From NCBI GenBank assembly GCA_016219275.1, contig JACRBM010000066.1:1-64000 (forward strand): DNA of 64,000 nucleotides, in the 5' to 3' direction. Made by a program: the position numbers and the translations under genes. The notes under the pieces were generated by a model. The model had not been told where the DNA came from, searched no databases, and saw only the letters and a list, made by a program, of their open reading frames with translations. The number at the start of each line of letters is the position of its first letter. Positions within the stretch are counted from its first letter, which is position 1. The DNA comes from Chloroflexota bacterium. GTDB taxonomy: Bacteria > Chloroflexota > Anaerolineae > UBA4142. Positions 1-64,000 of this stretch are shown here, piece after piece.

Positions 1-2
1 GA

Positions 3-230
3 CAAATTCCGATTCACGATTATCAATATGGCGTTGGCACAACCCAGGCAGGCAAAACGATAGATGTGCGTTTCGATCCCACGACGCGCGAATTTATTTT
101 CAGTGATGCACAGACTGCTCAAGAAGTGAAACGTCGTCCGGCGCGTGGACTCGATGTATCCACCATCACTGGACTAGACACACCGATTCGCATCGAGTAT
201 CAACCTATCCAACTTTCCTTCGCCTTTTAG
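3..230 (+). CDS. DDE integrase-type transposase, C-terminal end (partial)
   Basis: An open frame enters from the left window edge and ends with TAG at 228-230, giving about 75 residues. The tail has the small beta-rich layout typical of the C-terminal region after an integrase core (rve) domain: a Tyr-Gln-Tyr-Gly-Val-Gly start, a V-R-F-D-P-T-T-R-E-F stretch, then Thr-Gly-Leu-Asp and a hydrophobic end. The catalytic core lies outside the window. It runs towards, and stops about 50 bp short of, an oppositely oriented Argonaute gene that ends abruptly, so I read it as the insertion that broke that gene. The IS family (IS481-like or related) is not certain. Confidence 0.55.
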   Translation, partial: QIPIHDYQYGVGTTQAGKTIDVRFDPTTREFIFSDAQTAQEVKRRPARGLDVSTITGLDTPIRIEYQPIQLSFAF

Positions 231-283
231 GGGGTACGGTTATCGCTGGACTGTTGGGGGTTGAACCTTAATGGACTTTACAG
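231..283. mobile_element. Putative right terminus of the insertion sequence
   Basis: This is the short non-coding tail between the transposase stop and the broken Argonaute frame. Read from the Argonaute side (minus strand) the junction begins TGTAAAGTCCATTAAGG, a plausible terminal inverted repeat starting with TGT. Its TAA supplies the stop codon that truncates the Argonaute. The other end and the target duplication lie outside the window, so the exact boundary is inferred. Confidence 0.35.
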
Positions 284-1489
284 TCGGTAATAAACCTTAT
301 CGATTTCTTCATCTTCACTGTCTTTTCTTATTCGTGAAATGTATAAAGCTACATATCTCGTGTCAGAGCGAAAGGCAGTGCTTGGGTTTGATTCCAAGTT
401 CTGTATGGCAAGAGTAATCTCCTCGATTGGATCATCGGCTGTAAATCTTAATGATCTTGCAGTGTCGATCTCAAACTGGATTTTTACAAAAGACTCCAAA
501 CCAGGAAAACTTTTGTATCCCTTTTTAAAATACGAATATACTTTATTTGCTAACCCGTTATCCTCTGAGTGAAAAATGAATATGAACTTCACTGGTTGAT
601 CGGGCGCTTCGAGGGGACCATTTTCTTTCAAACCAACGTACGGGATGAAATTTTTTTGATTTTTGCCAAATAGCAGAAGATTGCTATCTTGTGAGGTGTG
701 ATTTACTTTTTTCTCGTATGGCTTATAAAAGCCCGAACCGAATATTCTGATGCAATCACCGATTACTACATCTTTTAAATAATCATCATAAAATTCGTGA
801 ACGAGATCATAATATTTCCTGTATTTGTTTTCAGAATAGTTTCTTTCAAACGGAATTTTCAAAGCGAACTTGATGTCTCTGTTAAGCAACGGATAAATGT
901 TATTCGTGTCTGCACGTTCGTTATCACCAAGTAATTTGAATTTTGCAATCTTACCATGGTATCTTACCTTTCCCAATACGGAATTGTTTAATTGTGCCGC
1001 CCTAACACTTTTACCGAGGATAAAAGAATCGCCTTCATAAGTAACCAGCAAGCTTGTCCCTTCGATTAGACTGTTGTTGTCAAAGCGAAGTGAGAAACAG
1101 TGGTATTTTTTGTACTCGTTATTATGAAACGCCTGATCTTCCAAATACACTTCGGTATCATTAATGAAATTCCGGTTCGTGATAATATTTAGATTGTAAA
1201 AATGGCCGAACAAAATTTTATTGAAATAATACTTCGCGAATCGCTCATTCTCAGTTAGACTTACAGGTACAATCGTGTCGCCATTCTGCGAGGTTGTCGT
1301 CCACCAAGCAAACTTATCCAATGCCTCTCTTATTTCAGCAGGGAAATTCTTTGGCAAGTTATTTTTGTGGATACGAAAATATCCCTCTTTCTCGTTTTGA
1401 GAAAAAGATACTTCGACTTGCTCGTTCAGGATATTAAACGGAAGGATGTTTATTTCAAATTCACCCACATGTTCTCCATTCGTCCCCAA
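278..1489 (-). pseudogene. Long prokaryotic Argonaute, N-terminal half (N-PAZ-L2-start of MID), truncated
   Basis: This 403-residue frame is the front half of a prokaryotic Argonaute, a guide-dependent nucleic-acid-targeting protein that is normally 650-850 residues when long. Residues from about 291 show the L2/MID entry seen in pAgos: a Gly-Pro pair, a hydrophobic strand KFIFIF, an ANKVYSYFKKG helix, FPGLESF, and later a strand YVALYIS followed by acidic residues and KVYYRL. The frame stops there, losing the guide 5'-end pocket and the whole PIWI domain. The stop lies at the edge of a transposase-bearing segment. The listed start is TTG; a GTG at 1466-1468 has a better ribosome site (GGAG, 5 bp away). 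It is AT-richer than its neighbours, which suggests transfer. Family call from motif recognition only. Confidence 0.72.
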
Positions 1490-1569
1490 TCGATCTATTG
1501 TGTCAAAGTTCGTAATAATATCTCAGCTAGGCATGGCATGGATCACACTCGTTACGCCATCCTAGGAGG

Positions 1570-1598
1570 AGTATAGGGCAAAACCTGTTTTAGGTCAA
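1570..1598 (-). promoter_or_regulatory. Sigma-70-type promoter of the Argonaute gene
   Basis: On the minus strand TTGACC (1593-1598) and TATACT (1570-1575) are separated by 17 bp. It starts directly after the stop codon of the preceding small gene and points at the Argonaute start about 75-95 bp downstream. The Argonaute was therefore probably transcribed independently of the Tad operon. Confidence 0.5.
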
Positions 1599-1805
1599 TT
1601 ATTTTCCCATCCCATTTTTCAAAAGTAGCGGACACAGCTGCGTCCCCGCAGACAGCTTCAATGTTTCCGCCGCGGTCACTTCCACAATCCGACCTTGGTG
1701 GATTCTGAAAATCACATCGCCATAGTTGAGCGCGTTAATCGTCGTGCGATTGATCTCGACAAGTCGAACAATCTCGTCGGCGAGTTTATTCGTGGGCTGA
1801 CTCAT
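1599..1805 (-). CDS. YezD-like (DUF2292-type) small protein
   Basis: This 68-residue protein ends the Tad operon. Its ATG overlaps the stop of the preceding gene in an ATGA, so it is probably translationally coupled. The centre has a helix followed by a short beta hairpin (YGDVIFRIHQGRIVEV) and ends in ETLKL. This resembles the DUF2292/YezD fold, where a short helix precedes a G-x-V-x-I-x-x-x-x-G-x-I-V-x-I hairpin. Function of the family is unknown. The longer in-frame start upstream lies inside the previous gene and is less likely. Confidence 0.6.
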   Translation of the reverse strand: MSQPTNKLADEIVRLVEINRTTINALNYGDVIFRIHQGRIVEVTAAETLKLSAGTQLCPLLLKNGMGK

Positions 1806-2692
1806 AGCACGCGCTCCCGCAACTGGGTCAATTGATTCTCGAAATACCAGGAACCCAGGATCGCAATCGTTCCACCAATCATCAATAGTGCTTGACGCGA
1901 GATGGACGACGAATAAAAGTCCCACCAGAACGACGCGATCACGGCAAGTGCCATCACTGCTCCATTTGCCGCTTGCAGGAAACGAACCGTTCCGCTCACG
2001 AGCGCAAGCGCGACTCGCGAACGATCCTTCAAGCGTTTCCGTTGATCGAGGCGGTTGGACAATTCGCGCAACGTATTCAGGATTTCCTTTTGATTCGATT
2101 CTGACGTGTGTCGCAAAATGAATACAAACTGGGACAGATACGGATTCTGCACTTCGCGATCCAGTTGTTCCAAGACCTCTTCCCCTGTCTTGCCAGTCCC
2201 AAACGCATTGAGCGCACGTTGGACGGCATTCTGAAGAAATGGATGCGCTTGCGTCTTGACCGCTTCAGAGAGCGCACCGAAAACCGTCGGGATGACCAAA
2301 TACGCCGAATAGTAGGCGGCAATGAGTTCGCCAACGGCATCTGTGATTTGTTCGCGGGCAAGCGACGACGAACGCGTCTCGACATACCAGTACAGCGCGA
2401 TTCCAACGACACTGAGAAATATCGCCACAAGAATACCGCCAGTGATCGCAGCTTTGAAGGCGAGTCCCAGCGCAAAACCCAGGATGACCAGGCGACCCAG
2501 GTTATTCTGTTTCGCCGCGAATTTTGGGAGTGCGGACTGTTGCTTTTCAAGTTGGCGCACCCAATTTGGACGCCGTCGCCGATACAACCACTGCGCGAAG
2601 TTCACCATCGAAGATAACACGACGTAACCGCCGAGACCAGCGGTGACCGCACTCGCACCGATGAATAACCATTGCAACACGAGTTCAAACAT
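1802..2692 (-). CDS. TadB/TadC-type (GspF domain) pilus platform protein, second set
   Basis: This 296-residue inner-membrane protein has a hydrophobic N-terminal segment, two central segments near residues 70-115, a cytoplasmic helical T2SSF domain, and two C-terminal membrane helices. This is the layout of the GspF-fold platform proteins that connect the assembly ATPase to the pilus. ATG at 2690-2692 starts 4 bp after the stop of the CpaF-like ATPase and has GGAG upstream, so I prefer it to the longer start. The intracellular domain is divergent. It belongs to the second Tad set with the ATPase just upstream. Confidence 0.65.
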   Translation of the reverse strand: MFELVLQWLFIGASAVTAGLGGYVVLSSMVNFAQWLYRRRRPNWVRQLEKQQSALPKFAAKQNNLGRLVILGFALGLAFKAAITGGILVAIFLSVVGIALYWYVETRSSSLAREQITDAVGELIAAYYSAYLVIPTVFGALSEAVKTQAHPFLQNAVQRALNAFGTGKTGEEVLEQLDREVQNPYLSQFVFILRHTSESNQKEILNTLRELSNRLDQRKRLKDRSRVALALVSGTVRFLQAANGAVMALAVIASFWWDFYSSSISRQALLMIGGTIAILGSWYFENQLTQLRERVL

Positions 2693-2696
2693 AGGT

Positions 2697-3821
2697 TTAC
2701 TCTGCTCCAATCGGCGTGAGAATGTAGCGTTCCGCATCACCGCTGACCGTAACGATTTCCGTCACCTTGCGCTTCCAGGTTTGGTCGCCGGCGGCTTGCA
2801 CGAATTCCACATGCACGCCAATTCCAACCCCACGCGCGATGCGTTCGCGAATTGCACCCAGCGGCACATCTTTTTCGCGCGCCAAAGTTTCCAAGCGAAG
2901 CAGCGCATCGAGAACTGAGTTGCCATGAATCGTCGTATGCGCGACGACACCCAGGTTAATCGCCTGCAAATACTCGCGCGCTTCTTCGCTCACGACCTCG
3001 CCGATGATAAGAACGTCGGGGCGCATACGTGTATAGAGCACGTTAACCACATCCGCCATCGAAACGCGCCCCGCCTCGGTATCGTTTCGCACGACGGCGC
3101 GCGCCTCAAACGGATTCGTCGTCTCGATTTCCTCAAACGTTTCTGCGCCGCACAATTGAGAATACTGAGGCAATTGCGCCAATAATGAGTTGAGGAGCGT
3201 CGTCTTACCCGCCGCGGGGCGTCCTGAGATCAGAATGCTCTTGCGACGTTCCAGGACTGTCTGTTTCAAGAAATCGGCTTGCGATTGCGTGAGCGTGCCG
3301 GCTTCCACAATCGCGTCGAGCCGCAAAACGCGATGGGTGAAGACACGGATATTGATCGCCGTGCCGCGTTTGGAAAGTGGCGGTACCATAGCCGTAAAGC
3401 GCGAGCCGTCGGGCAGATCAACCAGCACGAATGGATTCGCCGCACGCAACGGTTTACCGCCCATCTCGGCGACACGCTGGGCTAGCGCGTAAAAGTACGT
3501 TTCTGGCGCGCGAATTTGAGTGTCGGCGATATGACCGTTTTGCCAAGCGAGTACTGCGCCCTGTCGCACAATTATTTCTTCGACGCCTGGCTCACGCAAA
3601 AACGGTTCGAGGATTCCCAGTCCCATCATGCGATTCGCGAGATCGCTTGCCACAGTGCGCGCATCGCCAGACGGCAACAGTCTTTCTTCGGCGAGCACAC
3701 GTGCGACGGCGAACGCGAAATCGCTGCGCTCTTTAGCGGTGGCGCGCCAAGGTGGAATCGTAACGCCTTTGCGAATCAACGCATCTTGGAGTCGAGGAAG
3801 AATAGTGTCGTAGTTCATCAT
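2697..3821 (-). CDS. CpaF/TadA-like secretion ATPase, second set
   Basis: This 374-residue hexameric-type ATPase would power pilus extension or retraction. It has an all-helical N-terminal part, a first RecA-like subdomain with the LPDGSRF segment (about 136-142), a Walker A GRPAAGKT at 200-207, an acidic GEVVSEEAREYLQA Walker-B region near 280, and a His-box (AHTTIHGNS). Compared with the first-set ATPase (14299-15693) it is shorter and lacks a long tail, so it is a paralogue. The start overlaps the stop of the preceding small gene in ATGATGA. A role as retraction motor or dedicated second-assembly motor is inference. Confidence 0.85.
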   Translation of the reverse strand: MMNYDTILPRLQDALIRKGVTIPPWRATAKERSDFAFAVARVLAEERLLPSGDARTVASDLANRMMGLGILEPFLREPGVEEIIVRQGAVLAWQNGHIADTQIRAPETYFYALAQRVAEMGGKPLRAANPFVLVDLPDGSRFTAMVPPLSKRGTAINIRVFTHRVLRLDAIVEAGTLTQSQADFLKQTVLERRKSILISGRPAAGKTTLLNSLLAQLPQYSQLCGAETFEEIETTNPFEARAVVRNDTEAGRVSMADVVNVLYTRMRPDVLIIGEVVSEEAREYLQAINLGVVAHTTIHGNSVLDALLRLETLAREKDVPLGAIRERIARGVGIGVHVEFVQAAGDQTWKRKVTEIVTVSGDAERYILTPIGAE

Positions 3822-4081
3822 TCCATCGTCACATCTTCAGCAACAATATCGCTGCGCGCCTCAATGCTGATATGTACGGGACCCAGCGATTCAAGCGAAC
3901 CAATTTGAAGCTCCGCCTCTTCGGCGATGATCTCGGCAACCTCCAGAGCATCCGAGAACGATTTCGCGACAATGTGATCCGCGCACTGAGCTTCAGGCGA
4001 ACAACCCAGTTCGGCTCGCAGAGTCAGTCGGAATAGTTCGACGGTGGGTGCAAATGTGTCGTCAACGGTCAAGTGTAACAT
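3818..4081 (-). CDS. Small acidic protein of unknown function
   Basis: The protein is 87 residues long, rich in Glu, Asp and Ala, with no membrane segment. The first 30 residues look like a strand-helix start; the middle (DALEVAEIIAEEAELQIGSL) is a probable amphipathic helix and the end has two short strands. The ATG at 4079-4081 is preceded by GGGGAG at good distance. It lies between the DnaC-like gene and the second ATPase and overlaps the latter. I do not recognise the family. Confidence 0.6.
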   Translation of the reverse strand: MLHLTVDDTFAPTVELFRLTLRAELGCSPEAQCADHIVAKSFSDALEVAEIIAEEAELQIGSLESLGPVHISIEARSDIVAEDVTME

Positions 4082-4094
4082 GTGTGTCTCCCCT

Positions 4095-4850
4095 TTATTT
4101 GATCTGGGCACGCTGCGCAGGGAATGCCCGTTGCTGTAATGGATTTTCGAGTATGCGCGCACTCGGACGCAGATCGCCGCCGCCCACGTGAATGATGCGC
4201 GACCGCAAGCTATCGCTAAAACGCGAGGCAATCGGATCGAGGTCGCCCTTGTCAGGATTGCGATTCGTCGCGACGAGCGTCAAACGTTCGTCCCAATGAA
4301 TGTACCGTTCCTCGACGATTTGAAAGATTTTCTCTTCCGCCCAACTGTGCGATCCTTCGGATTTGTCTTCACCCTCCTGGGTGTGGCGTGCGTTGTTGTG
4401 CCAACGATGAAACTCGTCGAGCGCGAGCACCGGGATTTGTTTCAATTCGTTCATCAAGGTGTCGTAATCGCCATCCGCGTACGATGCACGCAAACGATCC
4501 AGCATCGCAGGCACGGATTGATAGAGGGCTGGGATGTTGGCTTGCCAACATGCTTGGATCATGGATACCAAGATGCCGGTCTTGCCGGTGCCAAACGCTT
4601 GCGACCAAAAGACCCAGATGCCATATTTTTGCGCGAGCGCTTCCTTCGCGGCTTTCAAGGTTTCGGGATCGCCGGGAAAATTCTCCAACGTCCAAACCTG
4701 GGTCGAATTGCCCAAACCCGACCAACGCTGGAGCGCGGGCAACGTCTCTTGCTTTTTGCAACTGCAGGGTACGGCTCGACCGAATTCTGGGTGGCTGACT
4801 GGCAGATCGCGCCGTAGAAAACCGGCTCCACCACAAATCGGACAACTCAT
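4095..4850 (-). CDS. DnaC/IstB-like AAA+ ATPase with N-terminal zinc finger
   Basis: This 251-residue protein begins with a Cys pair (C3, C6) and a second Cys pair (C29, C31), likely one zinc knuckle, as in DnaC/DnaI-type helicase loaders. An AAA+ core follows, with Walker A FGTGKT (86-91), a reduced version of GxxGTGKT, Walker B VLALDEFHRW (D145-E146), sensor ATNRNP, and an arginine-rich end. Known relatives load replicative helicase or assist transposases. It directly follows the replication-initiator-like gene (10 bp apart, SD AGGAG), so both probably act together in DNA replication. Its presence inside a pilus operon is unusual. Confidence 0.72.
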   Translation of the reverse strand: MSCPICGGAGFLRRDLPVSHPEFGRAVPCSCKKQETLPALQRWSGLGNSTQVWTLENFPGDPETLKAAKEALAQKYGIWVFWSQAFGTGKTGILVSMIQACWQANIPALYQSVPAMLDRLRASYADGDYDTLMNELKQIPVLALDEFHRWHNNARHTQEGEDKSEGSHSWAEEKIFQIVEERYIHWDERLTLVATNRNPDKGDLDPIASRFSDSLRSRIIHVGGGDLRPSARILENPLQQRAFPAQRAQIK

Positions 4851-4860
4851 CGTCTTACTC

Positions 4861-6486
4861 CTAGTTCTCTGTTTGATTGGAAATTTCTTGCGCGCGCGCA
4901 GCGAGGCGCAACCGTGCTTGGATCGTCTCCAACGTTTCGATAGGACGCTGTTGGGACATCCCATTGGTCGTCGGCGCAGGATTGCCATTCTTGGAAATCT
5001 CGCGACGCTTGAACCATTCGAGCGGACCCGTCACATTCATCGGGTTATACCCGCGTCCGACCCAGGCTTTCAGCGCATCTCGCCAGAACCCCAGCGCGGC
5101 TTCATCCGTGCCGACCGTTTGCGCAATCGTGTCCCACAATTCTTGCGCGGGATAACGCCGACGCACTTGCCGGTAGACCTGAACGGCAAGAGGAATCTCG
5201 CGTTTAGGCGGACAAACTTTCTGGCGCGCCGTTTTCGCGTTTTCCTTTGCCCAACGCGCGAGAATGATACGCGCCATCTTCGGCGCACAGAAACCTTGCT
5301 TTGCACTCCCGGCATCCAACGCCTCCTCGACCGCCTGACGAACGAGCGCCAAGGAAGTGACGCCGCGTTGGGTTGCGAATTCCCGAAACTCGTCAGCCAA
5401 TGCTTTCCAGCGTTTCACGAGCGCTTTCGATTGAGGTTGCCCGGAGTGTTCTTCGATCAACGCGATCAGACCGACCATCTCTTCACGCGCGGACTCCGTC
5501 AAACCCAGTTCTTCGAATAACGCGATTCCCGAATCAGAAACGACAGGTACGATTTGGGCGGACGATTTACCGTTTTCGGTTACGATTTCGCCTGACGATT
5601 TACTGCGATCGGATTCAGACTCGCGATTCGATTCTTCCGGATGACGCACGAAACGCGCGCAAAAACTCAAATGGGCAGTCCGATTTTTCTCGCGCGCATA
5701 CGCGACCGCACGCGTGATACCGTTTTCGATTTGCTCAATCGAAAAACCTTCTCTCAAAAGCGCGTCAAGTAGCCGCGTTTCCTTTTCTGTTGGAGCGTAC
5801 TGCTTGATGCCAATGGCACGCGCGAAAAATTCGACAATCTGTGAAATATCAGTGCTCTCATTGAGAGTTGTGGTTGTAGTACAATCTTTATTCTTTAGGG
5901 TGCAGTTTTCGGAATGCCGTAAACTGCTCTCCGTGTCCTCGACGGGAAGCAGTTTTTGCTCTCCGTCAGTTGCCCCGAATTTGCCGATGAAACTTTCGGG
6001 GTAAATGATATAGAAATTCGACCCAAACAATCCACGTGTGATGCGCGGTTGGGCGGGCGTGATTCGTTTGACGAGTTTGCTGTCGGCGAGTTCGTCCAAT
6101 GCCGCATCCACGGTATGAACACTCCCCATCCCCGTATCTTGCATCAATCGTTCGCGTGACGGAAAGCAGAAGAGATGCCCCTTGTCTTCTTTGGACACGA
6201 TGCCCAAACGAACCAGTTCTGCGAACTCGTCTTCGGCGCCTAGACGTCTTGGATCGCCCAGGATGCGGGCGCGCAATGCGAGCGCATGGAGTATCTTGTA
6301 TGCCGCGTTGCTCATGCGCGCCATCAAGCCCGACTCGATCATGCCGACGTACTCGCGGATGTAGGTTTCGTATCCTCGGACGGCAGTTCCATCGGCGGCA
6401 AGATCGATCCGCTGATCGTGCTCGATAGAAAGAACCAGTGCAGTCGTTTTGGTCGATCGGGCGCGCGAAGCGATTGTGTCTGTCAT
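4861..6486 (-). CDS. Replication-initiator/DnaD-like winged-helix protein
   Basis: This is a 541-residue protein. Residues about 55-180 form a winged-helix region (conserved wing FPSRERLMQDTGMGSVHTV, then a Leu-rich helix), like N-terminal domains of plasmid RepA or phage O-type initiators. A Ser/Thr/Glu-rich linker (about 185-225) follows, then helical segments around 230-290 and 320-480 that may be DnaD-like. Start ATG at 6484-6486 has a purine-rich GGAAAAG site. Coupled to a DnaC-like loader, it suggests control of replication of an integrated or episomal element. Family assignment is tentative. Confidence 0.5.
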   Translation of the reverse strand: MTDTIASRARSTKTTALVLSIEHDQRIDLAADGTAVRGYETYIREYVGMIESGLMARMSNAAYKILHALALRARILGDPRRLGAEDEFAELVRLGIVSKEDKGHLFCFPSRERLMQDTGMGSVHTVDAALDELADSKLVKRITPAQPRITRGLFGSNFYIIYPESFIGKFGATDGEQKLLPVEDTESSLRHSENCTLKNKDCTTTTTLNESTDISQIVEFFARAIGIKQYAPTEKETRLLDALLREGFSIEQIENGITRAVAYAREKNRTAHLSFCARFVRHPEESNRESESDRSKSSGEIVTENGKSSAQIVPVVSDSGIALFEELGLTESAREEMVGLIALIEEHSGQPQSKALVKRWKALADEFREFATQRGVTSLALVRQAVEEALDAGSAKQGFCAPKMARIILARWAKENAKTARQKVCPPKREIPLAVQVYRQVRRRYPAQELWDTIAQTVGTDEAALGFWRDALKAWVGRGYNPMNVTGPLEWFKRREISKNGNPAPTTNGMSQQRPIETLETIQARLRLAARAQEISNQTEN

Positions 6487-6506
6487 GACGAATTCTTTTC
6501 CAAATG

Positions 6507-7277
6507 TTATTTGCTCTTGACGATAGGCGCGAGCGAGAGCCACAAGAGATAGCGCGAAGCGACCTGGGATTCGCCTGCCAATCGCAAAACATCCTTCGCG
6601 ACATCGGGTGCGACCGCGACGGTGATGATCGTCAGCGGACGATTCGTATTCGACGAACTGGTATCGGCGGTTTCGTACGTCGTCACTTCCGAAGTCTTGG
6701 ACTGCACTTTCGGCGGCGATGCCATCGGCGAACCCTGGGTCGAGCGTACGTCTACGACCAGCACATCCGATTCCAAGAGTTCAATGCCAGCGCCTTGAGC
6801 CGCGAGCCACACTTTGGGATCGGGTGAAGTAACGACCGCTTGATTCGGCGTCGCTTGCAGAACAATGCGATAGAGATTGATTCGCTGTCCGACTTTGATC
6901 TGTCCGCCGACTGCCTGTTCAGGTTTGATCGGAAATGAGATAATCTCCAAGCGTTCGTCGTCGGTGTAGCGGAATTGTTTTAACGGAACCAGTTGATCGC
7001 GATAGACCAATTGATCGGGCTTGAGTGTGATCGTCGAAATCTTGCCGCTCAGTTCGGAGGCGTCACGATAAACAGATTCGCGCGCCATCGGCGCTGGGAA
7101 CGAACGCACTTTGAACATGCTGGGTGAGACGACCGTGTACGGTGGAATCTCGACCGCGGGCACAACAAGTTCGGTCGTGGCGACGAGTTGTTGGTACTGG
7201 GTCTCGGCAAACCAACCCACACCCAGCGCGACGATCAATGAAACGAATGCGATTAAAAGGGCAAGACGATTCCGCAT
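6507..7277 (-). CDS. CpaB/RcpC-like SAF-domain pilus protein, second set
   Basis: The 256-residue protein has one N-terminal membrane helix (residues 5-27) followed by a periplasmic-side SAF domain (IPPYTVVSPSMFKV about 45-58) and an RcpC-like beta region. CpaB proteins sit at the membrane face of Tad machines. The start overlaps the upstream ParA-like stop (TGATG) and has GGAGGAG just before it. A low-complexity Ser/Thr linker lies near residue 205. It is shorter than the first-set CpaB and lacks the C-terminal membrane helix. Confidence 0.7.
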   Translation of the reverse strand: MRNRLALLIAFVSLIVALGVGWFAETQYQQLVATTELVVPAVEIPPYTVVSPSMFKVRSFPAPMARESVYRDASELSGKISTITLKPDQLVYRDQLVPLKQFRYTDDERLEIISFPIKPEQAVGGQIKVGQRINLYRIVLQATPNQAVVTSPDPKVWLAAQGAGIELLESDVLVVDVRSTQGSPMASPPKVQSKTSEVTTYETADTSSSNTNRPLTIITVAVAPDVAKDVLRLAGESQVASRYLLWLSLAPIVKSK

Positions 7278-8233
7278 CAACTCCTCCAGTACGGGTAGAT
7301 GGCTCTCAACAACTGTGTGCCGAGTCGTCCGTCGAATCGTTCAGGATTCTTGATGCGCGGCAAATCGAGCGCGCGTTCCAAACCGAGTTGCGTCAGACGA
7401 TCTCCCCAACCGTCCACCATATTGAAGACAACCTGAGGTTGGGCATACGTCTCTGGGACGCGTTGCATCCATTGCTTGAGCACCGCCGCATTATTCCACG
7501 CATCGGCGCGCGGCGCGGCGACGATGAGGAAATGCCCGATTTGGCGCGCGACGGCTTCAAGCCAGGAGTGTGGAAATTCCGAGTCCACCAGCGTGAGAAT
7601 GTGCGCGGCTTGAATACGCGCAAAAGCCTGCGCGATCTCTTCCGGTTTAAGCAATCCGCCCACGTCGTGATAATCCACGGTGACTAGCGTCACGCCTCGC
7701 CACGTGGGAAATCTGGGTTGCGAATTATGCACCGCATCGACAAATCCTGCGCCTTCGCCGACACCCGCAATGACGCGCAAAGGGCTGGGACCGTACGGCA
7801 ATTCGACCACGGCCGTCGGTAATTTGGTGCGCGCGGCGAAAGCCACGGCGGTATCCAATGAGAGCGTGGTCTTGCCTACGCCGCCGCTGTAGGATGTGAG
7901 TGCAGCCGTCGCCGGCGGAAAACTCTGAAAGTTTCCCGAAGCCGCGAGCGCGTGAGCGCGCCACGTCGTCGGATCGGCGAGAAAGTCATCTGGAGTCGTC
8001 CAAGGCACGTGAGACCGATTCAAAATTTCGACGAGCGTTCCGCGCGGAACCTCTTCTTCGATCAAACTATCCAATTCGACAATCGCCAATTGCGCTTTGG
8101 GCAAGGCGTGATAGACGCCGCGCGTCGTCACCGCCTCAATCGCTTGATAGGGGGCAATAGTTTCGAGCGCAGTGTGGACTTGCACTTGGGATGTCGCGAT
8201 CAGAACACGAACGGTAGGTTTGTTGATTGGCAT
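7277..8233 (-). CDS. CpaE/TadZ-type ParA-like ATPase, second set
   Basis: The 318-residue protein has a degenerate receiver-like N-terminal domain (1-95) and a deviant ParA/MinD ATPase domain with Walker A GGVGKT at 117-122. In Tad systems TadZ/CpaE positions the machine in the cell. Walker A lacks the signature first Lys (SYSGGVGKT rather than KGGVGKT), so ATP-dependent dimerisation may be altered. ATG at 8231-8233 has GAGGAATCT upstream. It pairs with the CpaB-like gene it overlaps. Confidence 0.75.
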   Translation of the reverse strand: MPINKPTVRVLIATSQVQVHTALETIAPYQAIEAVTTRGVYHALPKAQLAIVELDSLIEEEVPRGTLVEILNRSHVPWTTPDDFLADPTTWRAHALAASGNFQSFPPATAALTSYSGGVGKTTLSLDTAVAFAARTKLPTAVVELPYGPSPLRVIAGVGEGAGFVDAVHNSQPRFPTWRGVTLVTVDYHDVGGLLKPEEIAQAFARIQAAHILTLVDSEFPHSWLEAVARQIGHFLIVAAPRADAWNNAAVLKQWMQRVPETYAQPQVVFNMVDGWGDRLTQLGLERALDLPRIKNPERFDGRLGTQLLRAIYPYWRS

Positions 8234-8255
8234 AGATTCCTCTTTTTCAGTTCGA

Positions 8256-8321
8256 TAGTGCGATAGTTGCCTCACCAGCGAGAGAACTATTTAACTATCG
8301 AACTATGCAACTATTGCACTA
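8256..8321. repeat. Inverted repeat of the CACTATCG-type dispersed repeat
   Basis: The arms TAGTGCGATAGTTGC (8256-8270) and GCAACTATTGCACTA (8307-8321) are inverted with a single G:T difference, and inside lie more copies of ACTATCG. The same octamer unit recurs in tandem at 61320-61350. It occupies most of the gap between two Tad operon genes and has no U-tract, so it is better read as a dispersed repeat than as a terminator. Confidence 0.6.
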
Positions 8322-8322
8322 A

Positions 8323-9510
8323 TCATGGATTTCCGATGACGCCCTGCACTTCGATCACGGGCACAGGAAGAACGTCCATTGTGCGACCGTCAGGCGTGCG
8401 AATCAGCGTGCTGTCCGCGTAGAAATGCGGCGCGCCATAATTTCTCAAATCTGCCGTGCCATCATCACTCTCGCCGCGCCACTCGACGTGCTGCACGGTT
8501 TCGTACCCTTGCTGCCCATCGCACCAGTCGTTGTTATCGCGCGTGCGACGGCAATCGCTCCAGCGAAACGCGTGTTCCCAGGTCATCCGCCAATCGATTA
8601 CCCAGTACGAATGGGCTTGCACCTGATACGCCGGGAGATTACCCGTTCCATTTTCTGGTTTCTGCGCAGATGAGGTCACGTAAATGTGTTCGGTCACTTG
8701 CTGGCGCGACGCATCTTCTTGTGGTTGTCCCCACGCCCGCTCATCCCACACGTATCGAATCCACGCCGGCGCTGGGTCGGGCGATGGATTGGGCCACGCG
8801 ATTTGACGCCATCGAATACAGAAATATAGGTTGCGATAATCTTCGTCGTAGCCCCAGGTTCGTGGATTCCAGTTGTCCACCTGGGGTGACGTGCATGCCC
8901 AATCTTGAATGATCAACCCAGGAGCAGTGAATTCCATTTTGTCATTCACGATCCCTCGCGGGTACGGTTTGTAGGTGATCGGCACCGGCGGGATACGCGC
9001 TTCAGCTCGGCGTGTCCATCCGATCAAGCACCACACGCCCGTTTGCGTAAAGCCAGCCGGACACGGCAGCGGATTGACCTTAATCGTCGTCGGCGTCGGT
9101 GTGCCACAGTTGTAGGCGGCGATCACCGAAATCGCGCTGGGATAACACTGCCCGGTCGTTTGGTCACACACGTACTTGACGTGCCAATATCCGGTTGGCG
9201 ACACAGAATCTGGAACGCAATAACGCCAGCGATAAAAAGTACCAGGTGGCGGTGTTTCAGTTGGCGGTCGCGTCGGTCTGGGTTGCGTCGGTCGCGGCGT
9301 CCCCGGTGGAACGGTAATGATACGCGTCGGCACGGCTGTTGCGACTGCTGTTCCCTGACAAATGAGACTGCCGCTCGGATCGATCCGGCATCCTGGCGGT
9401 GGATCATCGGCGCGAATGAGTGATACGCCACCGAAGCACAACAGGCAGAGCAGCAACAACGAAGCGCACAGGATAAGCAAGACGCGACCGAACTTGATTG
9501 GCGTGATCAT
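8323..9510 (-). CDS. Secreted Pro/Thr-rich, Trp/Cys-rich protein of the pilus operon
   Basis: This 395-residue protein has a signal or anchor segment at residues 9-33, then a Pro/Thr-rich stalk (about 58-92) and a large extracellular domain with many Trp, Tyr and about a dozen Cys, suggesting disulphides. I do not recognise a family. The start overlaps the previous stop (ATGA). Its location in the Tad operon, export signal and stalk suggest a surface adhesin or tip-like component, which is inference only. Confidence 0.6.
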   Translation of the reverse strand: MITPIKFGRVLLILCASLLLLCLLCFGGVSLIRADDPPPGCRIDPSGSLICQGTAVATAVPTRIITVPPGTPRPTQPRPTRPPTETPPPGTFYRWRYCVPDSVSPTGYWHVKYVCDQTTGQCYPSAISVIAAYNCGTPTPTTIKVNPLPCPAGFTQTGVWCLIGWTRRAEARIPPVPITYKPYPRGIVNDKMEFTAPGLIIQDWACTSPQVDNWNPRTWGYDEDYRNLYFCIRWRQIAWPNPSPDPAPAWIRYVWDERAWGQPQEDASRQQVTEHIYVTSSAQKPENGTGNLPAYQVQAHSYWVIDWRMTWEHAFRWSDCRRTRDNNDWCDGQQGYETVQHVEWRGESDDGTADLRNYGAPHFYADSTLIRTPDGRTMDVLPVPVIEVQGVIGNP

Positions 9511-10298
9511 CGAATCGTCCGAAAAAGTTCATCCACGTAAATGGTCTTGTCGTCGTCCAAGTCGTACTTGATCGTCAAGCGGGCGATCTTCCAGCGTTTA
9601 TCTTTTGGATCGTACTCAAGAGTATAGCCCCAGGTTCCCTTATGCGCCTTGACGTTGATCTGCTTGCGCGTTCGCGTGTCAAATAATTTCCAGTCGGTTC
9701 CGCTGAAATCGGAAAGATTCATCTGCATGCCATCTTCCGAGAAAGCGTTGAACAGGGGTTTGTCCATCGGCGATGGCAAACGCGATTGAAAGGCGAGTGG
9801 CGCGGAAATCACTTTGAGCGATCCGTCGAAACTATCCTGAATGTCGAGCCGTTCTTTCGTGAGCGCTTTGTCGGTAAAGTATTCGGACAGATGCGCCAAC
9901 AAATAATCGCGCTCAAAGAGGTGATCCATTTTCCATTTTTGCGCGGCTTGATAATCGCGCATCACCCACACCTTGATCTCCTGTGGTCCATCGTAGATCG
10001 TTTGACCAAGCGGATTCTTCGTTTGCCAGACCGTCCACGTGATGACCTGGGACGTGCGGATCGTCGGCGTCACCGTCATTGAGCTAGCGACGACCGTGAT
10101 GTTTCCGGCAATCTGCGTTGGACTCGTCACTGGCGCAGGTAACAGAGGCGACACATTGCGAGTGACGACGAGGTATGCGCCTATCAAACATGCCAGCGCG
10201 AACAGGATGGCGATGAAGATGATGATCCAAGCGAGCGGACCGAGTCGCTTGCGATTGCGCAACGTATCTTCTTGAATGAATTTGTCTTGGAGTGTCAT
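9507..10298 (-). CDS. Single-pass membrane protein with VirB8/NTF2-like outer domain (tentative)
   Basis: The 263-residue protein has a short cytoplasmic N-terminus rich in Arg/Lys, one membrane helix (about 22-46), and an outer domain of helices followed by long beta strands ending in ERWKIARL-type strand order (DKRWKIARLTIKYD). This architecture resembles NTF2-like/VirB8-type domains of transport machines. Start and stop overlap both neighbours by 4 bp, so it is tightly coupled to the TadE-like gene before it. Function unknown. Confidence 0.5.
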   Translation of the reverse strand: MTLQDKFIQEDTLRNRKRLGPLAWIIIFIAILFALACLIGAYLVVTRNVSPLLPAPVTSPTQIAGNITVVASSMTVTPTIRTSQVITWTVWQTKNPLGQTIYDGPQEIKVWVMRDYQAAQKWKMDHLFERDYLLAHLSEYFTDKALTKERLDIQDSFDGSLKVISAPLAFQSRLPSPMDKPLFNAFSEDGMQMNLSDFSGTDWKLFDTRTRKQINVKAHKGTWGYTLEYDPKDKRWKIARLTIKYDLDDDKTIYVDELFRTIR

Positions 10299-10741
10299 TG
10301 TCCCTCACTGTTAATTCCGAATGCCGGATAAGCTCGTCCTTCGACGCGCATTGAAAGCGAAGAGATGCCGGCGAGTCGAAAGAAAATCGTTTGCACCTGT
10401 GCGTTCGCGTTCACGATCACTTGATTGTTGCCGATATGAATACCAGCCACTTGCATTTGTCCGCGTTGGTTGATGTTCACAAAGCCGCTGGCTGCGCTCC
10501 ACGCTTCGCCAGAATCGAGCCGCACTTGGTTGGTCTCGCGAAAATACTCAACGTCAATCGCGTGGCTCGCGGCTTGCGCGGCGGCATTCACTGCAATTTC
10601 GGCGCGGCGATACTGCCAGTACATCCACCCGCCGTCGAGCACCAAGCCCACGACAATCATCATCATCGGAAGCAAGATGACGGCTTGGACGAGATATTGC
10701 CCAGATTGATTATTGAGAAAATGGCGTAACAACTTGATCAT
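10295..10741 (-). CDS. TadE/TadG-like pseudopilin (c)
   Basis: The protein has 148 residues. The segment NNQSGQYLVQAVILLPMMMIVV is a class IVb-like N-terminus (Gly-Gln followed by a long hydrophobic helix, residues 11-38) as in TadE/TadG minor pilins. The rest is a small soluble beta domain. ATG at 10739-10741 has GGAGGAATTTTTCA upstream. It is the third TadE-like gene in a row. Confidence 0.7.
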   Translation of the reverse strand: MIKLLRHFLNNQSGQYLVQAVILLPMMMIVVGLVLDGGWMYWQYRRAEIAVNAAAQAASHAIDVEYFRETNQVRLDSGEAWSAASGFVNINQRGQMQVAGIHIGNNQVIVNANAQVQTIFFRLAGISSLSMRVEGRAYPAFGINSEGQ

Positions 10742-11034
10742 TGAAAAATTCCTCCTGTACGCGCGTGCATAGATTTGCTTGCGTTCACGATGCAGCTTGC
10801 GAGTTCCAGTCCTCACACGATCCGTCTCCCAAGTAACTGCCATTGCACGCGTGTACGGGAAGTGAAAGATATTTCCTATCTGGACTCGGGAATAGATTTG
10901 CTGGGTCAAAGGTCAAGTGGGTATTTGTTTGGCTAATCATGGCTCTACCCGAGAGCGCCTCGATCTTTGAGCATCGTTATCGACAAGTCTTCAGGGAACA
11001 CGTTGGTTCCCGGCTTGCCAGACCTGATTTTTCG
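10742..11034 (-). other. 293-bp gap inside the Tad operon with an inverted repeat
   Basis: No convincing gene is seen on either strand. A GC-rich inverted repeat is present: GTACGCGCGTGCA (10758-10770) and TGCACGCGTGTAC (10844-10856), one mismatch, 73 bp apart. A short GGGAAC-loop-GTTCCC hairpin lies nearer the upstream gene. The arms overlap the ribosome-binding region of the next gene only marginally. Role unknown. Confidence 0.4.
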
Positions 11035-11517
11035 TCACCTCCAATCTGAACGCCACAGCTCCACGCGTGACCAGGTTGTGGATTGCAGCGGAACACCCGA
11101 ACCATTTGCAAAATCGGACACACCTGGGATGTCGCCGACGAACAGGTCATACGTCGCGATACATTGCACGGGCGTCCCACGTGCCCATCCGCCCGCCGGC
11201 GCAATCGTGATGTTTGCCCCGGCTGGATTCAGGTAAAACCCTTTGAGAGTTTCTCGTCCCGCAACCAAGCCTTGAGCGATTCCGTCGCCGGGTTGCAAGG
11301 CTTCCACCGCTGCGCGACATCCATCGTAGCTCGCCATGTCGAGTGCGATTTTCACGTAGAGCACTCGCCCAAAGAAAATCAGCGCCGCAATGATGATCAG
11401 AAAGAGCGGCAGCACCATCACAAGCTCGATGTATGCCTGTCCTGGCGAAGGATGAAGGATGAAAGATGAAAGATGAAAAACTCTATTCGATTTTCTCAGC
11501 TCTTGCTTCTTATTCAT
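11035..11517 (-). CDS. TadE-like pseudopilin (b)
   Basis: The protein has 160 residues. After a positively charged N-terminal part, SPGQAYIELVMVLPLFLIII (about 24-43) is the TadE signature: Gly-Gln, then Glu at +5 and a hydrophobic helix. A small extracellular domain with two Cys follows. The leader just before it (residues 13-24) is encoded by a dispersed GGATGAA repeat, so the natural N-terminus may have been replaced or extended by the repeat. It lies between two other TadE-like genes. Confidence 0.75.
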   Translation of the reverse strand: MNKKQELRKSNRVFHLSSFILHPSPGQAYIELVMVLPLFLIIIAALIFFGRVLYVKIALDMASYDGCRAAVEALQPGDGIAQGLVAGRETLKGFYLNPAGANITIAPAGGWARGTPVQCIATYDLFVGDIPGVSDFANGSGVPLQSTTWSRVELWRSDWR

Positions 11518-11540
11518 CCTTCATCCTTCATCTTTCATCC
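11447..11540. repeat. Inverted array of GGATGAA / TTCATCC heptamers
   Basis: About four copies of GGATGAA or AAGATGAA (11447-11477) face about four copies of TTCATCC/TTCATCTT (11513-11540), so the stretch can fold into a long imperfect hairpin. It covers the 5' part and start of the TadE-like gene b and is translated in frame as its leader. Comparable repeats surround other minor genes of the window. Confidence 0.6.
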
Positions 11541-11546
11541 TTTCCA

Positions 11547-12053
11547 TTACCACCATCCCCGCGGCGGTCCACCATAGAACTGCTCCAACCGCTGGAAACT
11601 TTGGGCTTGGATGTTGAGCGGTAGCGCACCCAGGTACGGCAAACTGAAGAGACTGTTGTTGCGTACTGATCCACTCACACTCCGTCGGCTGGTATCTGCG
11701 CCGAGCGCGATTGAGTACGATCTTGCGAATCCCCCAACCGCCGACTGCAACATGCGCTGTGTTCGCGCATACCCAGCCCCAGTATCACCGCCACGCATCG
11801 CGGCAAGATACGTGCCATCATGCACCGCTGCGGCTGCCGCGACCTGGTTCCACCACATCCAGGCGTAGAAAACGATTCCTGCACAGAGGATTAGGAAGAC
11901 CGGCAGACCCACTGTCCACTCAACTAGGTCTTGGCCGCGTTCATCACGGTGCCATTTATCAATTCTCGATTTCGAGTTTGCGATTCTTGATCGAAAATCA
12001 GAAATCGAAAATCGAAAATGTTTATCGGATGCCTTGCAGTTGTGAATTCGCAT
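11547..12053 (-). CDS. TadE-like pseudopilin (a)
   Basis: The protein has 168 residues if translation starts at the ATG 12051-12053, which lies 32 bp inside the end of the flp pilin gene. ERGQDLVEWTVGLPVFLILC (about 37-57) is a TadE-type signature with Glu at +5. Residues about 14-30 are encoded by a (CGAAAAT)-like repeat, and no standard start codon lies between the repeat and the signature. The repeat insertion may have remodelled the 5' end of this gene. Similar situation in gene b. Confidence 0.65.
   Translation of the reverse strand: MRIHNCKASDKHFRFSISDFRSRIANSKSRIDKWHRDERGQDLVEWTVGLPVFLILCAGIVFYAWMWWNQVAAAAAVHDGTYLAAMRGGDTGAGYARTQRMLQSAVGGFARSYSIALGADTSRRSVSGSVRNNSLFSLPYLGALPLNIQAQSFQRLEQFYGGPPRGWW
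11955..12020. repeat. CGAAAATC / GATTTTCG repeat cluster
   Basis: Closely spaced copies of CGAAAATC and CGAAATC on the plus strand with partial inverted copies (ATTCTCGATTTCGAG) lie within the 5' end of TadE-like gene a. The cluster follows the flp stop directly and is read through as coding sequence. Confidence 0.5.
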
Positions 12054-12201
12054 TGCGCAGAACATCCTTGATGGTGTTGTAGAGCAGGGCAAGCACGGCA
12101 ATCACGGTCACAGCAAACGCCACAATAATGGCGTATTCCATGATATCTTGGCCGGATTCCGAGCGATGGAATTGTTGTAGCGTGTTCAAGAGCTTGGTCA
12201 T
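12022..12201 (-). CDS. flp: Flp-type (class IVb) major pilin
   Basis: This 59-residue gene is the structural pilin of the locus. It reads MTKLLNTLQQF, then SGQDIMEYAIIVAFAV. Gly is followed by QDIMEY: the prepilin peptidase site of Flp pilins is a Gly with Glu and Tyr at +5 and +6, exactly as here. A single hydrophobic helix (about 22-42) and a short polar tail follow. The start has AAAGGAG with good spacing. No prepilin peptidase (TadV) gene is visible in the window, so it must be encoded elsewhere. Confidence 0.9.
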   Translation of the reverse strand: MTKLLNTLQQFHRSESGQDIMEYAIIVAFAVTVIAVLALLYNTIKDVLRNANSQLQGIR

Positions 12202-12387
12202 TTATCCACTCCTTTGAATTGAGAGGCCTTGTGGTGGGGAGCCATAGTGCCTCTCCGTTCTCACAAAACGTTTCCCGATTTATGCCGGGAGAAGTGTCCC
12301 CGCCATTCCCCCTTTCGCCCAGTCGCCCGCCTACCTTCGGATAACCCGGTCAGTAATTGTTCTCCAGTGGCGGACCGACTGGCACAT
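12202..12387 (-). other. 186-bp leader of the flp gene
   Basis: No gene is seen between the TadC-type gene and flp. On the minus strand there is a GAGAGGC-loop-GCCTCTC stem (7 bp, 15-nt loop) ending about 15 nt before the flp ribosome site, and a weaker CCCG-loop-CGGG hairpin further upstream. This is the only sizeable gap before a highly expressed pilin, so a separate flp promoter or a processed leader is plausible but not shown. Confidence 0.4.
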
Positions 12388-13287
12388 CTATCGCAAGAAA
12401 AAATATTGCGCGGCTAGATAAACCCCAGGTCCCATCACGACGATGCCAATCGCCGGCAAGATCAGACAACCCACGGGCAAGACCATTTGCACCGATGCCG
12501 CCATGCCTCGCGCTTCGATGTCTTGTTGCACGCGATCCTGCATGATCCGTCCCATGCTCGTCAGTGCCTCGGCAATCGGACTGCCTAACTGCTGAGCGCG
12601 TTCGAGCAAATCGACAAAGCGTCGCACTTCATCAATGCCAGCGGCTCGCTGCGCAAATCCATTCAGCGCTTCGGTGAGCGTGTGCCCGGTCGAGATGTCG
12701 GTCGAGACCTGGCGCAATTCCTGAACGAACGGGCCGCCTGGCTTGAGCGCGATTTGTTCGAGGGCTTGCGGTAAGGCCTGCCCTGCCGCGACTTGAATCG
12801 CGAGCCGATGGAGTACGAACGCCATCTCCGTACGAATTATCTCGCGTCTTTTCTGAACGAGTTGGCGCAGGTGAAAATCCGGCAGATACAATCCCAGGAT
12901 TCCCAAGCCGAGCGCCACCGGCAGAAACCCAGGTCCAATCGCAATGGCATTGAAGAGTCCGACGAGGAAAAGCATCGTCGCGATAAAAACCTTCCAGGCG
13001 TAAAAGTTGTAAACCGTGCGATAACGGGATGGATAGCCCGCGGCGATGATGAGTTCGCGATCCTTGTCTTCGCGCCGTAATAGAACGGCAAGCGTGTGAC
13101 TCGCGCTGTCGAGCAAGGGACCGAGCGCACGATCCAGCAGCGGCGACAACTGAATCCGTTCACCTTCTTCGGCGCGGAGTTGCACGCGATTGCGCGAGTT
13201 GCCGATGCGTGCGACGAATGGATGCGTGACTCCTGTCCAAATCAAGAGCACACCGAGTCCACCGATCAAGGCAAGTAGGATGGTCAT
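12388..13287 (-). CDS. tadC: TadC-type pilus platform protein
   Basis: The 299-residue protein has an N-terminal membrane helix, a cytoplasmic region, two central membrane helices (about 100-135), a GspF/T2SSF helical domain (about 150-260, with the AGQALPQALEQIA and GHTLTEALN segments), and a C-terminal membrane helix. TadB and TadC form the inner-membrane platform with the CpaF ATPase. It overlaps the TadB stop by 4 bp. Confidence 0.85.
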   Translation of the reverse strand: MTILLALIGGLGVLLIWTGVTHPFVARIGNSRNRVQLRAEEGERIQLSPLLDRALGPLLDSASHTLAVLLRREDKDRELIIAAGYPSRYRTVYNFYAWKVFIATMLFLVGLFNAIAIGPGFLPVALGLGILGLYLPDFHLRQLVQKRREIIRTEMAFVLHRLAIQVAAGQALPQALEQIALKPGGPFVQELRQVSTDISTGHTLTEALNGFAQRAAGIDEVRRFVDLLERAQQLGSPIAEALTSMGRIMQDRVQQDIEARGMAASVQMVLPVGCLILPAIGIVVMGPGVYLAAQYFFLR

Positions 13288-14180
13288 GCGCTCACCCCCG
13301 CGCTTTCGAGCGGCTGCACGGCGCGCGAGCCAATGCGATTCATGATGTAGTAAGCGAGAGCTGACATGATGCCAACCAAGACAATCGCGATTTGTCCAAA
13401 GAGGCTGGCATAGAAAGGTCCTTGAAGGTCAGGCGCGGTCTGGCGCAAGATCACGATGAAGGTGAAGGGAGCAAGGCAGACAATGCGCGCTTCCCAGCGA
13501 ATCCGTTCTTGTGCGGTGGCGACGCGTCGTCGTCCTGATGCAAGGGCTTGTACGCTTTCACGCAATGCGGCGAGCACCGGACCGAGTTGTTGTCCTCCCG
13601 TACGTCGATTTGCAATGAGTGCCTCGACCAATCGATCAAAAATCATATCGCGTCGTCGCTTGGCGACCTTCATCAATACCTCTTCGAGATTCGCCTGTAA
13701 GGACATCTGGGTTGCGATTTCTACAAAGTCCGACCGCGCAATTTCGGGTGCATGTTCGGCGACCGTTGCAATCGCCATCTCCAAACTTCGCATTGAGGCA
13801 AACCCTTCTTGCAGAATGTTGATCACTTCGAGCAATGCCTCTTGATAGGCACGCCGTTGTTTCTCGCGTCGATCTTCAAGGTATGTCCAATAGGCGAAGA
13901 ATCCCAACAGCGCACCTAGGAGTGCAGCGGCAATCGCATTCGTCAACACGAAGGCAACCACTCCCAACACAACGCCAAGGAACATCGACGTTTTGAGAAA
14001 CTCGGCGGCAGTGATATTGAGATCCGCTTGGTCGAGTTTTCTCTGCAAGCGTCCCAGGAAACTGGTGTCTTCCTCATCTCTAGAAATCTTGTAGTGCGGG
14101 ATTGCCATGATCGAGAGTACAAGCACCAAGACGCCCGTCGCGCCGATGAAAGCAAACAAGACATTTGGACCGTAAAGCAT
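13284..14180 (-). CDS. tadB: TadB-type pilus platform protein
   Basis: The 298-residue protein shares the layout of the TadC partner: N-terminal membrane helix, paired helices at about 75-105, the T2SSF helical domain with EGFASMRSLEMAI and RTGGQQLGPVLAALRE stretches, and two C-terminal helices. ATG at 14178-14180 has AGGGAGTTC just upstream and is preferred over a longer start lying across the small gene before it. Confidence 0.85.
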   Translation of the reverse strand: MLYGPNVLFAFIGATGVLVLVLSIMAIPHYKISRDEEDTSFLGRLQRKLDQADLNITAAEFLKTSMFLGVVLGVVAFVLTNAIAAALLGALLGFFAYWTYLEDRREKQRRAYQEALLEVINILQEGFASMRSLEMAIATVAEHAPEIARSDFVEIATQMSLQANLEEVLMKVAKRRRDMIFDRLVEALIANRRTGGQQLGPVLAALRESVQALASGRRRVATAQERIRWEARIVCLAPFTFIVILRQTAPDLQGPFYASLFGQIAIVLVGIMSALAYYIMNRIGSRAVQPLESAGVSA

Positions 14181-14193
14181 GAACTCCCTTTCG

Positions 14194-14298
14194 TTAATCC
14201 TTGGTGTATGGTCGGCGAGTGGCCACCGCAAGGAACATGAACGCAATGCCAACCTGGGAACTAACCAACAATAAAATGAATCTCATATCCTGAAACAT
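14194..14298 (-). CDS. 34-residue single-pass membrane peptide between cpaF and tadB
   Basis: The ATG follows the cpaF TAG stop with no gap (TAGATG) and is preceded by GGAGACG 7 bp upstream. The peptide is MFQDMRFILLLVSSQ and continues with a hydrophobic helix that ends in TRRPYTKD, i.e. a single membrane span with a positive end. It stops 13 bp before tadB. Tight spacing on both sides and a good ribosome site support translation. Too short for family recognition. Confidence 0.55.
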   Translation of the reverse strand: MFQDMRFILLLVSSQVGIAFMFLAVATRRPYTKD

Positions 14299-15693
14299 CT
14301 AGCGTCTCCGCGTCCAGGATTCAGGAGTGCCCATGGCTCTCGGCGCGGGCGCGAACGGCATTGGATCAACACCGCGATCTCGCAAGCGGTCTGCGCGTGC
14401 AAGTGGATAAGGTGTACGAACCAAGTCTCCGCGCTCTGGATCGCGCATAAAGATCGGTTGATTCAAAATGCGATTGCCTTGTTCGACGGAACCGCTGAGT
14501 TCGATGATCTCTTCGACGCGTCGTTTCCCCGAAAACGGATCGCGCCGGAGAAAGGCGACGATGTGAAATGCTTCGGTGATCCACTCGGCAACCGTCTTGT
14601 CGTCGATCATACTGCCTTCGGAGGCGAGCTTGGTGAGTTGTACGAGACGCGTAAGCGCTTGCCCTGCTGAGTTGGCATGCACCGTCGAGAGAAACCCTTC
14701 GTGCCCCGTATTCGCCGCGAGCAACATATCAAGCGTCTCTGCACCGCGCACTTCGCCGACGACGATGCGATCAGGACGCATACGAAGTGCGTTTTGGACT
14801 AATCGTCGCTGAGTGATTTCTCCAGTACCTTCGGCATTGGCGTAGCGAACGGTCTGATAGACGACATCTTGAATCGGCAATTGCAATTCGCGCGTATCCT
14901 CGATCACAATGACGCGCTCGCCTTCGGGAAACAAACCAGCAAGAACATTCAAGAAATTCGTCTTACCGCTCGACGTTCCACCGGCGACCAAGATTCCCAG
15001 TCGCGCTTGAATCGCGGCTTTCAAGAATTGTGCGGCGGCTTCCGTAAGCGATTCCAGTTGTACCAAGTCTTGCATCTGGCGCGCGACCAAACGATGACGC
15101 CGAATCGTCATCGCCGGGCTGGGTGTGGCAACGGGCGCAATCGTCGCATTGAGGCGACTGCCGTCAGGCAACTGTGCATCGAGAATCGGATTTGCCAGAT
15201 TGACTTGACGACCCGTCGGCGCGACCAAGCGATTGATGAGTTCGACAAGACTATCCGCATCGCCAGCATTTGTCTGCGTGCGATGCTTGCCGGTTTCATC
15301 GATGACCCAGATGTCTGTGCCGTTGACGATGATTTCTTCGATCCGTTCATCTCGTAGCAACGGATCAAGCGGCCCGAAACCCAGCACATCACTAACAATC
15401 CGTCGTACGATCTCGTCATCCGGTAAGTCGAGGACAGGTAACCCCTGGACGGGTTGCGCCAGCCGATAGTCGGCAATGATTTGGCGAGTCAGCGTCTCGA
15501 CCTTCTGACGGGTTGCTTCTGTTGGATGTGAAAGTTCGTATGGGTCAGATGTCGCCATTAACTTCTGGCGCACTTGGCGCAAGACGACGCGATACGGATT
15601 CTCGCCCGCTTCAGGTCGTCGCAATGCGGCACCAACGAGTTGAGATAGTTCACTTGCTTTCGCCGTGGATGAGTTGAGGTTCGGTGACGACAT
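14299..15693 (-). CDS. cpaF: CpaF/TadA pilus assembly ATPase
   Basis: The 464-residue protein is a secretion ATPase of the CpaF type. It has a helical N-terminal domain, the first RecA-like subdomain with LDAQLPDGSRLNA (about 171-183), Walker A GGTSSGKT (238-245), Asp box VIEDTRELQ, Walker B with GEVRGAE near 320, and a His box (STVHANSAG). The C-terminal 60 residues are Arg/Pro rich and probably disordered. It starts 3 bp after the previous gene, so it belongs to the same operon. Confidence 0.93.
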   Translation of the reverse strand: MSSPNLNSSTAKASELSQLVGAALRRPEAGENPYRVVLRQVRQKLMATSDPYELSHPTEATRQKVETLTRQIIADYRLAQPVQGLPVLDLPDDEIVRRIVSDVLGFGPLDPLLRDERIEEIIVNGTDIWVIDETGKHRTQTNAGDADSLVELINRLVAPTGRQVNLANPILDAQLPDGSRLNATIAPVATPSPAMTIRRHRLVARQMQDLVQLESLTEAAAQFLKAAIQARLGILVAGGTSSGKTNFLNVLAGLFPEGERVIVIEDTRELQLPIQDVVYQTVRYANAEGTGEITQRRLVQNALRMRPDRIVVGEVRGAETLDMLLAANTGHEGFLSTVHANSAGQALTRLVQLTKLASEGSMIDDKTVAEWITEAFHIVAFLRRDPFSGKRRVEEIIELSGSVEQGNRILNQPIFMRDPERGDLVRTPYPLARADRLRDRGVDPMPFAPAPRAMGTPESWTRRR

Positions 15694-15696
15694 TGG

Positions 15697-16170
15697 CTAT
15701 TCCTGGCTTGTCTCCGGCACCCATCGCGCGAGCCGACGCAGCGAATCCAGCACGGCGAGCGTGGCGCTCAAGTTCACGATGTTGTAGTAAATGACCAGGA
15801 CTGTACCGAATGACCATTCCACGTTTAGAACAAGGAGCCAAGCAAAATTGAAAAGCCACAATAAGAGATTCGCGCTGGCGACGAAACGCCATCGCTCGAT
15901 ATGCTGCCGCAAGGTAGTTAGCTCAAAGCGAAACAACGCACCGATGAGCACCGCGTTGATTATTCCCACCACTGCATTGCCCAGCACCGGAATTCGCCAA
16001 GGCGTATTCCATTGATCCCAAGCAAACCCGCCATGGAACAGCGCATATCCTAGCGCGCCGCAGAGAAATAACCGCGCCACGAACTGCTGGAGTTCTGCCG
16101 CTGTTCTTGGTCTGGGTGCAAGCCATTGCTCGAACATCATGCTTATTCGCTTGAGCTGCGTCTTGATCAT
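15697..16170 (-). CDS. Small multi-pass membrane protein
   Basis: The 157-residue protein starts with a basic amphipathic helix and then shows three to four hydrophobic segments (about 30-50, 58-80, 96-118 and 122-142). AAGGAG precedes the ATG. I do not recognise a family. It lies between cpaE and cpaF, where Tad loci sometimes carry a variable membrane protein. Confidence 0.6.
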   Translation of the reverse strand: MIKTQLKRISMMFEQWLAPRPRTAAELQQFVARLFLCGALGYALFHGGFAWDQWNTPWRIPVLGNAVVGIINAVLIGALFRFELTTLRQHIERWRFVASANLLLWLFNFAWLLVLNVEWSFGTVLVIYYNIVNLSATLAVLDSLRRLARWVPETSQE

Positions 16171-16229
16171 CCTGCACTCCTTGTTTTGTCTCTCTCACTC
16201 ATTTCGCATCCTTCACCCATTTGACTTGC

Positions 16230-17603
16230 TTACGTGCCAAAGACAAGATTTGTTAGTTTCTTTCCCAGCCCTTCGCTCTTCTCACCACCCAACTTGCCAC
16301 GATGCGTCCAAACCTGGGTCACAGGCGGATAAAGTGTTGAAGCAATCGAGACGATGGCACGCGCAATCTCGCCGCGCGAATCAATCACGAGCGGGTAACC
16401 ACGATTGAGGGATGCCGTCACTTTGGGTCCACCATCGGGCACGACACCTACTTCGGGCATTTGCAGCGCATTCACGATGTCCTTGCGTGCGATGCCATGT
16501 TCGGGATGAAAACGATTCACGACGAGCCGGAATTTCTTTGCGTCGAGTTGCACGTGCTTGAACAAGGTTTCCATCACCTCGCCGGTTGCGCGTACGCTCG
16601 CGGCATCGGGGTTGATGACGACAAAGACATAGTTCGCATCGCGCAGGGCTTGCAAATGGAGTGCGGAATTCGTGTCCTGTCCTAAATCCATCACGACAAA
16701 GTCCGCCATGCTGCCGACGACACTCAAGAGTTCGTGCATGTATCCGCGTCCCAGTTCGCCTTGAAAGTATTCGTCGCCGCCCATGAACTGCTTGGGAATT
16801 CCGACGAGCACGCGGAGATTATTGCGAAACGGTGTCAGGTGTCCCTGCACTTCACTCGGCGACAAAACTGATTGTGCTGAGAGCATCCCAACATTCCCAT
16901 TTCCACGATACCCTTGCGTCGCCAAATTCATCTGGTAACGCCGCGCGAGCGCAGCGATATTTTTCGCAATCACCGATTCAGGAAAACCCAGATGAATGTG
17001 AGTGTTGCCACCTGCCATATTGGTATCGATGAGGACTGTGTTACGATTGGCAATGACACCTAGCACAGCGGCAAGGTTTTCCGAAATCGTGCTCTTACCG
17101 ACGCCGCCTTTCGCGCCCCACACGGCGACGGAACTTTTCTCCCAGCCATGCGTCGCAATGATCTGGGCAACCTGGGTTGAGACCTGGGGAATATAGGACG
17201 GCGACGAACGCTCGCGCAACGCATCCTGTACTGCTTGGTGTCCCATCGCGACGAGCGCACGGGCTTGCGCTTCGCCAATCGGCAGATCGACGTGTCCCTT
17301 GATGCCGAGCTGATAGAGTTTCGAGCCCCAATCGCCTTGGGGTGGAATCGCGCCGAGTGTGACAATCGGCTTGCTCTCGTGATGGTATAATCTCTGAATA
17401 TCGTTTGGCTCGAACGCGGGCAAGGCTGGATCGATCAATACGATGTCCGCATCGAGCGAAGTTGCATCGCTAACGATGCGTGAACCATCCTGCGTCCACG
17501 TGACGATCTCGATCCCATTCTGATTCCCAGGACCGAACATGGCATTCAGTTGTTGGACATCGCCCCATTGTCGCAGGGCTAGCAATAACTTGAGATTAGA
17601 CAT
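16230..17603 (-). CDS. cpaE: CpaE/TadZ pilus localisation ATPase
   Basis: The 457-residue protein has a receiver-like N-terminal domain (strand NLKLLLAL, later DIVLID and VTLGA) and a ParA/MinD-type ATPase domain from about 150. Walker A is KGGVGKS (165-171), with VLIDTN and VVMDLGQDT (Walker B) later. TadZ-like proteins choose the cell position of the pilus machine. It follows cpaB after 16 bp. Confidence 0.9.
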   Translation of the reverse strand: MSNLKLLLALRQWGDVQQLNAMFGPGNQNGIEIVTWTQDGSRIVSDATSLDADIVLIDPALPAFEPNDIQRLYHHESKPIVTLGAIPPQGDWGSKLYQLGIKGHVDLPIGEAQARALVAMGHQAVQDALRERSSPSYIPQVSTQVAQIIATHGWEKSSVAVWGAKGGVGKSTISENLAAVLGVIANRNTVLIDTNMAGGNTHIHLGFPESVIAKNIAALARRYQMNLATQGYRGNGNVGMLSAQSVLSPSEVQGHLTPFRNNLRVLVGIPKQFMGGDEYFQGELGRGYMHELLSVVGSMADFVVMDLGQDTNSALHLQALRDANYVFVVINPDAASVRATGEVMETLFKHVQLDAKKFRLVVNRFHPEHGIARKDIVNALQMPEVGVVPDGGPKVTASLNRGYPLVIDSRGEIARAIVSIASTLYPPVTQVWTHRGKLGGEKSEGLGKKLTNLVFGT

Positions 17604-17619
17604 AGTAAGGTTAGTTGTT

Positions 17620-18903
17620 CTAAACCAATCCGCTATCGCGCCGTCGCTTGCGAATGAATCTCACGACGGCGACAAAGAGCACCAGCAATACGACGCCACA
17701 GGTGAGAGGCAAGAGAAATGCACCGATGTCAAGTCCGGTCGGAATCGTCGCCGGCGGAACCGGCGTGGGTTTCGGGGGATTTGCATTCGCACGTGTTGGC
17801 TGTGCAGTCGGCTGTGCGCTGGAAGGCTGGGTCGACTGACCCATCCCAGGAACTGCGGTGGGTTGTGATTGAGCCGGTGCGACCTGGGTAGGTTGCGCCA
17901 TAATGGGTTGACCTTGACCGCCTGCAACTTGTGATCGTTCGCGCATCATCCACGCGAGTACGTCGTTGAACGTGATGCCGAAGGTGGGCGATTGTGCGCC
18001 ATTCGCGGATTCGGCTGTCTGTGCTGGGAGCAGGACGACGTGGACGCGCCCATTATCTTTGCCAAAGGTCAAAAGTTCGACGCTGGATCGCGGCACGAGC
18101 ACGGTAATGGTTTGAATGTCGCCTTGAATGTAGGCGGGCTGCGATGTGCCTTCTGACGATTGCGATTGACCGAAACTTCCACCCGATCCGGTGAATGCTG
18201 GGTTTGGAACCTGTTGAAAACGAACGGCGAGCACGGGCACGTTTTGAATTACAACCTTGTCAGCAGGTAGATTCATATCGGTTGGGCTAACGCTACCATT
18301 GTTAGTCATCGGATTCAGCGGCGATTGATTCGGCGGCAAAGTTGGAACAGGGCGCACTCCACTTGGTGGCGTCGGACCAAAAGAAACGATAGGCGATGCC
18401 GGTGTAGGAGAAGTCAGCAAATTCGAGAACGTCGTGTTGCTGCTGGTCGAAATGTTCCCAGGTGCAAGACCGACGACGAGATCGACCCAATCCCCGGGTG
18501 CGATCTGGCTCGGCGCGGTCTTGGGATCAACCGGAATCACCATCGCGACCTTGTCGGGATCAGTCATCACGAGCGCGAGGCGACTCGTCGCTTGCGGATT
18601 GCCAGAGGCGACAATCGCGCTTTTTCGTAATGGCTCACCCGCATGAATGTTCTCTAGGACGAACCCGCCGACGTACTGATCGCTCTCTTCGCGTTGAATG
18701 AGAGTTTGCGCGACCTGGGAATTGATGCGTTGGGCATCTATTCCAAGTGCATTCGGATCGAGCGTCGAGTAGGCGGGGATGTCCTGTACAGCAATGACGA
18801 CTGAGTACGGCGGCGGAGCCATCATGCCGCCGAGCATGAGGAAACCGACGAAGGCGAGACCGGCGAGTAGAATGCCGATGGTGAATGTGGCCGAACGAAG
18901 CAT
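17620..18903 (-). CDS. cpaB: CpaB/RcpC-like SAF-domain protein
   Basis: The 427-residue first gene of the operon has an N-terminal membrane helix (6-28), a SAF domain (VAVQDIPAYSTLDPNAL, about 36-54), an RcpC-like beta region interrupted by Pro/Ser/Thr linkers (about 170-225), a Pro/Gln/Thr-rich stretch (about 345-395) and a second C-terminal membrane helix. This second helix is longer than usual for CpaB and might span the envelope. GGAG lies 8 bp upstream of the ATG. Confidence 0.82.
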   Translation of the reverse strand: MLRSATFTIGILLAGLAFVGFLMLGGMMAPPPYSVVIAVQDIPAYSTLDPNALGIDAQRINSQVAQTLIQREESDQYVGGFVLENIHAGEPLRKSAIVASGNPQATSRLALVMTDPDKVAMVIPVDPKTAPSQIAPGDWVDLVVGLAPGNISTSSNTTFSNLLTSPTPASPIVSFGPTPPSGVRPVPTLPPNQSPLNPMTNNGSVSPTDMNLPADKVVIQNVPVLAVRFQQVPNPAFTGSGGSFGQSQSSEGTSQPAYIQGDIQTITVLVPRSSVELLTFGKDNGRVHVVLLPAQTAESANGAQSPTFGITFNDVLAWMMRERSQVAGGQGQPIMAQPTQVAPAQSQPTAVPGMGQSTQPSSAQPTAQPTRANANPPKPTPVPPATIPTGLDIGAFLLPLTCGVVLLVLFVAVVRFIRKRRRDSGLV

Positions 18904-18979
18904 CCAACGTTCTCCGTATCAAGGGTTAGCGGATCTCGCCGTAGGGCAAAAGGCAGAAACCGCGAAAAAATCTGCCCCA

Positions 18980-19023
18980 ATTTTAACAGGCAAAAGTGAC
19001 TCGAAACTGAAACTAAACTGAAA
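18980..19023 (-). promoter_or_regulatory. SARP-type promoter A (Tad operon)
   Basis: On the minus strand three heptamers lie 11 bp apart: TTTCAGT (19017-19023), TTTCAGT (19006-19012) and the weaker AGTCACT (18995-19001), then exactly 9 bp, then TAAAAT (18980-18985). Known SARP activators bind 11-bp-spaced heptamer repeats whose last copy lies about 8 bp from the -10. The design is repeated at 23240-23283 and 27947-27990. Predicted transcript start is about 70 bp before cpaB. Confidence 0.7.
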
Positions 19024-19124
19024 GTAAGACCCAATTTTGAGGAAAATCGAAAAATTCCCGAAAGTTGATCGGCTGCCCGCGTCCAATCTGCCTTCATCGC
19101 GATCAAAACGACGCATTCAAAGTC

Positions 19125-19157
19125 GAAGGACGTAGACACGCTTGGTCTACGTCCTTC
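19125..19157 (-). terminator. Hairpin after regulator 1
   Basis: GAAGGACGTAGAC (19125-19137) and GTCTACGTCCTTC (19145-19157) form a perfect 13-bp stem with a 7-nt loop, 23 bp after the stop of the regulator gene. No good U-tract follows, so it may be a terminator of weak type or a 3'-protecting hairpin. It also insulates the Tad promoter A from read-through. Confidence 0.5.
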
Positions 19158-19179
19158 GGCTTCCTCATACTCAGGGAAG

Positions 19180-22100
19180 TTACTGGACGAATTCCGCTAC
19201 AGGCGGATCGTTGGCAATCTCTGCGTATACCGCTTGAGTTTCTTGGCTGGGCGCGCCGAGATTCAATTCTTCACGCAATACGTGCACACAGCGTTGATAC
19301 GTCCTCGCCGCGCCGGCGCGGTCGCCGGCTTTGAATTGAAGTCGCATCATGGCTTGATAGATGTCCTCGCGATCCCGATTGATGTCGATCAAAGTCTGGT
19401 AATAGCGCAGGGCTTGAGCGTAATCGCCGTGCCGTCCATAGATGCCTGCCAACGCTTGCAGCGTGTCCAAGTATTGCCGGCGCAATTGGGCGCGGATGCT
19501 TTGACACCAGTCGCCATACGATTCGGCAAAGAAATCACCGCGATAGAGCGCGATCGCCGCTTCGTACGCTTCGATGCGTTCGGAGATTCCTTTAGATGTG
19601 GCAGCGCGAGCAAGACAGTCGCTAAATTGCGCGACGTCATAACTCAAATTCAAATTGGGCTGCAGCGAATACACCGCGTCCTCATAGATTATGCCATTGG
19701 GAATGACACGCCGTAGGCGATAGGTGGTCGAATGAAAGACCTCGCTCGCCGCCGCGACGTTCTTGCCGGGCCAAAGTGCTTCCACGATTTCTTCTTTGCG
19801 TAATCCCTGGGGGTTTGCCAACAAGAGAAATAAAAGCTCCTTGGTCGCATGCGTTCCCCAATCGTCGAGCGTGATCTGACGATCTCCGAGCATGACGCGA
19901 CTCATGCCAAAAGCTTGGACGCTGAGCCGTACTGGCGCAGATGAGGTATTGCGATCCAGGGCAACCAGCGCCGCGTACAAGCGGTTGAAATAGTGGGGCT
20001 GAATTTTCTTCGATTGCGCGTACTTGATCAGCGGCAACAATTGAACGCGCTCGGCGACGATGAAGGGTATAGCCGTGGGTTCCAAGCCATCGGCTTGGCG
20101 CGCGAGTTCTTTCAGTTCCTTTTGCGCTTGGGCAAACTTTCGTCGTGCGAAATACGTTTGGGCAAGGTAAAGGCGCGCGCGGAGATAATCGCGCCGCATC
20201 GTCTTGAGTAGTTCTTGCGCGCGGTTCAGATGAAGGATCGCGTCGCTCATCCGTTTCTGCTCGCACGCCCAAATCCCCAACGCGGATTCCACAAGACCCA
20301 TCTCGTAATTGGATTGGTGCTTTTCGGCAGATTCCTTCGCCTCTTGCAAATAACTGGTGACCTTATCAGCATCACCGATCATGCGGCACGTCTCGCCGAG
20401 CGCGACCAATCCATACGTCAAGATGAATCCCTCCATGCAGCGACCCCGCTCAATCGCGTCGTGATAATATTCCATGGCGCGCGCCAGTTGATCCAGGTCG
20501 CGGTACACATCTCCCAGACTCGCGAGCGCAAACGCTTCACCGCGGCGCACGCCGTGTTGATGAGACCAAGCCCGCGCCTCTTCCAGCGTCGCCAGGGCAC
20601 GCGAATAATCACCCGCGATGTGCTGACCCACGCCAATGCTATTGAGCGTCATTGCTAGACCAGGAATGTTGTCCATTTGCTGCCACAGTTTAAGCGCTTG
20701 TTGATAGTAATCATCCGCCGTTGGATCGCCATGAATCCGCAAACACGTTCCAATCTCGTGATTGAGCCACGCGACACGCGTGGTATCGTCGAGGGCTTGA
20801 TAAAGTTCCAAAGCTTGCTCCAGTTCGCGAATGCATTGAGGATAAGCGCCCAAATGCACATGCGCCGTTCCCAGGATCCGATACGCGCGCGCTTCATCGG
20901 GCTGGGCTTGATGACGTTGTAAAACCTTGACGACCTTCAGGCACTCACCCACGGCGTCGCGATAGCGACCGCTGAGATTCCACAGCATCGCCCGCCACAC
21001 GATCACTTTCGCGACGGAGAGATCATCACCTTTCTGCTCGTAGAGTTCAATCGCGCGCGTATAGGCATTTTCCGCTTCCTGATTTTTTCCTGTCTCGGCG
21101 AAAACCTTGCCGCGCGTCACGACCAAGTCGGGATGCGCGGTTAAAATCTCAGAGGGTAAAGCATCGATCCATTCCGCCAGAACCGACCAGCGTCCGGCGT
21201 CGAACGTCGATTGAGCGATGCGTTCCGCCAAACGCGCCGCCGCGTCAAACATTTCGGCGGCGAGATAGTGAGAGATGGCTTGTCCCAGCGAAGAATCCTG
21301 GGATTCGAAAAACTCTGCCGCGCGGCGATTCAGCGTGCGCCAGCGCGCAGCATCTGTTTCGATCAAGCGCCGTCGCAGGAATTCGTGAAAGAGGTTGTGA
21401 TAGCGATAGAGTACGCTGCCCGTCTGATCGCCCAGTCGGATCACAAACAAATTCCGTTCCTCGATGGTGCGCAACAACTGGACGGTGTTTTGGATTTCAA
21501 ATACCTGATCGCAAACGACGGCATCCAAGCGACTGAAGATGGACGAGTCCAAGAGAAAGCGTTGAAGTGGCTCGGGCAGATGCGCCAGCGTTTCACTCGC
21601 CAGAAAACGGAAGACATTTTCCTTGGCGTCTTGCCCGTGAATCCGCTGTTGAAAAATACTGGGCCAGAGTTCCGGGGTGGTCAACAAAATGCCAGCGATC
21701 CAACCTTCCGACCGCTCGGTGAGATCGGCGGCTTGGTCGGGCGATAGTTCCATCTGGAAATTTTGTTTTACAAGCGCGCTGACCTCCTCGGCGGTGAAAT
21801 GTAGTTCGTCGTCGCCCAGCGCGGCGACGTGCTGATCGAGTTGCAGGCGCGTCAAATCCAGGCGCGTCGGCAAAGTGCGCGAGCAAATGATGAAATGAAC
21901 TTTGCCCGGCAGCAGGAAAAGCAGCGTGTTGAACAGATGATTGACCGGCTCTGAGTCGGCGACGCGGTGATAATCGTCGAAGATCAAGACAAAATGCTCC
22001 GAGCCGGTTCCTTGTAGTTCGGCGGCAAGCGCGCTGATCACCGTATCGAAATCCCGGTCGGTCGCGCTGGTGGACAGAGTCTTTTGAGCGCGTTCGCCCA

Positions 22101-22377
22101 CTTTCGGAAATCGTCCGTTGATCGAGGCGATGAGATTCTCCAAAAAGACTTGGGGATCGCGGTCCGATTCTTCCAGACTGTACCAACAAACCGGCAACAT
22201 CGTCTCGTGAGCAAAATCGATCAAGAGCGAAGTTTTGCCGGAACCGGCGGATGCGGACACAATCACCAGACGGCGATCCATGTGTTCGTGGAGAAAGCGC
22301 ACCAGGCGCGTTCGATGTAACAGTCGCTGGTTGCGACTGGGCAGTACGATCTTGCTAGTGGTAGGAAAGGTAGTCAC
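19180..22377 (-). CDS. STAND-TPR-SARP/BTAD transcriptional regulator 1
   Basis: This 1065-residue protein resembles MalT/LAL-type STAND regulators but ends in a SARP-type module. N-terminal AAA/NB-ARC-like ATPase: Walker A SASAGSGKTS (41-50), Walker B VLIFDDYHRV (about 130-139). TPR-like helical repeats follow from about 370 to 780. The C-terminus has an OmpR-like winged helix (ATKELLFLLLANPQGLRKEEI) followed by a BTAD domain (about 940-1050, Tyr-Arg-Gly-Asp-Phe, Tyr-Gln-Ala-Met-Met). SARP DNA-binding domains read direct heptamer repeats 11 bp apart, which fits the three promoters nearby. It is probably activated by binding ATP and an unknown ligand. Confidence 0.88.
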   Translation of the reverse strand: MTTFPTTSKIVLPSRNQRLLHRTRLVRFLHEHMDRRLVIVSASAGSGKTSLLIDFAHETMLPVCWYSLEESDRDPQVFLENLIASINGRFPKVGERAQKTLSTSATDRDFDTVISALAAELQGTGSEHFVLIFDDYHRVADSEPVNHLFNTLLFLLPGKVHFIICSRTLPTRLDLTRLQLDQHVAALGDDELHFTAEEVSALVKQNFQMELSPDQAADLTERSEGWIAGILLTTPELWPSIFQQRIHGQDAKENVFRFLASETLAHLPEPLQRFLLDSSIFSRLDAVVCDQVFEIQNTVQLLRTIEERNLFVIRLGDQTGSVLYRYHNLFHEFLRRRLIETDAARWRTLNRRAAEFFESQDSSLGQAISHYLAAEMFDAAARLAERIAQSTFDAGRWSVLAEWIDALPSEILTAHPDLVVTRGKVFAETGKNQEAENAYTRAIELYEQKGDDLSVAKVIVWRAMLWNLSGRYRDAVGECLKVVKVLQRHQAQPDEARAYRILGTAHVHLGAYPQCIRELEQALELYQALDDTTRVAWLNHEIGTCLRIHGDPTADDYYQQALKLWQQMDNIPGLAMTLNSIGVGQHIAGDYSRALATLEEARAWSHQHGVRRGEAFALASLGDVYRDLDQLARAMEYYHDAIERGRCMEGFILTYGLVALGETCRMIGDADKVTSYLQEAKESAEKHQSNYEMGLVESALGIWACEQKRMSDAILHLNRAQELLKTMRRDYLRARLYLAQTYFARRKFAQAQKELKELARQADGLEPTAIPFIVAERVQLLPLIKYAQSKKIQPHYFNRLYAALVALDRNTSSAPVRLSVQAFGMSRVMLGDRQITLDDWGTHATKELLFLLLANPQGLRKEEIVEALWPGKNVAAASEVFHSTTYRLRRVIPNGIIYEDAVYSLQPNLNLSYDVAQFSDCLARAATSKGISERIEAYEAAIALYRGDFFAESYGDWCQSIRAQLRRQYLDTLQALAGIYGRHGDYAQALRYYQTLIDINRDREDIYQAMMRLQFKAGDRAGAARTYQRCVHVLREELNLGAPSQETQAVYAEIANDPPVAEFVQ

Positions 22378-22485
22378 GTTTATTCATCCTTGATTTGATT
22401 TGATTCGAGCAAAGATTCCGAGGTCACATTGACCTGGAGTACGAACACACCATTGGCCGAAGATTCTTCGATAATGTTGCTGCGT

Positions 22486-22794
22486 TCAAGCGTCTGGCGG
22501 GTTCCATAATTCGCGGATAGCCTCTTGTAGTTGAGCGACCCGCTGGTTCATCTGGATCAATACGGCAAGAATGGTTCTGGCTTCACTGCCGGCAAGCTCT
22601 TCAACGCGGATGATTTCAAGTTTGCCCAGTCCTTCGTCCAACTGTTTCAGTACGTTTCCGACTGTGCCGCGCATGGCATTGCGCGCCATCGCTTCGGCGA
22701 TTGGACGCGGAAGCGTCGCATCAAATTGCAGGAGCGCCGTCATCCAGCGTTGCACATACGATTCTTGCTTGGAAGTCTTGCTTGGGTCATTCAT
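22486..22794 (-). CDS. Small helical protein upstream of regulator 1
   Basis: The 102-residue protein is almost all helical with two amphipathic segments (about 15-60 and 70-98, the second with a heptad-like Leu/Ile pattern: LIQMNQRVAQLQEAI), compatible with a coiled coil. It is the first gene after promoter B with a long leader, and it precedes regulator 1 by 108 bp, so they are likely co-transcribed. Family not recognised. A +1 frame after its stop stays open for about 40 codons, so a frameshift is possible. Confidence 0.55.
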   Translation of the reverse strand: MNDPSKTSKQESYVQRWMTALLQFDATLPRPIAEAMARNAMRGTVGNVLKQLDEGLGKLEIIRVEELAGSEARTILAVLIQMNQRVAQLQEAIRELWNPPDA

Positions 22795-22873
22795 TGTGTC
22801 GTGTCCTCAAATTGAAGAGTGTATCAAGAGAAATCGGAGAAGGTCTATTCTTCGATTCATTGCGATTTAGATT

Positions 22874-22917
22874 CGGCAGTGATCTTTGTCACTCGTGTCC
22901 GACAAAGATCACTGCCG
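22874..22917. repeat. Perfect 17-bp inverted repeat in the leader of the regulator 1 operon
   Basis: CGGCAGTGATCTTTGTC (22874-22890) and GACAAAGATCACTGCCG (22901-22917) form a perfect 17-bp stem with a 10-nt loop about 80 bp before the small gene. No U-tract lies on either side, so it is not a classical terminator. It could be an operator or an mRNA-stabilising hairpin. Confidence 0.6.
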
Positions 22918-23001
22918 AGGCACACTCGACTCACGCCAGGCAAAGTCTTAACCTGGGTGGAAGACATCCGCCAGCCTCAAAAACAATGGGTTACTGCGCG
23001 A

Positions 23002-23151
23002 TCATTTTTTCGTTTTCGTTTTGGAACTTGTCGTGCCAAAGCCGTCAGGACAATTTCTCCTGATCAACTCGTCGCATTGCCTTTTAAGAGTCAATGCGAA
23101 AAAGCGTTCGTTCCGGATGGTAGAGCGTCGTGCGGGCACTGCGTTGTGCAT
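23002..23151 (-). CDS. Small basic 49-residue protein (tentative)
   Basis: ATG at 23149-23151 lies 12 bp after AAGGAGG and about 80 bp after the predicted start of promoter B. The product (MHNAVPARRSTIRNERFF..., ending in KTKTKK) is basic and not recognised. It is the only frame with a ribosome site in this long leader. It may be a small protein or just an upstream open frame. Confidence 0.3.
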   Translation of the reverse strand: MHNAVPARRSTIRNERFFALTLKRQCDELIRRNCPDGFGTTSSKTKTKK

Positions 23152-23239
23152 GTTCGGTCAAGCCTCCTTGAGATAAAGTGTGGATCATGGGCGAGGCTTG
23201 CGGCGCTTCCAAGCATCGGCGTCGAGTATCTTGGTTGCG

Positions 23240-23283
23240 ATTATACGAGCCGCGACTGACAGAAAACTGAAACTTGACTGAAA
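23240..23283 (-). promoter_or_regulatory. SARP-type promoter B (regulator 1 operon)
   Basis: On the minus strand TTTCAGT (23277-23283), TTTCAGT (23266-23272) and TGTCAGT (23255-23261) lie exactly 11 bp apart, then 9 bp, then a perfect TATAAT (23240-23245). It points at the small genes and regulator 1, suggesting self-activation. Leader length to the first larger gene is about 440 nt. Of the three copies, this is closest to the consensus. Confidence 0.72.
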
Positions 23284-23761
23284 GAACGGCTCGATTTGGC
23301 TTGAATAGGGCGCTTCGTCGCGCAAAACTCGACGACTGCCTATATGGGTGATGATTTTCGATCTTCGGGAGATTGCGTGAGAGAAAAGAGGAAAATTGGA
23401 GGAGGCGCAGGGGAGTACGTCCGCACGTGGATTCCTTCCGTGCGGCATGTCGAGCGTGAGGAATTATCTCGACCGCTCTTCGCGTTCAAACTACAAACGC
23501 GAATAATATCGACGTACTTTAGATCAACTCAGAGCATCACCTCCGTATGCCAGGTCGATCTGTCAATGCGTACTGACAGATCGCCACCATTCGCTGTCAG
23601 CCATTCCTCTCATCCAATCTACTTTAGCGCATCGAGACCTCCATAATTTTGAAACTGGATCGCACATCTCACCGGAAGGGTGACCATGACGACATCTAAC
23701 GCGTCAAGATCACGACCATTTTCCGATGGCGCATCTTGACGAGTTCCATACATTCAACGCG
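23284..23761. other. 478-bp gap, no gene seen
   Basis: Both strands are empty of convincing frames. A perfect hairpin CGATCTGTCA (23556-23565) with TGACAGATCG (23574-23583) is present, and CGTCAAGAT/ATCTTGACG with a long loop lies just past the stop of the 23762 gene. Neither has a U-tract. They may end transcription of the small genes to the right. Confidence 0.4.
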
Positions 23762-23986
23762 TTACGCGCGTTTTTCCAAAATCCATCGTGCGATGGCTTG
23801 CACGAAAGAATCGAAATCGGCGGCGTGAATTTGGGAAAGCATTTCTTTTTCTTCTTCCGTCAAATCGAACCGCTCTGTGTAATATCCTGCGGCGGCGGCA
23901 CGTAATGGGTCGCGCACCAACAGTTTTCTAAACTGCTGATCCACTATCCCGGCGCACACGAGACGATTTAGATCTCGCTGGCTCAT
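23762..23986 (-). CDS. Os1348/NHLP-clan-like small protein (RiPP-leader-like)
   Basis: The 74-residue protein reads as a Nif11/NHLP-like helical leader: an N-terminal helix with VDQQFRKLLVRDPLRAAAAGY (about 16-35), then the FDLTEEEKEML turn typical of Os1348 or Franean1_4349-type precursors, and a final helix. A classical core peptide rich in Cys, Ser or Thr is missing, so it may be a leader-domain protein only or may use a separately encoded core. A 45-residue membrane peptide gene lies just before it. Confidence 0.5.
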   Translation of the reverse strand: MSQRDLNRLVCAGIVDQQFRKLLVRDPLRAAAAGYYTERFDLTEEEKEMLSQIHAADFDSFVQAIARWILEKRA

Positions 23987-24111
23987 TTGAAACTCCCGCA
24001 GCCGACGAGAATCGCAGGATCGAAGCGACGATTTTCATCAGCCCAACCCGTTCGCCCCGGCAATTCGCCGCTTGCAGCGGAAAACCGGACCACCAATAAT
24101 TGCGCGCTTGA

Positions 24112-24249
24112 CTAACAGCGAATCTGACCACAAGACGCGATTTCTGTTGCGACGACAGCCAGCGTCCGAGTTGCAAAAAGGATCATGGTGATCAGCCAGA
24201 CCGTACGCGGCGAGTTCAACCATGTATAGGCACACTTGAAGTAATTCAT
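24112..24249 (-). CDS. 45-residue membrane peptide ending in Cys-rich tail
   Basis: It reads MNYFKCAYTWLNSPRTVW, a hydrophobic helix (VWLITMILFATRTLAVVA) and ends SCGQIRC. The ATG at 24247-24249 follows a strong GGAGG ribosome site that is buried in a hairpin. It precedes the Os1348-like gene by 125 bp on the same strand. It may be a small exported or membrane peptide. Not recognised. Confidence 0.5.
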   Translation of the reverse strand: MNYFKCAYTWLNSPRTVWLITMILFATRTLAVVATEIASCGQIRC

Positions 24250-24251
24250 TT

Positions 24252-24285
24252 GGATGTCCTCCGAATTCATTTTTCGGAGGCATCC
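24252..24285 (-). promoter_or_regulatory. Hairpin that buries the ribosome site of the 45-residue peptide gene
   Basis: On the minus strand GGATG-CCTCCGAA (24285-24273) pairs with TTCGGAGG-A-CATCC (24265-24252), 13 base pairs with one bulged A and a 7-nt loop. The GGAGG of the pairing arm is the Shine-Dalgarno sequence, 8 bp before the ATG. Translation would require opening of this stem, as in RNA thermometers or small-RNA-controlled leaders. Confidence 0.5.
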
Positions 24286-24325
24286 TACAAAAACCTTGTT
24301 TCCAAATTGTTGACAAGATAGGCAC

Positions 24326-24358
24326 AAAAAAAGAGTGGACTGTCTTCACAGTCCACTC
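24326..24358 (-). terminator. Intrinsic terminator of regulator 2
   Basis: On the minus strand GAGTGGACTGT, loop GAAG, ACAGTCCACTC (11-bp perfect stem, 24358-24333), followed by TTTTTTT (24332-24326). It is 49 bp past the stop of the regulator gene. Confidence 0.9.
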
Positions 24359-24406
24359 CACACACGTTCGTCGAATTTACTTGGCGCGTTTACAAATCAA
24401 CCTCAC

Positions 24407-27400
24407 TCAGCGATTCATTTTGAGGATGTCCTCGTAGAGCGATTGGATGTCGCGCCCAGGTTGCATGTTCATTTCCTCATGAAGGAGTTGTTTCAGCTTT
24501 TCGTAAAGGGCAATTGCCGCCGCGCGGTCACCCATCGAGACGTACGTCTCCATCGCACGTTTCCACGCGGTTTCCAAGAATGGCTCCACTTCGGTTGTTT
24601 TCAAAAACGTAGAGAGCGCAGAACCCAGGTCGCCGACTTCCAAATATGCCTCACCTAATGGCATCAGCGCCTCGTTATACACAAGCTTCAATCGTTCGCG
24701 TTCGTTGAGTGCCCAATGCGCGTCCAGGCGTTCCAGATATGGGCCGCGATACAATTCCAAGATCGGCTGCAAGCGCGCGATACGAGCTTGGGCGCTGAGC
24801 GCCAGATGCGCATGCGCCAAACCGCGTTCCAACTCTTGGACATCGTACCATTGATTCTCCGGTGCCAGCACGTATTGACCATTGACGAGTTGCACCGGAC
24901 AAATCGCTTTACGAATCCGCGACACCGCAATGCGCAGCGCACCGTCGGCGCGTTCGGCGGACCAATCAGGCCAAATGAGATCGGCAATTTCCTCTCGCCG
25001 CGCGCCTTGCGGTAAACGGCTGAGGAGAAAGAAGAACACGTCTCTGACTTGAGTACGGATTTGCACAACTTCCGAACCGTCGACGACGATCTCTTCCTGT
25101 CCCAGAGTCCGAATGGTAAGCGAAGGAACATTTGTCGTGGTCGAGTCCGGCTCGGCGATCAGAATCGGCTGCATTTGTCCAAAAATCCGTTTGAAGCGTC
25201 GCCCGATGGGTTTCAGTCCGCTGGCAAATCGCAACGTGTCGATCGTCTGCCGACCTTCCACTGCTAAAAAGTGATCGTACCCCAAGGTTTCGACCAGGGC
25301 ATCCACTTGGATCAGATGACGTTTAGCTTCATCCTCACGCTTTTGAATGCGACAGAGATGCGCGAAATGATATTCCGCCACAGCTTCCAAATGCTTGTTC
25401 CCAGCGCGCCGAAAGGACTGGGCGGCAGCGTCAACCAATTTGTAAGCCGATTTGAATGCTCTTCGGTCACTTGCCAATAATCCCTGGGACAACTTCAACT
25501 GCCCGCGTGCTACAAGCGATTTGAGATCGATTCCTTCGGCTGCCAATTGAAACCACTCGCGCGCGCGTTCGGGCGAACCCAGCAGACGTTGCATGTGTCC
25601 GAGAGCCACGCGATTGTAAAAGATGAGCTGTGCTTCTTGCCCCATTTCAGCGGCTCGCAAACTTTCTGTATAGAACTCCATGGCGCGAGCATATTGACCC
25701 TGGTCGCGCCACAGATCGCCCAACGACGAAAGAACCGCAGCTTCAATTCTCGCCCAGCCGCCCTGCCTTGCCTTGACCAGCGCGTCTTGGAGAACGTGTT
25801 CCGCCGCCTCGATTTCGCCTCTGAAGAGATAAGCCATCCCGAGGTTGTTGAGTGTGTTTGCCGCGGCATTGGAATCGTCCAGGCGTTCCCATAAAGCCAA
25901 TGCTTCTTTATAGCGGTCGATGGCTTCGGCGATGCGACCGCTTGCCCGCGCTACAATCCCCAAATCGGAATTCACGTTCGCTTGACTGACTAAATCATCG
26001 CCGACCTGGAAAAGTATGCGCGCTTGTTTCAAGTCGGCGTACGCTTCCTTTAGTTTTCCAAGATGATATTTCGCTAGACCGCGCAAATGCAGACTCGCCG
26101 CATGCAAATGCTCGCGTGCCGGGCGATTCCTGACCTTGCCGAGTAACGCCACAAGCTTTCGACTTTCGGCGATGCACTCGCGATAGCGACCCAGGAATCG
26201 CAAAACGGTGGCTTTGAACACGAGCTTGTCGCCGGCGGAAGCATAGTCGCCGGCCCGGCGAAAACCCCGGATGGCTTGATCGAAGAGCAGCACGGCTTGT
26301 TCCTGCTCGCCCTGAGCCATACAAATTTTCCCTTTGAGGCTCAACAAATGCGGATTCGCCAATACCTTGCTTTCCGGCAAGATTTGAACCCAATGCGTCG
26401 ACCTGGCAATGTCCGAGCGTTTGCGTAGCGACGCTTCGACGGATTGCAAAATCACAATCGCTTCTTCGGTACGTCCGAGAGCAAGATAGATTTCGACAGC
26501 GCGATCCCATTGTCCCTGCTGTTCGTTCAGCCGGGCACACGCCAATTCAAGTTGTTCAAACCAAGCCGGGTGTTCGCTCTTCAAACGCGTACGCAAAAAA
26601 TCGCGGAGGAGCGGATGATAGACAAACAGATCATTTGCTCCCTCCAAGCGCGTAAGGAAGAGTTGTTGCTCCCACACGATTTCCAAATAGGTTTTCGAGT
26701 CAGCTAACCCAGGGAGCTGGTCGAGAAGGTCCGGCGAGAGTGGCTCGAGCACCGCGGAGCCAAGCATGAAACGACGCACCTCCTCCGGTTGGCGCGCCAA
26801 GATTTGTTCGGCGAAATAGTCAAATAAGGAGCCGGTGATTTCCGGCGCGGTCAACACATCTTCCACGAGGGAACGCCAACCGGCGCGTTGTCCCATCAAC
26901 AACAACGCCGTGATCCATCCAGCCGTGATTTGCGCTAGCTCTTGAGCGCGGGACGTAGGAACCGTCAGTCCATAGTTTTGTTGAACGAACGCTTGTATCT
27001 CCGGCGCGGTGAAGCACAACTCGTTGATTCCGATTCCATCTATCTGCCCGCGCGCACGCATCAAGATTTCGTCGGGCAAGTCGACGAGCACCCGCGAGTT
27101 GATGAAGAAATGACAATCCTCGGCAGCGTATCGAATGAGCCACGCGATCAGTTGACCGATCATTTCATTTTCGATCACGTGACAATCGTCCAAGACCATA
27201 ACGACATGATCGGGCAAACGAGCCAGCTCATTTGCCAGCAGAACGACGATGGATTGCAGAGATTCTTTAGTCTCTCTGGATTGCTCCAACGCCGCCAGCG
27301 CCTGAGCGCCGAACTTGGGAAAATGAACTCGAATCGCTTCGACGAGGTACGCCAGAAAGACATGCGGGGTGTTGTCGAACTCATCGAGGGTGAGCCACGC

Positions 27401-27634
27401 AACGGGGAAATCAACTTCATGCGCCCAGTCCACGAGCAGACTGGTCTTACCATAACCTGCCGGCGCAGAAATCAGGAAAACCTGTTTGTCGACTTGAGCG
27501 TGGAGGTGATCGATCAAACGCGGACGGCGCAATAGTTCGCGTCGGCGTTGAGGAAGACGAGTCTTGGCAATGGCTAAAGATGACGTGCGTCGAGTCATTC
27601 CGCTCTCATTATCTAGGCATGGTTGCGCGGCCAT
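24407..27634 (-). CDS. STAND-TPR-SARP/BTAD transcriptional regulator 2
   Basis: The 1075-residue protein has the same plan as regulator 1: N-terminal AAA-type ATPase with Walker A SAPAGYGKTS (about 55-64) and Walker B VVMVLDDCHVI (about 145-155), TPR-like repeats (about 370-800), OmpR-like DNA-binding wing (VRDVFFFLLSRLPQGARREEIADLIWP, about 865-890) and a C-terminal BTAD (about 950-1070). It shares plan but not close identity with regulator 1. It is transcribed from its own promoter and ends at a strong terminator. A second in-frame ATG at residue 13 could be the real start. Which of the two regulators reads the heptamer promoters is unknown. Confidence 0.88.
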   Translation of the reverse strand: MAAQPCLDNESGMTRRTSSLAIAKTRLPQRRRELLRRPRLIDHLHAQVDKQVFLISAPAGYGKTSLLVDWAHEVDFPVAWLTLDEFDNTPHVFLAYLVEAIRVHFPKFGAQALAALEQSRETKESLQSIVVLLANELARLPDHVVMVLDDCHVIENEMIGQLIAWLIRYAAEDCHFFINSRVLVDLPDEILMRARGQIDGIGINELCFTAPEIQAFVQQNYGLTVPTSRAQELAQITAGWITALLLMGQRAGWRSLVEDVLTAPEITGSLFDYFAEQILARQPEEVRRFMLGSAVLEPLSPDLLDQLPGLADSKTYLEIVWEQQLFLTRLEGANDLFVYHPLLRDFLRTRLKSEHPAWFEQLELACARLNEQQGQWDRAVEIYLALGRTEEAIVILQSVEASLRKRSDIARSTHWVQILPESKVLANPHLLSLKGKICMAQGEQEQAVLLFDQAIRGFRRAGDYASAGDKLVFKATVLRFLGRYRECIAESRKLVALLGKVRNRPAREHLHAASLHLRGLAKYHLGKLKEAYADLKQARILFQVGDDLVSQANVNSDLGIVARASGRIAEAIDRYKEALALWERLDDSNAAANTLNNLGMAYLFRGEIEAAEHVLQDALVKARQGGWARIEAAVLSSLGDLWRDQGQYARAMEFYTESLRAAEMGQEAQLIFYNRVALGHMQRLLGSPERAREWFQLAAEGIDLKSLVARGQLKLSQGLLASDRRAFKSAYKLVDAAAQSFRRAGNKHLEAVAEYHFAHLCRIQKREDEAKRHLIQVDALVETLGYDHFLAVEGRQTIDTLRFASGLKPIGRRFKRIFGQMQPILIAEPDSTTTNVPSLTIRTLGQEEIVVDGSEVVQIRTQVRDVFFFLLSRLPQGARREEIADLIWPDWSAERADGALRIAVSRIRKAICPVQLVNGQYVLAPENQWYDVQELERGLAHAHLALSAQARIARLQPILELYRGPYLERLDAHWALNERERLKLVYNEALMPLGEAYLEVGDLGSALSTFLKTTEVEPFLETAWKRAMETYVSMGDRAAAIALYEKLKQLLHEEMNMQPGRDIQSLYEDILKMNR

Positions 27635-27809
27635 GAATAGGGAGAAGAACCAATCCAGGCAGCGGATGATCGTCGTGAGGGCATTGTGTCAATTCGCTCT
27701 TCTGGTTGAGAAGCCGCGCAATTATTTTCGTCAGAGCGCGATGAACAAAGAAAGAGGGTGATGCAGGGGTAGTCCGAATAGCAACAGCAGGAAAGCACAC
27801 GTAAAAAAC

Positions 27810-27860
27810 ATTATAGCCCGGATAGTCATTTCGTCAACGTTCCAACGCGTTCCAACGCGG
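27810..27860 (-). promoter_or_regulatory. Sigma-70 promoter of regulator 2 with 10-bp direct repeats
   Basis: On the minus strand TTGACG (27832-27837), 16-bp spacer, TATAAT (27810-27815). Immediately upstream of the -35 are two adjacent direct repeats, TCCAACGCGT and TCCAACGCGG on the plus strand (27841-27850, 27851-27860). One helical turn apart, they may bind a regulator on one DNA face. The leader is about 170 nt. No TTTCAGT heptamers are found here. Confidence 0.6.
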
Positions 27861-27946
27861 AAATTTTACCAGTCGAGTAACCGCAGCCCCATCTAGTTAA
27901 GGCAATGGAGCACGAAATCAAAGGATTTTTCCAAAACAGGTCTTCC

Positions 27947-27990
27947 TTTCAGTCATTCTTCAGTTTTCTGTCAGAATCGCCTGCTATAAT
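27947..27990 (+). promoter_or_regulatory. SARP-type promoter C (Cas2/VapD-like gene)
   Basis: TTTCAGT (27947-27953), CTTCAGT (27958-27964) and TGTCAGA (27969-27975) lie 11 bp apart, then 9 bp, then TATAAT (27985-27990). Same geometry as promoters A and B. Predicted start is near 27997, about 120 bp before the gene at 28115. Confidence 0.7.
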
Positions 27991-28114
27991 ATCTGCAAGA
28001 ATTTCGCCTCATTCTGCCGTTGAGAGACTCGAAATTCTCTCCATCTCGCGTGGCAACAAGCTAATCGCGAGTTATCCAACTATACGCCAATCTATCGAAC
28101 TGAGAGAAGAAGAC

Positions 28115-28450
28115 ATGTCGGAAAAATTTCTAGTTGCCTGGGATTTCTCGAAAAAGGCAAATGCAACATTTTACAGAATCGTCAGGGACGAGTTCGGTAC
28201 ATCTCACCCCGGTGGCGCGTACGAAATGATTCAACGCAGCGTCGCCATGTGCTGCGATGATTTTACGGCGAGTCGCATGGTCGCGTTAGCTGAATACTTT
28301 GGCGCGCAAGTGAGATACTTTGCGATTCGGCGAACTGACCTCAATGGCGAAATGCTCGACAACGCGCGTGCGTTCGTGGATCGCATTCTACATCAGCGTC
28401 TCAGTCATCGCGGACGACGTCCTTCGGCGAAAGCCAGGAAACGAATTTAA
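28115..28450 (+). CDS. Small Cas2/VapD-like (ferredoxin-fold) protein of unknown function
   Basis: 111 residues. The start has AGAGAAGAAG upstream, and a longer frame covers the promoter and is rejected. The sequence begins with a strand-Asp-helix pattern (FLVAWDFSKKANATFYRIVRDEF), then a QRSVAMC strand, a helix (SRMVALAEYFGA) and a strand QVRYFAIRR. Cas2 and VapD share a beta-alpha-beta ferredoxin fold with Asp at the end of strand 1 and a Q-x-S-V-type second strand, so I suspect that fold. No cas genes or CRISPR repeats are in the window. Tail is basic. It is the only gene of the right flank under a TTTCAGT-type promoter. Confidence 0.55.
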   Translation: MSEKFLVAWDFSKKANATFYRIVRDEFGTSHPGGAYEMIQRSVAMCCDDFTASRMVALAEYFGAQVRYFAIRRTDLNGEMLDNARAFVDRILHQRLSHRGRRPSAKARKRI

Positions 28451-28508
28451 CGATGCAATTACATCTTTTTAAGTATGACCAATATTGATTGACCCAGGTG
28501 AGTGACTC

Positions 28509-28688
28509 GTGAAGAAAAAGAAAATCTTTCCCATTCTCGATCCCGTCGTCGACGATCTCTGCGCTCTGCTCGCGCGTATCTACGCGAGCGACGCTGAATC
28601 AAAAAACGACGCAAATAGCAAAGATACGCCAGCATCAGGCACATCTGTGTCTGATGAACCACCTACATCAAATCCACCTCAGTCGTAA
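28509..28688 (+). CDS. 59-residue protein upstream of serine recombinase 1
   Basis: GTG start with AGGTGAG 7-8 bp upstream. The product has a basic start (MKKKKIFPIL), a hydrophobic/acidic helix (DPVVDDLCALLARIY) and a Ser/Pro-rich end. Stop lies 27 bp before the recombinase. Position and spacing suggest an accessory of the recombinase, but no family is recognised. Confidence 0.4.
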   Translation: MKKKKIFPILDPVVDDLCALLARIYASDAESKNDANSKDTPASGTSVSDEPPTSNPPQS

Positions 28689-28715
28689 ATCATTATCCAA
28701 GGGGAAGAATATCGA

Positions 28716-30221
28716 ATGGTTACTCAAGTCGCGCTTTATGCGCGCGTCAGCAGCGAACAACAAGTCGAAGGGTTTAGTATCGAGGCGCAGCTCCGCGCCA
28801 TGCGCGAATTTGCCGCCGCGCAACATTGGACGATCTTTCGGGAGTACGTCGACGAAGGTTATTCGGCGAGCACCGCCGAGCGTCCTCAATTCCAAATCCT
28901 GTTACGCGATGCGAGCGTGCGCCTTTTCGACGGTCTGCTCATTCACAAACTGGATCGCCTTTATCGCAATGTGAGCCAGCTCCTCGAAATGGTCGATACG
29001 CTGGAGAAACAAGGCATCGCCTTGATTTCCGTACTCGAGCGCATCGATTTCAGCACGCCCTCCGGCAAAATGCTGCTCACCAACATCGGCATGATCAGCG
29101 AGTTTTACTTGAACAATTTGCGCGAAGAGACCGTCAAAGGCAAATACCAACGCGCGCTCTCGGGTCTATGGAATGGCGATATTCCTTACGGTTATTGCAA
29201 GGGCTTGTGCAGTCGCTGCGACGATCCCAATGGAAAAGGCTATTGTCCGGATTATGGACAGTCAGACAAGACCGTGGATCGTCGCTTGATCGCGCATCCC
29301 AAGGATAGCGTTGGGTTGAGTCTCGCATTCACCTGGCACTGCGCGGGCAAATTATCAGACCAAGACGTGACCGATCAACTCAATCGGTGTGGCTATCGCA
29401 CGCGTTGTAAATTGACGAAGAAACCCGATCCCATCCACCCCGGCGGCTCTAAACCGTTTTCGAAAGACACGGTTCGCGCGATGCTCAAGAATCAGTCCTA
29501 TCTGGGTTTGGTGAAATACAAGGGGCAATTACTGCAAGGCACGCATCCGCCACTCATCACGCGCGAAATATTCGAACAGAGCCAGGAGGTACGCAAACGC
29601 TGGCATCGGAATGCATCGCAGCGACGAGCCGCGCCCAGGGTGTTCATGCTGACCGGCGTTTTGCGCTGCGCGTATTGCCATTTCCCGATGCGCGGTACGA
29701 CCAATCCCGATGGCACACGCTACTATCGGGATACGGCAAGGGAATACAGCAAGTTGTGTCCGCGTCACGGCATGTTGACAGCGGAAGAACTGGAGTTGGA
29801 GCTGCTGGATCAATTGCATCGCGTCCGCTTGCCGGACGTGTGGCGAGAGCGCATCATGCAATTGGCGACGGCTACACCGGAGCAATCCCAGCGCGAGGAA
29901 AAGCGACGTCTGCTCAATTCACAACTGGAGCGCCTGCAAAAGCTATTTGTGCAGGGCGATATGGCGGAAGAAGATTACGATAGGCGGCGCGAAAAGATTC
30001 GAAATGAGTTAGAAGAAATCCTCGCCCAGGAGCCTGCGATCATCAAGCAAGCGACGCGTGTGCCCAAACGATTGAGTAAATACATGGATAGCGCGAGCCC
30101 GCTTGATCGGAAACGGATTGTCGGTATGTTGTTGCGCTCGGTCCATGTGGGGAAGAATATTGAACGCATCGAACCGCGCAAGCCGTTCATGGAATTGTTT
30201 CCAGGAGATCGACGTACCTAG
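28716..30221 (+). CDS. Large serine recombinase 1
   Basis: The 501-residue protein is a serine site-specific recombinase. Resolvase domain (1-145) with YARVSSEQQ, where S12 is the nucleophile; Recombinase domain (about 165-290, with WNGDIPYGY and KDTVRAMLKNQSYLG); zinc ribbon (CAYC...); coiled-coil region (about 385-440). These enzymes integrate or excise phages, ICEs or cassettes. It has a good purine-rich ribosome site. No matching attachment sites could be found by eye. The excisionase-like gene that follows supports a mobile element. Confidence 0.92.
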   Translation: MVTQVALYARVSSEQQVEGFSIEAQLRAMREFAAAQHWTIFREYVDEGYSASTAERPQFQILLRDASVRLFDGLLIHKLDRLYRNVSQLLEMVDTLEKQGIALISVLERIDFSTPSGKMLLTNIGMISEFYLNNLREETVKGKYQRALSGLWNGDIPYGYCKGLCSRCDDPNGKGYCPDYGQSDKTVDRRLIAHPKDSVGLSLAFTWHCAGKLSDQDVTDQLNRCGYRTRCKLTKKPDPIHPGGSKPFSKDTVRAMLKNQSYLGLVKYKGQLLQGTHPPLITREIFEQSQEVRKRWHRNASQRRAAPRVFMLTGVLRCAYCHFPMRGTTNPDGTRYYRDTAREYSKLCPRHGMLTAEELELELLDQLHRVRLPDVWRERIMQLATATPEQSQREEKRRLLNSQLERLQKLFVQGDMAEEDYDRRREKIRNELEEILAQEPAIIKQATRVPKRLSKYMDSASPLDRKRIVGMLLRSVHVGKNIERIEPRKPFMELFPGDRRT

Positions 30222-30289
30222 CGAATAATTCCAAATCAACTTCAAGTGAGTGGAAGCGCACCTTTACAAACGAGAGAATCACACAAACT

Positions 30290-30318
30290 TTGCGCTGGCA
30301 GGACAAATGTTGTAGAAT
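30290..30318 (+). promoter_or_regulatory. Promoter of the excisionase-like gene
   Basis: TTGCGC (30290-30295), 17-bp spacer, TAGAAT (30313-30318). About 28 bp before the ATG of the small HTH gene. Confidence 0.45.
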
Positions 30319-30346
30319 CGATTCAAACCTGGGAGATTACAGATCG

Positions 30347-30565
30347 ATGGCTGAGGATTGGATCACAACACGCGAAGCGGTGAAATTGAGCCAGTATCAT
30401 CCAGACCACATTCGTATACTAGTGAGAAGCCGCCGCATCAAAGCGCAAAAATTTGGCGAGGTTTGGCAGATTAGTCGGAAGAGTCTGCTGGCTTACTTGC
30501 AAGAACAAGAGAAGCGCGGCGAAAGGCGCGGGCGTAAGCCATTTGACCTGAGACGGAAAAGTTAG
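30347..30565 (+). CDS. MerR/excisionase-type helix-turn-helix protein
   Basis: The 72-residue protein begins MAEDWITTREAVKLSQYHP and continues HIRILVRSRRIKAQKFG, then VWQISRKSLLAYL: the winged helix of HTH_17/excisionase type, with a highly basic end. Internal ATG at 30347 is chosen because the longer frame runs through the promoter. It follows the recombinase, where an excision-directionality factor would be expected. Confidence 0.7.
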   Translation: MAEDWITTREAVKLSQYHPDHIRILVRSRRIKAQKFGEVWQISRKSLLAYLQEQEKRGERRGRKPFDLRRKS

Positions 30566-30571
30566 TATAAT
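30543..30571 (+). promoter_or_regulatory. Promoter of RNA element 1
   Basis: TTGACC (30543-30548), 17-bp spacer, TATAAT (30566-30571). It overlaps the end of the helix-turn-helix gene and points at the RNA element and the degenerate resolvase. Confidence 0.6.
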
Positions 30572-30577
30572 CGTGGC

Positions 30578-30731
30578 ATAAGATAATTTAATCCCAAAAC
30601 ATGCCGCGCAAATGTTACCAGCACTTGCACGGCACTAACCCAACCCACCGAACGAGACGGCGGGCGGGCTGACCCTATTTTACCACAAACCAGGGCAACC
30701 TGCTAGAACGGCGGGCTGCCCTTTTCGTTTT
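30578..30731 (+). ncRNA. RNA element 1 with intrinsic terminator (candidate)
   Basis: A strong promoter is followed by about 154 nt of non-coding sequence that ends in a terminator. The core 30635-30686 (CTAACCCAACCCACCG... and GGGCGGGCTGACC) closely matches 49839-49889 before serine recombinase 2: both have CTRACCCA, a CCACCG-type hairpin, GGGCTG and TATTYTAYCAC. Two separate loci with the same parts next to resolvase-family genes suggest a conserved small RNA or leader. Function unknown. Confidence 0.45.
30693..30731 (+). terminator. Intrinsic terminator of RNA element 1
   Basis: GGGCAACCTGC (30693-30703), loop TAGAACG, GCGGGCTGCCC (30711-30721), then TTTTCGTTTT. Two non-Watson-Crick positions, strong otherwise. 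Confidence 0.7.
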
Positions 30732-30838
30732 CTCGTGGGGAGGTAAATCGGCAAGAGAAAATCTTGAAACGTTCCATATATTCAAGCAAGCCAGAACGCG
30801 AGTTTGCACAACAACCATGAGCAAAAGGAGCCAATCAC

Positions 30839-31231
30839 ATGAAAGCTGTCATTTACGCGCGAACCGCCACGACAAAGCAGGTTCAACCTGATCACAACGT
30901 CAAAGCACAGATTTCCAAGTGCCGCAAGTATGCGAAAGAAAATGGTTTGGAGGTGGTAAAAGAGTTTGCCGATCCAGGACGTTCAGGCGCGACCTTGAAT
31001 CGACCGGGATTGAACAAGATGCGCGAACTCGTCGCACGCGATTCCATCCGCGCAGTCGTGATCGCCGACCTCGCTCGCCTATCGCGCTCCTCGGCTGACC
31101 TGTCCGTTCTCGAAAGAGAGTTTGGTCAGCGGGGCGTAAGCATCGACTGCGTTACGCGCGGCATGTTCGATTCAATTTCAAAATCTATGCAAGCGCGGGG
31201 AACAAAGAAGACCAAGCGAACGTCGCGCTGA
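30839..31231 (+). CDS. Small resolvase-domain protein with degenerate active site
   Basis: The 130-residue protein is a stand-alone resolvase N-terminal domain (MKAVIYARTATTKQ, then LARLSRSSADL). The canonical YARVS motif has become YARTA, so the nucleophilic Ser is Ala. Other catalytic Arg-containing segments (ADLARLSRS) are kept. It ends with a basic tail and has an AAAGGAG ribosome site. With the serine lost and no DNA-binding domain, it may be an inactive remnant or a regulatory partner of a full recombinase. Confidence 0.75.
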   Translation: MKAVIYARTATTKQVQPDHNVKAQISKCRKYAKENGLEVVKEFADPGRSGATLNRPGLNKMRELVARDSIRAVVIADLARLSRSSADLSVLEREFGQRGVSIDCVTRGMFDSISKSMQARGTKKTKRTSR

Positions 31232-31287
31232 GACATCCGCTCGACTCATTCGCCGTTGTCGTCCCCGTTTCTCGAATCTCAACTGAC

Positions 31288-31328
31288 AAGCTCGCACCCG
31301 TGTGAAATGCACATGGGTGCGAGCTTTT
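31288..31328 (+). terminator. Intrinsic terminator after the resolvase-domain gene
   Basis: AAGCTCGCACCC (31288-31299) pairs with GGGTGCGAGCTT (31315-31326), 12 bp; an inner GTG/CAC pair extends it, followed by TTTT. Confidence 0.85.
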
Positions 31329-31570
31329 GCAACCTATGCTGTTTGAGCTTTGTTAGGGGAAGAGGAACTGGGTATGGACCTTCACCGATCTGATAGAAAA
31401 TCGGTTGTGGGCACGAGTCATTTCCGTTTAATGGATGAGCTCAGGCACGCCGCGGCTTGTCCATCGAGACCTGCTTGAATAACCGCTGCACATAACCATT
31501 TCACGTCCCGATTCAAGGCCGCGAAGCGGCGTCGCCTGCAGTGCGTGTTGAGTGCGTGCGGGATTTTGGC
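31329..31570. other. 242-bp gap, nothing recognised
   Basis: No gene, promoter or repeat is convincing on either strand between the resolvase terminator and the 3' end of the nuclease-like gene. Confidence 0.4.
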
Positions 31571-32740
31571 TTACTTTGGTTTTCCAAAGCGAAACCTCTG
31601 GATTTCACGAAGTAGCATTGACCAAAATGTGATCTCGCCACTTGCGAGCGCTTGAAGATCATCACTATCCAAGACAATGCAGGTATTTCCGTCTTCGTGA
31701 AAGGCTCTCCTTATGAGGCTTCGCGCCGCTGTCTCACCCTTTATCTTTCCAGTAACGTCACTTGCAGCAACGATAACGCCAAAGCTACAGTGTGTGAGTC
31801 GCATTCGATGAAGGAAATAACCGACGTCTCTCACCTGCATTGGCCTTTCCCAATTCTTGCATTCTACAAGAAAGTGCCGACCCAGAAGTTCGGCTGTCAG
31901 ATTGCTGGTAGGATTTAGGTTGCTGACAAGCACATCTGTCTCGAATCCTTCGTTTTCATCGAGAATATTTCGGCTGGGGAACCAGCCAGGGATAAGTAGA
32001 AAAAGATACGAGGCCAGGTACTCCAACGTATCGCCTTTTTCCTTTGTAGAAGTTGCGGGGGCGTGTACGCGGTCGAGCAATGTGCGAAAGTATGAGAGCG
32101 AGATAGGAAACTCACGGACTGATGATGGTAATGAGTAAAAATGCTCATACGCTGTGTCTTTCAGCGCAAAACGAACAACGACATCCTCGGCATACCAATC
32201 GGCCTTGGAAGCCTGTGCAGACCCAGATTTAACAACCTTCAAGTTTTCGTCTGAGACTTCCTTCAATGCGCTGAGTTCTGCTTCACTTGACCCAAAAACA
32301 GTCCGTAGCCACTGTCTGCCTGCACCACCCCCTTCGCCATGCTCGCTGAGTAAATCTTCTGCCTGAGTCAGTAATGCCCATCGAAGCGCCGCACCCATAT
32401 CACCTTGTCTAAGATACAACTGAGTAAGCTTATAGGCATTGCCAGCCCGATATATGTGCCGCTGTTCGTTTAGTTGGCGTGTGCCTACATTGTGCCACCA
32501 ACTAAATAGAAGCTGTTCAGCGGCAGATACAAATCCATTCTGGGCAAGGAAATCTGTTGCGACGAAGTAGCCGCCCTGTGCATCAAGGTGATTCGGGCCA
32601 AGCGAATCGCATTCGCCACCAAGGTCACAGGCCTTTTTCAGCCGCTCTTTGACGGTCTCAAGAAAGCCAACCGGATCAAAATTGGCTTGATTTGCGGCTG
32701 CGACCTGTATGAGTGCTTGTATTTCTTGTGGAACTGTCAT
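31571..32740 (-). CDS. PD-(D/E)XK-type nuclease-like protein
   Basis: The 389-residue protein has a helical front half (about 1-235) and a C-terminal domain that fits the restriction-endonuclease-like fold: a Glu-bearing helix (KGDTLEYLASYLF), strand with Asp (GFETDVLVSN), strand LLGRHFLVECKNW with the E-x-K motif, then a Gln/Arg helix and a strand (SFGVIVAAS), as in Mrr/HsdR-like nucleases. Start ATG at 32738-32740 has AGGAGGACTGCC. It has no methylase partner, so a defence or DNA-repair role is inferred. Confidence 0.6.
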   Translation of the reverse strand: MTVPQEIQALIQVAAANQANFDPVGFLETVKERLKKACDLGGECDSLGPNHLDAQGGYFVATDFLAQNGFVSAAEQLLFSWWHNVGTRQLNEQRHIYRAGNAYKLTQLYLRQGDMGAALRWALLTQAEDLLSEHGEGGGAGRQWLRTVFGSSEAELSALKEVSDENLKVVKSGSAQASKADWYAEDVVVRFALKDTAYEHFYSLPSSVREFPISLSYFRTLLDRVHAPATSTKEKGDTLEYLASYLFLLIPGWFPSRNILDENEGFETDVLVSNLNPTSNLTAELLGRHFLVECKNWERPMQVRDVGYFLHRMRLTHCSFGVIVAASDVTGKIKGETAARSLIRRAFHEDGNTCIVLDSDDLQALASGEITFWSMLLREIQRFRFGKPK

Positions 32741-32885
32741 GGCAGTCCTCCTGCTTGAATATGCAAGAGCGTTTGGAGACAATCGCCCAACGGGGCGGCG
32801 CGAAGCGTCCGCTCGAACTATGTCTTATGCGGACGAAGTTCCACATAAGCTTTCGCTAGGGTTGTTATGCAGAATTTTTTCTGTA

Positions 32886-34333
32886 TAACTGCCGTAACTG
32901 CTCACAACTTTTTTGACGATGAGGTGTTCTAACCGACGAAATGACTTTGCCCTCACCGGATTCGCTCAACAATCTTACCCGCGAAGAACTGCTGGCACTC
33001 GTTGTGCAGCTGATCGCCGAGGTACAACGATTGCAAGCGGAAGTGGACCGGCTCAGCAAGCCCCCGACCACTTCGCAGAATTCGTCGCAACCACCCTCAC
33101 GCGATCACAAACGCAACGTGGCGGTCAAGTCTGCACCCCGTCCCCATGGCGCAAAACCTGGTCACGCAAAAGCAGTCCGTCCACTGGTCGAACACCCGGA
33201 CACCGTGATCGAGAGTCCCGTGACGACCTGCCGGAACTGTGGCACGGACTTGCACGCCGTCACGCCTCAGCGAATTCTGCGTCGCCAACTCACGGAGTTG
33301 CCCGAGATCACACCGGTCGTCATCGAAACACGCCAGCACGAAGTGGTGTGTCCGGGATGCCGACAACTCCAACGCGGCACGTTGCCTGAGGGTTTGGAAG
33401 CCACCCGCCAGTTTGGGCCACGCTTGGAAGCCCTGGTGACCTATTTCCATCACGAACACCACATGGGCTTTGAACGGCTCCAAACTGTCCTAGCCGATGT
33501 CTTGGATATTCCGCTGAGTGAAGGCGGTGCGGTCGCAATGGTGGAACGTGCGGGTACCGCCGCCCAACCCGAAGCCGAAGCGATTGGCGAACGCGTGCGG
33601 CACAGTCCAGTGATCGGCAGCGATGAAACCAGTGCGCGGGTCAACGGGCGCAACTGGTGGGAATGGGTCTTCCTGAGTTCCGTTGGCGAATATCATGTGA
33701 TCAAACCCAGTCGCGGTCAAGATGTGATTGATGAATTCATGGGTGACCACTGCGCCGACGTGTGGCAAAGCGATTGTTGGAGACCGCAATTGAACGCCCC
33801 GAGCCAACAGCATCAACTATGTATCCCCCACCAGATCCGCAATCTGCAAGGGTTGATCGATCAACGTCCGCACTTGACCTGGGCGCGTGAGGTGCAAGAC
33901 CTATTCCGTGCGGCGGTTCATCTGCGACATCGGCGGGATGACCTAACCCCAGTGGGTTTCCGCCGTCAAGTCACCGTCATGGAAAAACGCTTGGATCGCT
34001 TGTTGCAACGACGGGTGACCGGACGGTTAGCGCAGAACTTGCGTGAACGCTATCGGACACATCGGAACAGTTTGTTCGTCTTCTTGCATCGCACCGATGT
34101 TTCGCCCGACAATAATGCGTGTGAACGCGCATTACGCCCTTCGGTCGTTCATCGCAAAGTGCTGGGAAGCTTTCGATCCGAGTGGGGACCGAAAGCCTAC
34201 GCCGCGTTGGCATCGGTTTTGAATACCGCCAAGCGGTCGGGCGCAAATGTCTTTCAAACATTGGTCGCGTTGATGGGCAAACCTGTTTTGTCTTACCTGG
34301 CTTCGCCAATCTCGTGAGCAGTTACTAACTGCC
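32886..34333 (+). mobile_element. IS66-type insertion sequence with 8-bp target duplication
   Basis: Terminal repeats GTAACTGCTCAC (32894-32905) and GTGAGCAGTTAC (34314-34325) are perfect inverted copies. They are flanked by identical 8-bp sequences TAACTGCC (32886-32893 and 34326-34333), the target duplication size known for IS66 elements. The body (1432 bp) holds one transposase gene whose stop codon lies inside the right repeat. The element looks intact and recent. IS66 elements with a single TnpC-type gene belong to the ISBst12-like group. Confidence 0.93.
32941..34317 (+). CDS. IS66-family transposase (TnpC-type)
   Basis: The 458-residue protein has a coiled-coil start (LLALVVQLIAEVQRLQAEVDRL), a Pro/Ser-rich spacer, a zinc finger (CRNCG..., CPGC), and a DDE core: GSDETSARVNG (first Asp), DCWRP (second Asp region, here DVWQSDCW), and NNACERALRP with the catalytic Glu. 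TnpA and TnpB partners are missing, as in the single-gene subgroup. Confidence 0.93.
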   Translation: MTLPSPDSLNNLTREELLALVVQLIAEVQRLQAEVDRLSKPPTTSQNSSQPPSRDHKRNVAVKSAPRPHGAKPGHAKAVRPLVEHPDTVIESPVTTCRNCGTDLHAVTPQRILRRQLTELPEITPVVIETRQHEVVCPGCRQLQRGTLPEGLEATRQFGPRLEALVTYFHHEHHMGFERLQTVLADVLDIPLSEGGAVAMVERAGTAAQPEAEAIGERVRHSPVIGSDETSARVNGRNWWEWVFLSSVGEYHVIKPSRGQDVIDEFMGDHCADVWQSDCWRPQLNAPSQQHQLCIPHQIRNLQGLIDQRPHLTWAREVQDLFRAAVHLRHRRDDLTPVGFRRQVTVMEKRLDRLLQRRVTGRLAQNLRERYRTHRNSLFVFLHRTDVSPDNNACERALRPSVVHRKVLGSFRSEWGPKAYAALASVLNTAKRSGANVFQTLVALMGKPVLSYLASPIS

Positions 34334-34424
34334 TATGTGCCGATTATATGCCGGCTCCCAGGAAGTTCATGTGCAATGAATCGACCCAGTTTGTTCGATT
34401 CCGTCGCATCGTTCCCCCACTTGA

Positions 34425-34601
34425 TCAGTCCCAGTCGAATCGCCTTCGCCCCGCCTGCGTGCGATCATTCGTTCCCAGTTTTTGCAAAATCGTGTGCGCG
34501 TATCCTTTCACCATGCCGGGACTGAGCACGAGTACTACGGCATTCGCTTGGTTCCTCAAGCGCAGAATTTCTTTTTCGCGCGCGGTCAGTGACTTGGGCA
34601 T
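34425..34601 (-). pseudogene. Degenerate LuxR/GerE-type DNA-binding domain
   Basis: The frame reads KSLTAREKEILRL, a gap, then SPGMVKGYAHTILQKLGTNDRTQA, the typical LuxR helix-turn-helix (LT-RE-E-L, V-x-x-H-x-x-x-I-L-x-K-L-G-x-x-x-R-T-Q-A). The middle helix (normally NKEIA) has decayed and no sensory domain is present. It is a fragment, possibly from an old LuxR gene. Confidence 0.55.
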
Positions 34602-34662
34602 CCGACAGGACAAAGTCCTATGATAAGATGCTTTAGGCATTTAGCCAATGAATACCCCAGAG

Positions 34663-34968
34663 TTATTCTCCATCCGAATCCGCCATGGTTTTTGGATTAG
34701 GAGTTTTTGTTGGTTCTTTAGCGATGAGTTCTTCAATGTGTTTGATTACATCCGGTCGCGTTTTCCCAAACCGCTTGAAGTAAATCCTTTCGATAAAGTC
34801 AGGCAGGGGCGCTTTCCACGGTTCCTGCTTGGTATTCGCCAACGCGCCCAATTTTTTGGGATTCATGCCCAACTCGCGCGCCATTTGGACGTGAGCATCG
34901 GAGAGGTGATATTTCTTGCGCGCGTCGATCCACGCTTGATCTTTGGCGGCATTCTTCTTTTTCGACAT
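34663..34968 (-). CDS. Conserved small hypothetical protein
   Basis: The 101-residue protein has a basic start (MSKKKNAAKDQAW), helical segments including VQMARELGMNPKKLG, and a conserved Lys-Gln-Glu-Pro-Trp-Lys-Ala-Pro-Leu stretch before a PDFIERIYFKRFG helix. I recognise the pattern as a recurrent hypothetical family in bacteria but no function is known. It is mirrored in orientation with the next gene. Confidence 0.65.
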   Translation of the reverse strand: MSKKKNAAKDQAWIDARKKYHLSDAHVQMARELGMNPKKLGALANTKQEPWKAPLPDFIERIYFKRFGKTRPDVIKHIEELIAKEPTKTPNPKTMADSDGE

Positions 34969-35040
34969 CGGTCCCTTTCATTCGATCTGGAAAACGTCCG
35001 CGTTCCTCGCCGGCGATGCTTTGTCCGTGATCACGTCGCT

Positions 35041-35544
35041 TTATTTCGTGGTACTCTTTTGCTCCGGGCAGGTCAATTGCCGAGCGCTATCAAGGTGGAG
35101 CACCAACTCATCGGCGAGTGCATCGGGATCATCCGGGTCAGCCTCGGGATCACGCGCGAAAGCAAGCGCCAATCCCTCTGGTTCCTCACCGGCTTCGACG
35201 TAAGCTACACCCACCAGGTAACAACCAGAGATTTCGCTCAAGACCTCGTCTTCGTCTTGAGGAGCAACGTGCAGCGCACCGCCACAATCGGGGCAGAAGA
35301 GCGGTATGGTATGCCCATCTTCAAATACCAACGTCAAGGGCGTTTTTGCGCTTGGGGGCACAATATCTTTGACGCGCTTGCCGCCCAGATGTCCATCCAC
35401 GCGTTCGATCACGCACTCGTAATTATCTCCAACACGAATCATGGGGCACTCGTGATCGTGACAAAAAAGCATTCCGTCGAGTAATCCTTGATCAGTCATT
35501 GCATTCTCTTTCGCGGCAGCACCATCAAGATTGTGTTCGTCCAT
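35041..35544 (-). CDS. Zinc-ribbon-containing hypothetical protein
   Basis: The 167-residue protein has Cys and His (FCHDHECPMI), a later Cys pair (FCPDCGG), and a very acidic Asp/Glu-rich tail. The central region has beta strands. A second Met at residue 16 could be the true start (the upstream part is not Cys-containing). Function unknown. Confidence 0.55.
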   Translation of the reverse strand: MDEHNLDGAAAKENAMTDQGLLDGMLFCHDHECPMIRVGDNYECVIERVDGHLGGKRVKDIVPPSAKTPLTLVFEDGHTIPLFCPDCGGALHVAPQDEDEVLSEISGCYLVGVAYVEAGEEPEGLALAFARDPEADPDDPDALADELVLHLDSARQLTCPEQKSTTK

Positions 35545-35761
35545 AACCTGGGTTCATCGCTGCCTTCGATTCATTCTGAATGCTTGTTATTATAACTGTA
35601 ATCTCTCTGGCACACAATTGTTAGCGCGCTGTAACATTGAGCATTCTGAAATGTCTGTCCAACGATCTGTATGCGATGGATTACAATTGCGGTTGCCAAG
35701 ATTTCTTCCAACCTTTGACGTGCGGATTGCTCGATGATAGAATCAAGCCAGGAGAATAACC

Positions 35762-36142
35762 ATGCCGAAAAAGAAAAAAACCACACCGAAACATCCCAGT
35801 TCGCGCTCGCGCTCAGCCCGCGCCCAGCAGTGGACTGCCGCGCAGGTTCGCGATTTGTTGACGAATCCCAGCTACGGTTATGGGATCGTCCTGGAACCTG
35901 CCGACCGTGTCCCCGCCGAGATTCAGAAATTCGAAGTGCAACTCGCGGACGAACAAAACAAGCGCGGGTTTGGATTCACCTTGCAAGAGTTGGACGAACG
36001 CTTTCAATCGTTCATCACGTCCCTCGTCGAAAGCGGATCGTTCACGCGTGGGAATGATGCCCCACCCATCATCGACAAAGAAACCTGGCTTCAAGCCCAG
36101 CAGGTTGCCATCGGACGCTTGGCGCGCGGCGGGCCGACGTAG
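35762..36142 (+). CDS. Small basic protein with recombinase-like 'WTAAQVRDLLTNPSY' segment
   Basis: The 126-residue protein starts with MPKKKKTTP and a Ser/Arg-rich arm. Residues about 24-40 resemble the segment of Recombinase domains where a helix (V-R-x-L-L-x-N-P-x-Y) precedes DNA binding. The remainder is helical. AGGAG is well spaced before the ATG. It may be an accessory DNA-binding protein of the mobile region or a fragment; function unknown. Confidence 0.5.
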   Translation: MPKKKKTTPKHPSSRSRSARAQQWTAAQVRDLLTNPSYGYGIVLEPADRVPAEIQKFEVQLADEQNKRGFGFTLQELDERFQSFITSLVESGSFTRGNDAPPIIDKETWLQAQQVAIGRLARGGPT

Positions 36143-36281
36143 TAGCGATAGGTAAAACAAAGCTTAGCCAATTGGCATACTCCGCACACTGTTGGAAACC
36201 ATTAGTTCTGCGTCATGCCGTTCAAGTTCAAACGGGTCAGCGCAATAGCATCTACAAACACTCCATTTGAAAGGAAACTTG

Positions 36282-36784
36282 ATGACACAGTTTCACCAGC
36301 GGAAACTTCCTGACTTTTCAACTTTACTTTGCGGACGTACGCCACCCGATGACATAGGTTTTGAATCAGAAAAACTCTGGGTTTGGTATAACAACACAGA
36401 CAAGGACTGGTGGAGTGTTGGCGAGACGCCGCACATGCACACGATTGCTGATGAATGTTTTATCGTACTCCGAGGTACGTTGATTGTCGAAGTCAGTGGA
36501 GAACGCTTCGAGGTAGGAAAACGAGAGTTTTGTTGTTTTCCTGCAGGAACGTATCATGCTATCGTACTCTATCTGTGGGTTTTTAGCGTGCCCATTAACA
36601 TAGGCGTTTCAATGAGCGATTATGGCAAGTATGCACATGCACGGCCAAAATCGCTAGGTTTTCAGGAGAAACCCACAGATAGAGTATCGTAGATATTCAC
36701 CCACCCGTAGAAATGTTCGCGATAAAATCCCCCTCTGTGAAAGACAAGGTCTATCAAGAACCACATACGGAAGACCGCGCGTAA
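36282..36784 (+). pseudogene. Cupin-domain gene split by a MITE
   Basis: The front part (to residue about 95) has the cupin pattern: PHMHTIADECFIVLRGTL (His, His, Glu metal ligands) and FPAGTYHAI. After an inserted 120-bp element the cupin frame resumes with VDIHPPVEMFAIKSPSVKD and ends at TAA 36782-36784. Removing the element and one copy of its 5-bp duplication joins both parts in frame (GTYHAIVDIHPP). The current frame stops at 36690-36692 with a foreign tail. Probably inactive or altered. Confidence 0.8.
36561..36690 (+). mobile_element. 120-bp MITE with 17-bp terminal inverted repeats and ATCGT duplication
   Basis: ACTCTATCTGTGGGTTT (from 36566) and AAACCCACAGATAGAGT (to 36685) are perfect inverted repeats. 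The element (36566-36685) is flanked by ATCGT on both sides (36561-36565 and 36686-36690). It has no transposase, so it would need a partner in trans. Additional subterminal inverted pieces (TTTAGCG, CGCTAGG) are visible. Confidence 0.85.
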
Positions 36785-37046
36785 TGAATAATCTGTCCCA
36801 TGCGAAATAGTTTTGGAGAGCAAGCGGAGAATAATGACCGAAGACGCACGCCGCAGACACATGCACACCGACCGCACCATGTACGCGCCTTTTAGCGAAC
36901 TTGGTTGGCGCGGTTGAACGTTGGTTTGGTTTCGCGGGTCACTTTGGGCGCGGTCGGTGCGCGATGGCGTTCTCCGACATTCCGCCGAGAGAGCGAGGCG
37001 GCGAAACACCAGTCGCTCATTGCACCAGAGAATGGAAAGGATGTAA
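36785..37046. other. 262-bp gap, one tiny frame
   Basis: No supported gene. A 27-codon frame (36834-36917; starts MTEDARRRHMHTD) has GGAG close upstream but little else. Nothing else is recognised. Confidence 0.35.
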
Positions 37047-37748
37047 ATGATAAATCAGGTTACCAAAACCGAAACCGCTGACTCCGACTGGAAAGGTCTG
37101 TACAGAGTTGGTGCAGTGGCAGCCTTGCTCATGTTTGCGTTAACGCTGATCCAGAGTTTCATCTTCATCACAAATCCGCCACCCAGCACCGTCATTGACT
37201 ATTTCACACTTTTCCAGAAAAACCAGATTCTAGGGCTCTTAGATCTCGATCTTCTATTGATCGTGATCAATGTTCTTTTGATTCTGATCTACCTTGCCCT
37301 CTACATTGCTCTTGCACGATTCAACAAATCGTACATGACCATCGCGCTCGCCAATGGCATTGTAGGAACAACTCTCTTCTTTGCATCACGCGAAGCGACC
37401 TTCGGTATGCTTTCGCTCAGCAACCAATACGCTGCGGCGAGTACGGACGCTGAGAGAGCCCTGCTCCTTACGGCAGGGCAGACCCTACTGACCATCTACA
37501 ATGGTACCGCATTCGACCTGAGTTACATCTTTGGCGGGATAGTCATTTTGATATTTTCCATTGTCATGGTACAGAGTAATGTATTCGGCAAGGCAACGGC
37601 TTATGTTGGTGTTGTGATGGGAATACTGATGCTCGTGCCGCCGACCGTCGGGACAATCGGACTGGTTCTCTCGCTCCTTTCTCTCGTGCCGACATTGATT
37701 TGGTTGATCCCAATTGCCCGAAGACTTTACCAGTTAGGTGAGCGATAG
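37047..37748 (+). CDS. DUF4386-like six-helix membrane protein
   Basis: The 233-residue protein has six to seven hydrophobic segments (about 22-43, 65-92, 97-115, 150-175, 180-205, 208-225) and a Glu/Arg-containing loop between the third and fourth. This matches the DUF4386 type, which often sits near sigma-factor or stress genes. Ribosome site GGAAAGGATG. Function unknown. Confidence 0.6.
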   Translation: MINQVTKTETADSDWKGLYRVGAVAALLMFALTLIQSFIFITNPPPSTVIDYFTLFQKNQILGLLDLDLLLIVINVLLILIYLALYIALARFNKSYMTIALANGIVGTTLFFASREATFGMLSLSNQYAAASTDAERALLLTAGQTLLTIYNGTAFDLSYIFGGIVILIFSIVMVQSNVFGKATAYVGVVMGILMLVPPTVGTIGLVLSLLSLVPTLIWLIPIARRLYQLGER

Positions 37749-37774
37749 ATTGAACGTCCGGGAGCACATGTCGA

Positions 37775-39202
37775 ATGACTCAACTGACCATTCTCCACAC
37801 GAATGACTTGCACGGTCGCCTGCAACAACTTGAACGCATTGCAACGCTCGCCAAACGAATTCGCTCTGAAGTTCAAGCACAGGGCGGATTCTCTGTGCTG
37901 TGGGATGCAGGAGACGCGGAAGATACGACACTCTTGGAAAGCAGTATGACCAAAGGGAGTGCGGTTTCTGCACTCATGCGCGCAGCGGGTTATGAGCTTG
38001 CCACGCTCGGCAATACCACGCCGATGCGCTATGGTCCTCAAGTCATCCCAGGATTGGCAAAACGATTTGGACAGCCATTGCTCACTGCCAACATGTTCGA
38101 TGCCGCAACGGGACAATTACTTGATGGGCTAGCTCCCTTCGTCATAGGGGAATTCGGCGATACGCAGGTTGGCATCATTGGGCTGACTACACCTGGTTCG
38201 GTCTATTCGGTCTTTAAAGATTTACGCTTGGGCGAACCGATTGCAATCTTACCCGATCTCATTGCGAAAGTCCGCGGTCAAGGCGCACAGATGGTCGTGC
38301 TCTTATCCCATCTGGGATTTTCCGACGATCAAAAAGTGGCAGAGCAAATAGCGGGACTGGATGTAATTATCGGCGCGCACAGTCATACCGAGGTCAACCC
38401 ACCGTTTGTCGTGAACGGAACGCTCATCACGCAAGCCGGCGACTATGGTCGTTTCCTGGGACGTCTCGATTTGGACATTGATGCAAGCGGCAAGATCATT
38501 CAACATCATGGCGAACTGATTCCCGTCGGAGAAGACATCCCGTTGGATGCAACTGTTCAAGCGGCGTACGAAGTCGAAAGAGAAAGCGTGCGCGCCATGA
38601 CCCTCCGTGTGATTGGCGAATTGCGCGATCCGATTGATACGGCGGATGATCGTGAATGCGTGGCAGGTAATTTGCTGGCAGATGCGATACTCCTTCGCAC
38701 CCCAGGCGCTGAAATTGCGCTGGTGCTGGCAGGGCATTGGAGAAGTGGGCTGCCTGCTGGTCCCGTGACGCTTGGCGCGCTAAATACGGCTGTTCGCTCC
38801 ACCGCCAATCCCGCTCGCGTTGAGTTGACGGGCGAACAAATTCTGCATTTCTTGCGTGAATCACTCAAGCCCGAGAATGTAGCGCGTAAACCCAGTAACT
38901 TGCGCGGGGTTGCGCTCGGCTGGCCGCACGTGGCTGGCATCACCGTTCGGTATGATCCCAATGCTCCCGATTCGCTCGAGGTACGCTTGGGCGATCGACT
39001 TCTCAATCCATATGGAAAATATATTGTGGCAGGAACGGATTTGGAATTCTGGGATGCGCCAGGATACCCAGGATATTTGGCATTACCCGAACATCAAATA
39101 GACCTCGACGTGCCCACGATCATTCCTGAAATTATGCAAGACTATCTCGCCAAACATTCGCCTTTGAATGCGCCCACCCTGGGTCGAATCCAAAAACGCT
39201 GA
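37775..39202 (+). CDS. 5'-nucleotidase/UshA-like metallophosphoesterase, catalytic His missing
   Basis: The 475-residue protein has no signal peptide. The metallophosphoesterase domain carries TNDLHG (9-14), DAGD (44-47), GN at 79-80, SHLG, and GAHSHT; a C-terminal 5'-nucleotidase-C domain follows. The usual GNHE(F)D block reads GNTTPM, so the catalytic His after the metal-binding Asn is Thr. Enzyme activity may be altered or lost. Cytosolic location would be unusual for UshA-type enzymes. Confidence 0.8.
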   Translation: MTQLTILHTNDLHGRLQQLERIATLAKRIRSEVQAQGGFSVLWDAGDAEDTTLLESSMTKGSAVSALMRAAGYELATLGNTTPMRYGPQVIPGLAKRFGQPLLTANMFDAATGQLLDGLAPFVIGEFGDTQVGIIGLTTPGSVYSVFKDLRLGEPIAILPDLIAKVRGQGAQMVVLLSHLGFSDDQKVAEQIAGLDVIIGAHSHTEVNPPFVVNGTLITQAGDYGRFLGRLDLDIDASGKIIQHHGELIPVGEDIPLDATVQAAYEVERESVRAMTLRVIGELRDPIDTADDRECVAGNLLADAILLRTPGAEIALVLAGHWRSGLPAGPVTLGALNTAVRSTANPARVELTGEQILHFLRESLKPENVARKPSNLRGVALGWPHVAGITVRYDPNAPDSLEVRLGDRLLNPYGKYIVAGTDLEFWDAPGYPGYLALPEHQIDLDVPTIIPEIMQDYLAKHSPLNAPTLGRIQKR

Positions 39203-39243
39203 ACACTCGACCTGACTGCAAACGACGTAAGAACCGTCAAGGA

Positions 39244-39765
39244 ATGAAACTCCTTATCTTCACCGAAGGCACCATTCTCATGCACGCCGAAGCAGTCGGA
39301 CTGGCTAGAGTCGAGATCGTTCGTCAAATCCGGGAACGAAAAATCGCCATCATCGATTACGCCGCGCATGTCCCGATTGGCCATGCCGTCGAGAAATTGC
39401 GAACGTGGCAACATCAAGGCGCGCAGATTGTTTATCTCACCTCGCGCACAAAACCTGACCAAGTCGCTGCCATTCAAAATGTCCTGAAGCGTCATGGTTT
39501 TCCAGAGGGCGAATTATTTTATCGGCGCTCCGGCGAAGCGTACGCCGATGTTGCCGAGCGCGTGATGCCCGACGTTTTGATCGAAGATGATTGCGCCAGT
39601 ATCGGCGGAGAAAGTGAGATGACGTATCCTCACCTCAAACCCACCGTGCAGGCGCGCATCCAATCGATCACCGTGCCAGAATTTGGCGGAATCGACCATT
39701 TGACGAATCATCTGGCTGAACTTTTCCAACTTGGACAGAAAGGAAACCGCTATGCAAGCCATTAG
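39244..39765 (+). CDS. HAD-like hydrolase family protein
   Basis: The 173-residue protein has a strand-Thr-Glu-Gly start (LLIFTEGTIL), a central helix pair and the strand-Thr-Ser-Arg block (IVYLTSRTKPDQV), then PDVLIEDD-CASIGG, a HAD-like motif order although the first motif DxDx is degenerate (FTEGT). It ends in basic residues overlapping the next gene. Activity is uncertain. Confidence 0.55.
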   Translation: MKLLIFTEGTILMHAEAVGLARVEIVRQIRERKIAIIDYAAHVPIGHAVEKLRTWQHQGAQIVYLTSRTKPDQVAAIQNVLKRHGFPEGELFYRRSGEAYADVAERVMPDVLIEDDCASIGGESEMTYPHLKPTVQARIQSITVPEFGGIDHLTNHLAELFQLGQKGNRYASH

Positions 39766-40753
39766 TCATTCCGAATATGGAGGACTTGAAGTATTGCAAT
39801 TCGTCACCGTGCCAACGCCGACTCTGCAGCCGCGCGACCTGCTTGTGCGCGTCAAGGCATTCGCCGTGAATCCAGTCGATGCCAAGCGACGACGCGCGGG
39901 GAACGCACCGCTAACTTTTCCAAAAATCCTGGGTTTCGATAGCGCAGGGATTGTCGAACAAGTTGGACCCGAGGTCTCTCTTTTCCATGTTGGCGAGGAA
40001 GTCTTCTTCGCTGGAGATGCAACCCGTCAAGGATGTTACGCGGAATTCGTCGCGATTGATGAGCGCATCGTTGGACACAAACCCAAGACGTTGAGTTTCG
40101 CCGAAGCTGCGGCGATTCCGCTCACGGGACTCACCGCCTGGGAAGCTTTCTTCGAGCAGATGCACTTGGAACCTAAGCCCAATGTCAATCGGGGTACGCC
40201 GCTCATCTTCGGTGGTGCCGGTGGAGTGGGTTCCATCGCGATTCAAATTGCCAAGCGCGTGGCGAATATGCATGTGATTGCGACCGCGAGTCGTCCTGCA
40301 TCCATTGAATATTGCCGTCGGATGGGAACCGACGAGGTGGTTGATCATTCACAAGAACTTGGACCGCAACTTCGTGCTCTCGGATTGGATGGCGTTGATT
40401 ACATTCTGAACTGTAATGAGGTCACGAACATTTCACTGCTCGCCGTCGTGCTAAATCCGATGGGAACGATTTGCAATATCGTCGGCGGCGACGCGGCAAA
40501 GTCAATTGACGCCAGTCTCGTGTTTGCCAAGCGCGGCACGCTCACGTTCGAATTGATGTTCGCGCGCTCGCGTCTCAAAATCGAAATGGAACGGCAAGGG
40601 CAAATCCTGAATCGCTTGGCGGAATTGCTCGATCAAAAAATATTGGTCAGCACAATGACGCAACGGATGGATTGGAAGAAGATTCAAGAGGCGCATCGTC
40701 AGATTGAAAGTGGTCACACGCTCGGCAAGATTGTCCTGGACGTATCGAGCTAA
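39752..40753 (+). CDS. Zinc-independent MDR/quinone oxidoreductase-type dehydrogenase
   Basis: The 333-residue protein is of the MDR superfamily. GroES-like domain (about 25-130; AFAVNPVDAKRR, GFDSAGIVEQVG), then a Rossmann fold (GGAGGVGSIAIQIAK, about 150-170) for NAD(P)H. The ATG chosen at 39752 has AAAGGAAACC upstream and overlaps the HAD-like gene. No Cys zinc ligands are visible, pointing to a zinc-free quinone-oxidoreductase-like enzyme (YhfP/AdhP-type). Confidence 0.85.
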   Translation: MQAISHSEYGGLEVLQFVTVPTPTLQPRDLLVRVKAFAVNPVDAKRRRAGNAPLTFPKILGFDSAGIVEQVGPEVSLFHVGEEVFFAGDATRQGCYAEFVAIDERIVGHKPKTLSFAEAAAIPLTGLTAWEAFFEQMHLEPKPNVNRGTPLIFGGAGGVGSIAIQIAKRVANMHVIATASRPASIEYCRRMGTDEVVDHSQELGPQLRALGLDGVDYILNCNEVTNISLLAVVLNPMGTICNIVGGDAAKSIDASLVFAKRGTLTFELMFARSRLKIEMERQGQILNRLAELLDQKILVSTMTQRMDWKKIQEAHRQIESGHTLGKIVLDVSS

Positions 40754-40781
40754 ATTCGCAAGTGAGCAATGGAAGGCAACG

Positions 40782-41390
40782 ATGGCGATTCAAGTCTATC
40801 CTCTGACCAAAGAACGCTGGAATGATTTAGTTGACCTCTTCAATCGTCCCGGCGGATCGATTGTGCGCGGCTGCTGGTGCATGTATTATCGCAAAACCGG
40901 GGCGCATGTTGGCGCGACTGCCGAAGGAAACAAGCGCGCCTTGTTCTCCCTGGTGACGCGCGATCATGCACCTGGCTTGCTTGCGTACCATGATGGTAAA
41001 GCGGTCGGCTGGGTGTCCATTTCGCCACGCGAAGAATACTTGCGGCTGGAGCGGTCTCCCGTGATGAAACCCGTGGATGATAAACCGGTTTGGTCTATTG
41101 TCTGTTTCTATGTCGATCCGCGCGAACGCGGCAAAGGCATCACCGAAGCCTTGCTCGAAGGCGCGATTAAATATGCACGCTCCCAAGGTGCGCGCCTCGT
41201 TGAGGCATATCCTGTCGACAAGGCGGAAAAGAGCCATCCCGACTTTATGTGGTTTGGCGCAAAGACTTGTCCTGAGCGAAGTCGAAGGAAGATTTTTGAC
41301 CGTGCGGGATTCAAGGAAGTGGCACGTCGAAAACCAACTCGCCCTGTCATGCGCAGGGCGCTCCGAAAGAAGAACACTCAACGGAAATAA
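40782..41390 (+). CDS. GNAT N-acetyltransferase with in-frame repeat insertion
   Basis: The 202-residue protein has a GNAT core with VCFYVDPRERGKGITEALLEGAI (motif A, R/Q-x-x-G-x-G) at about 107-129 and an ARSQGARLVEAYP strand-helix (motif B region). Residues about 162-170 (TCPERSRRK) are encoded by a dispersed repeat (41266-41291) and interrupt the normal WFGAK...IFDRAGF segment without changing the frame. Substrate unknown. Confidence 0.78.
   Translation: MAIQVYPLTKERWNDLVDLFNRPGGSIVRGCWCMYYRKTGAHVGATAEGNKRALFSLVTRDHAPGLLAYHDGKAVGWVSISPREEYLRLERSPVMKPVDDKPVWSIVCFYVDPRERGKGITEALLEGAIKYARSQGARLVEAYPVDKAEKSHPDFMWFGAKTCPERSRRKIFDRAGFKEVARRKPTRPVMRRALRKKNTQRK
41266..41291 (+). repeat. Dispersed repeat CTTGTCCTGAGCGAAGTCG inside the GNAT gene
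   Basis: The sequence CTTGTCCTGAGCGAAGTCG, then AAGGAAG, is a repeat that is known from its frequent in-frame translation (TCPERSRR) in Chloroflexota and other assemblies. Here it adds about nine residues to a GNAT protein. Confidence 0.55.
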
Positions 41391-41522
41391 GCGAGTGTCG
41401 AACACGCCAACTAATTATAACGGCGCAGGAGTGCGGTGTGATATAATGCTTGTCGAAAATGAGTGAACAATTCTCCGAGCGTTCGGAGAAAATCTTTGCG
41501 ACGGAATGTGAGCTGGTTGGAG

Positions 41523-42104
41523 ATGGTGCGAGTATTACGCTATCACAACACAAATTGCTTCTTTGTGGAGAGCACGCTGGATCACAAATTGCTGGCGATT
41601 GATGCCGGCTGGCCCAGCACTCTGCATGAATACCAACGGGAAATGAAAAAGATTGCGTTGAAATATCAAGACATTGCCTGGGCAATCGTAACCCATTTTC
41701 ATATGGATCACGCCGGACTGATCACCGACTTTATCACCGTTGGAATTACTTGCATTGTCTTTGAAAACCAAATGAGAGCCATTGATGCGATGGAAAAAAC
41801 CATCTGGAAGAATAACAAAGACTATCGCGCCATCGACAAATCCAAATTGATCACGTGGCAAATCTCCGATTCAAGGGAGGGCTTGGGAAAAATCGGCATC
41901 GCGGGCGAAGTTCTGCGCACTGAGGGTCACTCGCCGGACAGCATTAGTTTTCTGTCTGATCAAAAAGAAGTGATCATTGGAGATCTACATCCCATCGAAT
42001 TCGTCATGCCTGATGATGAGAAAAGCAATCAAAGCTGGGAATTGATTTTAGCAAAAGGCGGCGAAAATATATTTCCAAGTCATGCCAACGCGTTTCGTTT
42101 GTGA
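41523..42104 (+). CDS. MBL-fold hydrolase
   Basis: The protein has 193 residues from ATG 41523. It begins MVRVLRYHNTNCFFVES, with metal motif THFHMDHAG (H-x-H-x-D-H), then later GHSPDSIS, GDLHP and a C-terminal SHAN: the metallo-beta-lactamase fold with two metals. A longer frame to 41463 exists but does not look like the family N-terminus. A TATAAT (41442-41447) precedes it. Substrate unknown. Confidence 0.72.
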   Translation: MVRVLRYHNTNCFFVESTLDHKLLAIDAGWPSTLHEYQREMKKIALKYQDIAWAIVTHFHMDHAGLITDFITVGITCIVFENQMRAIDAMEKTIWKNNKDYRAIDKSKLITWQISDSREGLGKIGIAGEVLRTEGHSPDSISFLSDQKEVIIGDLHPIEFVMPDDEKSNQSWELILAKGGENIFPSHANAFRL

Positions 42105-42137
42105 TGTGGCAAGGCGTGCTAATCGTGGAGAACGAGG

Positions 42138-43214
42138 GTGGCTCATCCGAATATCGCGAGAGAACGACTCCATAATCAACTCATCGCCAACCCGACTTTC
42201 GACAAATCCAGCGATGTGGTGAATTGGTTCGGCGCGCTCCAAGCCCAGGATTATCTCGGCGCGTTGTGGGCAGTCGGACTACGCACGCAGGATGCCAACG
42301 AAAAGGAAATTGAACAAGCGCTGGCGAACCGAACCATCGTCCGCACGTGGCCCATGCGCGGCACGTTGCATTTTGTGGCAGCCGACGATGTTCGCTGGAT
42401 GCTCGCACTCTTGACGCCGCGCGTCATCGCCGGCAGCGCGTCACGCTGGAAACAACTCGAACTGGACGAGGCAACTTTCTCGCGCAGTCGAAAAACCATC
42501 GAACGTGCGTTGCAAGGCGGCAAGCAACTTGAACGCGAGGAAATGTATCAAGTGCTTGAATCGACGCATATCTCTACCACGGGACAGCGGGGTATTCACA
42601 TCCTGGGACGGCTCGCGCAAGAGGGCGTGATTTGCTTTGGGGCGCGTGCCGGCAAACAACATACTTTTGTCTTGCTCGACGAATGGGTACCCAAATCCAA
42701 GCGAATGGAACGCGATGCTGCGTTAACAGAACTTGCCAAGCGATACTTTACGAGTCATGGTCCCGCAACGTTGCAAGATTTCGTATGGTGGTCGGGACTT
42801 GCGACGAACGATGCGCGCGAGGGACTTGAGTTGGCAAAGGCGCGTCTCACGCAAGAAGTTGTTGCAGGGCAGACGTATTGGTTTTCTGCGGCTACTCCAA
42901 TCACAAAAACGAAACCGCAAACTGCGTCCGCGTATCTGTTACCAGGTTTTGACGAGTACCTCGTGGGCTACAAAGATCGCAGTGCTGTCCTCGACCCCTT
43001 GTATGTGATGCAAACCAATGCTGGCGGTGGAATGTTGAATCCGACGATCGTCGTCAACGGGCAGGTCATAGGAACATGGAAACGCACACTGCAAAAAGAT
43101 ACTGTCGTCATCACACCAAGTTGGTTTGCCGCGCCAAAGAAATCCGACCAGCGTATGCTTAAAGCCGCCAGACAGTATGGCGCGTTTCTTGGATTGTCCG
43201 CTATGCTCGTTTAG
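42138..43214 (+). CDS. AlkZ/YcaQ-type winged-helix DNA glycosylase-like protein
   Basis: The 358-residue protein belongs to the winged-helix (HTH_42) family that includes AlkZ and YcaQ. LQAQDY (about 34-39) matches the catalytic Gln-x-Gln motif, and WPMRGTLHFVAADDVRWM (about 72-89) is typical. Further winged helix repeats and a C-terminal domain (LPGFDEYLVGYKDR) follow. AlkZ-like enzymes unhook DNA crosslinks. A truncated second copy lies at 49410. Confidence 0.83.
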   Translation: MAHPNIARERLHNQLIANPTFDKSSDVVNWFGALQAQDYLGALWAVGLRTQDANEKEIEQALANRTIVRTWPMRGTLHFVAADDVRWMLALLTPRVIAGSASRWKQLELDEATFSRSRKTIERALQGGKQLEREEMYQVLESTHISTTGQRGIHILGRLAQEGVICFGARAGKQHTFVLLDEWVPKSKRMERDAALTELAKRYFTSHGPATLQDFVWWSGLATNDAREGLELAKARLTQEVVAGQTYWFSAATPITKTKPQTASAYLLPGFDEYLVGYKDRSAVLDPLYVMQTNAGGGMLNPTIVVNGQVIGTWKRTLQKDTVVITPSWFAAPKKSDQRMLKAARQYGAFLGLSAMLV

Positions 43215-43226
43215 CGTCGGTTCTTC

Positions 43227-43652
43227 TTATCGCTCGCGCTCTTTTTGCGTGTTCAACTTCACGGCATCGCGAATGAGTCGCTTTAGCGCCGGCTCATCTA
43301 TCGTCTCATCTTCGTAAAAGTCGATGGCACGAACTGTCTTGCTATCCAGGCGCGTGTTGAAGAGCTTCTTCGGGTCTTTCATCTGAGCACCTTTTGGGAA
43401 TGTCAGCCTCACCGCGTTCTTGAGCGTATCTGCTACGCATAGGATTCCATCATGAGACCAAACAGGAACTCCCGAAGGTTTGGAGGGTTTTTTCCACTTC
43501 ACTTCTTCGACCACGGCTGGGTCGGCTTTCTTGATCACAGCGCGCAGTTGTGATAATTTCTTGCCCCGCCAGTCGACTGGCTCCTTGATGATGGCATCGA
43601 TCTGTTGCGATGCGGACTTGTCTTTCGCTGAAGGATTCGTCCTTGTTTTCAT
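43227..43652 (-). CDS. DUF1801-type protein
   Basis: The 141-residue protein contains WRGKKLSQLRAVIKKADPAVVEEVKWKKP, the well-known DUF1801 core (helical pair with E-x-x-K-W), then SHDGILCVADTLKNAVRLTFPKGA. DUF1801 proteins are small cytosolic proteins of unknown function. The ATG at 43650-43652 is preferred over a longer frame. It opens the minus-strand block. Confidence 0.8.
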   Translation of the reverse strand: MKTRTNPSAKDKSASQQIDAIIKEPVDWRGKKLSQLRAVIKKADPAVVEEVKWKKPSKPSGVPVWSHDGILCVADTLKNAVRLTFPKGAQMKDPKKLFNTRLDSKTVRAIDFYEDETIDEPALKRLIRDAVKLNTQKERER

Positions 43653-43654
43653 AC

Positions 43655-43789
43655 TCAGCTCACCGCTTTCTTCACGAGTGCGGCAATCCTTGCCTCCTGA
43701 CTTGGATTGGCGCGAGCATTCCAGATGGTGTGCGTAACTTGAGCGATGTTGAGCCATGCTCCGGGGCGATCCCTCAGTCGCGTCCCTTT
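43655..43789 (-). pseudogene. C-terminal fragment of a small domain protein (YdeI/OmdA-like)
   Basis: A frame between the two neighbours reads RPGAWLNIAQVTHTIWNARANPSQEARIAALVKKAVS and stops just before the DUF1801 ATG. The end resembles the basic helix of YdeI/OmdA-type proteins. No start codon with a ribosome site is evident. It may be a remnant. Confidence 0.3.
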
Positions 43790-44442
43790 GTAGTGGCGAT
43801 GTCGGCTTCGTTCCCCGCCGCATCGGCGAGCGTCCACCAGGAAGGCGCGAACTCATCACGCACCATTCGTCCTCCGGCGGCGAGCGCCGCCGCGATGCGC
43901 GGCTCCGCCTGTTCATACGGCACCCAAATCGCGATATGAATCGCGCCACCGCCATCGCGGCGTGGCTCGTTCATCTGTTCGAGCCAGAACGCTGGTCCAC
44001 GATCACGTGGATCAACGAGGTCCTCGGCGGGACTGTCGCGCCGTGGTTCATATCCGAGCACCGCTTGCCAGAAGGGTCTTACTTGGGCGATGTTGGTCGC
44101 GCCAGGAATGATTAGCAGACTCTGGACGGCGGACGGGTCAGCGGTTAGTCCTTGGCTCAACGCAACTGCCGAGACCTGCCTAGCCAGCTCAACGTCACGT
44201 TGACTCATACCAAAGTAGTTATCGGTATATGTGATCATGTGAACGGTCACGCCATCCTGTCGTACGTCGACGCCGGGGCGGTGAGCCTCAACACCCGGCA
44301 ACTCGCTGATCGCTTGTACAAAGCGAGCACTCTCGGCGAACGACCGGGTGCGGAAGAATGCAGTTGCGCCTTCGCTGGTCAAGCGCCAATCTGTGACGCC
44401 CTCGGCTTCGTAGAACTGCTTTGGGCTGATAGAGTCAGTCAT
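43774..44442 (-). CDS. Pterin-carbinolamine-dehydratase-like/VOC fusion protein
   Basis: The 222-residue protein has an N-terminal half (1-95) like pterin-4a-carbinolamine dehydratase: GVTDWRLTSEGATAFFRTRSFAESARFV, VTVHMITYTDNYFGMSQRDVELARQV. A VOC-type domain (about 110-222) follows, with FWQAVLGYEPR, GAIHIAIWVP and AGNEADIA. The fusion is known from actinobacteria and relatives. Start ATG 44440-44442 has AAGGAGGTTCGG. Function of the fusion is unknown. Confidence 0.75.
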   Translation of the reverse strand: MTDSISPKQFYEAEGVTDWRLTSEGATAFFRTRSFAESARFVQAISELPGVEAHRPGVDVRQDGVTVHMITYTDNYFGMSQRDVELARQVSAVALSQGLTADPSAVQSLLIIPGATNIAQVRPFWQAVLGYEPRRDSPAEDLVDPRDRGPAFWLEQMNEPRRDGGGAIHIAIWVPYEQAEPRIAAALAAGGRMVRDEFAPSWWTLADAAGNEADIATTKGRD

Positions 44443-44478
44443 CCGAACCTCCTTGTCACCGAACATCGTTCCGCTGTG

Positions 44479-45312
44479 TCAGGAGATGCCATCCGACAGC
44501 AGAAATGATAATCGTTTTTGCCATACATCCTTGGCAGAATTACCAATCCAAATCAGATGAGTATCCGATGGCACTTCATACAGTTCACTGGTGGAAATTT
44601 CGCTTGCAACCCGTCGAGCATTCTTGGGGGATACTGTTGCATCATTGGGTGAATACATAACCAACACAGGCTTGGTAATTGTTTCCAGATGATCCACCTT
44701 ATGTTCGATGTCGTTCACGAACCCTGTGCTGGCTTGAGAAGTTTCAAGCATACGTTTGACAAAGGCGAGGTCGTCTGGACTCAACCGTTTAATTACCAGG
44801 TTGACATCGAGAACGGTCAAGTCATGCAGGAGGGTTTTTATGATGATCCTTGGAAATAGTTTCAACATAACGTGCATGACTGCCCAAGTGACCTTTGCCG
44901 CACGTCCAAACCCAATACGTGAACGTCTTTTTATTTGTTCATCCCAGTCAGTGGTCACGGCGGACTCTAAAATCAGTTTGCGGACACGACTAGGATATTG
45001 CTGCACGAATGCCAAGGCGGTTGGTCCCGCGGCGGAAATGCCAATCACATCGACCGTTGCAATTTGCAATGTATCAAGGAGGGCAGCGAGCGCATCGGCG
45101 GCGGCTTGAGCGCTTTTGCCGACATCCGAGGGGGTGCTATCGTAGCCAGGACGAGAGGGAGTGAGAACGGAGAAACCATGCTCAGTCAACTTCTCATGCG
45201 AAAGACGAGTCTCGCGACTGCAATGCCCGCCGTTCAAAACCATCACGGTCGGGCCACTGCCTTCAAGACGGTATTCTATTGGCCCCTTCTTGGTTTTGAC
45301 AATATTCTGCAC
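44479..45312 (-). CDS. Alpha/beta hydrolase
   Basis: The 277-residue protein has an alpha/beta hydrolase fold: oxyanion strand VMVLNGGHCSRETR, nucleophile elbow GISAAGP (Ser), acid SPNDATV and a C-terminal His (SDTHLIW). Substrate unknown. It is a single enzyme in a row of small genes. Confidence 0.85.
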   Translation of the reverse strand: MQNIVKTKKGPIEYRLEGSGPTVMVLNGGHCSRETRLSHEKLTEHGFSVLTPSRPGYDSTPSDVGKSAQAAADALAALLDTLQIATVDVIGISAAGPTALAFVQQYPSRVRKLILESAVTTDWDEQIKRRSRIGFGRAAKVTWAVMHVMLKLFPRIIIKTLLHDLTVLDVNLVIKRLSPDDLAFVKRMLETSQASTGFVNDIEHKVDHLETITKPVLVMYSPNDATVSPKNARRVASEISTSELYEVPSDTHLIWIGNSAKDVWQKRLSFLLSDGIS

Positions 45313-45343
45313 CGATAATACTCCTGATCTGTGGCGTGCATGG

Positions 45344-45478
45344 TCAATGTCCAGGATTCGATTCGATGCTTTTCTTCATCGCATTCAAAGTATCCTGGGT
45401 TTCTCGTGCAATTTTTCTTTTGATGAAGAAATTGAGCAACCTCACGATCCATTTTGAATTGGAATAGAAATGAGACAT
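45344..45478 (-). pseudogene. C-terminal remnant of an SRPBCC-like protein
   Basis: The frame of 44 codons reads WIVRLLNFFIKRKIARETQDTLNAMKKSIES, which resembles the end helix of SRPBCC/polyketide-cyclase-like proteins. No upstream domain is present. It lies just before the alpha/beta hydrolase. Confidence 0.3.
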
Positions 45479-45806
45479 TTCAATTTAGGTAGCGTTCTCC
45501 CCGACCTTGGAAAGGTTAGACTCAACGACCTAGTCAGGCAGTAATTTCGTGAGCCCCATGGTGTCTTGGGGAAAAACGGTTGTGCGGATTATATGCGACC
45601 CTTTACAGAAGGCAAATTCAAGTTGCGTGTGTTGCTCCATCGTTCCAGCACTATTGGAAAAAACCCAGGTTTCCTGATTCAGAGAAACCTGGGTTTCATT
45701 TATTCAACCTAGCTCGTTTTTGGGTGTTGGAATCAGACCCAGCCGACGCCTTTCAGGAAATCTTTTTCCGCCTGTGTTGCTGGAGATACGATTTGCGTCC
45801 ATTCAG
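45479..45806. other. 328-bp gap with terminator hairpin
   Basis: No gene is supported on either strand. Apart from the terminator of the DinB-like gene (45658-45696), nothing is recognised. Confidence 0.4.
45658..45696 (-). terminator. Terminator / AAACCCAGG-type palindrome downstream of the DinB-like gene
   Basis: AAACCCAGGTTTC (45661-45673) and GAAACCTGGGTTT (45684-45696) form a perfect 13-bp stem. On the minus strand the stem is followed by TTTTTT (45663-45658). The same kind of palindrome occurs at 62830-62862. Confidence 0.7.
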
Positions 45807-46316
45807 TTACCAATCACCTGCGTATTCGAGATTGTATGGCTTGGTGATATTTTCTAACCTCAAGCGCCGGAGTTCCACCAATTGGCGGATGGCGAGATTG
45901 TCGTGCGCGACCCAACAGGCGAACATCTCTCCCGCGCTGATGGTGCGGTACTTCGTTGTATACGTTTTCTCCCAATCTGGGTTCTGTAATCCCTTGAGCC
46001 AGGTCAATGATTTTTCACGTTCGACAAAGAATTTTTCTTGCATCGAAGTAAAGTCCTGCTCGTTATAGTTTCGTTGGGTGACCCAACCTTCGGTGTCAAT
46101 CGCATGCCATGCTTCATTTTGGCGGTGCAGAATGAAATCGAGATGTTCTCGAAAATCTTCGCGCTCTTCATCGTACAAGTGACACACCACTTCGAGAATC
46201 GACCACGATTCCGCGCTCGGTTTGAAGCGCGCTGCCTCGGGTTCGATTCCTGACAATAAAGCCCGGATCATCTCAGTGCTATGTTCAAGTTCCTGATAAA
46301 GAATGCCAAATTTCAT
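45807..46316 (-). CDS. DinB-family protein
   Basis: The 169-residue protein has the four-helix DinB/YfiT-like pattern with metal-binding His near the ends of helices (WSILEVVCHLYDEEREDF, WVAHDNLAIRQLVELRRL). DinB-like proteins often are thiol-dependent S-transferases. Its gene is followed by a palindromic terminator. Confidence 0.82.
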   Translation of the reverse strand: MKFGILYQELEHSTEMIRALLSGIEPEAARFKPSAESWSILEVVCHLYDEEREDFREHLDFILHRQNEAWHAIDTEGWVTQRNYNEQDFTSMQEKFFVEREKSLTWLKGLQNPDWEKTYTTKYRTISAGEMFACWVAHDNLAIRQLVELRRLRLENITKPYNLEYAGDW

Positions 46317-46562
46317 ATTGCCTCTTTCTTTAGCACAATCCCCTTAGCTTGGTGGTTAAGAATTGCATTTGTTCAACAACCTCTTAGAGCGTCTTTTGTT
46401 AATCGCGGAGATGACCTCCCAGTGAAACACTGATCCAAGGGGCAATGATTCGGTTGCTCCTCGCTCATTTGGCGCGCACACTTGCCCTCCCACTCCGCTT
46501 CTCTTCGGGGACTATAGTGGCGGGCAGTGCCAGGGAGAACGAACCAGTTCCCAAACACCGCA

Positions 46563-47228
46563 TTAGGGCGTAAACAGTTTCCAATTGCCCTCGGAGACAA
46601 CTTGGACAGTGCCATCGACCACTTTAATGGCGGTCTGATCGTCAATCGCGTACAGCGGCACGGGTACCTCGGCAGCCATTCTTTCCACTTTGGCCATGGA
46701 ACTTTCCGGGTGGTCCGCGTGATCCAGGTGCGGAAGCAACGCAAACTCAACCAGCCCCAACCCCTTATCGATGACGAAGGGTTTATTCGGGTCGTCGTAC
46801 GTCTCTCCGAAAATAGGGGCTGTCACCATACTGCCAGCGCTCACCCCCACATAGACGGTCTCGCGCAACGACGGCAAGAGGTCTGCTAGTCCCGACTCCT
46901 TCATCCAGCGGCACAAATAAAAGACATCACCGCCCTGCACCAGCAAGGCATCAGTCTCCTGGACCGCCGCGATCCAATACTCTTTTTTGATGCTGGGTAG
47001 AGCCGTGAGCTCCAGCACACCCAACGACTTCCAACCTAGTTCGCACATGGGGTTGGCGGTTGATCCGCTGATAAACCGGTAAGCCATTGAAGGCCCGCCG
47101 GGGAAAGGATAGATCGCCGTGGGAATGCAGAGTGCGCTGGACTCGGCAATCGGTTTGCCCAGGAGGTCAACCAGCGCGTTGTGGATGCTCGGGTTCTTGA
47201 TGCCAGCGGAAGTGAGCAGAAATTTCAT
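46563..47228 (-). CDS. Peptidase E-like (S51) serine hydrolase
   Basis: The 221-residue protein has the S51/dipeptidase E pattern: KFLLTSAG, GGDVFYLCRWMKESG (oxyanion region) and VYVGVSAGSM with the nucleophile in GVSAG. Further YAIDDQTAIKV matches the C-terminal strand. It probably cleaves Asp-X dipeptides. Confidence 0.82.
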   Translation of the reverse strand: MKFLLTSAGIKNPSIHNALVDLLGKPIAESSALCIPTAIYPFPGGPSMAYRFISGSTANPMCELGWKSLGVLELTALPSIKKEYWIAAVQETDALLVQGGDVFYLCRWMKESGLADLLPSLRETVYVGVSAGSMVTAPIFGETYDDPNKPFVIDKGLGLVEFALLPHLDHADHPESSMAKVERMAAEVPVPLYAIDDQTAIKVVDGTVQVVSEGNWKLFTP

Positions 47229-47273
47229 GCTGGTTTCCTTTCCAATCCATTCAGACCCGCAAATCTTTTCCGT

Positions 47274-47711
47274 TCATGCCGATCCTTTCGGACGAACATA
47301 GTCGACCATCCACTGCACGCCGAACTTGTCCGTGAAACTGCCATAGTAATCGCCCCAGGGCGCATCGGCGATGGGTTGCTCGATCACGCCGCCCGCGGAA
47401 AGAGCGTTAAATAACCAGTCGGCTTCGGCTTTGCTCTCTGGGTGGAGGGAAAGGCGAACATTGTTTCCCAGGTTCAATTTTTGTCCAAATGATTCAAGTG
47501 TATCGGACGCCATCAAGACATCTGATTTGCCAATGGGCAAGCCGATGTGCATGATTTTATTCTCGTCCGCTTTGGGGATTTGCATCCCTTCCATTGGCAT
47601 ATCCTTGAAACGGACCAGCGAGGTAAACTCGCCGCCAAAAACAGATTTGTAAAAGTTGAAGGCTTCCTCGGTGTTGCCCGCAAAATTGAGATACGTGTTT
47701 AATTTTGTCAT
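47274..47711 (-). CDS. PhnB-like VOC protein
   Basis: The 145-residue protein is a glyoxalase/VOC-fold protein of the PhnB type: [50 protein letters not shown] and [11 protein letters not shown]. Small stress- or antibiotic-related VOC proteins often carry this layout. It overlaps the fragment of another VOC gene upstream. Confidence 0.85.
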
Positions 47712-47880
47712 ACCTTTTGTCTCCCTTCGCCCTGGAATGCTTGCTCTAATTTCGCTATATCAAGTTTCTTCATCGGCAAGAATGCCTGGGTCACTCGATC
47801 AATTTGCTCGCGAGTGCCACGACGCATCATCTCGTCCATTGCGGTGGGAACGATCTGCCACGAGACGCCATAACGACTCA
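47708..47880 (-). pseudogene. C-terminal fragment of a second PhnB-like VOC gene
   Basis: The frame reads [16 protein letters not shown], then [22 protein letters not shown], the C-terminal part of PhnB-type proteins (compare YGVSWQI/FGITWQI). Its 5' part is missing, replaced by the dihydrofolate-reductase-like gene. The stop overlaps the next ATG. Confidence 0.7.
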
Positions 47881-48435
47881 CGTCTGCTTTCGGTAGTGGA
47901 GGGCAACGACGCCAGATTGAAACGTTTCCGAACCGAGCAAGTCTAGCCGAAGCGTGTCCTGCGGCGTCACGGTTTCGAATAATCGCGGTCCTTTTCCGGC
48001 AACCACCGGATGAACCACGAAACGATATTCGTCAATCAAACCGCGCTCCGAAAGCTGGGACGCAAGGCTCAAACTGCCTACGCAAATGTCTTTCCCGGGC
48101 TGCTGCTTCAGCGCGAGCACCTCTTCCGCAACGTTTGCCCGTACGATTCTCGTGTTGTTTCCCTGAACTTGTTTCAATGTGGTGGAGAATACGACCTTGT
48201 CCAGCGAGTCGAATACGCGAGCGAACTCATTGACTGCTTCTGTCTCCGATGAGTTTTTGGCGACATCGGGCCAATAGGGCACCATGAGTTGATACGTGGT
48301 CCGGCCGTAGAGGAGGAGACTCGCATTGCGCAGTACCCGGGTGAAGTACTCGTGCAGCTCGTCGTCGGCAATCCCGTCCGTGTGGCTGCAATACCCGTCC
48401 GTGGTGATATTGATCGCAAAAACAACCTTTCTCAT
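47878..48435 (-). CDS. RibD/dihydrofolate-reductase-like protein
   Basis: The 185-residue protein has a DHFR-like fold: [30 protein letters not shown] and [19 protein letters not shown] short in-frame piece (LKQVQGNN) looks like a translated dispersed repeat. It belongs to the RibD C-terminal superfamily; the reductase substrate is unknown. Confidence 0.8.
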
Positions 48436-48522
48436 AGCCCTCCTGATATGAGGTTAAATGAAAAGTTCGAGCACCGCTTTATAGAATTTCCAATTACCGA
48501 GTATGGCGGAGCGGGGCATGGC

Positions 48523-48581
48523 GCCTAACGCCGACATCAGCGGCGGCGTGAAGCGCCGTCCGCTGCATGCCGTTGTTAGGC
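48523..48581 (-). other. attC site (59-base element) of an integron-type cassette
   Basis: GCCTAAC (48523-48529) and GTTAGGC (48575-48581) are perfect inverted core sites separated by a folded arm (CAGCGG... loop TGAA ...CCGCTG). The total length is 59 bp, as classical attC sites. It follows the VOC gene on its 3' side. Together with the second core at 49168-49174, it defines a cassette. No integrase gene is visible. Confidence 0.8.
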
Positions 48582-49173
48582 GATAAAGCCACTACGTTGG
48601 CGTGCAAAACCAACGCTTCGAGTGAGTCAGCTTGCGGGTATCGTGCTTATCGGTCGACAGTTGCCAGCATATCGTCTGCTATGCAGCATCATAGGCTTTC
48701 TCCAGTGCCGCCACGTCGAGCTTCACCATTGTCATCATCGCTTCCATTACAGCCTGTACCTTTCTCGGGTTCTTGTCGGCTATGAGTTCCATGAAACGCC
48801 TCGGCACGATTTGCCAAGTGATGCCAAATTGATCGGTAATCCATCCGCATTGCGATGGGGTTGCGCCAGCGCTGACGAGTCTGTTCCAGTATTCGTCAAC
48901 CTCCCTCTGATCCTTGCAGTTAACAAAGAGCGAAAAGCCCTGAGAGAATTTGAAGTATGGGCCCCCGTTATACCCCATGAAGAACTGACCACCAACGACA
49001 AACTCGGCAGAAGTGATTGGGCCGTCCTTACCAGTACGGGCAACAGTCTTGATCTCAGAGTCTGGGAACGTAGCGGTATAGAACGCGATTGCAGCTTCGA
49101 GTTGGTCATCGAACATCAGGAAAGGTGTCACTTTGTTCATCTGTTTGTCTCCTCTTTTCAGGTTGTCGCCTAA
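48529..49173 (-). mobile_element. Gene cassette bounded by attC core sites
   Basis: A GTTAGGC core on the minus strand (49174-49168) starts the cassette 29 bp before the VOC gene, and the 59-bp attC closes it. This is the typical cassette structure (about 645 bp, one gene, same strand). Recombination between the cores would excise it. Only this one is clearly bounded; other neighbours have no attC. Confidence 0.65.
48679..49140 (-). CDS. PhnB-like VOC protein (cassette gene)
   Basis: The 153-residue protein has a VOC fold: FLMFDDQLEAAIAFYTATFPDSEI, FVVGGQFFMGYNGGP, YWNRLVSAGATPSQ and DQFGITWQIVPRRFMELI. Ribosome site GAGGAG is well spaced before ATG 49138-49140. It is the only gene in the attC-bounded cassette. 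Small VOC genes are common cassette cargos. Confidence 0.85.
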   Translation of the reverse strand: MNKVTPFLMFDDQLEAAIAFYTATFPDSEIKTVARTGKDGPITSAEFVVGGQFFMGYNGGPYFKFSQGFSLFVNCKDQREVDEYWNRLVSAGATPSQCGWITDQFGITWQIVPRRFMELIADKNPRKVQAVMEAMMTMVKLDVAALEKAYDAA

Positions 49174-49409
49174 CAGCATTTGTCCGCAGTGCATTGAGTA
49201 AGATATAGAACATTTGTCCACAACACTATACAACGATAAATGTGCGCGCGTGCATCAAGTTTTCGTTGGAAATTTGTCTCTCGTATGATTGAGAAAGGAT
49301 CAAGCCAAATTTCAAAGATTTGCTAGAGATGCTCTGCTAACCCCACATGAACTAGGTGAAAGAGCAAAGAGGCACACCGATTTTCCTCGCACCCTCTCAA
49401 GAGTTTGTC

Positions 49410-49572
49410 TGGTGGTCACATTACGGGAACTTGGAAGCGAACTTTGCAAAAGGATACTGTGGTCATCGCTCCAATTTGGTTCACCACGCTCAAGAAATCC
49501 GATCAGCGTGTGTATGAAACTCCCGCCCAACAGTATGGAGCGTTTCTCGGATTGTCCGCCATGCTCGTTTAG
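49410..49572 (+). pseudogene. C-terminal remnant of the AlkZ-like gene (second copy)
   Basis: The plus strand reads GTWKRTLQKDTVVIAPIWF and later SDQR, then QYGAFLGLSAMLV and a stop, nearly the same as residues about 305-358 of the intact gene at 42138-43214 (GTWKRTLQKDTVVITPSWF, QYGAFLGLSAMLV). It has the same orientation and lies to the right of the minus-strand block. It suggests a duplication or an insertion event. Confidence 0.85.
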
Positions 49573-49644
49573 ATGTACGCGCGTGCAGAAGTTGTGTGCG
49601 GGTTCGATGTCGCACCCGCACACATACTATTCCGACTTGCGATT

Positions 49645-49670
49645 GTTCTTTGCACGCGCGTGCAAAGAAC
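49645..49670. repeat. 26-bp perfect palindrome upstream of RNA element 2
   Basis: GTTCTTTGCACGC (49645-49657) is followed directly by its reverse complement GCGTGCAAAGAAC (49658-49670). A second small palindrome GGGTATTGCATACCC (49673-49687) follows. Both lie about 60-100 bp before a promoter. Possible operator for the recombinase operon. Confidence 0.65.
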
Positions 49671-49742
49671 CTGGGTATTGCATACCCTCTTGCAGAGCGA
49701 CGGCGAAAATCCGGAATTTCGCAAAAAAGTTTGCAAAAACTA

Positions 49743-49772
49743 TTGACGTAGAACGTGTGTTCATAGTATAAT
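49743..49772 (+). promoter_or_regulatory. Promoter of RNA element 2
   Basis: TTGACG (49743-49748), 18-bp spacer, TATAAT (49767-49772). It lies about 70 bp after the palindrome and points into a non-coding transcript that ends in a terminator. Confidence 0.65.
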
Positions 49773-49778
49773 ATCCCC

Positions 49779-50006
49779 AGGATTTGTTCGCGAACAAAAA
49801 GATCGCGGCTAGGCAATGTTGGAAGCATTACCTAACCGCTGACCCACCACCGTGACGCAACACGGAGAGGGCTGGGCTTATTCTATCACGCTCGGGTTGA
49901 TAGAACAAGTTGCCGCTGGACAGAGCGCCAGCAAGGGCTGATTACTTCGTTTTTCAACGAAGCGAATCGCCTTCTCTCTTCGCACGGGAGAAGGCGATTC
50001 TTTTTT
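49779..50006 (+). ncRNA. RNA element 2 with intrinsic terminator (candidate)
   Basis: About 228 nt between a promoter and a strong terminator. The core 49839-49889 resembles element 1 at 30635-30686 in order and content (CTGACCCA, CCACCG-ACG hairpin, GGGCTG, TATTCTATCAC). Further hairpins (TTCTATCA/TGATAGAA; CTTCGTT/AACGAAG) are present. It precedes small genes and recombinase 2, as element 1 precedes a resolvase-like gene. Confidence 0.5.
49964..50006 (+). terminator. Intrinsic terminator of RNA element 2
   Basis: GAATCGCCTTCTC (49964-49976), an 11-nt loop, GAGAAGGCGATTC (49988-50000), then TTTTTT. A perfect 13-bp stem. Confidence 0.93.
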
Positions 50007-50167
50007 GCAGGAGGTGTCTCGCACTTGATTATTCCCTACCCTAAACGGCGATGAACCTGGCTTGTTCATTGCATCTCATTCATTCGGCTTGGGCGATCAT
50101 TTGCCAGCCACTATTGGGAGGAAACCCCTCCGCGTTCTTTTGCTCCACTCGTCGATGGAGAATCTAC

Positions 50168-50383
50168 ATGCATCAAGGCGCACGACCAAACAACATCATT
50201 CGTCCGCACCAATACACGACTATCGAGTACATGACAGGACCGAATCGCAAAGGTCCCAAGCGTTGCTTGCATTGTCGCAAGCCGTTCAAGCAAGGCGAGA
50301 CCTGGCAACGCCACACCTCGCCCAAAGAGTCAAGGCGGCGATCCTATGTCGTCGGTATTCACTCCGCTTGTTTAAGTCAATAG
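50168..50383 (+). CDS. Small zinc-binding protein near recombinase 2
   Basis: The 71-residue protein starts MHQGARPNNIIRPHQ and contains RCLHCRKPF (CxxC) and, near the end, GIHSACLSQ (HxxxC-type), likely a single zinc knuckle. GGAGAATCTAC precedes the ATG. It follows RNA element 2 and precedes the recombinase. Function unknown. Confidence 0.55.
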   Translation: MHQGARPNNIIRPHQYTTIEYMTGPNRKGPKRCLHCRKPFKQGETWQRHTSPKESRRRSYVVGIHSACLSQ

Positions 50384-50448
50384 ACAACCTGCATGATCCG
50401 TCCAGGGGCTGGGGATTGCACCTAGCCCCTGACACCGAGGAGATTTGA

Positions 50449-50724
50449 ATGGAACAATCACTATCTGATCAACCCACATCCCGGCCGAAAAAACGTCGGA
50501 TGACTTTTGCAGAATGGCAGAAGGCAAATCCAAATCACACAATCTTGCCAGGGAATGAAAAAGAAGTTGCAGAGATTACAGAAGGTATCATGAAATTTGT
50601 CGCCCAATGGTATCGCGACAGCGAAGCAGCGGCACGTCGTAAAACTCGCCAGTTTAAACAGGCGCAAGAAAAGAAAGCCACGCCCAAGTCATCGGCATCG
50701 CGTCGCAAAAGCAAGCATCGTTAA
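50449..50724 (+). CDS. Small basic protein before recombinase 2
   Basis: The 91-residue protein has a helical middle (EKEVAEITEGIMKFVAQWYRD) and a strongly basic tail (RRKTRQFKQAQEKKA, ending SKHR). GAGGAG precedes the ATG. It is 48 bp before the recombinase, probably same transcript. Possible accessory factor. Confidence 0.5.
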   Translation: MEQSLSDQPTSRPKKRRMTFAEWQKANPNHTILPGNEKEVAEITEGIMKFVAQWYRDSEAAARRKTRQFKQAQEKKATPKSSASRRKSKHR

Positions 50725-50772
50725 ATCAACCAATCCATCTCACAAAATCGATTCCACTTCGAGGAGGCAATC

Positions 50773-52509
50773 ATGCGGTACGTCGGTTATGTTCGCATCA
50801 GTTCAGAAGATCAACGTGGCAACTATTCACTCGACGCGCAAAAGCACGCGATCCGTTTATGGGTTGCCCAACAAAAAGGCGATCTCAGCGGCGCGCTCGT
50901 CCGTTTCTACGAAGACGAAGCGTTTACCGGCACTAATGATGATCGTCCGGCTTTTCAAGACATGGTGCGCGATGCACGGCTCAAACAGTTCGATGCCATC
51001 GTCGTCCACAAGTTTGATCGCATGGCACGCAGTCGTCGCGATGCCAGCGTTTACAAATCCCTCTTTCGCGCCGACCTGGGCATCAAAGTCTTTTCCGTCA
51101 CCGAACTCTCCGAAGACGAAGACAGTCTCGCCGGCATGTTGACCGAAGGTGTGCTCGAACTCGTCGCCGAATGGTACAGCCGCAACCTCAGTTCCGAAAC
51201 GAAAAAAGGCAAACGCGAAAAAGCATCCCAGGGCAAACACAATAACCTTGCGCCCTTCGGCTACGACAAAACCAAAGAGGGCATTCTCATTCGCAATGAG
51301 AAAGAGGCGGAAGGATTGCTTTTGGCGTTCACCGAATACGGCACGGGCAAATACACCGACCGCGAAATTGCAAATCTATTGAATGCGGCAGGCTACCGGT
51401 CCAAGACCGGCCTGCCCTTCAATCGCGAGATGGTGCGCTCGATGCTCCAGAATCAAACCTACCTGGGACTCATCCGCTACCACTCGTACAAGAAACAACC
51501 CAACGGTCGCCGCGACAAATCCGTCCCGACGCAATGGTTCACGGGACAACACGAGGCGATCATCCCGCAAGATATTTTCGACCGCTGTCAAGAGGTTCGC
51601 AAGTTATCTCACGGTCGTCGCACTCCCGTTCGCAGCATTCTCACGTATCCACTTTCGGGCTTGCTGTATTGTGGTCATTGCAATTCCAAAATGCGCGCGC
51701 AAAAGAATCCACTTGGTCAGCGCTATTATCGCTGCGCGGGCGTCGTCGATTGGAGCAACGGCTGCCCACAATGTATGGTCAACGCCGATCTCATCGAAAA
51801 CCAGTTGGGTGGATTCTTGAGTTGCATGGAATTGCCGGACGAGTGGGAACAATCCGCCGTTAACGCCGTCGGCGATTTGTTGGGCAAAGAACGGCTTGAC
51901 GAACGTATCAAAGAAATCCAAGCGATCATCGAGCGACTCGATTTTCGCTGGGACATGGGGTACTTGAAACAGGAGGAATACGTCGAAAAGCGCGAGCAAC
52001 TCAAAACTGAGCTCGCGCAACTGCAACCGATCCCGCAAGACGAATTGATCGAGGCACATCGATTGCTCAAAAACTTTTCCAAGGAGTGGAACGAAGCGGA
52101 CGCTGAGGGGAAACAACGTCTCTTCAATTTGATTTTGGAACGCGTGTGGGTGTGCGACGATCATCTGTGCGCGCTCATGCTGCGCCCCAGCTACTATGTG
52201 TCGGTGCATCAAGCGATTAAAGACGGAATGATCAAGGACATTTCGCAGGATCAATTACCGCCCTTCCTGCAAAAAGAAAACGGCAACTTTCGTGTTATGG
52301 AAAGTTGCCGCTGCGGGAGCGACGGGATTCGAACCCGCGATCTCGGCCTTGACAGGGCCGCGTGTTGGGCCAGCTACACCACGCCCCCACGAACGGCACG
52401 GAATATAGCATACCTCTCCTACCGTGTCAAATCGCTTCCAACTGTGCCTGCAATTCTGCGTACGGAATCTCCATCAGCTCTGCTTCGAACACCTCCGCAA
52501 ATCGCGTAG
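50773..52509 (+). CDS. Large serine recombinase 2, 3' end runs through tRNA-Asp
   Basis: The 578-residue frame has a resolvase domain (1-150; YVRISSEDQ with S10), Recombinase domain (about 165-270; TDREIANLLNAAGY), zinc ribbon (LLYCGHCNSKM) and a coiled-coil region (about 375-445). The last about 75 residues (from CGSDGIRTRDLG) are the translation of the antisense strand of a tRNA-Asp gene and flanking DNA, so the natural protein ends near residue 505. This arrangement suggests the element is integrated at the tRNA 3' end. Confidence 0.9.
   Translation: MRYVGYVRISSEDQRGNYSLDAQKHAIRLWVAQQKGDLSGALVRFYEDEAFTGTNDDRPAFQDMVRDARLKQFDAIVVHKFDRMARSRRDASVYKSLFRADLGIKVFSVTELSEDEDSLAGMLTEGVLELVAEWYSRNLSSETKKGKREKASQGKHNNLAPFGYDKTKEGILIRNEKEAEGLLLAFTEYGTGKYTDREIANLLNAAGYRSKTGLPFNREMVRSMLQNQTYLGLIRYHSYKKQPNGRRDKSVPTQWFTGQHEAIIPQDIFDRCQEVRKLSHGRRTPVRSILTYPLSGLLYCGHCNSKMRAQKNPLGQRYYRCAGVVDWSNGCPQCMVNADLIENQLGGFLSCMELPDEWEQSAVNAVGDLLGKERLDERIKEIQAIIERLDFRWDMGYLKQEEYVEKREQLKTELAQLQPIPQDELIEAHRLLKNFSKEWNEADAEGKQRLFNLILERVWVCDDHLCALMLRPSYYVSVHQAIKDGMIKDISQDQLPPFLQKENGNFRVMESCRCGSDGIRTRDLGLDRAACWASYTTPPRTARNIAYLSYRVKSLPTVPAILRTESPSALLRTPPQIA
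52271..52310 (-). terminator. Terminator of tRNA-Asp
   Basis: CGGCAACTTTC (52281-52291) and GAAAGTTGCCG (52300-52310) form an 11-bp stem; on the minus strand it is followed by TTTTCTTTTT (52280-52271). It lies directly after the tRNA 3' end. Confidence 0.85.
52314..52388 (-). tRNA. tRNA-Asp (GTC)
   Basis: On the minus strand GGGGGCG (5', 52388-52382) pairs with CGCTCCC (3', 52321-52315) as acceptor stem. The anticodon stem CGGCC/GGCCG encloses loop CTGTCAA, so the anticodon is GTC (Asp). The T-arm GCGGG-TTCGAAT-CCCGT is typical. CCA is not encoded. The recombinase ORF overlaps it in antisense. Confidence 0.95.
52402..52430 (-). promoter_or_regulatory. Promoter of tRNA-Asp
   Basis: On the minus strand TTGACA (52425-52430), 17-bp spacer, TATATT (52402-52407). 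The -35 overlaps the stop codon of lipB. Near-consensus, in line with strong tRNA transcription. Confidence 0.75.
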
Positions 52510-53125
52510 CGATGCGCTCGCGTACCGCGCGCGGCTCAATCGCGCGGTGCAACTCGCGCGTCATCGTCGTCACTGCTTTGTCGGCAATGCCACACGGTAC
52601 GATCAAATCAAAGTGCGCGAGGTTCGGGTCCACATTCAACGCGAAACCATGATACGTGATCCACTCTTCGATCCGCGCGCCAATCTGCGCGATTTTCGCT
52701 TCACGCGAATCCTGTTCAACCCAGACTCCAACCAGTTTCTCGCTGCGCCGGCTCGCGATACCGAAATCACCGAGCGCGCGGATCATCAACTCTTCGAGCG
52801 AGCGAACGTACCAGCCCACATCCATCCGGAAATTTCGCAGATTCAGAATCGGATACCCGACGAGTTGTCCGGGTCCGTGATACGTTACATCGCCGCCGCG
52901 CTCGACGCGAAACACCTCCACGCCCATCGCGCGTAACGCCTCCGGCGACGCGAGAATATTTTCGTCTTTCGCGTTTCGTCCCAGGGTCAATACCGGCGGA
53001 TGTTCCAACAACAGCAACGTATCCTGCAACGCACCGCGCTTGCGCGCCGCGACGAGGCGATGTTGCAACGCGAGCGCGACCGCGTATGGCATCCTTTCGA
53101 TGTTGACGAGCCAAACTTGATTCAT
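52427..53125 (-). CDS. lipB: Octanoyltransferase LipB
   Basis: LipB moves octanoyl groups from acyl-carrier protein to lipoyl domains. 232 residues from ATG 53123-53125. Signature blocks: RGGDVTYHGPGQLVGYPILNL (about 76-96), EAKIAQIGARI (K in the Cys-Lys pair, about 142-152), ITYHGFALNV and DLIVPCGI with the catalytic Cys at 178. AAAAGGAT precedes the ATG closely. A longer frame is not typical. It is followed by the tRNA-Asp promoter. Confidence 0.93.
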   Translation of the reverse strand: MNQVWLVNIERMPYAVALALQHRLVAARKRGALQDTLLLLEHPPVLTLGRNAKDENILASPEALRAMGVEVFRVERGGDVTYHGPGQLVGYPILNLRNFRMDVGWYVRSLEELMIRALGDFGIASRRSEKLVGVWVEQDSREAKIAQIGARIEEWITYHGFALNVDPNLAHFDLIVPCGIADKAVTTMTRELHRAIEPRAVRERIATRFAEVFEAELMEIPYAELQAQLEAI

Positions 53126-53131
53126 ATCCTT

Positions 53132-53160
53132 TTGCATCCTAACCGCGTTTGCAGTAAAAT
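53132..53160 (+). promoter_or_regulatory. Promoter giving a probable leaderless ABC-ATPase mRNA
   Basis: TTGCAT (53132-53137), 17-bp spacer, TAAAAT (53155-53160). The predicted transcription start falls at 53167-53168, the A of the ATG. A leaderless transcript is therefore likely. Confidence 0.55.
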
Positions 53161-53167
53161 CGAAAAC

Positions 53168-54040
53168 ATGATCGAACTCACGCACGTCACCAAACGTTAT
53201 CGCGATTTCATTGCGGTGAACGATTTGACTTTGACCGTGAACACCGGCGAAATCGTCGGCATCATCGGGCATAACGGCGCGGGAAAAAGTACGACGCTCA
53301 AAATGATCGCCGGACTCGTCGCGCCGACTGAAGGTGCGATTCGCGTCCTGGGACGGGATATTCAAAAAGAGAGCGTCGCGGTCAAGCGGCACATTGGCTT
53401 TTTGCCGGAAGAAAGTCCACTCTACGAAAACATGACCGCGCACCAATACCTCGTGTTCTTCTCTGAACTTTACGGAATGCCGCGCCGCGCGACGCTCGCG
53501 CGTATTGATGCGCTCCTCGATTCGCTCAAACTCCCCGAGCGCGACAAGATGACGGGCGAATTCTCCAAAGGCATGAAACGCAAAGTCGCGATTGCGCGCA
53601 CGCTGTTGCACGATCCGGATTTGCTCGTCCTCGACGAGCCGAACTCGGGACTCGATCCGCTCACGTCGTTCTTCATCATCAACTATTTGAAAACGCTCAA
53701 GCGCGCGGGCAAGACGATCTTATTGAGCGCGCACAATCTCTTTCACGTCGAGTACATCTGCGATCGCGTCGCCATCATCAAGAACGGACAACTCGTCGTG
53801 TTCGACACGATGGACGCAATTCGCGCGAGTCTGGGGCGGCGCGAGTATCAGGTCGTCTTCAAAGCAGACGAGCCGCTCGATTTTGAACACAAGGACGACA
53901 ATTACGTTTTTCGCACGACCGACGTCGGCGCGATCGCGGACATGCTCGAAACGATCGCGGAGAACGAGTGGGCGCTCGTGGATTTGTCGGTGCAGGAATC
54001 CGCGCTCGAAGAAATCTATGTGAAATTGATGACCGCGTAA
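53168..54040 (+). CDS. ABC transporter ATP-binding protein
   Basis: The 290-residue protein has Walker A GHNGAGKST (34-42), signature FSKGMKRKVAIAR (LSGGQ variant), Walker B LLVLDEP and switch His (SAHNL). It is of the ABC-2 type of exporters (CcmA/NatA-like). No permease is adjacent; the next gene is a lipoprotein. The partner must be elsewhere. Confidence 0.9.
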   Translation: MIELTHVTKRYRDFIAVNDLTLTVNTGEIVGIIGHNGAGKSTTLKMIAGLVAPTEGAIRVLGRDIQKESVAVKRHIGFLPEESPLYENMTAHQYLVFFSELYGMPRRATLARIDALLDSLKLPERDKMTGEFSKGMKRKVAIARTLLHDPDLLVLDEPNSGLDPLTSFFIINYLKTLKRAGKTILLSAHNLFHVEYICDRVAIIKNGQLVVFDTMDAIRASLGRREYQVVFKADEPLDFEHKDDNYVFRTTDVGAIADMLETIAENEWALVDLSVQESALEEIYVKLMTA

Positions 54041-54051
54041 AAGGAGCCCCA

Positions 54052-55146
54052 ATGCTGAAACGTGATTGCCGCGTTATTTTAACGTTACTCGTGCTGCTCG
54101 TCAACGCGTGCGCGCCGATGCCAATTCCGACGGTCGCCCCGGCATCGGCTATTACCACCACGCCCGTGGCTGAAATCGCGCCGTTGGTCATTCCCGTTTC
54201 CGGTACGATTGCCAACGCGCGCGCGGAAATTTCCGGCATGGCGTGGTACGGCGACTATTTGATTCTGTTGCCCCAGTATCCCGATTTCGAAAAGCGACGC
54301 AACATCGCGCCCCAAGCCGCGCCGGCGCTTTTCGCGTTTGCCAGAGCCGACCTCCTCGCGTTCGTGGACGGCGCGAAAAAAGATGCGCTCGTCCCCAAGC
54401 GCATCCAGCTTGACGATGGCGATTTAATCAAACGGATTGACGCGGACGGATTCAACTATCAAGGGTACGAATCCATCGTGTTCGTTGGCAATCGAGTGTT
54501 CGTCACCATCGAAACCGAAAATAAATTAAACCGCAACACGATGCAAGCGTACTTGATGGCAGGCGACATCGCGCCGGATTTGAGCAAGGTGAAATTCGAT
54601 CCAACGAAACTCACGCCGATCAAATCACCCGCGCCGATCAACAATCTCAGCCAAGAGGCACTGCTCGCCGTCGGCGACAAACTGCTGACCTTTTACGAAG
54701 CAAACGGTGCGGGCGTGAACCAGTCGCCCATCGCATCCGTGTTCGATCAAAAAACACTCGCGCCCGTGGGCACGCTGACGTTTCCGAACCTGGACTATCG
54801 CCTGACCGATGTGACGCCGCCCGATAGCGCGTTCAAGTTCTGGGGCATCAGCTATCAATTTCCCGGCGACGATGCTTCACTCAAAGCGCCGCGCGTGGAT
54901 ACGCTGGCGGCAAAATACGGGCAAGGTCCCACACACGCGAAATTTCCTCAAGTCGAGCGTTTGGTCGAATTTCAGTATAACGAGTCCGGCGTCGCATTCA
55001 CCGATCGCGCGCCGATTCAACTGGTGTTGCTGAACGCGGATACCGCGCGTAACTGGGAAGCCATCGCGCGACTGGACTATCGCGGCTTGCTCATCGCAAC
55101 GGATTCGTTTCCGGAAACGATTCTCGCGTTCGTGCCGTTCAAATAA
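54052..55146 (+). CDS. Lipoprotein, esterase/phytase-like beta-propeller candidate
   Basis: The 364-residue protein has a signal sequence with lipobox LVNAC (Cys 20). The mature part has repeated beta segments (YQGYESIVFVGNRVFVTIET, AISGMAWYGDYLILLP-like) and a final ILAFVPF, compatible with a beta-propeller such as found in some extracellular hydrolases. Family not firmly recognised. The AAAGGAG ribosome site is good. Function unknown. Confidence 0.55.
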   Translation: MLKRDCRVILTLLVLLVNACAPMPIPTVAPASAITTTPVAEIAPLVIPVSGTIANARAEISGMAWYGDYLILLPQYPDFEKRRNIAPQAAPALFAFARADLLAFVDGAKKDALVPKRIQLDDGDLIKRIDADGFNYQGYESIVFVGNRVFVTIETENKLNRNTMQAYLMAGDIAPDLSKVKFDPTKLTPIKSPAPINNLSQEALLAVGDKLLTFYEANGAGVNQSPIASVFDQKTLAPVGTLTFPNLDYRLTDVTPPDSAFKFWGISYQFPGDDASLKAPRVDTLAAKYGQGPTHAKFPQVERLVEFQYNESGVAFTDRAPIQLVLLNADTARNWEAIARLDYRGLLIATDSFPETILAFVPFK

Positions 55147-55273
55147 TGCGCGCAATATCTTGCGAAGGTTGATCGGAAACGCGTTCCGCAATGACGCGCC
55201 TGCCGCCTGCCAAGCTCGCTGTTTTATCGGCTAAACCTTCGCACGGCTGACCGCGGCAAGCTCTAACATGTTT

Positions 55274-55304
55274 TTGATGGACAAGAGTCGCAACTGATTA
55301 TACA
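55274..55304 (+). promoter_or_regulatory. Promoter of the Cys leader / DUF4395 operon (tentative)
   Basis: TTGATG (55274-55279) and TATACA (55299-55304) with 19-bp spacing, or TTATAC with 18-bp. Weak match but correctly placed about 20 bp before the leader peptide. Confidence 0.35.
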
Positions 55305-55325
55305 ATGTCAAGTAGGATGTAAGCG

Positions 55326-55412
55326 ATGCTTTTGTCGAATGCAATTACCCCAACCGTCTGTTGCTTGTGTTGTTGCGCGATGTTGGATCGCGCGTTTTTT
55401 GCATTGGGGTGA
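55326..55412 (+). CDS. Cysteine-rich leader peptide (attenuator uORF)
   Basis: 28 residues: MLLSNAITPTV, then CCLCCC, then AMLDRAFFALG. Five Cys in six codons (TGT TGC TTG TGT TGT TGC). GTAGGATG lies 8 bp upstream. It precedes a terminator and the DUF4395-thioredoxin operon. In mycobacteria, polycysteine leader peptides are known to control related sulphur-linked operons by attenuation. ATTACCCCAA inside the leader (about 55342) pairs with TTGGGGTGAT at its end, so the Cys codons lie inside a possible hairpin. Confidence 0.65.
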   Translation: MLLSNAITPTVCCLCCCAMLDRAFFALG

Positions 55413-55440
55413 TGATTTCAAATCGAATCCGATTCGATTC

Positions 55441-55480
55441 AACTCATCGCTGGCAATGCGGCGATGAGTTTTTTATTTTA
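55441..55480 (+). terminator. Attenuator terminator before DUF4395
   Basis: AACTCATCGC (55441-55450) and GCGATGAGTT (55461-55470) form a perfect 10-bp stem, followed by TTTTATTTTA. It lies 29 bp after the leader-peptide stop and 18 bp before the DUF4395 start. An AATCGAAT-loop-ATTCGATT hairpin lies between. Confidence 0.75.
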
Positions 55481-55497
55481 TCTCAGGAGAAATAACC

Positions 55498-55986
55498 ATG
55501 AGTGATCTAATCACACGCGTAGACCATTCCGCGTTGCGCGTCAACCAAGCGACGATCATTGCTTTACTGATCATCGCGTTCATCATCAACGCGCCGTGGC
55601 TCGTCGCGAGTGTTGGCTTGGTGATGCTGATCGGCACGGCATTACGCCAACCCGGTTTCAAATTCATCTACGCGGGGTTTCTCAAGCCGCGCGGCATCGT
55701 CAAACCGGATGTCATTGCCGATCACCCGCAACCGCACGTTTTCGCGCAGGGCATGGGCGGCGCAGTGCTCGCGATCGCGTTCGTTGCGTTCCTGCTGAAC
55801 AGCGCCATCGTCGGCTGGGCGTTGACGTGGCTGGTCGTTGCGCTCGCCGCACTCAATCTGTTCGTCGGTTTTTGCGCCGGCTGTTTTGTGTACTATTGGC
55901 TCGGTCGCTTGCGCTTGCCGGGCTTTACCGCGCAACCCCTTCCCGGCACATTCCCCGGGATGCGTCCATCGCAAAAGGCGGGTTGA
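55498..55986 (+). CDS. DUF4395 membrane protein
   Basis: The 162-residue protein has a short N-terminal segment VDHSALRVNQATI, four hydrophobic helices (about 19-42, 78-100, 102-125) and GFCAGCFVYYWL with two Cys. The pattern matches DUF4395, a membrane family often encoded with thioredoxins and sulphurtransferases. AGGAG precedes the ATG. The Cys pair in the last helix may be redox-active or metal-binding. Confidence 0.8.
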   Translation: MSDLITRVDHSALRVNQATIIALLIIAFIINAPWLVASVGLVMLIGTALRQPGFKFIYAGFLKPRGIVKPDVIADHPQPHVFAQGMGGAVLAIAFVAFLLNSAIVGWALTWLVVALAALNLFVGFCAGCFVYYWLGRLRLPGFTAQPLPGTFPGMRPSQKAG

Positions 55987-56468
55987 TGGACATTGCAATT
56001 CGTTTTGGCATCACCATTCTCATTATTTTCGCCGGCGTTGGCTTGTATCTCGCGGTGACAAAATTACGTCTTGCCTCTCTGCGTCACGTGCAGCGCGATC
56101 AGGCGAACCTGGGTCTGGACGATTTTCGCGTCGGCGCGCCGACGATTCTCTACTTTACCACGCCGGATTGCGCGCCGTGTCAAACGCTCCAGAGTCCAGC
56201 CATCGAGGAATTGCGCGCGCAGTTTGGCGATGCTTTGCAAATCATCAAGGTGGACGCGTCTGAACGGATAGACCTTGCCAATCAGTGGGGCGTGCTCAGT
56301 GTTCCGACGACGTTCATCATTGACGCGCAAGGACAACCGCGTCACGTCAACAATGGCGTCGCCTCCGCCGCGAAACTGGTTCAGCAACTGCACGCGTTTG
56401 CCGGGTTGAGTCAACCATCAGGCGCAGCGCGCCAAGTTGCCGCAAACAAACTCGCGACGCACGCGTGA
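55986..56468 (+). CDS. Membrane-anchored thioredoxin-like protein
   Basis: The 160-residue protein has an N-terminal membrane helix (5-24), then a thioredoxin fold with active site CAPC (62-65) in TTPDCAPCQTL, and a cis-Pro loop (SVPTTFII). Start ATG overlaps the DUF4395 stop (TGATG). Together they would form a membrane thiol-redox couple, probably in sulphur metabolism. Confidence 0.85.
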   Translation: MDIAIRFGITILIIFAGVGLYLAVTKLRLASLRHVQRDQANLGLDDFRVGAPTILYFTTPDCAPCQTLQSPAIEELRAQFGDALQIIKVDASERIDLANQWGVLSVPTTFIIDAQGQPRHVNNGVASAAKLVQQLHAFAGLSQPSGAARQVAANKLATHA

Positions 56469-56479
56469 ATAGAAAACGT

Positions 56480-56517
56480 CCCACCTCGCAGAGATAGTTT
56501 CTGCGGGGTGGTTTTTT
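56480..56517 (+). terminator. Intrinsic terminator of the DUF4395-thioredoxin operon
   Basis: CCACCTCGCAGA pairs with TTCTGCGGGGTGG (with a small mismatch), followed by TTTTTT and ATTTG (from 56511). Confidence 0.85.
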
Positions 56518-56639
56518 ATTTGCCTTTCACGGTTAAACGGAATCCAACGCCCGCGGCGAATCAATGACAAGATTCGCCGCTTGTTGTATACTGTCGAGTG
56601 TGTTGATGGCGGCGGGCGTTAACGTGGGGCAAGTCTTTA

Positions 56640-56781
56640 TCGAATCGGGAGGTGTGCGTCAAGTTTTTGGGTGGTGAAAAAACCTTGCGAAGGTTGAACG
56701 GCAATCCTATTTGATTTGTCGTCAAAACCTTCGCAAGGTTGAGTGTTCCAAAATTTTGACGGACACCCCGAATCGGGAGGT
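56640..56781. mobile_element. MITE-like insertion flanked by CGAATCGGGAGGT duplications
   Basis: CGAATCGGGAG precedes GTGTGCGTCAAGTTTTTGG (56641 onward) and a second CGAATCGGGAGGT follows at 56769-56781. Inside, TGCGTCAAGTTTTTGG and CCAAAATTTTGACGGACAC face each other, and AACCTTGCGAAGGTT (56681-56695) and AACCTTCGCAAGGTT (56726-56740) form another inverted pair. The second copy carries the GGGAGG ribosome site of the MFS gene, so the element landed right before it. Exact ends are uncertain. Confidence 0.5.
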
Positions 56782-56786
56782 AGAAT

Positions 56787-58043
56787 TTGTTCGTGATTAG
56801 CAAACGCTACGATACAAACTATCGCTGGTACATCCTGGGTTTAGCCGCGCTGACCAACGCCTTCGTTGCGGCAATGCCAACGATATGTCTGACCGTCTTG
56901 TTCAAAGAAATCGCGTCCGAGTTAAATTTGGATTTGGTGCAGGTTGGTTTGATTTGGGGCATTGGCGCGTTGCCAAGCGTCTTGGCGCTCTTGGCGTGGG
57001 GCGCTCTAGGCGACCGGCTCGGACCCAAGCGCATTCTCACGATCGGTTGCGTCCTGATCGGCGCGCTCGGCGCACTGCGCGGCGCGGCGTTCGATTTTAA
57101 CTCGTTGCTCGCCGCGGTGCTTGCCTTTGGTTTTGTCGCGCCGCTCGTCGCGATGAACTCGATCAAGGCATGCGGCATTTGGTTTCCCAGCCGGCAACTG
57201 GGTCTGGCGAATGGCGTCCTGTCCATGGGTATGGCGCTTGGATTCATGTTGGCTTCGATGATCAGCGCGACCATCCTGTCGCCCTGGTTAGGCGGTTGGC
57301 GGAATGTTTTGTTTTTGTACGGCGCACTGGCGTTTGCGTTCAGCGTGCCCTGGTTTTTCACCCGGTCTGTGCCTGCTAGCTCCCCCGTATCCGTCGGTAA
57401 ACCTGGGACGATCCCGATTTGGCAAGCGTTGCAGCATGTTGCGCGCATCCGAAAAGTGTGGTTGCTTGGTTTGATCATGCTGGGCATCGGCGGTTGTATT
57501 CAAGGTACCCTCGGTTATCTGCCGTTGTATTTGCGCGAATTGGGTTGGCTCGCGAATAGCGCCGATAGCGCGGCATCCACGTTTCACGCGGCGAGTATGC
57601 TCTTTGTCGTTCCGATTGCGTTATGGTCGGATCGCATGGGTTCGCGTCGCAAGGTCTTGCTTGCCGCCGCGCTCGCGATCACGGTCGGTGTCGGTTCGCT
57701 CTCGGTCGCTGACGGTTTCGCCGTGTGGATCGCGGTCGCGCTCGTGGGCATGGTGCGCGATGGGTTTATGGGCGTCTTTATCACGCTGATCATCGAAACA
57801 GAGGGGATTGGCGCGACGTATGCCGGCACGGCGACGGGCTTGGTCATGGCGTTTGCCGGCGTGGGACATCTCGTTGCGCCGCCTCTGGGCAATAGTCTCG
57901 CGAGCATCGCGCCGGGGATGCCGTTCGTCGCGTGGGCGATCCTGGCGGTGGTCGGGACCCTGGGTCTGGTCGCCTTTCAAGAGCGGAACGCCAACGTCGT
58001 GGGTGAGCGGGTGATTGTCCAGCCCAATCCAGTGCGAGAGTAA
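56787..58043 (+). CDS. MFS transporter
   Basis: The 418-residue protein has twelve hydrophobic segments in two halves, with the first-loop motif ALGDRLGPKR (G-x-x-x-D-R-x-G-x-R/K, about 72-81), as in the major facilitator superfamily. A cynate/nitrate-type (CynX/NarK-like) relation is possible. Start TTG 56787 has the duplicated GGGAGG 6 bp upstream; GTG 56793 is an alternative. Substrate unknown. Stop is 3 bp before the glucokinase. Confidence 0.88.
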   Translation: MFVISKRYDTNYRWYILGLAALTNAFVAAMPTICLTVLFKEIASELNLDLVQVGLIWGIGALPSVLALLAWGALGDRLGPKRILTIGCVLIGALGALRGAAFDFNSLLAAVLAFGFVAPLVAMNSIKACGIWFPSRQLGLANGVLSMGMALGFMLASMISATILSPWLGGWRNVLFLYGALAFAFSVPWFFTRSVPASSPVSVGKPGTIPIWQALQHVARIRKVWLLGLIMLGIGGCIQGTLGYLPLYLRELGWLANSADSAASTFHAASMLFVVPIALWSDRMGSRRKVLLAAALAITVGVGSLSVADGFAVWIAVALVGMVRDGFMGVFITLIIETEGIGATYAGTATGLVMAFAGVGHLVAPPLGNSLASIAPGMPFVAWAILAVVGTLGLVAFQERNANVVGERVIVQPNPVRE

Positions 58044-58045
58044 AA

Positions 58046-59056
58046 ATGAATCGCGAGAATGAATGGTTGTTGGCAGGCGATATTGGCGGTACGAAAACCG
58101 CGCTCGCGATCTATGCGCGTGACCGCGGTCCACATCTGCCGCTGGCGCAGGCGGTCTTTGCGAGCAAAGATTACGAGTCACTCGACGCGCTGGTGCGTGA
58201 ATTCCTGGCGAACCAGCATCTGAATTTGACGCGCGTCTGCATTGACGTGGCGGGTCCGGTCGTTGACCAACGCGCGCAGGTCACCAACTTGTCCTGGGTC
58301 GTGGACGCGCGCCGCTTGAGCGCGCTGCTCGGCAATGTGCCGGTGTGTTTGTTGAACGATCTGGAAGCTATCGCGAATGCGATTCCTTTTCTCGAGTCGG
58401 CAGACTGGGAAACGTTGAACGAAGGCGCGCCGGTCGAACACGGCGCGCGCGCGGTCCTCGCGCCGGGCACGGGGTTGGGCGAAGCGTTTTTGACCTGGGA
58501 TGGCGAAGGGTACCGCGCGTTCCCGTCCGAAGGCGGTCACGCCGATTTTGCGCCCACGACCGCGCTCGAACGCGACCTGCTCGAGTATTTGCAAGAACGG
58601 ATGGATCACGTCAGCTACGAACGCGTCGCGTCCGGCATGGGCTTGCCGAACGTGTACGCGTTCTTCAAAGACGTGCGGCGCTTGCGCGAACCCGCATGGT
58701 TACACAAGGCGATTGCCGCCGCGAACGACCCAACGCCCGTTATCGTGCAAGCGGCGCTCGAAAGCCAGGTCGAGATTTGCGTGGCAACGCTAAATCTGTT
58801 TGTGGCGATCCTGGGAAGCGAAGCGGGGAACTTGGCGTTAAAAGTTTTGGCGACGGGCGGCGTGTATCTGGGGGGCGGGATTCCGCCGCGTATCTTGGCG
58901 TATCTGAAAGCAAAAACTTTTTTGGAACGTTTTACGCGCAAGGGACGTTTTGCCGAATTGCTGCGTCGCGTACCGGTGCGCGTGATTCTCAATCCGCACG
59001 CGGCGCTCATTGGCGCGGCGTGTTATGGCTTGAGCAAGCGCATGCCGGGGAGTTGA
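58046..59056 (+). CDS. glk: Glucokinase (Glk family)
   Basis: The 336-residue protein is an ASKHA-fold sugar kinase: LLAGDIGGTKTALAIY (phosphate-1 loop), LLNDLEAIA, APGTGLGEAFL and SEGGHADFAP. These are Glk-type rather than ROK-type (no CxCGxxGC). It phosphorylates glucose with ATP. It starts 3 bp after the MFS gene, so the two are probably one operon, suggesting sugar-linked transport. Confidence 0.92.
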   Translation: MNRENEWLLAGDIGGTKTALAIYARDRGPHLPLAQAVFASKDYESLDALVREFLANQHLNLTRVCIDVAGPVVDQRAQVTNLSWVVDARRLSALLGNVPVCLLNDLEAIANAIPFLESADWETLNEGAPVEHGARAVLAPGTGLGEAFLTWDGEGYRAFPSEGGHADFAPTTALERDLLEYLQERMDHVSYERVASGMGLPNVYAFFKDVRRLREPAWLHKAIAAANDPTPVIVQAALESQVEICVATLNLFVAILGSEAGNLALKVLATGGVYLGGGIPPRILAYLKAKTFLERFTRKGRFAELLRRVPVRVILNPHAALIGAACYGLSKRMPGS

Positions 59057-59079
59057 ACCGGCGTGCTAATCCCGACCTG

Positions 59080-59112
59080 AAAAAGGCGAGCCGCCGATTC
59101 AATCGGCGGCTC
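59080..59112 (-). terminator. Terminator between glk and the HEAT gene
   Basis: GAGCCGCCGA pairs with TCGGCGGCTC (59088-59097 and 59103-59112). On the minus strand it is followed by GCC and TTTTT. It closes the HEAT gene and could stop glk transcripts too. Confidence 0.75.
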
Positions 59113-59127
59113 ACGTGTAAGGTGGAC

Positions 59128-60045
59128 CTAGTTCTTGGAAAAAATCCCTTCGCCCTGCCAGATGTGCGGAAGCGAGTCTTCCGCTTCCCCAACGGGTTCG
59201 TCCTCCAGTTCTTCCATCTCGCGAATGTCGTACCACTCTTCCAACGCGTCGCGCGCCACTTCGCGCACATCGCGGTCGCGCGCGTGCGACAACTGGTCGA
59301 GCACCGGATACGCGCGTTCGTCGCCCGTCTCGGCGAGCGCGTAGATCGCGAGCAGGCGCAGCGGTTTGCGCGTGCCCTTGCCGCGCGCGAGTTGAATCAA
59401 CGTTTCGGTCGCTTCTTCCAAACCCAGTTCGCCCGCGGCGTGCACCGCTTCGTACTGAATCTCCGGATCGGTGCTGTGTAGCTCGGCGAGGATATTGTCG
59501 GTCCAGCGCGGGTCGCCGTTGCGCGCCATCGCGAAAATCGCGCTGGCGCGAAAACGCCGGTCGCGTTGTTGGTACGCCCACTCGATCAACTCGGTCACGT
59601 CCGGGTCTTCGACGCGAAACGCCAACGCTTCAATCGCGCAGCGCCGCATTTCGAGCGCCTCGTCTGGGTCTTGCGCGATTCGAAAGAGGAAATCGGTCAC
59701 TCTCTCGTAATCCACCTTGGTGATTTCGAACATCGGCGCGTCCCAGCCCTCGAACTCGGCGGCGTCGCCTTCGTAGATGTACCGCCCGAGCGCCGAGATC
59801 GCGTGCGCGCGCACGTCGGAGTGTTCGTCGTTCGTCGCTTTGCCGATGAGCACGTCAATCCAGTGCGGATCGGGATCGTTCCACAAACACGCAATCGCTT
59901 CGGCGCGCACCTGCGGGTCGTGATCGTCGAGCAGGGTGCGGAGCATCTTGAGCGCGCGTTTGTCGAACGGACGATAGCCGTCTTCGATGTCTGCTAGAAA
60001 ATTGAGTTTCTCTTTCTTATTCATCTTGGGTAATCGCTCAGGCAT
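59128..60045 (-). CDS. HEAT-repeat protein
   Basis: The 305-residue protein has several HEAT/PBS-lyase-type repeats, e.g. DPQVRAEAIACLW, SDVRAHAISALGRY, EMRRCAIEALAFR, RFRASAIFAMARNGDPRW and IQYEAVHAAGELGLEEA. The end is acidic (EMEELEDEPVGEAED). HEAT proteins are scaffolds. GGAGGCAACCG precedes the ATG. Confidence 0.88.
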   Translation of the reverse strand: MPERLPKMNKKEKLNFLADIEDGYRPFDKRALKMLRTLLDDHDPQVRAEAIACLWNDPDPHWIDVLIGKATNDEHSDVRAHAISALGRYIYEGDAAEFEGWDAPMFEITKVDYERVTDFLFRIAQDPDEALEMRRCAIEALAFRVEDPDVTELIEWAYQQRDRRFRASAIFAMARNGDPRWTDNILAELHSTDPEIQYEAVHAAGELGLEEATETLIQLARGKGTRKPLRLLAIYALAETGDERAYPVLDQLSHARDRDVREVARDALEEWYDIREMEELEDEPVGEAEDSLPHIWQGEGIFSKN

Positions 60046-60151
60046 CGGTTGCCTCCTCCCAAAGATATTTACTATATTGTACCACGATTAGCATTTTTTT
60101 GCCAATGGCACTATTTTTCGACGGGTTGGGCGCGACGGTGGCGCGCCGTTC

Positions 60152-61288
60152 TCAGACATACCGTCGCTCGACGCGCGCGCTGATCGTCGTCGTCGTCTCA
60201 TAATTATTCGTTCCCAGGTTTCGCGCGACATGTTCGGCGGTAATTTCCTCCGCGCCTTGTTTGCCAATCAGCACGACCTCGTCGCCTTCGGTCACGCCGT
60301 CAATGTCGGTCACGTCAATCATCGTTTGATCCATGCACACGCGTCCGACGATTGGCGCGCGCGCGCCGCGCACGAGCACCGCGCCATAATTTGGTTTGCG
60401 GCGAAAACCATCCGCGTATCCGACCATCAGCACCGCGAGCCGCGACGCGCGTTCGGTGCGAAACGCGCAACCGTAACTGACGTACGTTCCCGCCGGCACC
60501 GCGCGCACTTGCGCGACGCGCGTCTTGAACGACAACGCCGGCGCGAATCCTTCTGGACGCGCTACCTCGTCGGATGGATCGAGTCCGTAAATCAAAATGC
60601 CGCAGCGCGCGAGATTGAAACGCGCGTCCGGCAAGCGCACCGATGCGGGACTGTTCGCGGCGTGGCGGTACCGCACGCGAATGCCCGCGCGTTCGAATTC
60701 GTCCACGACGCGATTGAACTTGGACAATTGTTCGCGCGTGTACGCGATGCTAAACTCGCGCGTCTCGTCCGCGACCGCGAAATGCGTGAACACGCCTTCA
60801 AGTTCAAGGTTGCCGAGGTCGCGGATCGCGCGCACAAAATCATTTGCTTGTTCCGGCTCGATGCCGAGTCGCGTCATGCCGGTGTTGACCTTGACGTGGA
60901 CGCGCGCCCGCGTGTGTTGAACGCGCGCAATATCGGCGAGCGCGCGCGCGTGGTCGAACGAAAAAATCGCGAGCGTGAGATTGTGCGCGAGCGCGCCCGG
61001 CATCCACTCGTTGAGCGTGGGACCGACGACGAGGATCGGCGCGGCGATGCCGGCGCGGCGCAGTTCGATGCCTTCGCCGGCGGCGTACACGCCGAGCCAG
61101 GTCGCGCCGCCGCGCCATGCCGCGCGCGCCGTCTCGATCGCGCCGTGTCCGTACGCGTTTGCTTTTACCATCGCCATCAGTTCCGTGTCGCGTCCGAGAA
61201 TATCTTTCAATCGCCGCGCGTTGTTTTCGATGGCTTGTAAGTTTACCTCGACCCAGGCGGGTCTCAGCGGAATGGATTCAGATTGCAT
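60152..61288 (-). CDS. alr: Alanine racemase
   Basis: Alanine racemase makes D-Ala for peptidoglycan using PLP. 378 residues. PLP-Lys in AMVKANAYGHG (K42), substrate and PLP-binding TGMTRLGIEP, and second catalytic Tyr in YVSYGCAFRT. C-terminal beta domain with GRVCMDQTMID. It has a full length. Confidence 0.95.
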   Translation of the reverse strand: MQSESIPLRPAWVEVNLQAIENNARRLKDILGRDTELMAMVKANAYGHGAIETARAAWRGGATWLGVYAAGEGIELRRAGIAAPILVVGPTLNEWMPGALAHNLTLAIFSFDHARALADIARVQHTRARVHVKVNTGMTRLGIEPEQANDFVRAIRDLGNLELEGVFTHFAVADETREFSIAYTREQLSKFNRVVDEFERAGIRVRYRHAANSPASVRLPDARFNLARCGILIYGLDPSDEVARPEGFAPALSFKTRVAQVRAVPAGTYVSYGCAFRTERASRLAVLMVGYADGFRRKPNYGAVLVRGARAPIVGRVCMDQTMIDVTDIDGVTEGDEVVLIGKQGAEEITAEHVARNLGTNNYETTTTISARVERRYV

Positions 61289-61309
61289 GGTTGTTGTTGG
61301 GGAGTTGGC

Positions 61310-61364
61310 TAACAGACGATCCGACTATCGCACTATTGCACTATCGCACTATCGCACCTTCAAA
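61310..61364. repeat. Tandem CACTATCG-type octamer repeats
   Basis: Plus strand: CCGACTATCGCACTATTGCA then CTATCGCACTATCGCACCTTC. Several copies of the unit GCACTATCG lie between alr and tilS. The same unit lies in inverted form at 8256-8321. Confidence 0.6.
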
Positions 61365-62813
61365 CTACGCATCTTTCTTAATGAACCGTACGCGCCAGAC
61401 CGCTTTGGTTTCGTACACCGCGCGCACGCGTTCGTCGGTGCGCCAACCGCACACCCAGCCGATGTGATCGTTAACGACGAGAATGGGCAAACGGTCGCGG
61501 ATCACCGCGGGAATTTTTTCGTTGATCATAAATTCGTTGAGCGTTTTGGTTTTGCCTTTCATTCCTGCGGGCTGAAACCGATCGCCGGGACGCCGACAAC
61601 GCAGATACACTGCGCCCTGACATTTTTCGAAATCGAGCAGCGCCGTCCAGTTGTCAATCACTTCGACCGCGTCAATCAATTCGGTTTCGACCATCCAATG
61701 CGTGTTCGGTAGATCGAACGTGCCGGCTACCGGCAAGTCGAGACGTTCGACGTGCAACAGCGGCAAATCGGGAATCGGCGAGCGTTTGGTCGTGTCGCGA
61801 ATCGCAAACTCGTTATAGCCGAGCACGAGCACGAGGTTATGCGGTAGCGTGGCTTCCGCGCCCGTGTCCTTGTCGAGCGCGATGCATCGCGCGTTTTCGA
61901 TGTGCGCCCATTCGATATCCTTAAGCGAGCGGCGCAATTCGAAAATCGCTTCGCGCAACGTGCCGCGTTGCAACGAAATGGGCAACGCGCTCCACAAATC
62001 ACGGTCGAACATGATCGCGTCTTCGCTGGCGGACGCGACCTGCGCGTATGCCTCGCGTACTTGTTGCTGGATGTACGCGTAATCGTCGGCGGTTTGTTGC
62101 GCGGTGCGGAGCAAGACCTGGCGCAGATTCGGATTGAACGTTTCGAGGTACGGCAATGCCTCTTGCCGCAACCGATTCCGGAAAATCGCCGTGTCGAAAT
62201 TCGTCTCGTCGGTGCGCGGGGAGAGATAGCGTTCCTGGCAGTACGTTTCGATCTCGGCGCGCGTCACGTCGAGCAGCGGACGCACGATGCGGAGCGGATA
62301 CCCGGGCGTGCGATACTCGAACGTGGACTCGGTGAGATCGAGCGAGTACTCCATTCCGCGCAAACCCATCAGTCCCGTGCCGCGCAAGAGCCGCAGCAGA
62401 ATCGTTTCGACCTGATCGTCCGCGTGATGCGCGACCGCGATGACGTGCGCGCCGGCGGCTTGCGCGACGCGCGTGAGAAACGCGTAACGTGTCACGCGCG
62501 CGGCTTCCTCGATGGACATCCGGCGTTCTTCCGCGATCTGCGCGACGTCGGCGGCTTCAATCGTCGCGGGCAAGCGCCACTCGCGCGCGAGTTGCGCGAC
62601 AAAATCCGCGTCCGCGTCCGCCGTCTCACCGCGCAGTAAATGGTTGAGGTGCGCGACGCGTAACGTCAAGCGCATTTCGCCGCGCAGTTGTCGCAGCACG
62701 TCGAGCAACGTCAACGAATCCGCGCCGCCGGACACGCCGACGACGACGGCATCGCCGGGCTTGATCAAACTGTGTTGCGCGATCGTTGCGCGCACGGTGT
62801 CGAGGAGGGACAT
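61365..62813 (-). CDS. tilS: tRNA(Ile)-lysidine synthetase TilS
   Basis: The 482-residue protein modifies C34 of tRNA-Ile(CAU). PP-loop SGGADS (28-33) with VVVGVSGGADSLTLL, then VAHHADDQVETILLRLLRGTG, the second N-domain motif, and C-terminal domains with RRPGDRFQPAGMKGKTKTLNEFM, typical of TilS. Near-full length. Confidence 0.94.
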   Translation of the reverse strand: MSLLDTVRATIAQHSLIKPGDAVVVGVSGGADSLTLLDVLRQLRGEMRLTLRVAHLNHLLRGETADADADFVAQLAREWRLPATIEAADVAQIAEERRMSIEEAARVTRYAFLTRVAQAAGAHVIAVAHHADDQVETILLRLLRGTGLMGLRGMEYSLDLTESTFEYRTPGYPLRIVRPLLDVTRAEIETYCQERYLSPRTDETNFDTAIFRNRLRQEALPYLETFNPNLRQVLLRTAQQTADDYAYIQQQVREAYAQVASASEDAIMFDRDLWSALPISLQRGTLREAIFELRRSLKDIEWAHIENARCIALDKDTGAEATLPHNLVLVLGYNEFAIRDTTKRSPIPDLPLLHVERLDLPVAGTFDLPNTHWMVETELIDAVEVIDNWTALLDFEKCQGAVYLRCRRPGDRFQPAGMKGKTKTLNEFMINEKIPAVIRDRLPILVVNDHIGWVCGWRTDERVRAVYETKAVWRVRFIKKDA

Positions 62814-62829
62814 GGTCGAGTTACTTGCC

Positions 62830-62862
62830 AGAATCCAGGTTTCTCGAAGAAACCTGGATTCT
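62830..62862. repeat. Perfect 15-bp palindrome, AAACCTGG family
   Basis: AGAATCCAGGTTTCT (62830-62844), loop CGA, AGAAACCTGGATTCT (62848-62862). It lies between the TIGR00300 gene and tilS, without U-tract. It is related to 45661-45696 (core AAACCTGG/CCAGGTTT). Confidence 0.7.
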
Positions 62863-62876
62863 ATCTTCGCTTGCCT

Positions 62877-64000
62877 TTACACGTGAAGCGCTTCCGCCAA
62901 TTCGCGCATAAACAATTCCGCGTCGGTTACGAGACCCAGAGCTTGGAAGGTGCCGCGATCCGCGAGTTTCGTCACGACCGCAGGATTGATGTCCACCGCG
63001 ACGACCTTGGTTGCGGCGGGCAACATATTGCCGGTCGCAATCGAGTGCAACATCGTCGAGATCATCAACGCCATTTCGACGCCGCCCAGCGCCGCGCGCA
63101 TTTTGCGTTGCGCCTCTTGCGTGTCGGTGATCACGTCGGGGATGGGACCGTCGTCGCGCACGGACCCGGCGAGCACCATCTCGACCTTGTTCTGCACGCA
63201 CTCGTACATCACGCCCTCTTTCAACACGCCTTGCTCGACCGCCGCACGCAAATTGCCGGCGCGCCGAATCGCGTTGATCGCAACCATGTGATGACGATGT
63301 CCGCCTTCGACGGGCTGACCGTTGTGGAGCGCGACGCCGAGCGAGGTGCCGAGGAGCGCGGCTTCGACATCGTGCGCGGCAATCGCGTTGCCGCCAAAGA
63401 GCACCTGGACGAAGCCCGCGCGAATGATCGCCGCGAGGTACGGACCGGCGCCGCTGTGAATGATCGCGGGACCGGCGACGACGAGAATCTTGCCGCCGTG
63501 CGCGCGCGTCGCGCGCATCGCCTTGGCGATTTCTTCGATGACGAGCCGTTTAGGTTTTTCGGACGAGACTTCACTTCCCATGAACGCGAACAGTTCGCGT
63601 TCGCGCGCGCGCTCGTGCGGGAGTACGTGAATGCCTTCGTGTCCGACGACGACGTGCTCGCCCACGCGCACGTCCGCCATCGGCGTCATACGCGCCGTGT
63701 TCTGCGCGTGATCTACGACGATGACCAAATCCATCTCCGTGCCGGTCACGTCCACCCATTGACCGTTGAGCCGTACCTGGGTCGGCAAATGCGTCGTCGA
63801 ATAAAAATCGTCCGGCAGAATTCCATCGCGCGTGACTGCGGCTGTGTGTGCATCGTCGCGCGAAACGAGCACCGCGCCATCGTCTTGCACGGCAATGAGG
63901 ATGCGATGCAATTGTTCTTCGGTATCCGCGGAGATGCGCATGCGCGCGAACGAGGTTTCGGTTTTGTGGCGACCGACGCGAATCTCTTGCAAATCGAATT
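62877..64000 (-). CDS. TIGR00300-family (LOR/SDH, ornithine-cyclodeaminase-related) protein, partial
   Basis: The 371-plus-residue frame has lost its start beyond the window: the codons upstream of the apparent TTG (63990-63992) are still open (FDLQEIRVGRHKT...). Features: VGRHKTETSFARMRI, a middle domain, SGAGPYLAAIIRAGFVQVLFGGNAIA, LGTSLGVALHNGQPVEGGHRHHM, VPYEC-like NKVEMVLAGSVRDDGPIPDV. This is the LOR/SDH bifunctional family (TIGR00300), linked to ornithine or arginine breakdown in some bacteria. Confidence 0.85.
   Translation of the reverse strand, partial: FDLQEIRVGRHKTETSFARMRISADTEEQLHRILIAVQDDGAVLVSRDDAHTAAVTRDGILPDDFYSTTHLPTQVRLNGQWVDVTGTEMDLVIVVDHAQNTARMTPMADVRVGEHVVVGHEGIHVLPHERARERELFAFMGSEVSSEKPKRLVIEEIAKAMRATRAHGGKILVVAGPAIIHSGAGPYLAAIIRAGFVQVLFGGNAIAAHDVEAALLGTSLGVALHNGQPVEGGHRHHMVAINAIRRAGNLRAAVEQGVLKEGVMYECVQNKVEMVLAGSVRDDGPIPDVITDTQEAQRKMRAALGGVEMALMISTMLHSIATGNMLPAATKVVAVDINPAVVTKLADRGTFQALGLVTDAELFMRELAEALHV

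What the first reader, a model, noticed from the sequence alone, without database searches (positions are those of the whole stretch)
18980..27990. Three promoters with triple 11-bp-spaced TTTCAGT heptamers and a fixed 9-bp gap to the -10, beside two SARP-domain regulators
Promoters at 18980-19023 (Tad operon), 23240-23283 (regulator 1 operon) and 27947-27990 (Cas2/VapD-like gene) each have three heptamers at an exact 11-bp period and exactly 9 bp to TATAAT or TAAAAT. SARP-type activators are known to use 11-bp-spaced heptamers just upstream of the -10, and both large regulators here end in OmpR-like plus BTAD domains. This is evidence for one regulon that links a Tad pilus and a small ferredoxin-fold gene.
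Basis: partly seen in the sequence, partly recalled or inferred. Interest (0 to 1): 0.87.

Follow-up and report, generated by a model that had tools for sequence, protein, structure and literature searches.

The report
SARP-type operators controlling a Tad pilus
A bacterium of the phylum Chloroflexota appears to switch on its own large regulator gene, a Tad pilus operon and a small Cas2-like gene through three near-identical DNA switches of the kind known from antibiotic regulators of Streptomyces, and related genomes show the switch sequence and the regulator's DNA-reading helix changing together.

Summary
Three promoters carry three heptamers at exact 11-bp period, with 9 bp to the -10. A composite pattern allowing 3 mismatches occurs exactly three times in the 6.16-Mb genome, at these places; the reversed control gives none. 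A relative (G002) has all three sites before the same three genes, with a shifted heptamer (TTTTGGT/TGTTAGA for TTTCAGT/TGTCAGT). The regulator's C-terminus is predicted to fold like AfsR (TM 0.74-0.76 by query length), and the operator register and TTCAG core match the Streptomyces afs box.

REG1 (19180-22377) is the likely reader: its recognition helix changes with the motif, its relatives carry TGTCAGT/CGTGAGT pairs directly downstream without any REG2, and REG2 relatives carry another operator (GGTAACA type) before an Os1348/NHLP-type peptide gene. In 51 related regulators, 11-bp heptamer pairs with a -10 lie downstream in 19, against 1-5 at control periods other than 12; one helix type uses 12 bp.

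So this is a known operator type (SARP) in a new phylum, on a MalT-like STAND regulator with the SARP domain at the C-terminus, controlling a pilus rather than an antibiotic. Binding and activation are inferred, not shown.

The parts
18980..19023 (-). SARP-type operator-promoter S1 (three heptamers, 11-bp period, 9 bp to TAAAAT), before the Tad operon (cpaB ATG 77 bp past the -10)
   Evidence: positional counterparts before cpaB in G002, G010, G007, G006
23240..23283 (-). SARP-type operator-promoter S2, before a 49-aa ORF, orf102 and REG1 (positive autoregulation predicted)
   Evidence: counterparts in G002, G010, G007
27947..27990 (+). SARP-type operator-promoter S3, before the 111-aa Cas2-like gene
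   Evidence: counterparts before Cas2-like copies in G002, G010 (several), own contig C63, and a G007 remnant
19180..22377 (-). REG1: MalT-like STAND NTPase + TPR + C-terminal SARP domain (OmpR-type winged helix + BTAD); proposed reader of S1-S3; recognition helix FHSTTYRLRR
   Evidence: Pfam BTAD 3e-21; MalT model 2e-63 over residues 8-534; AlphaFold model pLDDT 93 matches AfsR
22486..22794 (-). orf102: conserved 102-aa protein of unknown function between S2 and REG1
   Evidence: 47-54% identical in G002, G010, G007; no Pfam or NCBIfam match
23002..23151 (-). 49-aa ORF with an AAGGAGG ribosome-binding site, first ORF after S2 (not shown to be conserved)
   Evidence: Sequence read directly
2697..18903 (-). 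Tad pilus genes downstream of S1: CpaB/RcpC, CpaE-like, CpaF, TadB/TadC, three TadE-like, a second SAF-domain protein, ATPases
   Evidence: Pfam; 71-97% identical and in the same order in G010
28115..28450 (+). 111-aa Cas2/VapD-like ferredoxin-fold protein
   Evidence: Beta-alpha-beta-beta-alpha-beta model, pLDDT 70; top Foldseek hits mostly Cas2, E 0.017; family in only 4 of 396 genomes of the class
24407..27634 (-).
   Evidence: Pfam BTAD 6e-20; MalT model 1e-68; identity; own operator type
24282..24314 (-). Candidate REG2 operator: GTCAACA ATTT GGAAACA, 9 bp, TAGGAT
   Evidence: Same place and flanks as GGTAAGA ACCT GGTAAAG N9 TAGGAT in G002 and G010; own C59 paralogue has GGTAACA ACCT GGTAACA N9 TATACT
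24112..24249 (-). 45-aa small ORF after the candidate REG2 operator; a counterpart starts at the same place in G002 and G010
23762..23986 (-). Os1348/NHLP-clan RiPP-precursor-like peptide
   Evidence: NCBIfam NF038399 1.4e-9, just under its cut-off; all 9 aligned members match
28716..31231 (+). Large serine recombinase (28716-30221) and a resolvase-domain protein (30839-31231) downstream of the Cas2-like gene; recurrent neighbours
   Evidence: Pfam; same neighbours beside copies in own C63 and G010; serine recombinases beside the G002 C357 copy

Best explanation
S1-S3 are SARP-type activator operators fused to promoters without a recognisable -35 (S1 and S3 have an extended TGn -10). Its MalT-like ATPase/TPR part would sense an unknown signal; its C-terminal SARP domains would then bind head to tail, one per heptamer. 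The two heptamers next to the -10 take the place of the Streptomyces afs box (about -40 to -19), where a SARP dimer contacts sigma region 4 and the RNA polymerase core. REG1 would thereby raise its own operon (S2), the Tad pilus operon (S1) and the Cas2-like gene, perhaps with its recombinase neighbours (S3). REG2 is a sister activator with its own heptamer before the Os1348-type peptide. Shown here: the sites, their uniqueness, their conservation, the predicted AfsR-like fold, and the change of motif together with the helix. Inferred: binding, activation, signal, operon extents.
For: (1) Three sites only in 6.16 Mb, all within 9 kb. (2) G002 has all three before the same genes (Cas2-like, orf102-REG1, cpaB) with a shifted heptamer; G010 has two plus sites before further Cas2-like copies; G007 three of type A, G006 two. 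(3) Mapped on AfsR (PMC10936776) the DNA-contacting helix positions 87/88/91/92 are H/S/Y/R in REG1 of this genome and N/T/S/R in G002 and G010, and the heptamer changes C4 to T4, the base pair AfsR T88 contacts. (4) G007 has type-A sites and no REG2 relative at E<=1e-110. (5) REG1 relatives (32-44% identical) with no REG2 beside them have TGTCAGT or CGTGAGT pairs between regulator and next gene. (6) REG2 relatives have GGTAACA-type pairs. (7) Over 51 regulators, 11-bp pairs downstream 19, upstream 2 of 46, inside the gene 0 of 52; Markov shuffles mean 1.2, maximum 4. (8) Helix and operator distances correlate after allowing for the rest of the protein (partial r 0.35, 0 of 2000 permutations). 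(9) SARP fold match to AfsR, E 3e-11.
Against: No experiment. This genome also has one type-B site, before a second Cas2-like gene on contig C63 beside a cut-off REG2 copy, but no type-B REG1 was found in the assembly. REG1 in G007 is interrupted by an insertion, so its sites may be relics. REG2's helix also differs between types A and B. A second Cas2-like copy in G002 (C357) has no such site. The third heptamer of S1 is poor. Related genomes are not independent, and the operators in the correlation were picked by hand.
Confidence: 0.8

Rival explanations
1. REG2, or both regulators jointly, reads S1-S3; REG2 is divergent from the Cas2-like gene and S3 lies between them.
For: REG2 is beside S3; own contig C63 has a REG2 copy divergent from a Cas2-like gene with a type-B site and no REG1 nearby; REG2's helix also differs between types A and B.
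Against: G007 has three type-A sites and no close REG2; REG1 relatives elsewhere have TGTCAGT-type sites with no REG2 beside them; REG2 relatives have GGTAACA/GGTTAGG pairs downstream of their own gene.
Confidence: 0.13
2. The heptamers are boxes for a PhoB/OmpR-type response regulator; the E. coli pho box is also built of TGTCAT-like repeats at 11-bp period close to the -10 (own knowledge, not checked here).
For: TGTCAGT resembles the pho-box half site; SARP and PhoB share the OmpR-type winged helix.
Against: A global phosphate regulator would have boxes elsewhere, yet the composite pattern occurs only here; the motif follows the REG1 lineage, and sites sit beside REG1-type genes across the class.
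Confidence: 0.04
3. The repeats are a chance or mutational tandem repeat without regulatory role.
For: Short sequences; one heptamer of S1 is poor.
Against: Uniqueness with the -10 included, conservation before the same genes with concerted motif change, period and position controls.
Confidence: 0.02

Closest known systems
AfsR and the afs box of Streptomyces coelicolor (PMC10936776)
   Same: OmpR-type winged helix plus BTAD on a STAND/TPR protein; 11-bp direct repeats at a fixed distance from the -10; TTCAGC (-38 to -33) matches the TTCAG core; T-27 corresponds to position 2 of the third heptamer if the -10 is placed at -12
   Different: AfsR has its SARP domain at the N-terminus and controls antibiotic production via afsS; here the domain is C-terminal behind a MalT-like head, there are three heptamers, and the target is a pilus; Chloroflexota
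PimR (SARP-LAL) main operator in the pimM promoter (PMC5930380)
   Same: Three heptameric direct repeats with 4-bp spacers
   Different: Heptamer CGGCAAG, N-terminal SARP, antifungal cluster; operator reported not to overlap the -35
MalT (STAND activator)
   Same: N-terminal NTPase matches the MalT model (E 2e-63, below its curated cut-off)
   Different: MalT has a C-terminal LuxR-type helix-turn-helix (own knowledge); here a SARP domain takes its place
Cas2 / VapD (HP0315)
   Same: Ferredoxin-like model; top structural hits are Cas2 proteins, VapD at rank 36
   Different: Weak match (E 0.017, TM about 0.42); no Pfam match; no Cas1 or CRISPR noticed beside it

Membership tests
SARP regulators | OmpR-type winged helix followed by a BTAD domain | tested here: met
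   BTAD 3e-21 and 6e-20; REG1 model matches AfsR at TM 0.74-0.76 and EmbR at 0.75-0.76 by query length
SARP regulators | DNA-contacting residues of the recognition helix, notably the Arg at AfsR position 92 | tested here: met
   Alignment to AfsR: R92, R94 and W74 equivalents kept in REG1 and REG2; positions 87, 88, 91 vary with motif type
SARP regulators | Direct repeats at 11 or 22 bp, the 3' repeat about 8 bp from the -10 | tested here: met
   11/11 bp and 9 bp from the 7-mer end; same register as AfsR T-27 (PMC10936776)
SARP regulators | Binding of the repeats and activation of transcription | not testable with these tools
   No wet experiment
AfsR-type large SARP | SARP domain at the N-terminus, NOD and TPR after it | tested here: not met
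   BTAD lies at residues 914-1054 of 1065, STAND at the N-terminus
MalT | C-terminal LuxR-type helix-turn-helix | tested here: not met
   C-terminus is BTAD; MalT model covers residues 8-534 only and misses its cut-off
Cas2 (protein 28115-28450) | Cas2 fold and family match | tested here: inconclusive
   Ferredoxin-like model at pLDDT 70, best hit a CRISPR-associated protein at E 0.017; no Pfam or NCBIfam match
Pho box / PhoB regulon | Several boxes across the genome, at phosphate genes | tested here: not met
   Composite pattern only at S1-S3; phosphate genes were not looked up one by one

The most novel reading that the evidence does not exclude
A large family of STAND-TPR-SARP activators in Chloroflexota each drives the gene next to it through its own tandem heptamer, with a readable code between recognition helix and heptamer (FHST.YR: TGTCAGT/CGTGAGT; FNTT.SR: TTTTGGT; LR.T.TRIRK: GGTAACA; FKN.IYRLR: TGAAGCC at 12-bp rather than 11-bp spacing), so regulons can be predicted from sequence; here the code links a Tad pilus to a Cas2-like/serine-recombinase module.
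Probability: 0.55. Interest if true: 0.75.

Novelty: new variant of a known kind. Interest (0 to 1): 0.62.

Why it matters
The SARP regulators described in the papers found here are activators of antibiotic clusters in actinomycetes. This would be a SARP regulon in another phylum, with the domain order turned round and a surface pilus as target. The searches found no paper on SARP operators in Chloroflexota, but only open-licence papers were searched. Because motif and recognition helix differ together between close relatives, the specificity of the SARP winged helix becomes directly testable with a handful of residues, and the many orphan regulators of this kind (17 BTAD regions in this genome) become candidates for target prediction.

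Tried and rejected
Two heptamers with 2 mismatches are background genome-wide (21 against 20), so only the composite pattern was used. The C7:11290 near-match (1 mismatch) has no good -10 at the right distance (L073 scan). Looking for S1-S3-like sites before REG2 itself, or near the C59 REG2 copy, gave nothing; the motif-free scan then showed the GGTAACA type. Some 11-bp repeats in the motif-free scan of the own genome (L130, L134, L138, L142) were judged too weak to use. A second Cas2-like/Tad locus in G002 (C357) shows no SARP-type site.
Full report
Setting. The window is part of contig C66 of a 6.16-Mb, 97.9% complete assembly. Named relatives of REG1 in the genome collection place it in Chloroflexota, with Anaerolineales MAGs among the closest.

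Observation. The three sites are exactly as described. Each has heptamers at positions 1, 12 and 23 and a -10 nine bases after the third. In the whole genome the pattern TTCAGT-N5-TTCAGT-N5-GTCA-N11-TATAAT with up to three mismatches matches these three sites and nothing else, and its reversed control matches nothing. Two heptamers alone with two mismatches are background, so the evidence lies in the full architecture. S1 and S3 also have an extended -10 (TGn before the hexamer); S2 does not.

Genes. S1 precedes cpaB of a Tad gene cluster on the minus strand. S2 precedes a 49-aa ORF, a conserved 102-aa ORF and REG1. S3 precedes the 111-aa protein and, 266 bp after it, a large serine recombinase. 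REG1 and REG2 match the MalT model over the N-terminal NTPase, then TPRs, then BTAD. The model of REG1 residues 802-1065 (pLDDT 93) matches AfsR first (E 3e-11, TM 0.74-0.76 by query length) and EmbR next.

Conservation. In G002 (contig C205) the order Cas2-like, REG2, Os1348-type peptide, orf102, REG1, cpaB is kept at 53-82% identity, and sites stand before the Cas2-like gene, orf102 and cpaB. The -10-to-start distances are close for cpaB (77, 73, 72 bp in this genome, G002, G010) and orf102 (446, 478, 476 bp). The heptamers have shifted in all three sites towards TTTT[AG][GT]T and TGTTAGA. G010 has the same shifted motif before orf102-REG1 and the Tad operon and before two Cas2-like copies; a further copy, whose search match runs over a stop codon, has a site whose register is broken by one base. 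G007 has three type-A sites, one before a remnant of the Cas2-like gene. G006 has two, one before cpaB and one on a contig with a serine recombinase and an excisionase-like helix-turn-helix but no Cas2-like gene. Reversed controls over the 14 genomes give 0 hits for type A and 2 for type B.

Which regulator reads the sites. Four lines favour REG1. First, between type A and type B its recognition helix changes from FHST/FHNA..Y to FNTT..S. On the alignment to AfsR, numbered so that W74, R87, T88, S91 and R92 fall as in PMC10936776, the changes are at positions 87, 88 and 91, all DNA-contacting in AfsR; T88 contacts the base pair at -36, which corresponds to heptamer position 4, the position that changes from C to T. 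Second, G007 has type-A sites but no REG2 relative at E<=1e-110, although its REG1 is interrupted by an insertion. Third, REG1 relatives at 32-44% identity, with no REG2 beside them, have TGTCAGT or CGTGAGT pairs 32-195 bp (in one case 543 bp) after their own stop codon, before the next gene, often an Os1348-type peptide. Fourth, REG2 relatives have GGTAACA ACCT GGTAACA (own C59), GGTTAGG AATT GGTTAGC (G030) and GGTAAGA ACCT GGTAAAG (G002, G010), each nine bases from a -10; the window has a degraded counterpart at 24314-24282 in matching flanks.

General test. For 51 regulators of this family, the 1.2 kb downstream was scanned for any pair of 7-mers with at least 6 of 7 identical and a -10 eight to ten bases later. 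At period 11 there are 19 (14 perfect); at periods 8, 9, 10 and 13-16 there are 1-5 (0-1 perfect); Markov shuffles give 1.2 on average. One of the 19 (the window REG2 row) is S2 itself. Upstream regions give 2 of 46 and gene interiors 0 of 52. Period 12 gives 11; seven of these are from regulators with the helix FKN.IYRLR (L086-L091 and L171) whose repeats read TG[ACG]A[GT]CC-TGTTT, which looks like a genuine 12-bp variant. A Mantel-type test gives a partial correlation of 0.35 between helix and operator distances, 0 of 2000 permutations; the operators were chosen by hand, so this is supportive only.

Another SARP in the same genome. Contig C37 has an AfsR-like gene with the domain at the N-terminus (L127 213-3227), and the divergent region before it carries three exact TCCCTAC at 11-bp period 10 bp before TATAGT, with the opposite strand showing TAGGGAG repeats before TATAAC.

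Mechanism. In AfsR, two SARP protomers bind side by side on the two 11-bp repeats between -40 and -19 and contact sigma region 4 and the polymerase core (PMC10936776). The position of heptamers 2 and 3 here is the same to the base if the -10 is set at -12. PimR's operator also has three heptamers with 4-bp spacers (PMC5930380). The reading that REG1 activates S1-S3 in this way is an inference from anatomy. The signal sensed by the STAND/TPR part, the role of orf102 and the reason for coupling a pilus with a Cas2-like protein and recombinases are unknown.

Open points. This genome has a type-B site before a second Cas2-like gene (C63) but no type-B REG1 in the assembly. The gene may be on missing sequence, the site may be read by the adjacent REG2 copy, or it may be an orphan.

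Literature. Searches for SARP/BTAD in Chloroflexota and for SARP with Tad pili found no description of this; the library holds only open-licence papers.

Noticed in passing
L127 (own genome C37) 3330-3380: AfsR-like N-terminal SARP gene (213-3227, minus) with three perfect TCCCTAC repeats at 11-bp period and promoters on both strands in the divergent region before it: a second heptamer type in the same genome.
   Followed up: partly
L139 (own genome C63) 1-2183: Second REG2-like/Cas2-like divergent pair with a type-B operator (TTTTGGT CATT TTTTATT TTCT TGTTAGC, 9 bp, TACAAT at 1751-1794), although no type-B REG1 is in the assembly.
   Followed up: partly
L086-L091, L171: Relatives with helix FKN.IYRLR (mostly Anaerolineaceae MAGs) have tandem TGAAGCC/TGCATCC repeats at 12-bp, not 11-bp, period downstream of the regulator.
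   Followed up: partly
window 28115-31231; L139 1881-5789; L186 10489-15454; L185 5166-7478; L209 3787-6533: The Cas2-like gene recurs beside large serine recombinases (in some copies also an excisionase-like helix-turn-helix and a resolvase-domain protein), which looks like a mobile or phase-variation module; L209 has the module and a site but no Cas2-like gene.
   Followed up: partly
window 24112-24249 (-): 45-aa ORF MNYFKCAYTWLNSPRTVWLITMILFATRTLAVVATEIASCGQIRC just before the Os1348-type peptide, with counterparts in G002 and G010.
   Followed up: no
L057 (G007) 1831-6457; L190 5049-5228: REG1 is interrupted by an insertion carrying a 445-aa ORF on the other strand, and the Cas2-like gene is a remnant: the regulon seems to be decaying there.
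   Followed up: partly
L072 (own genome C59) 7003-11397: Third REG2-like regulator (53%) with a GGTAACA operator and an Os1348-type peptide after it.
   Followed up: partly
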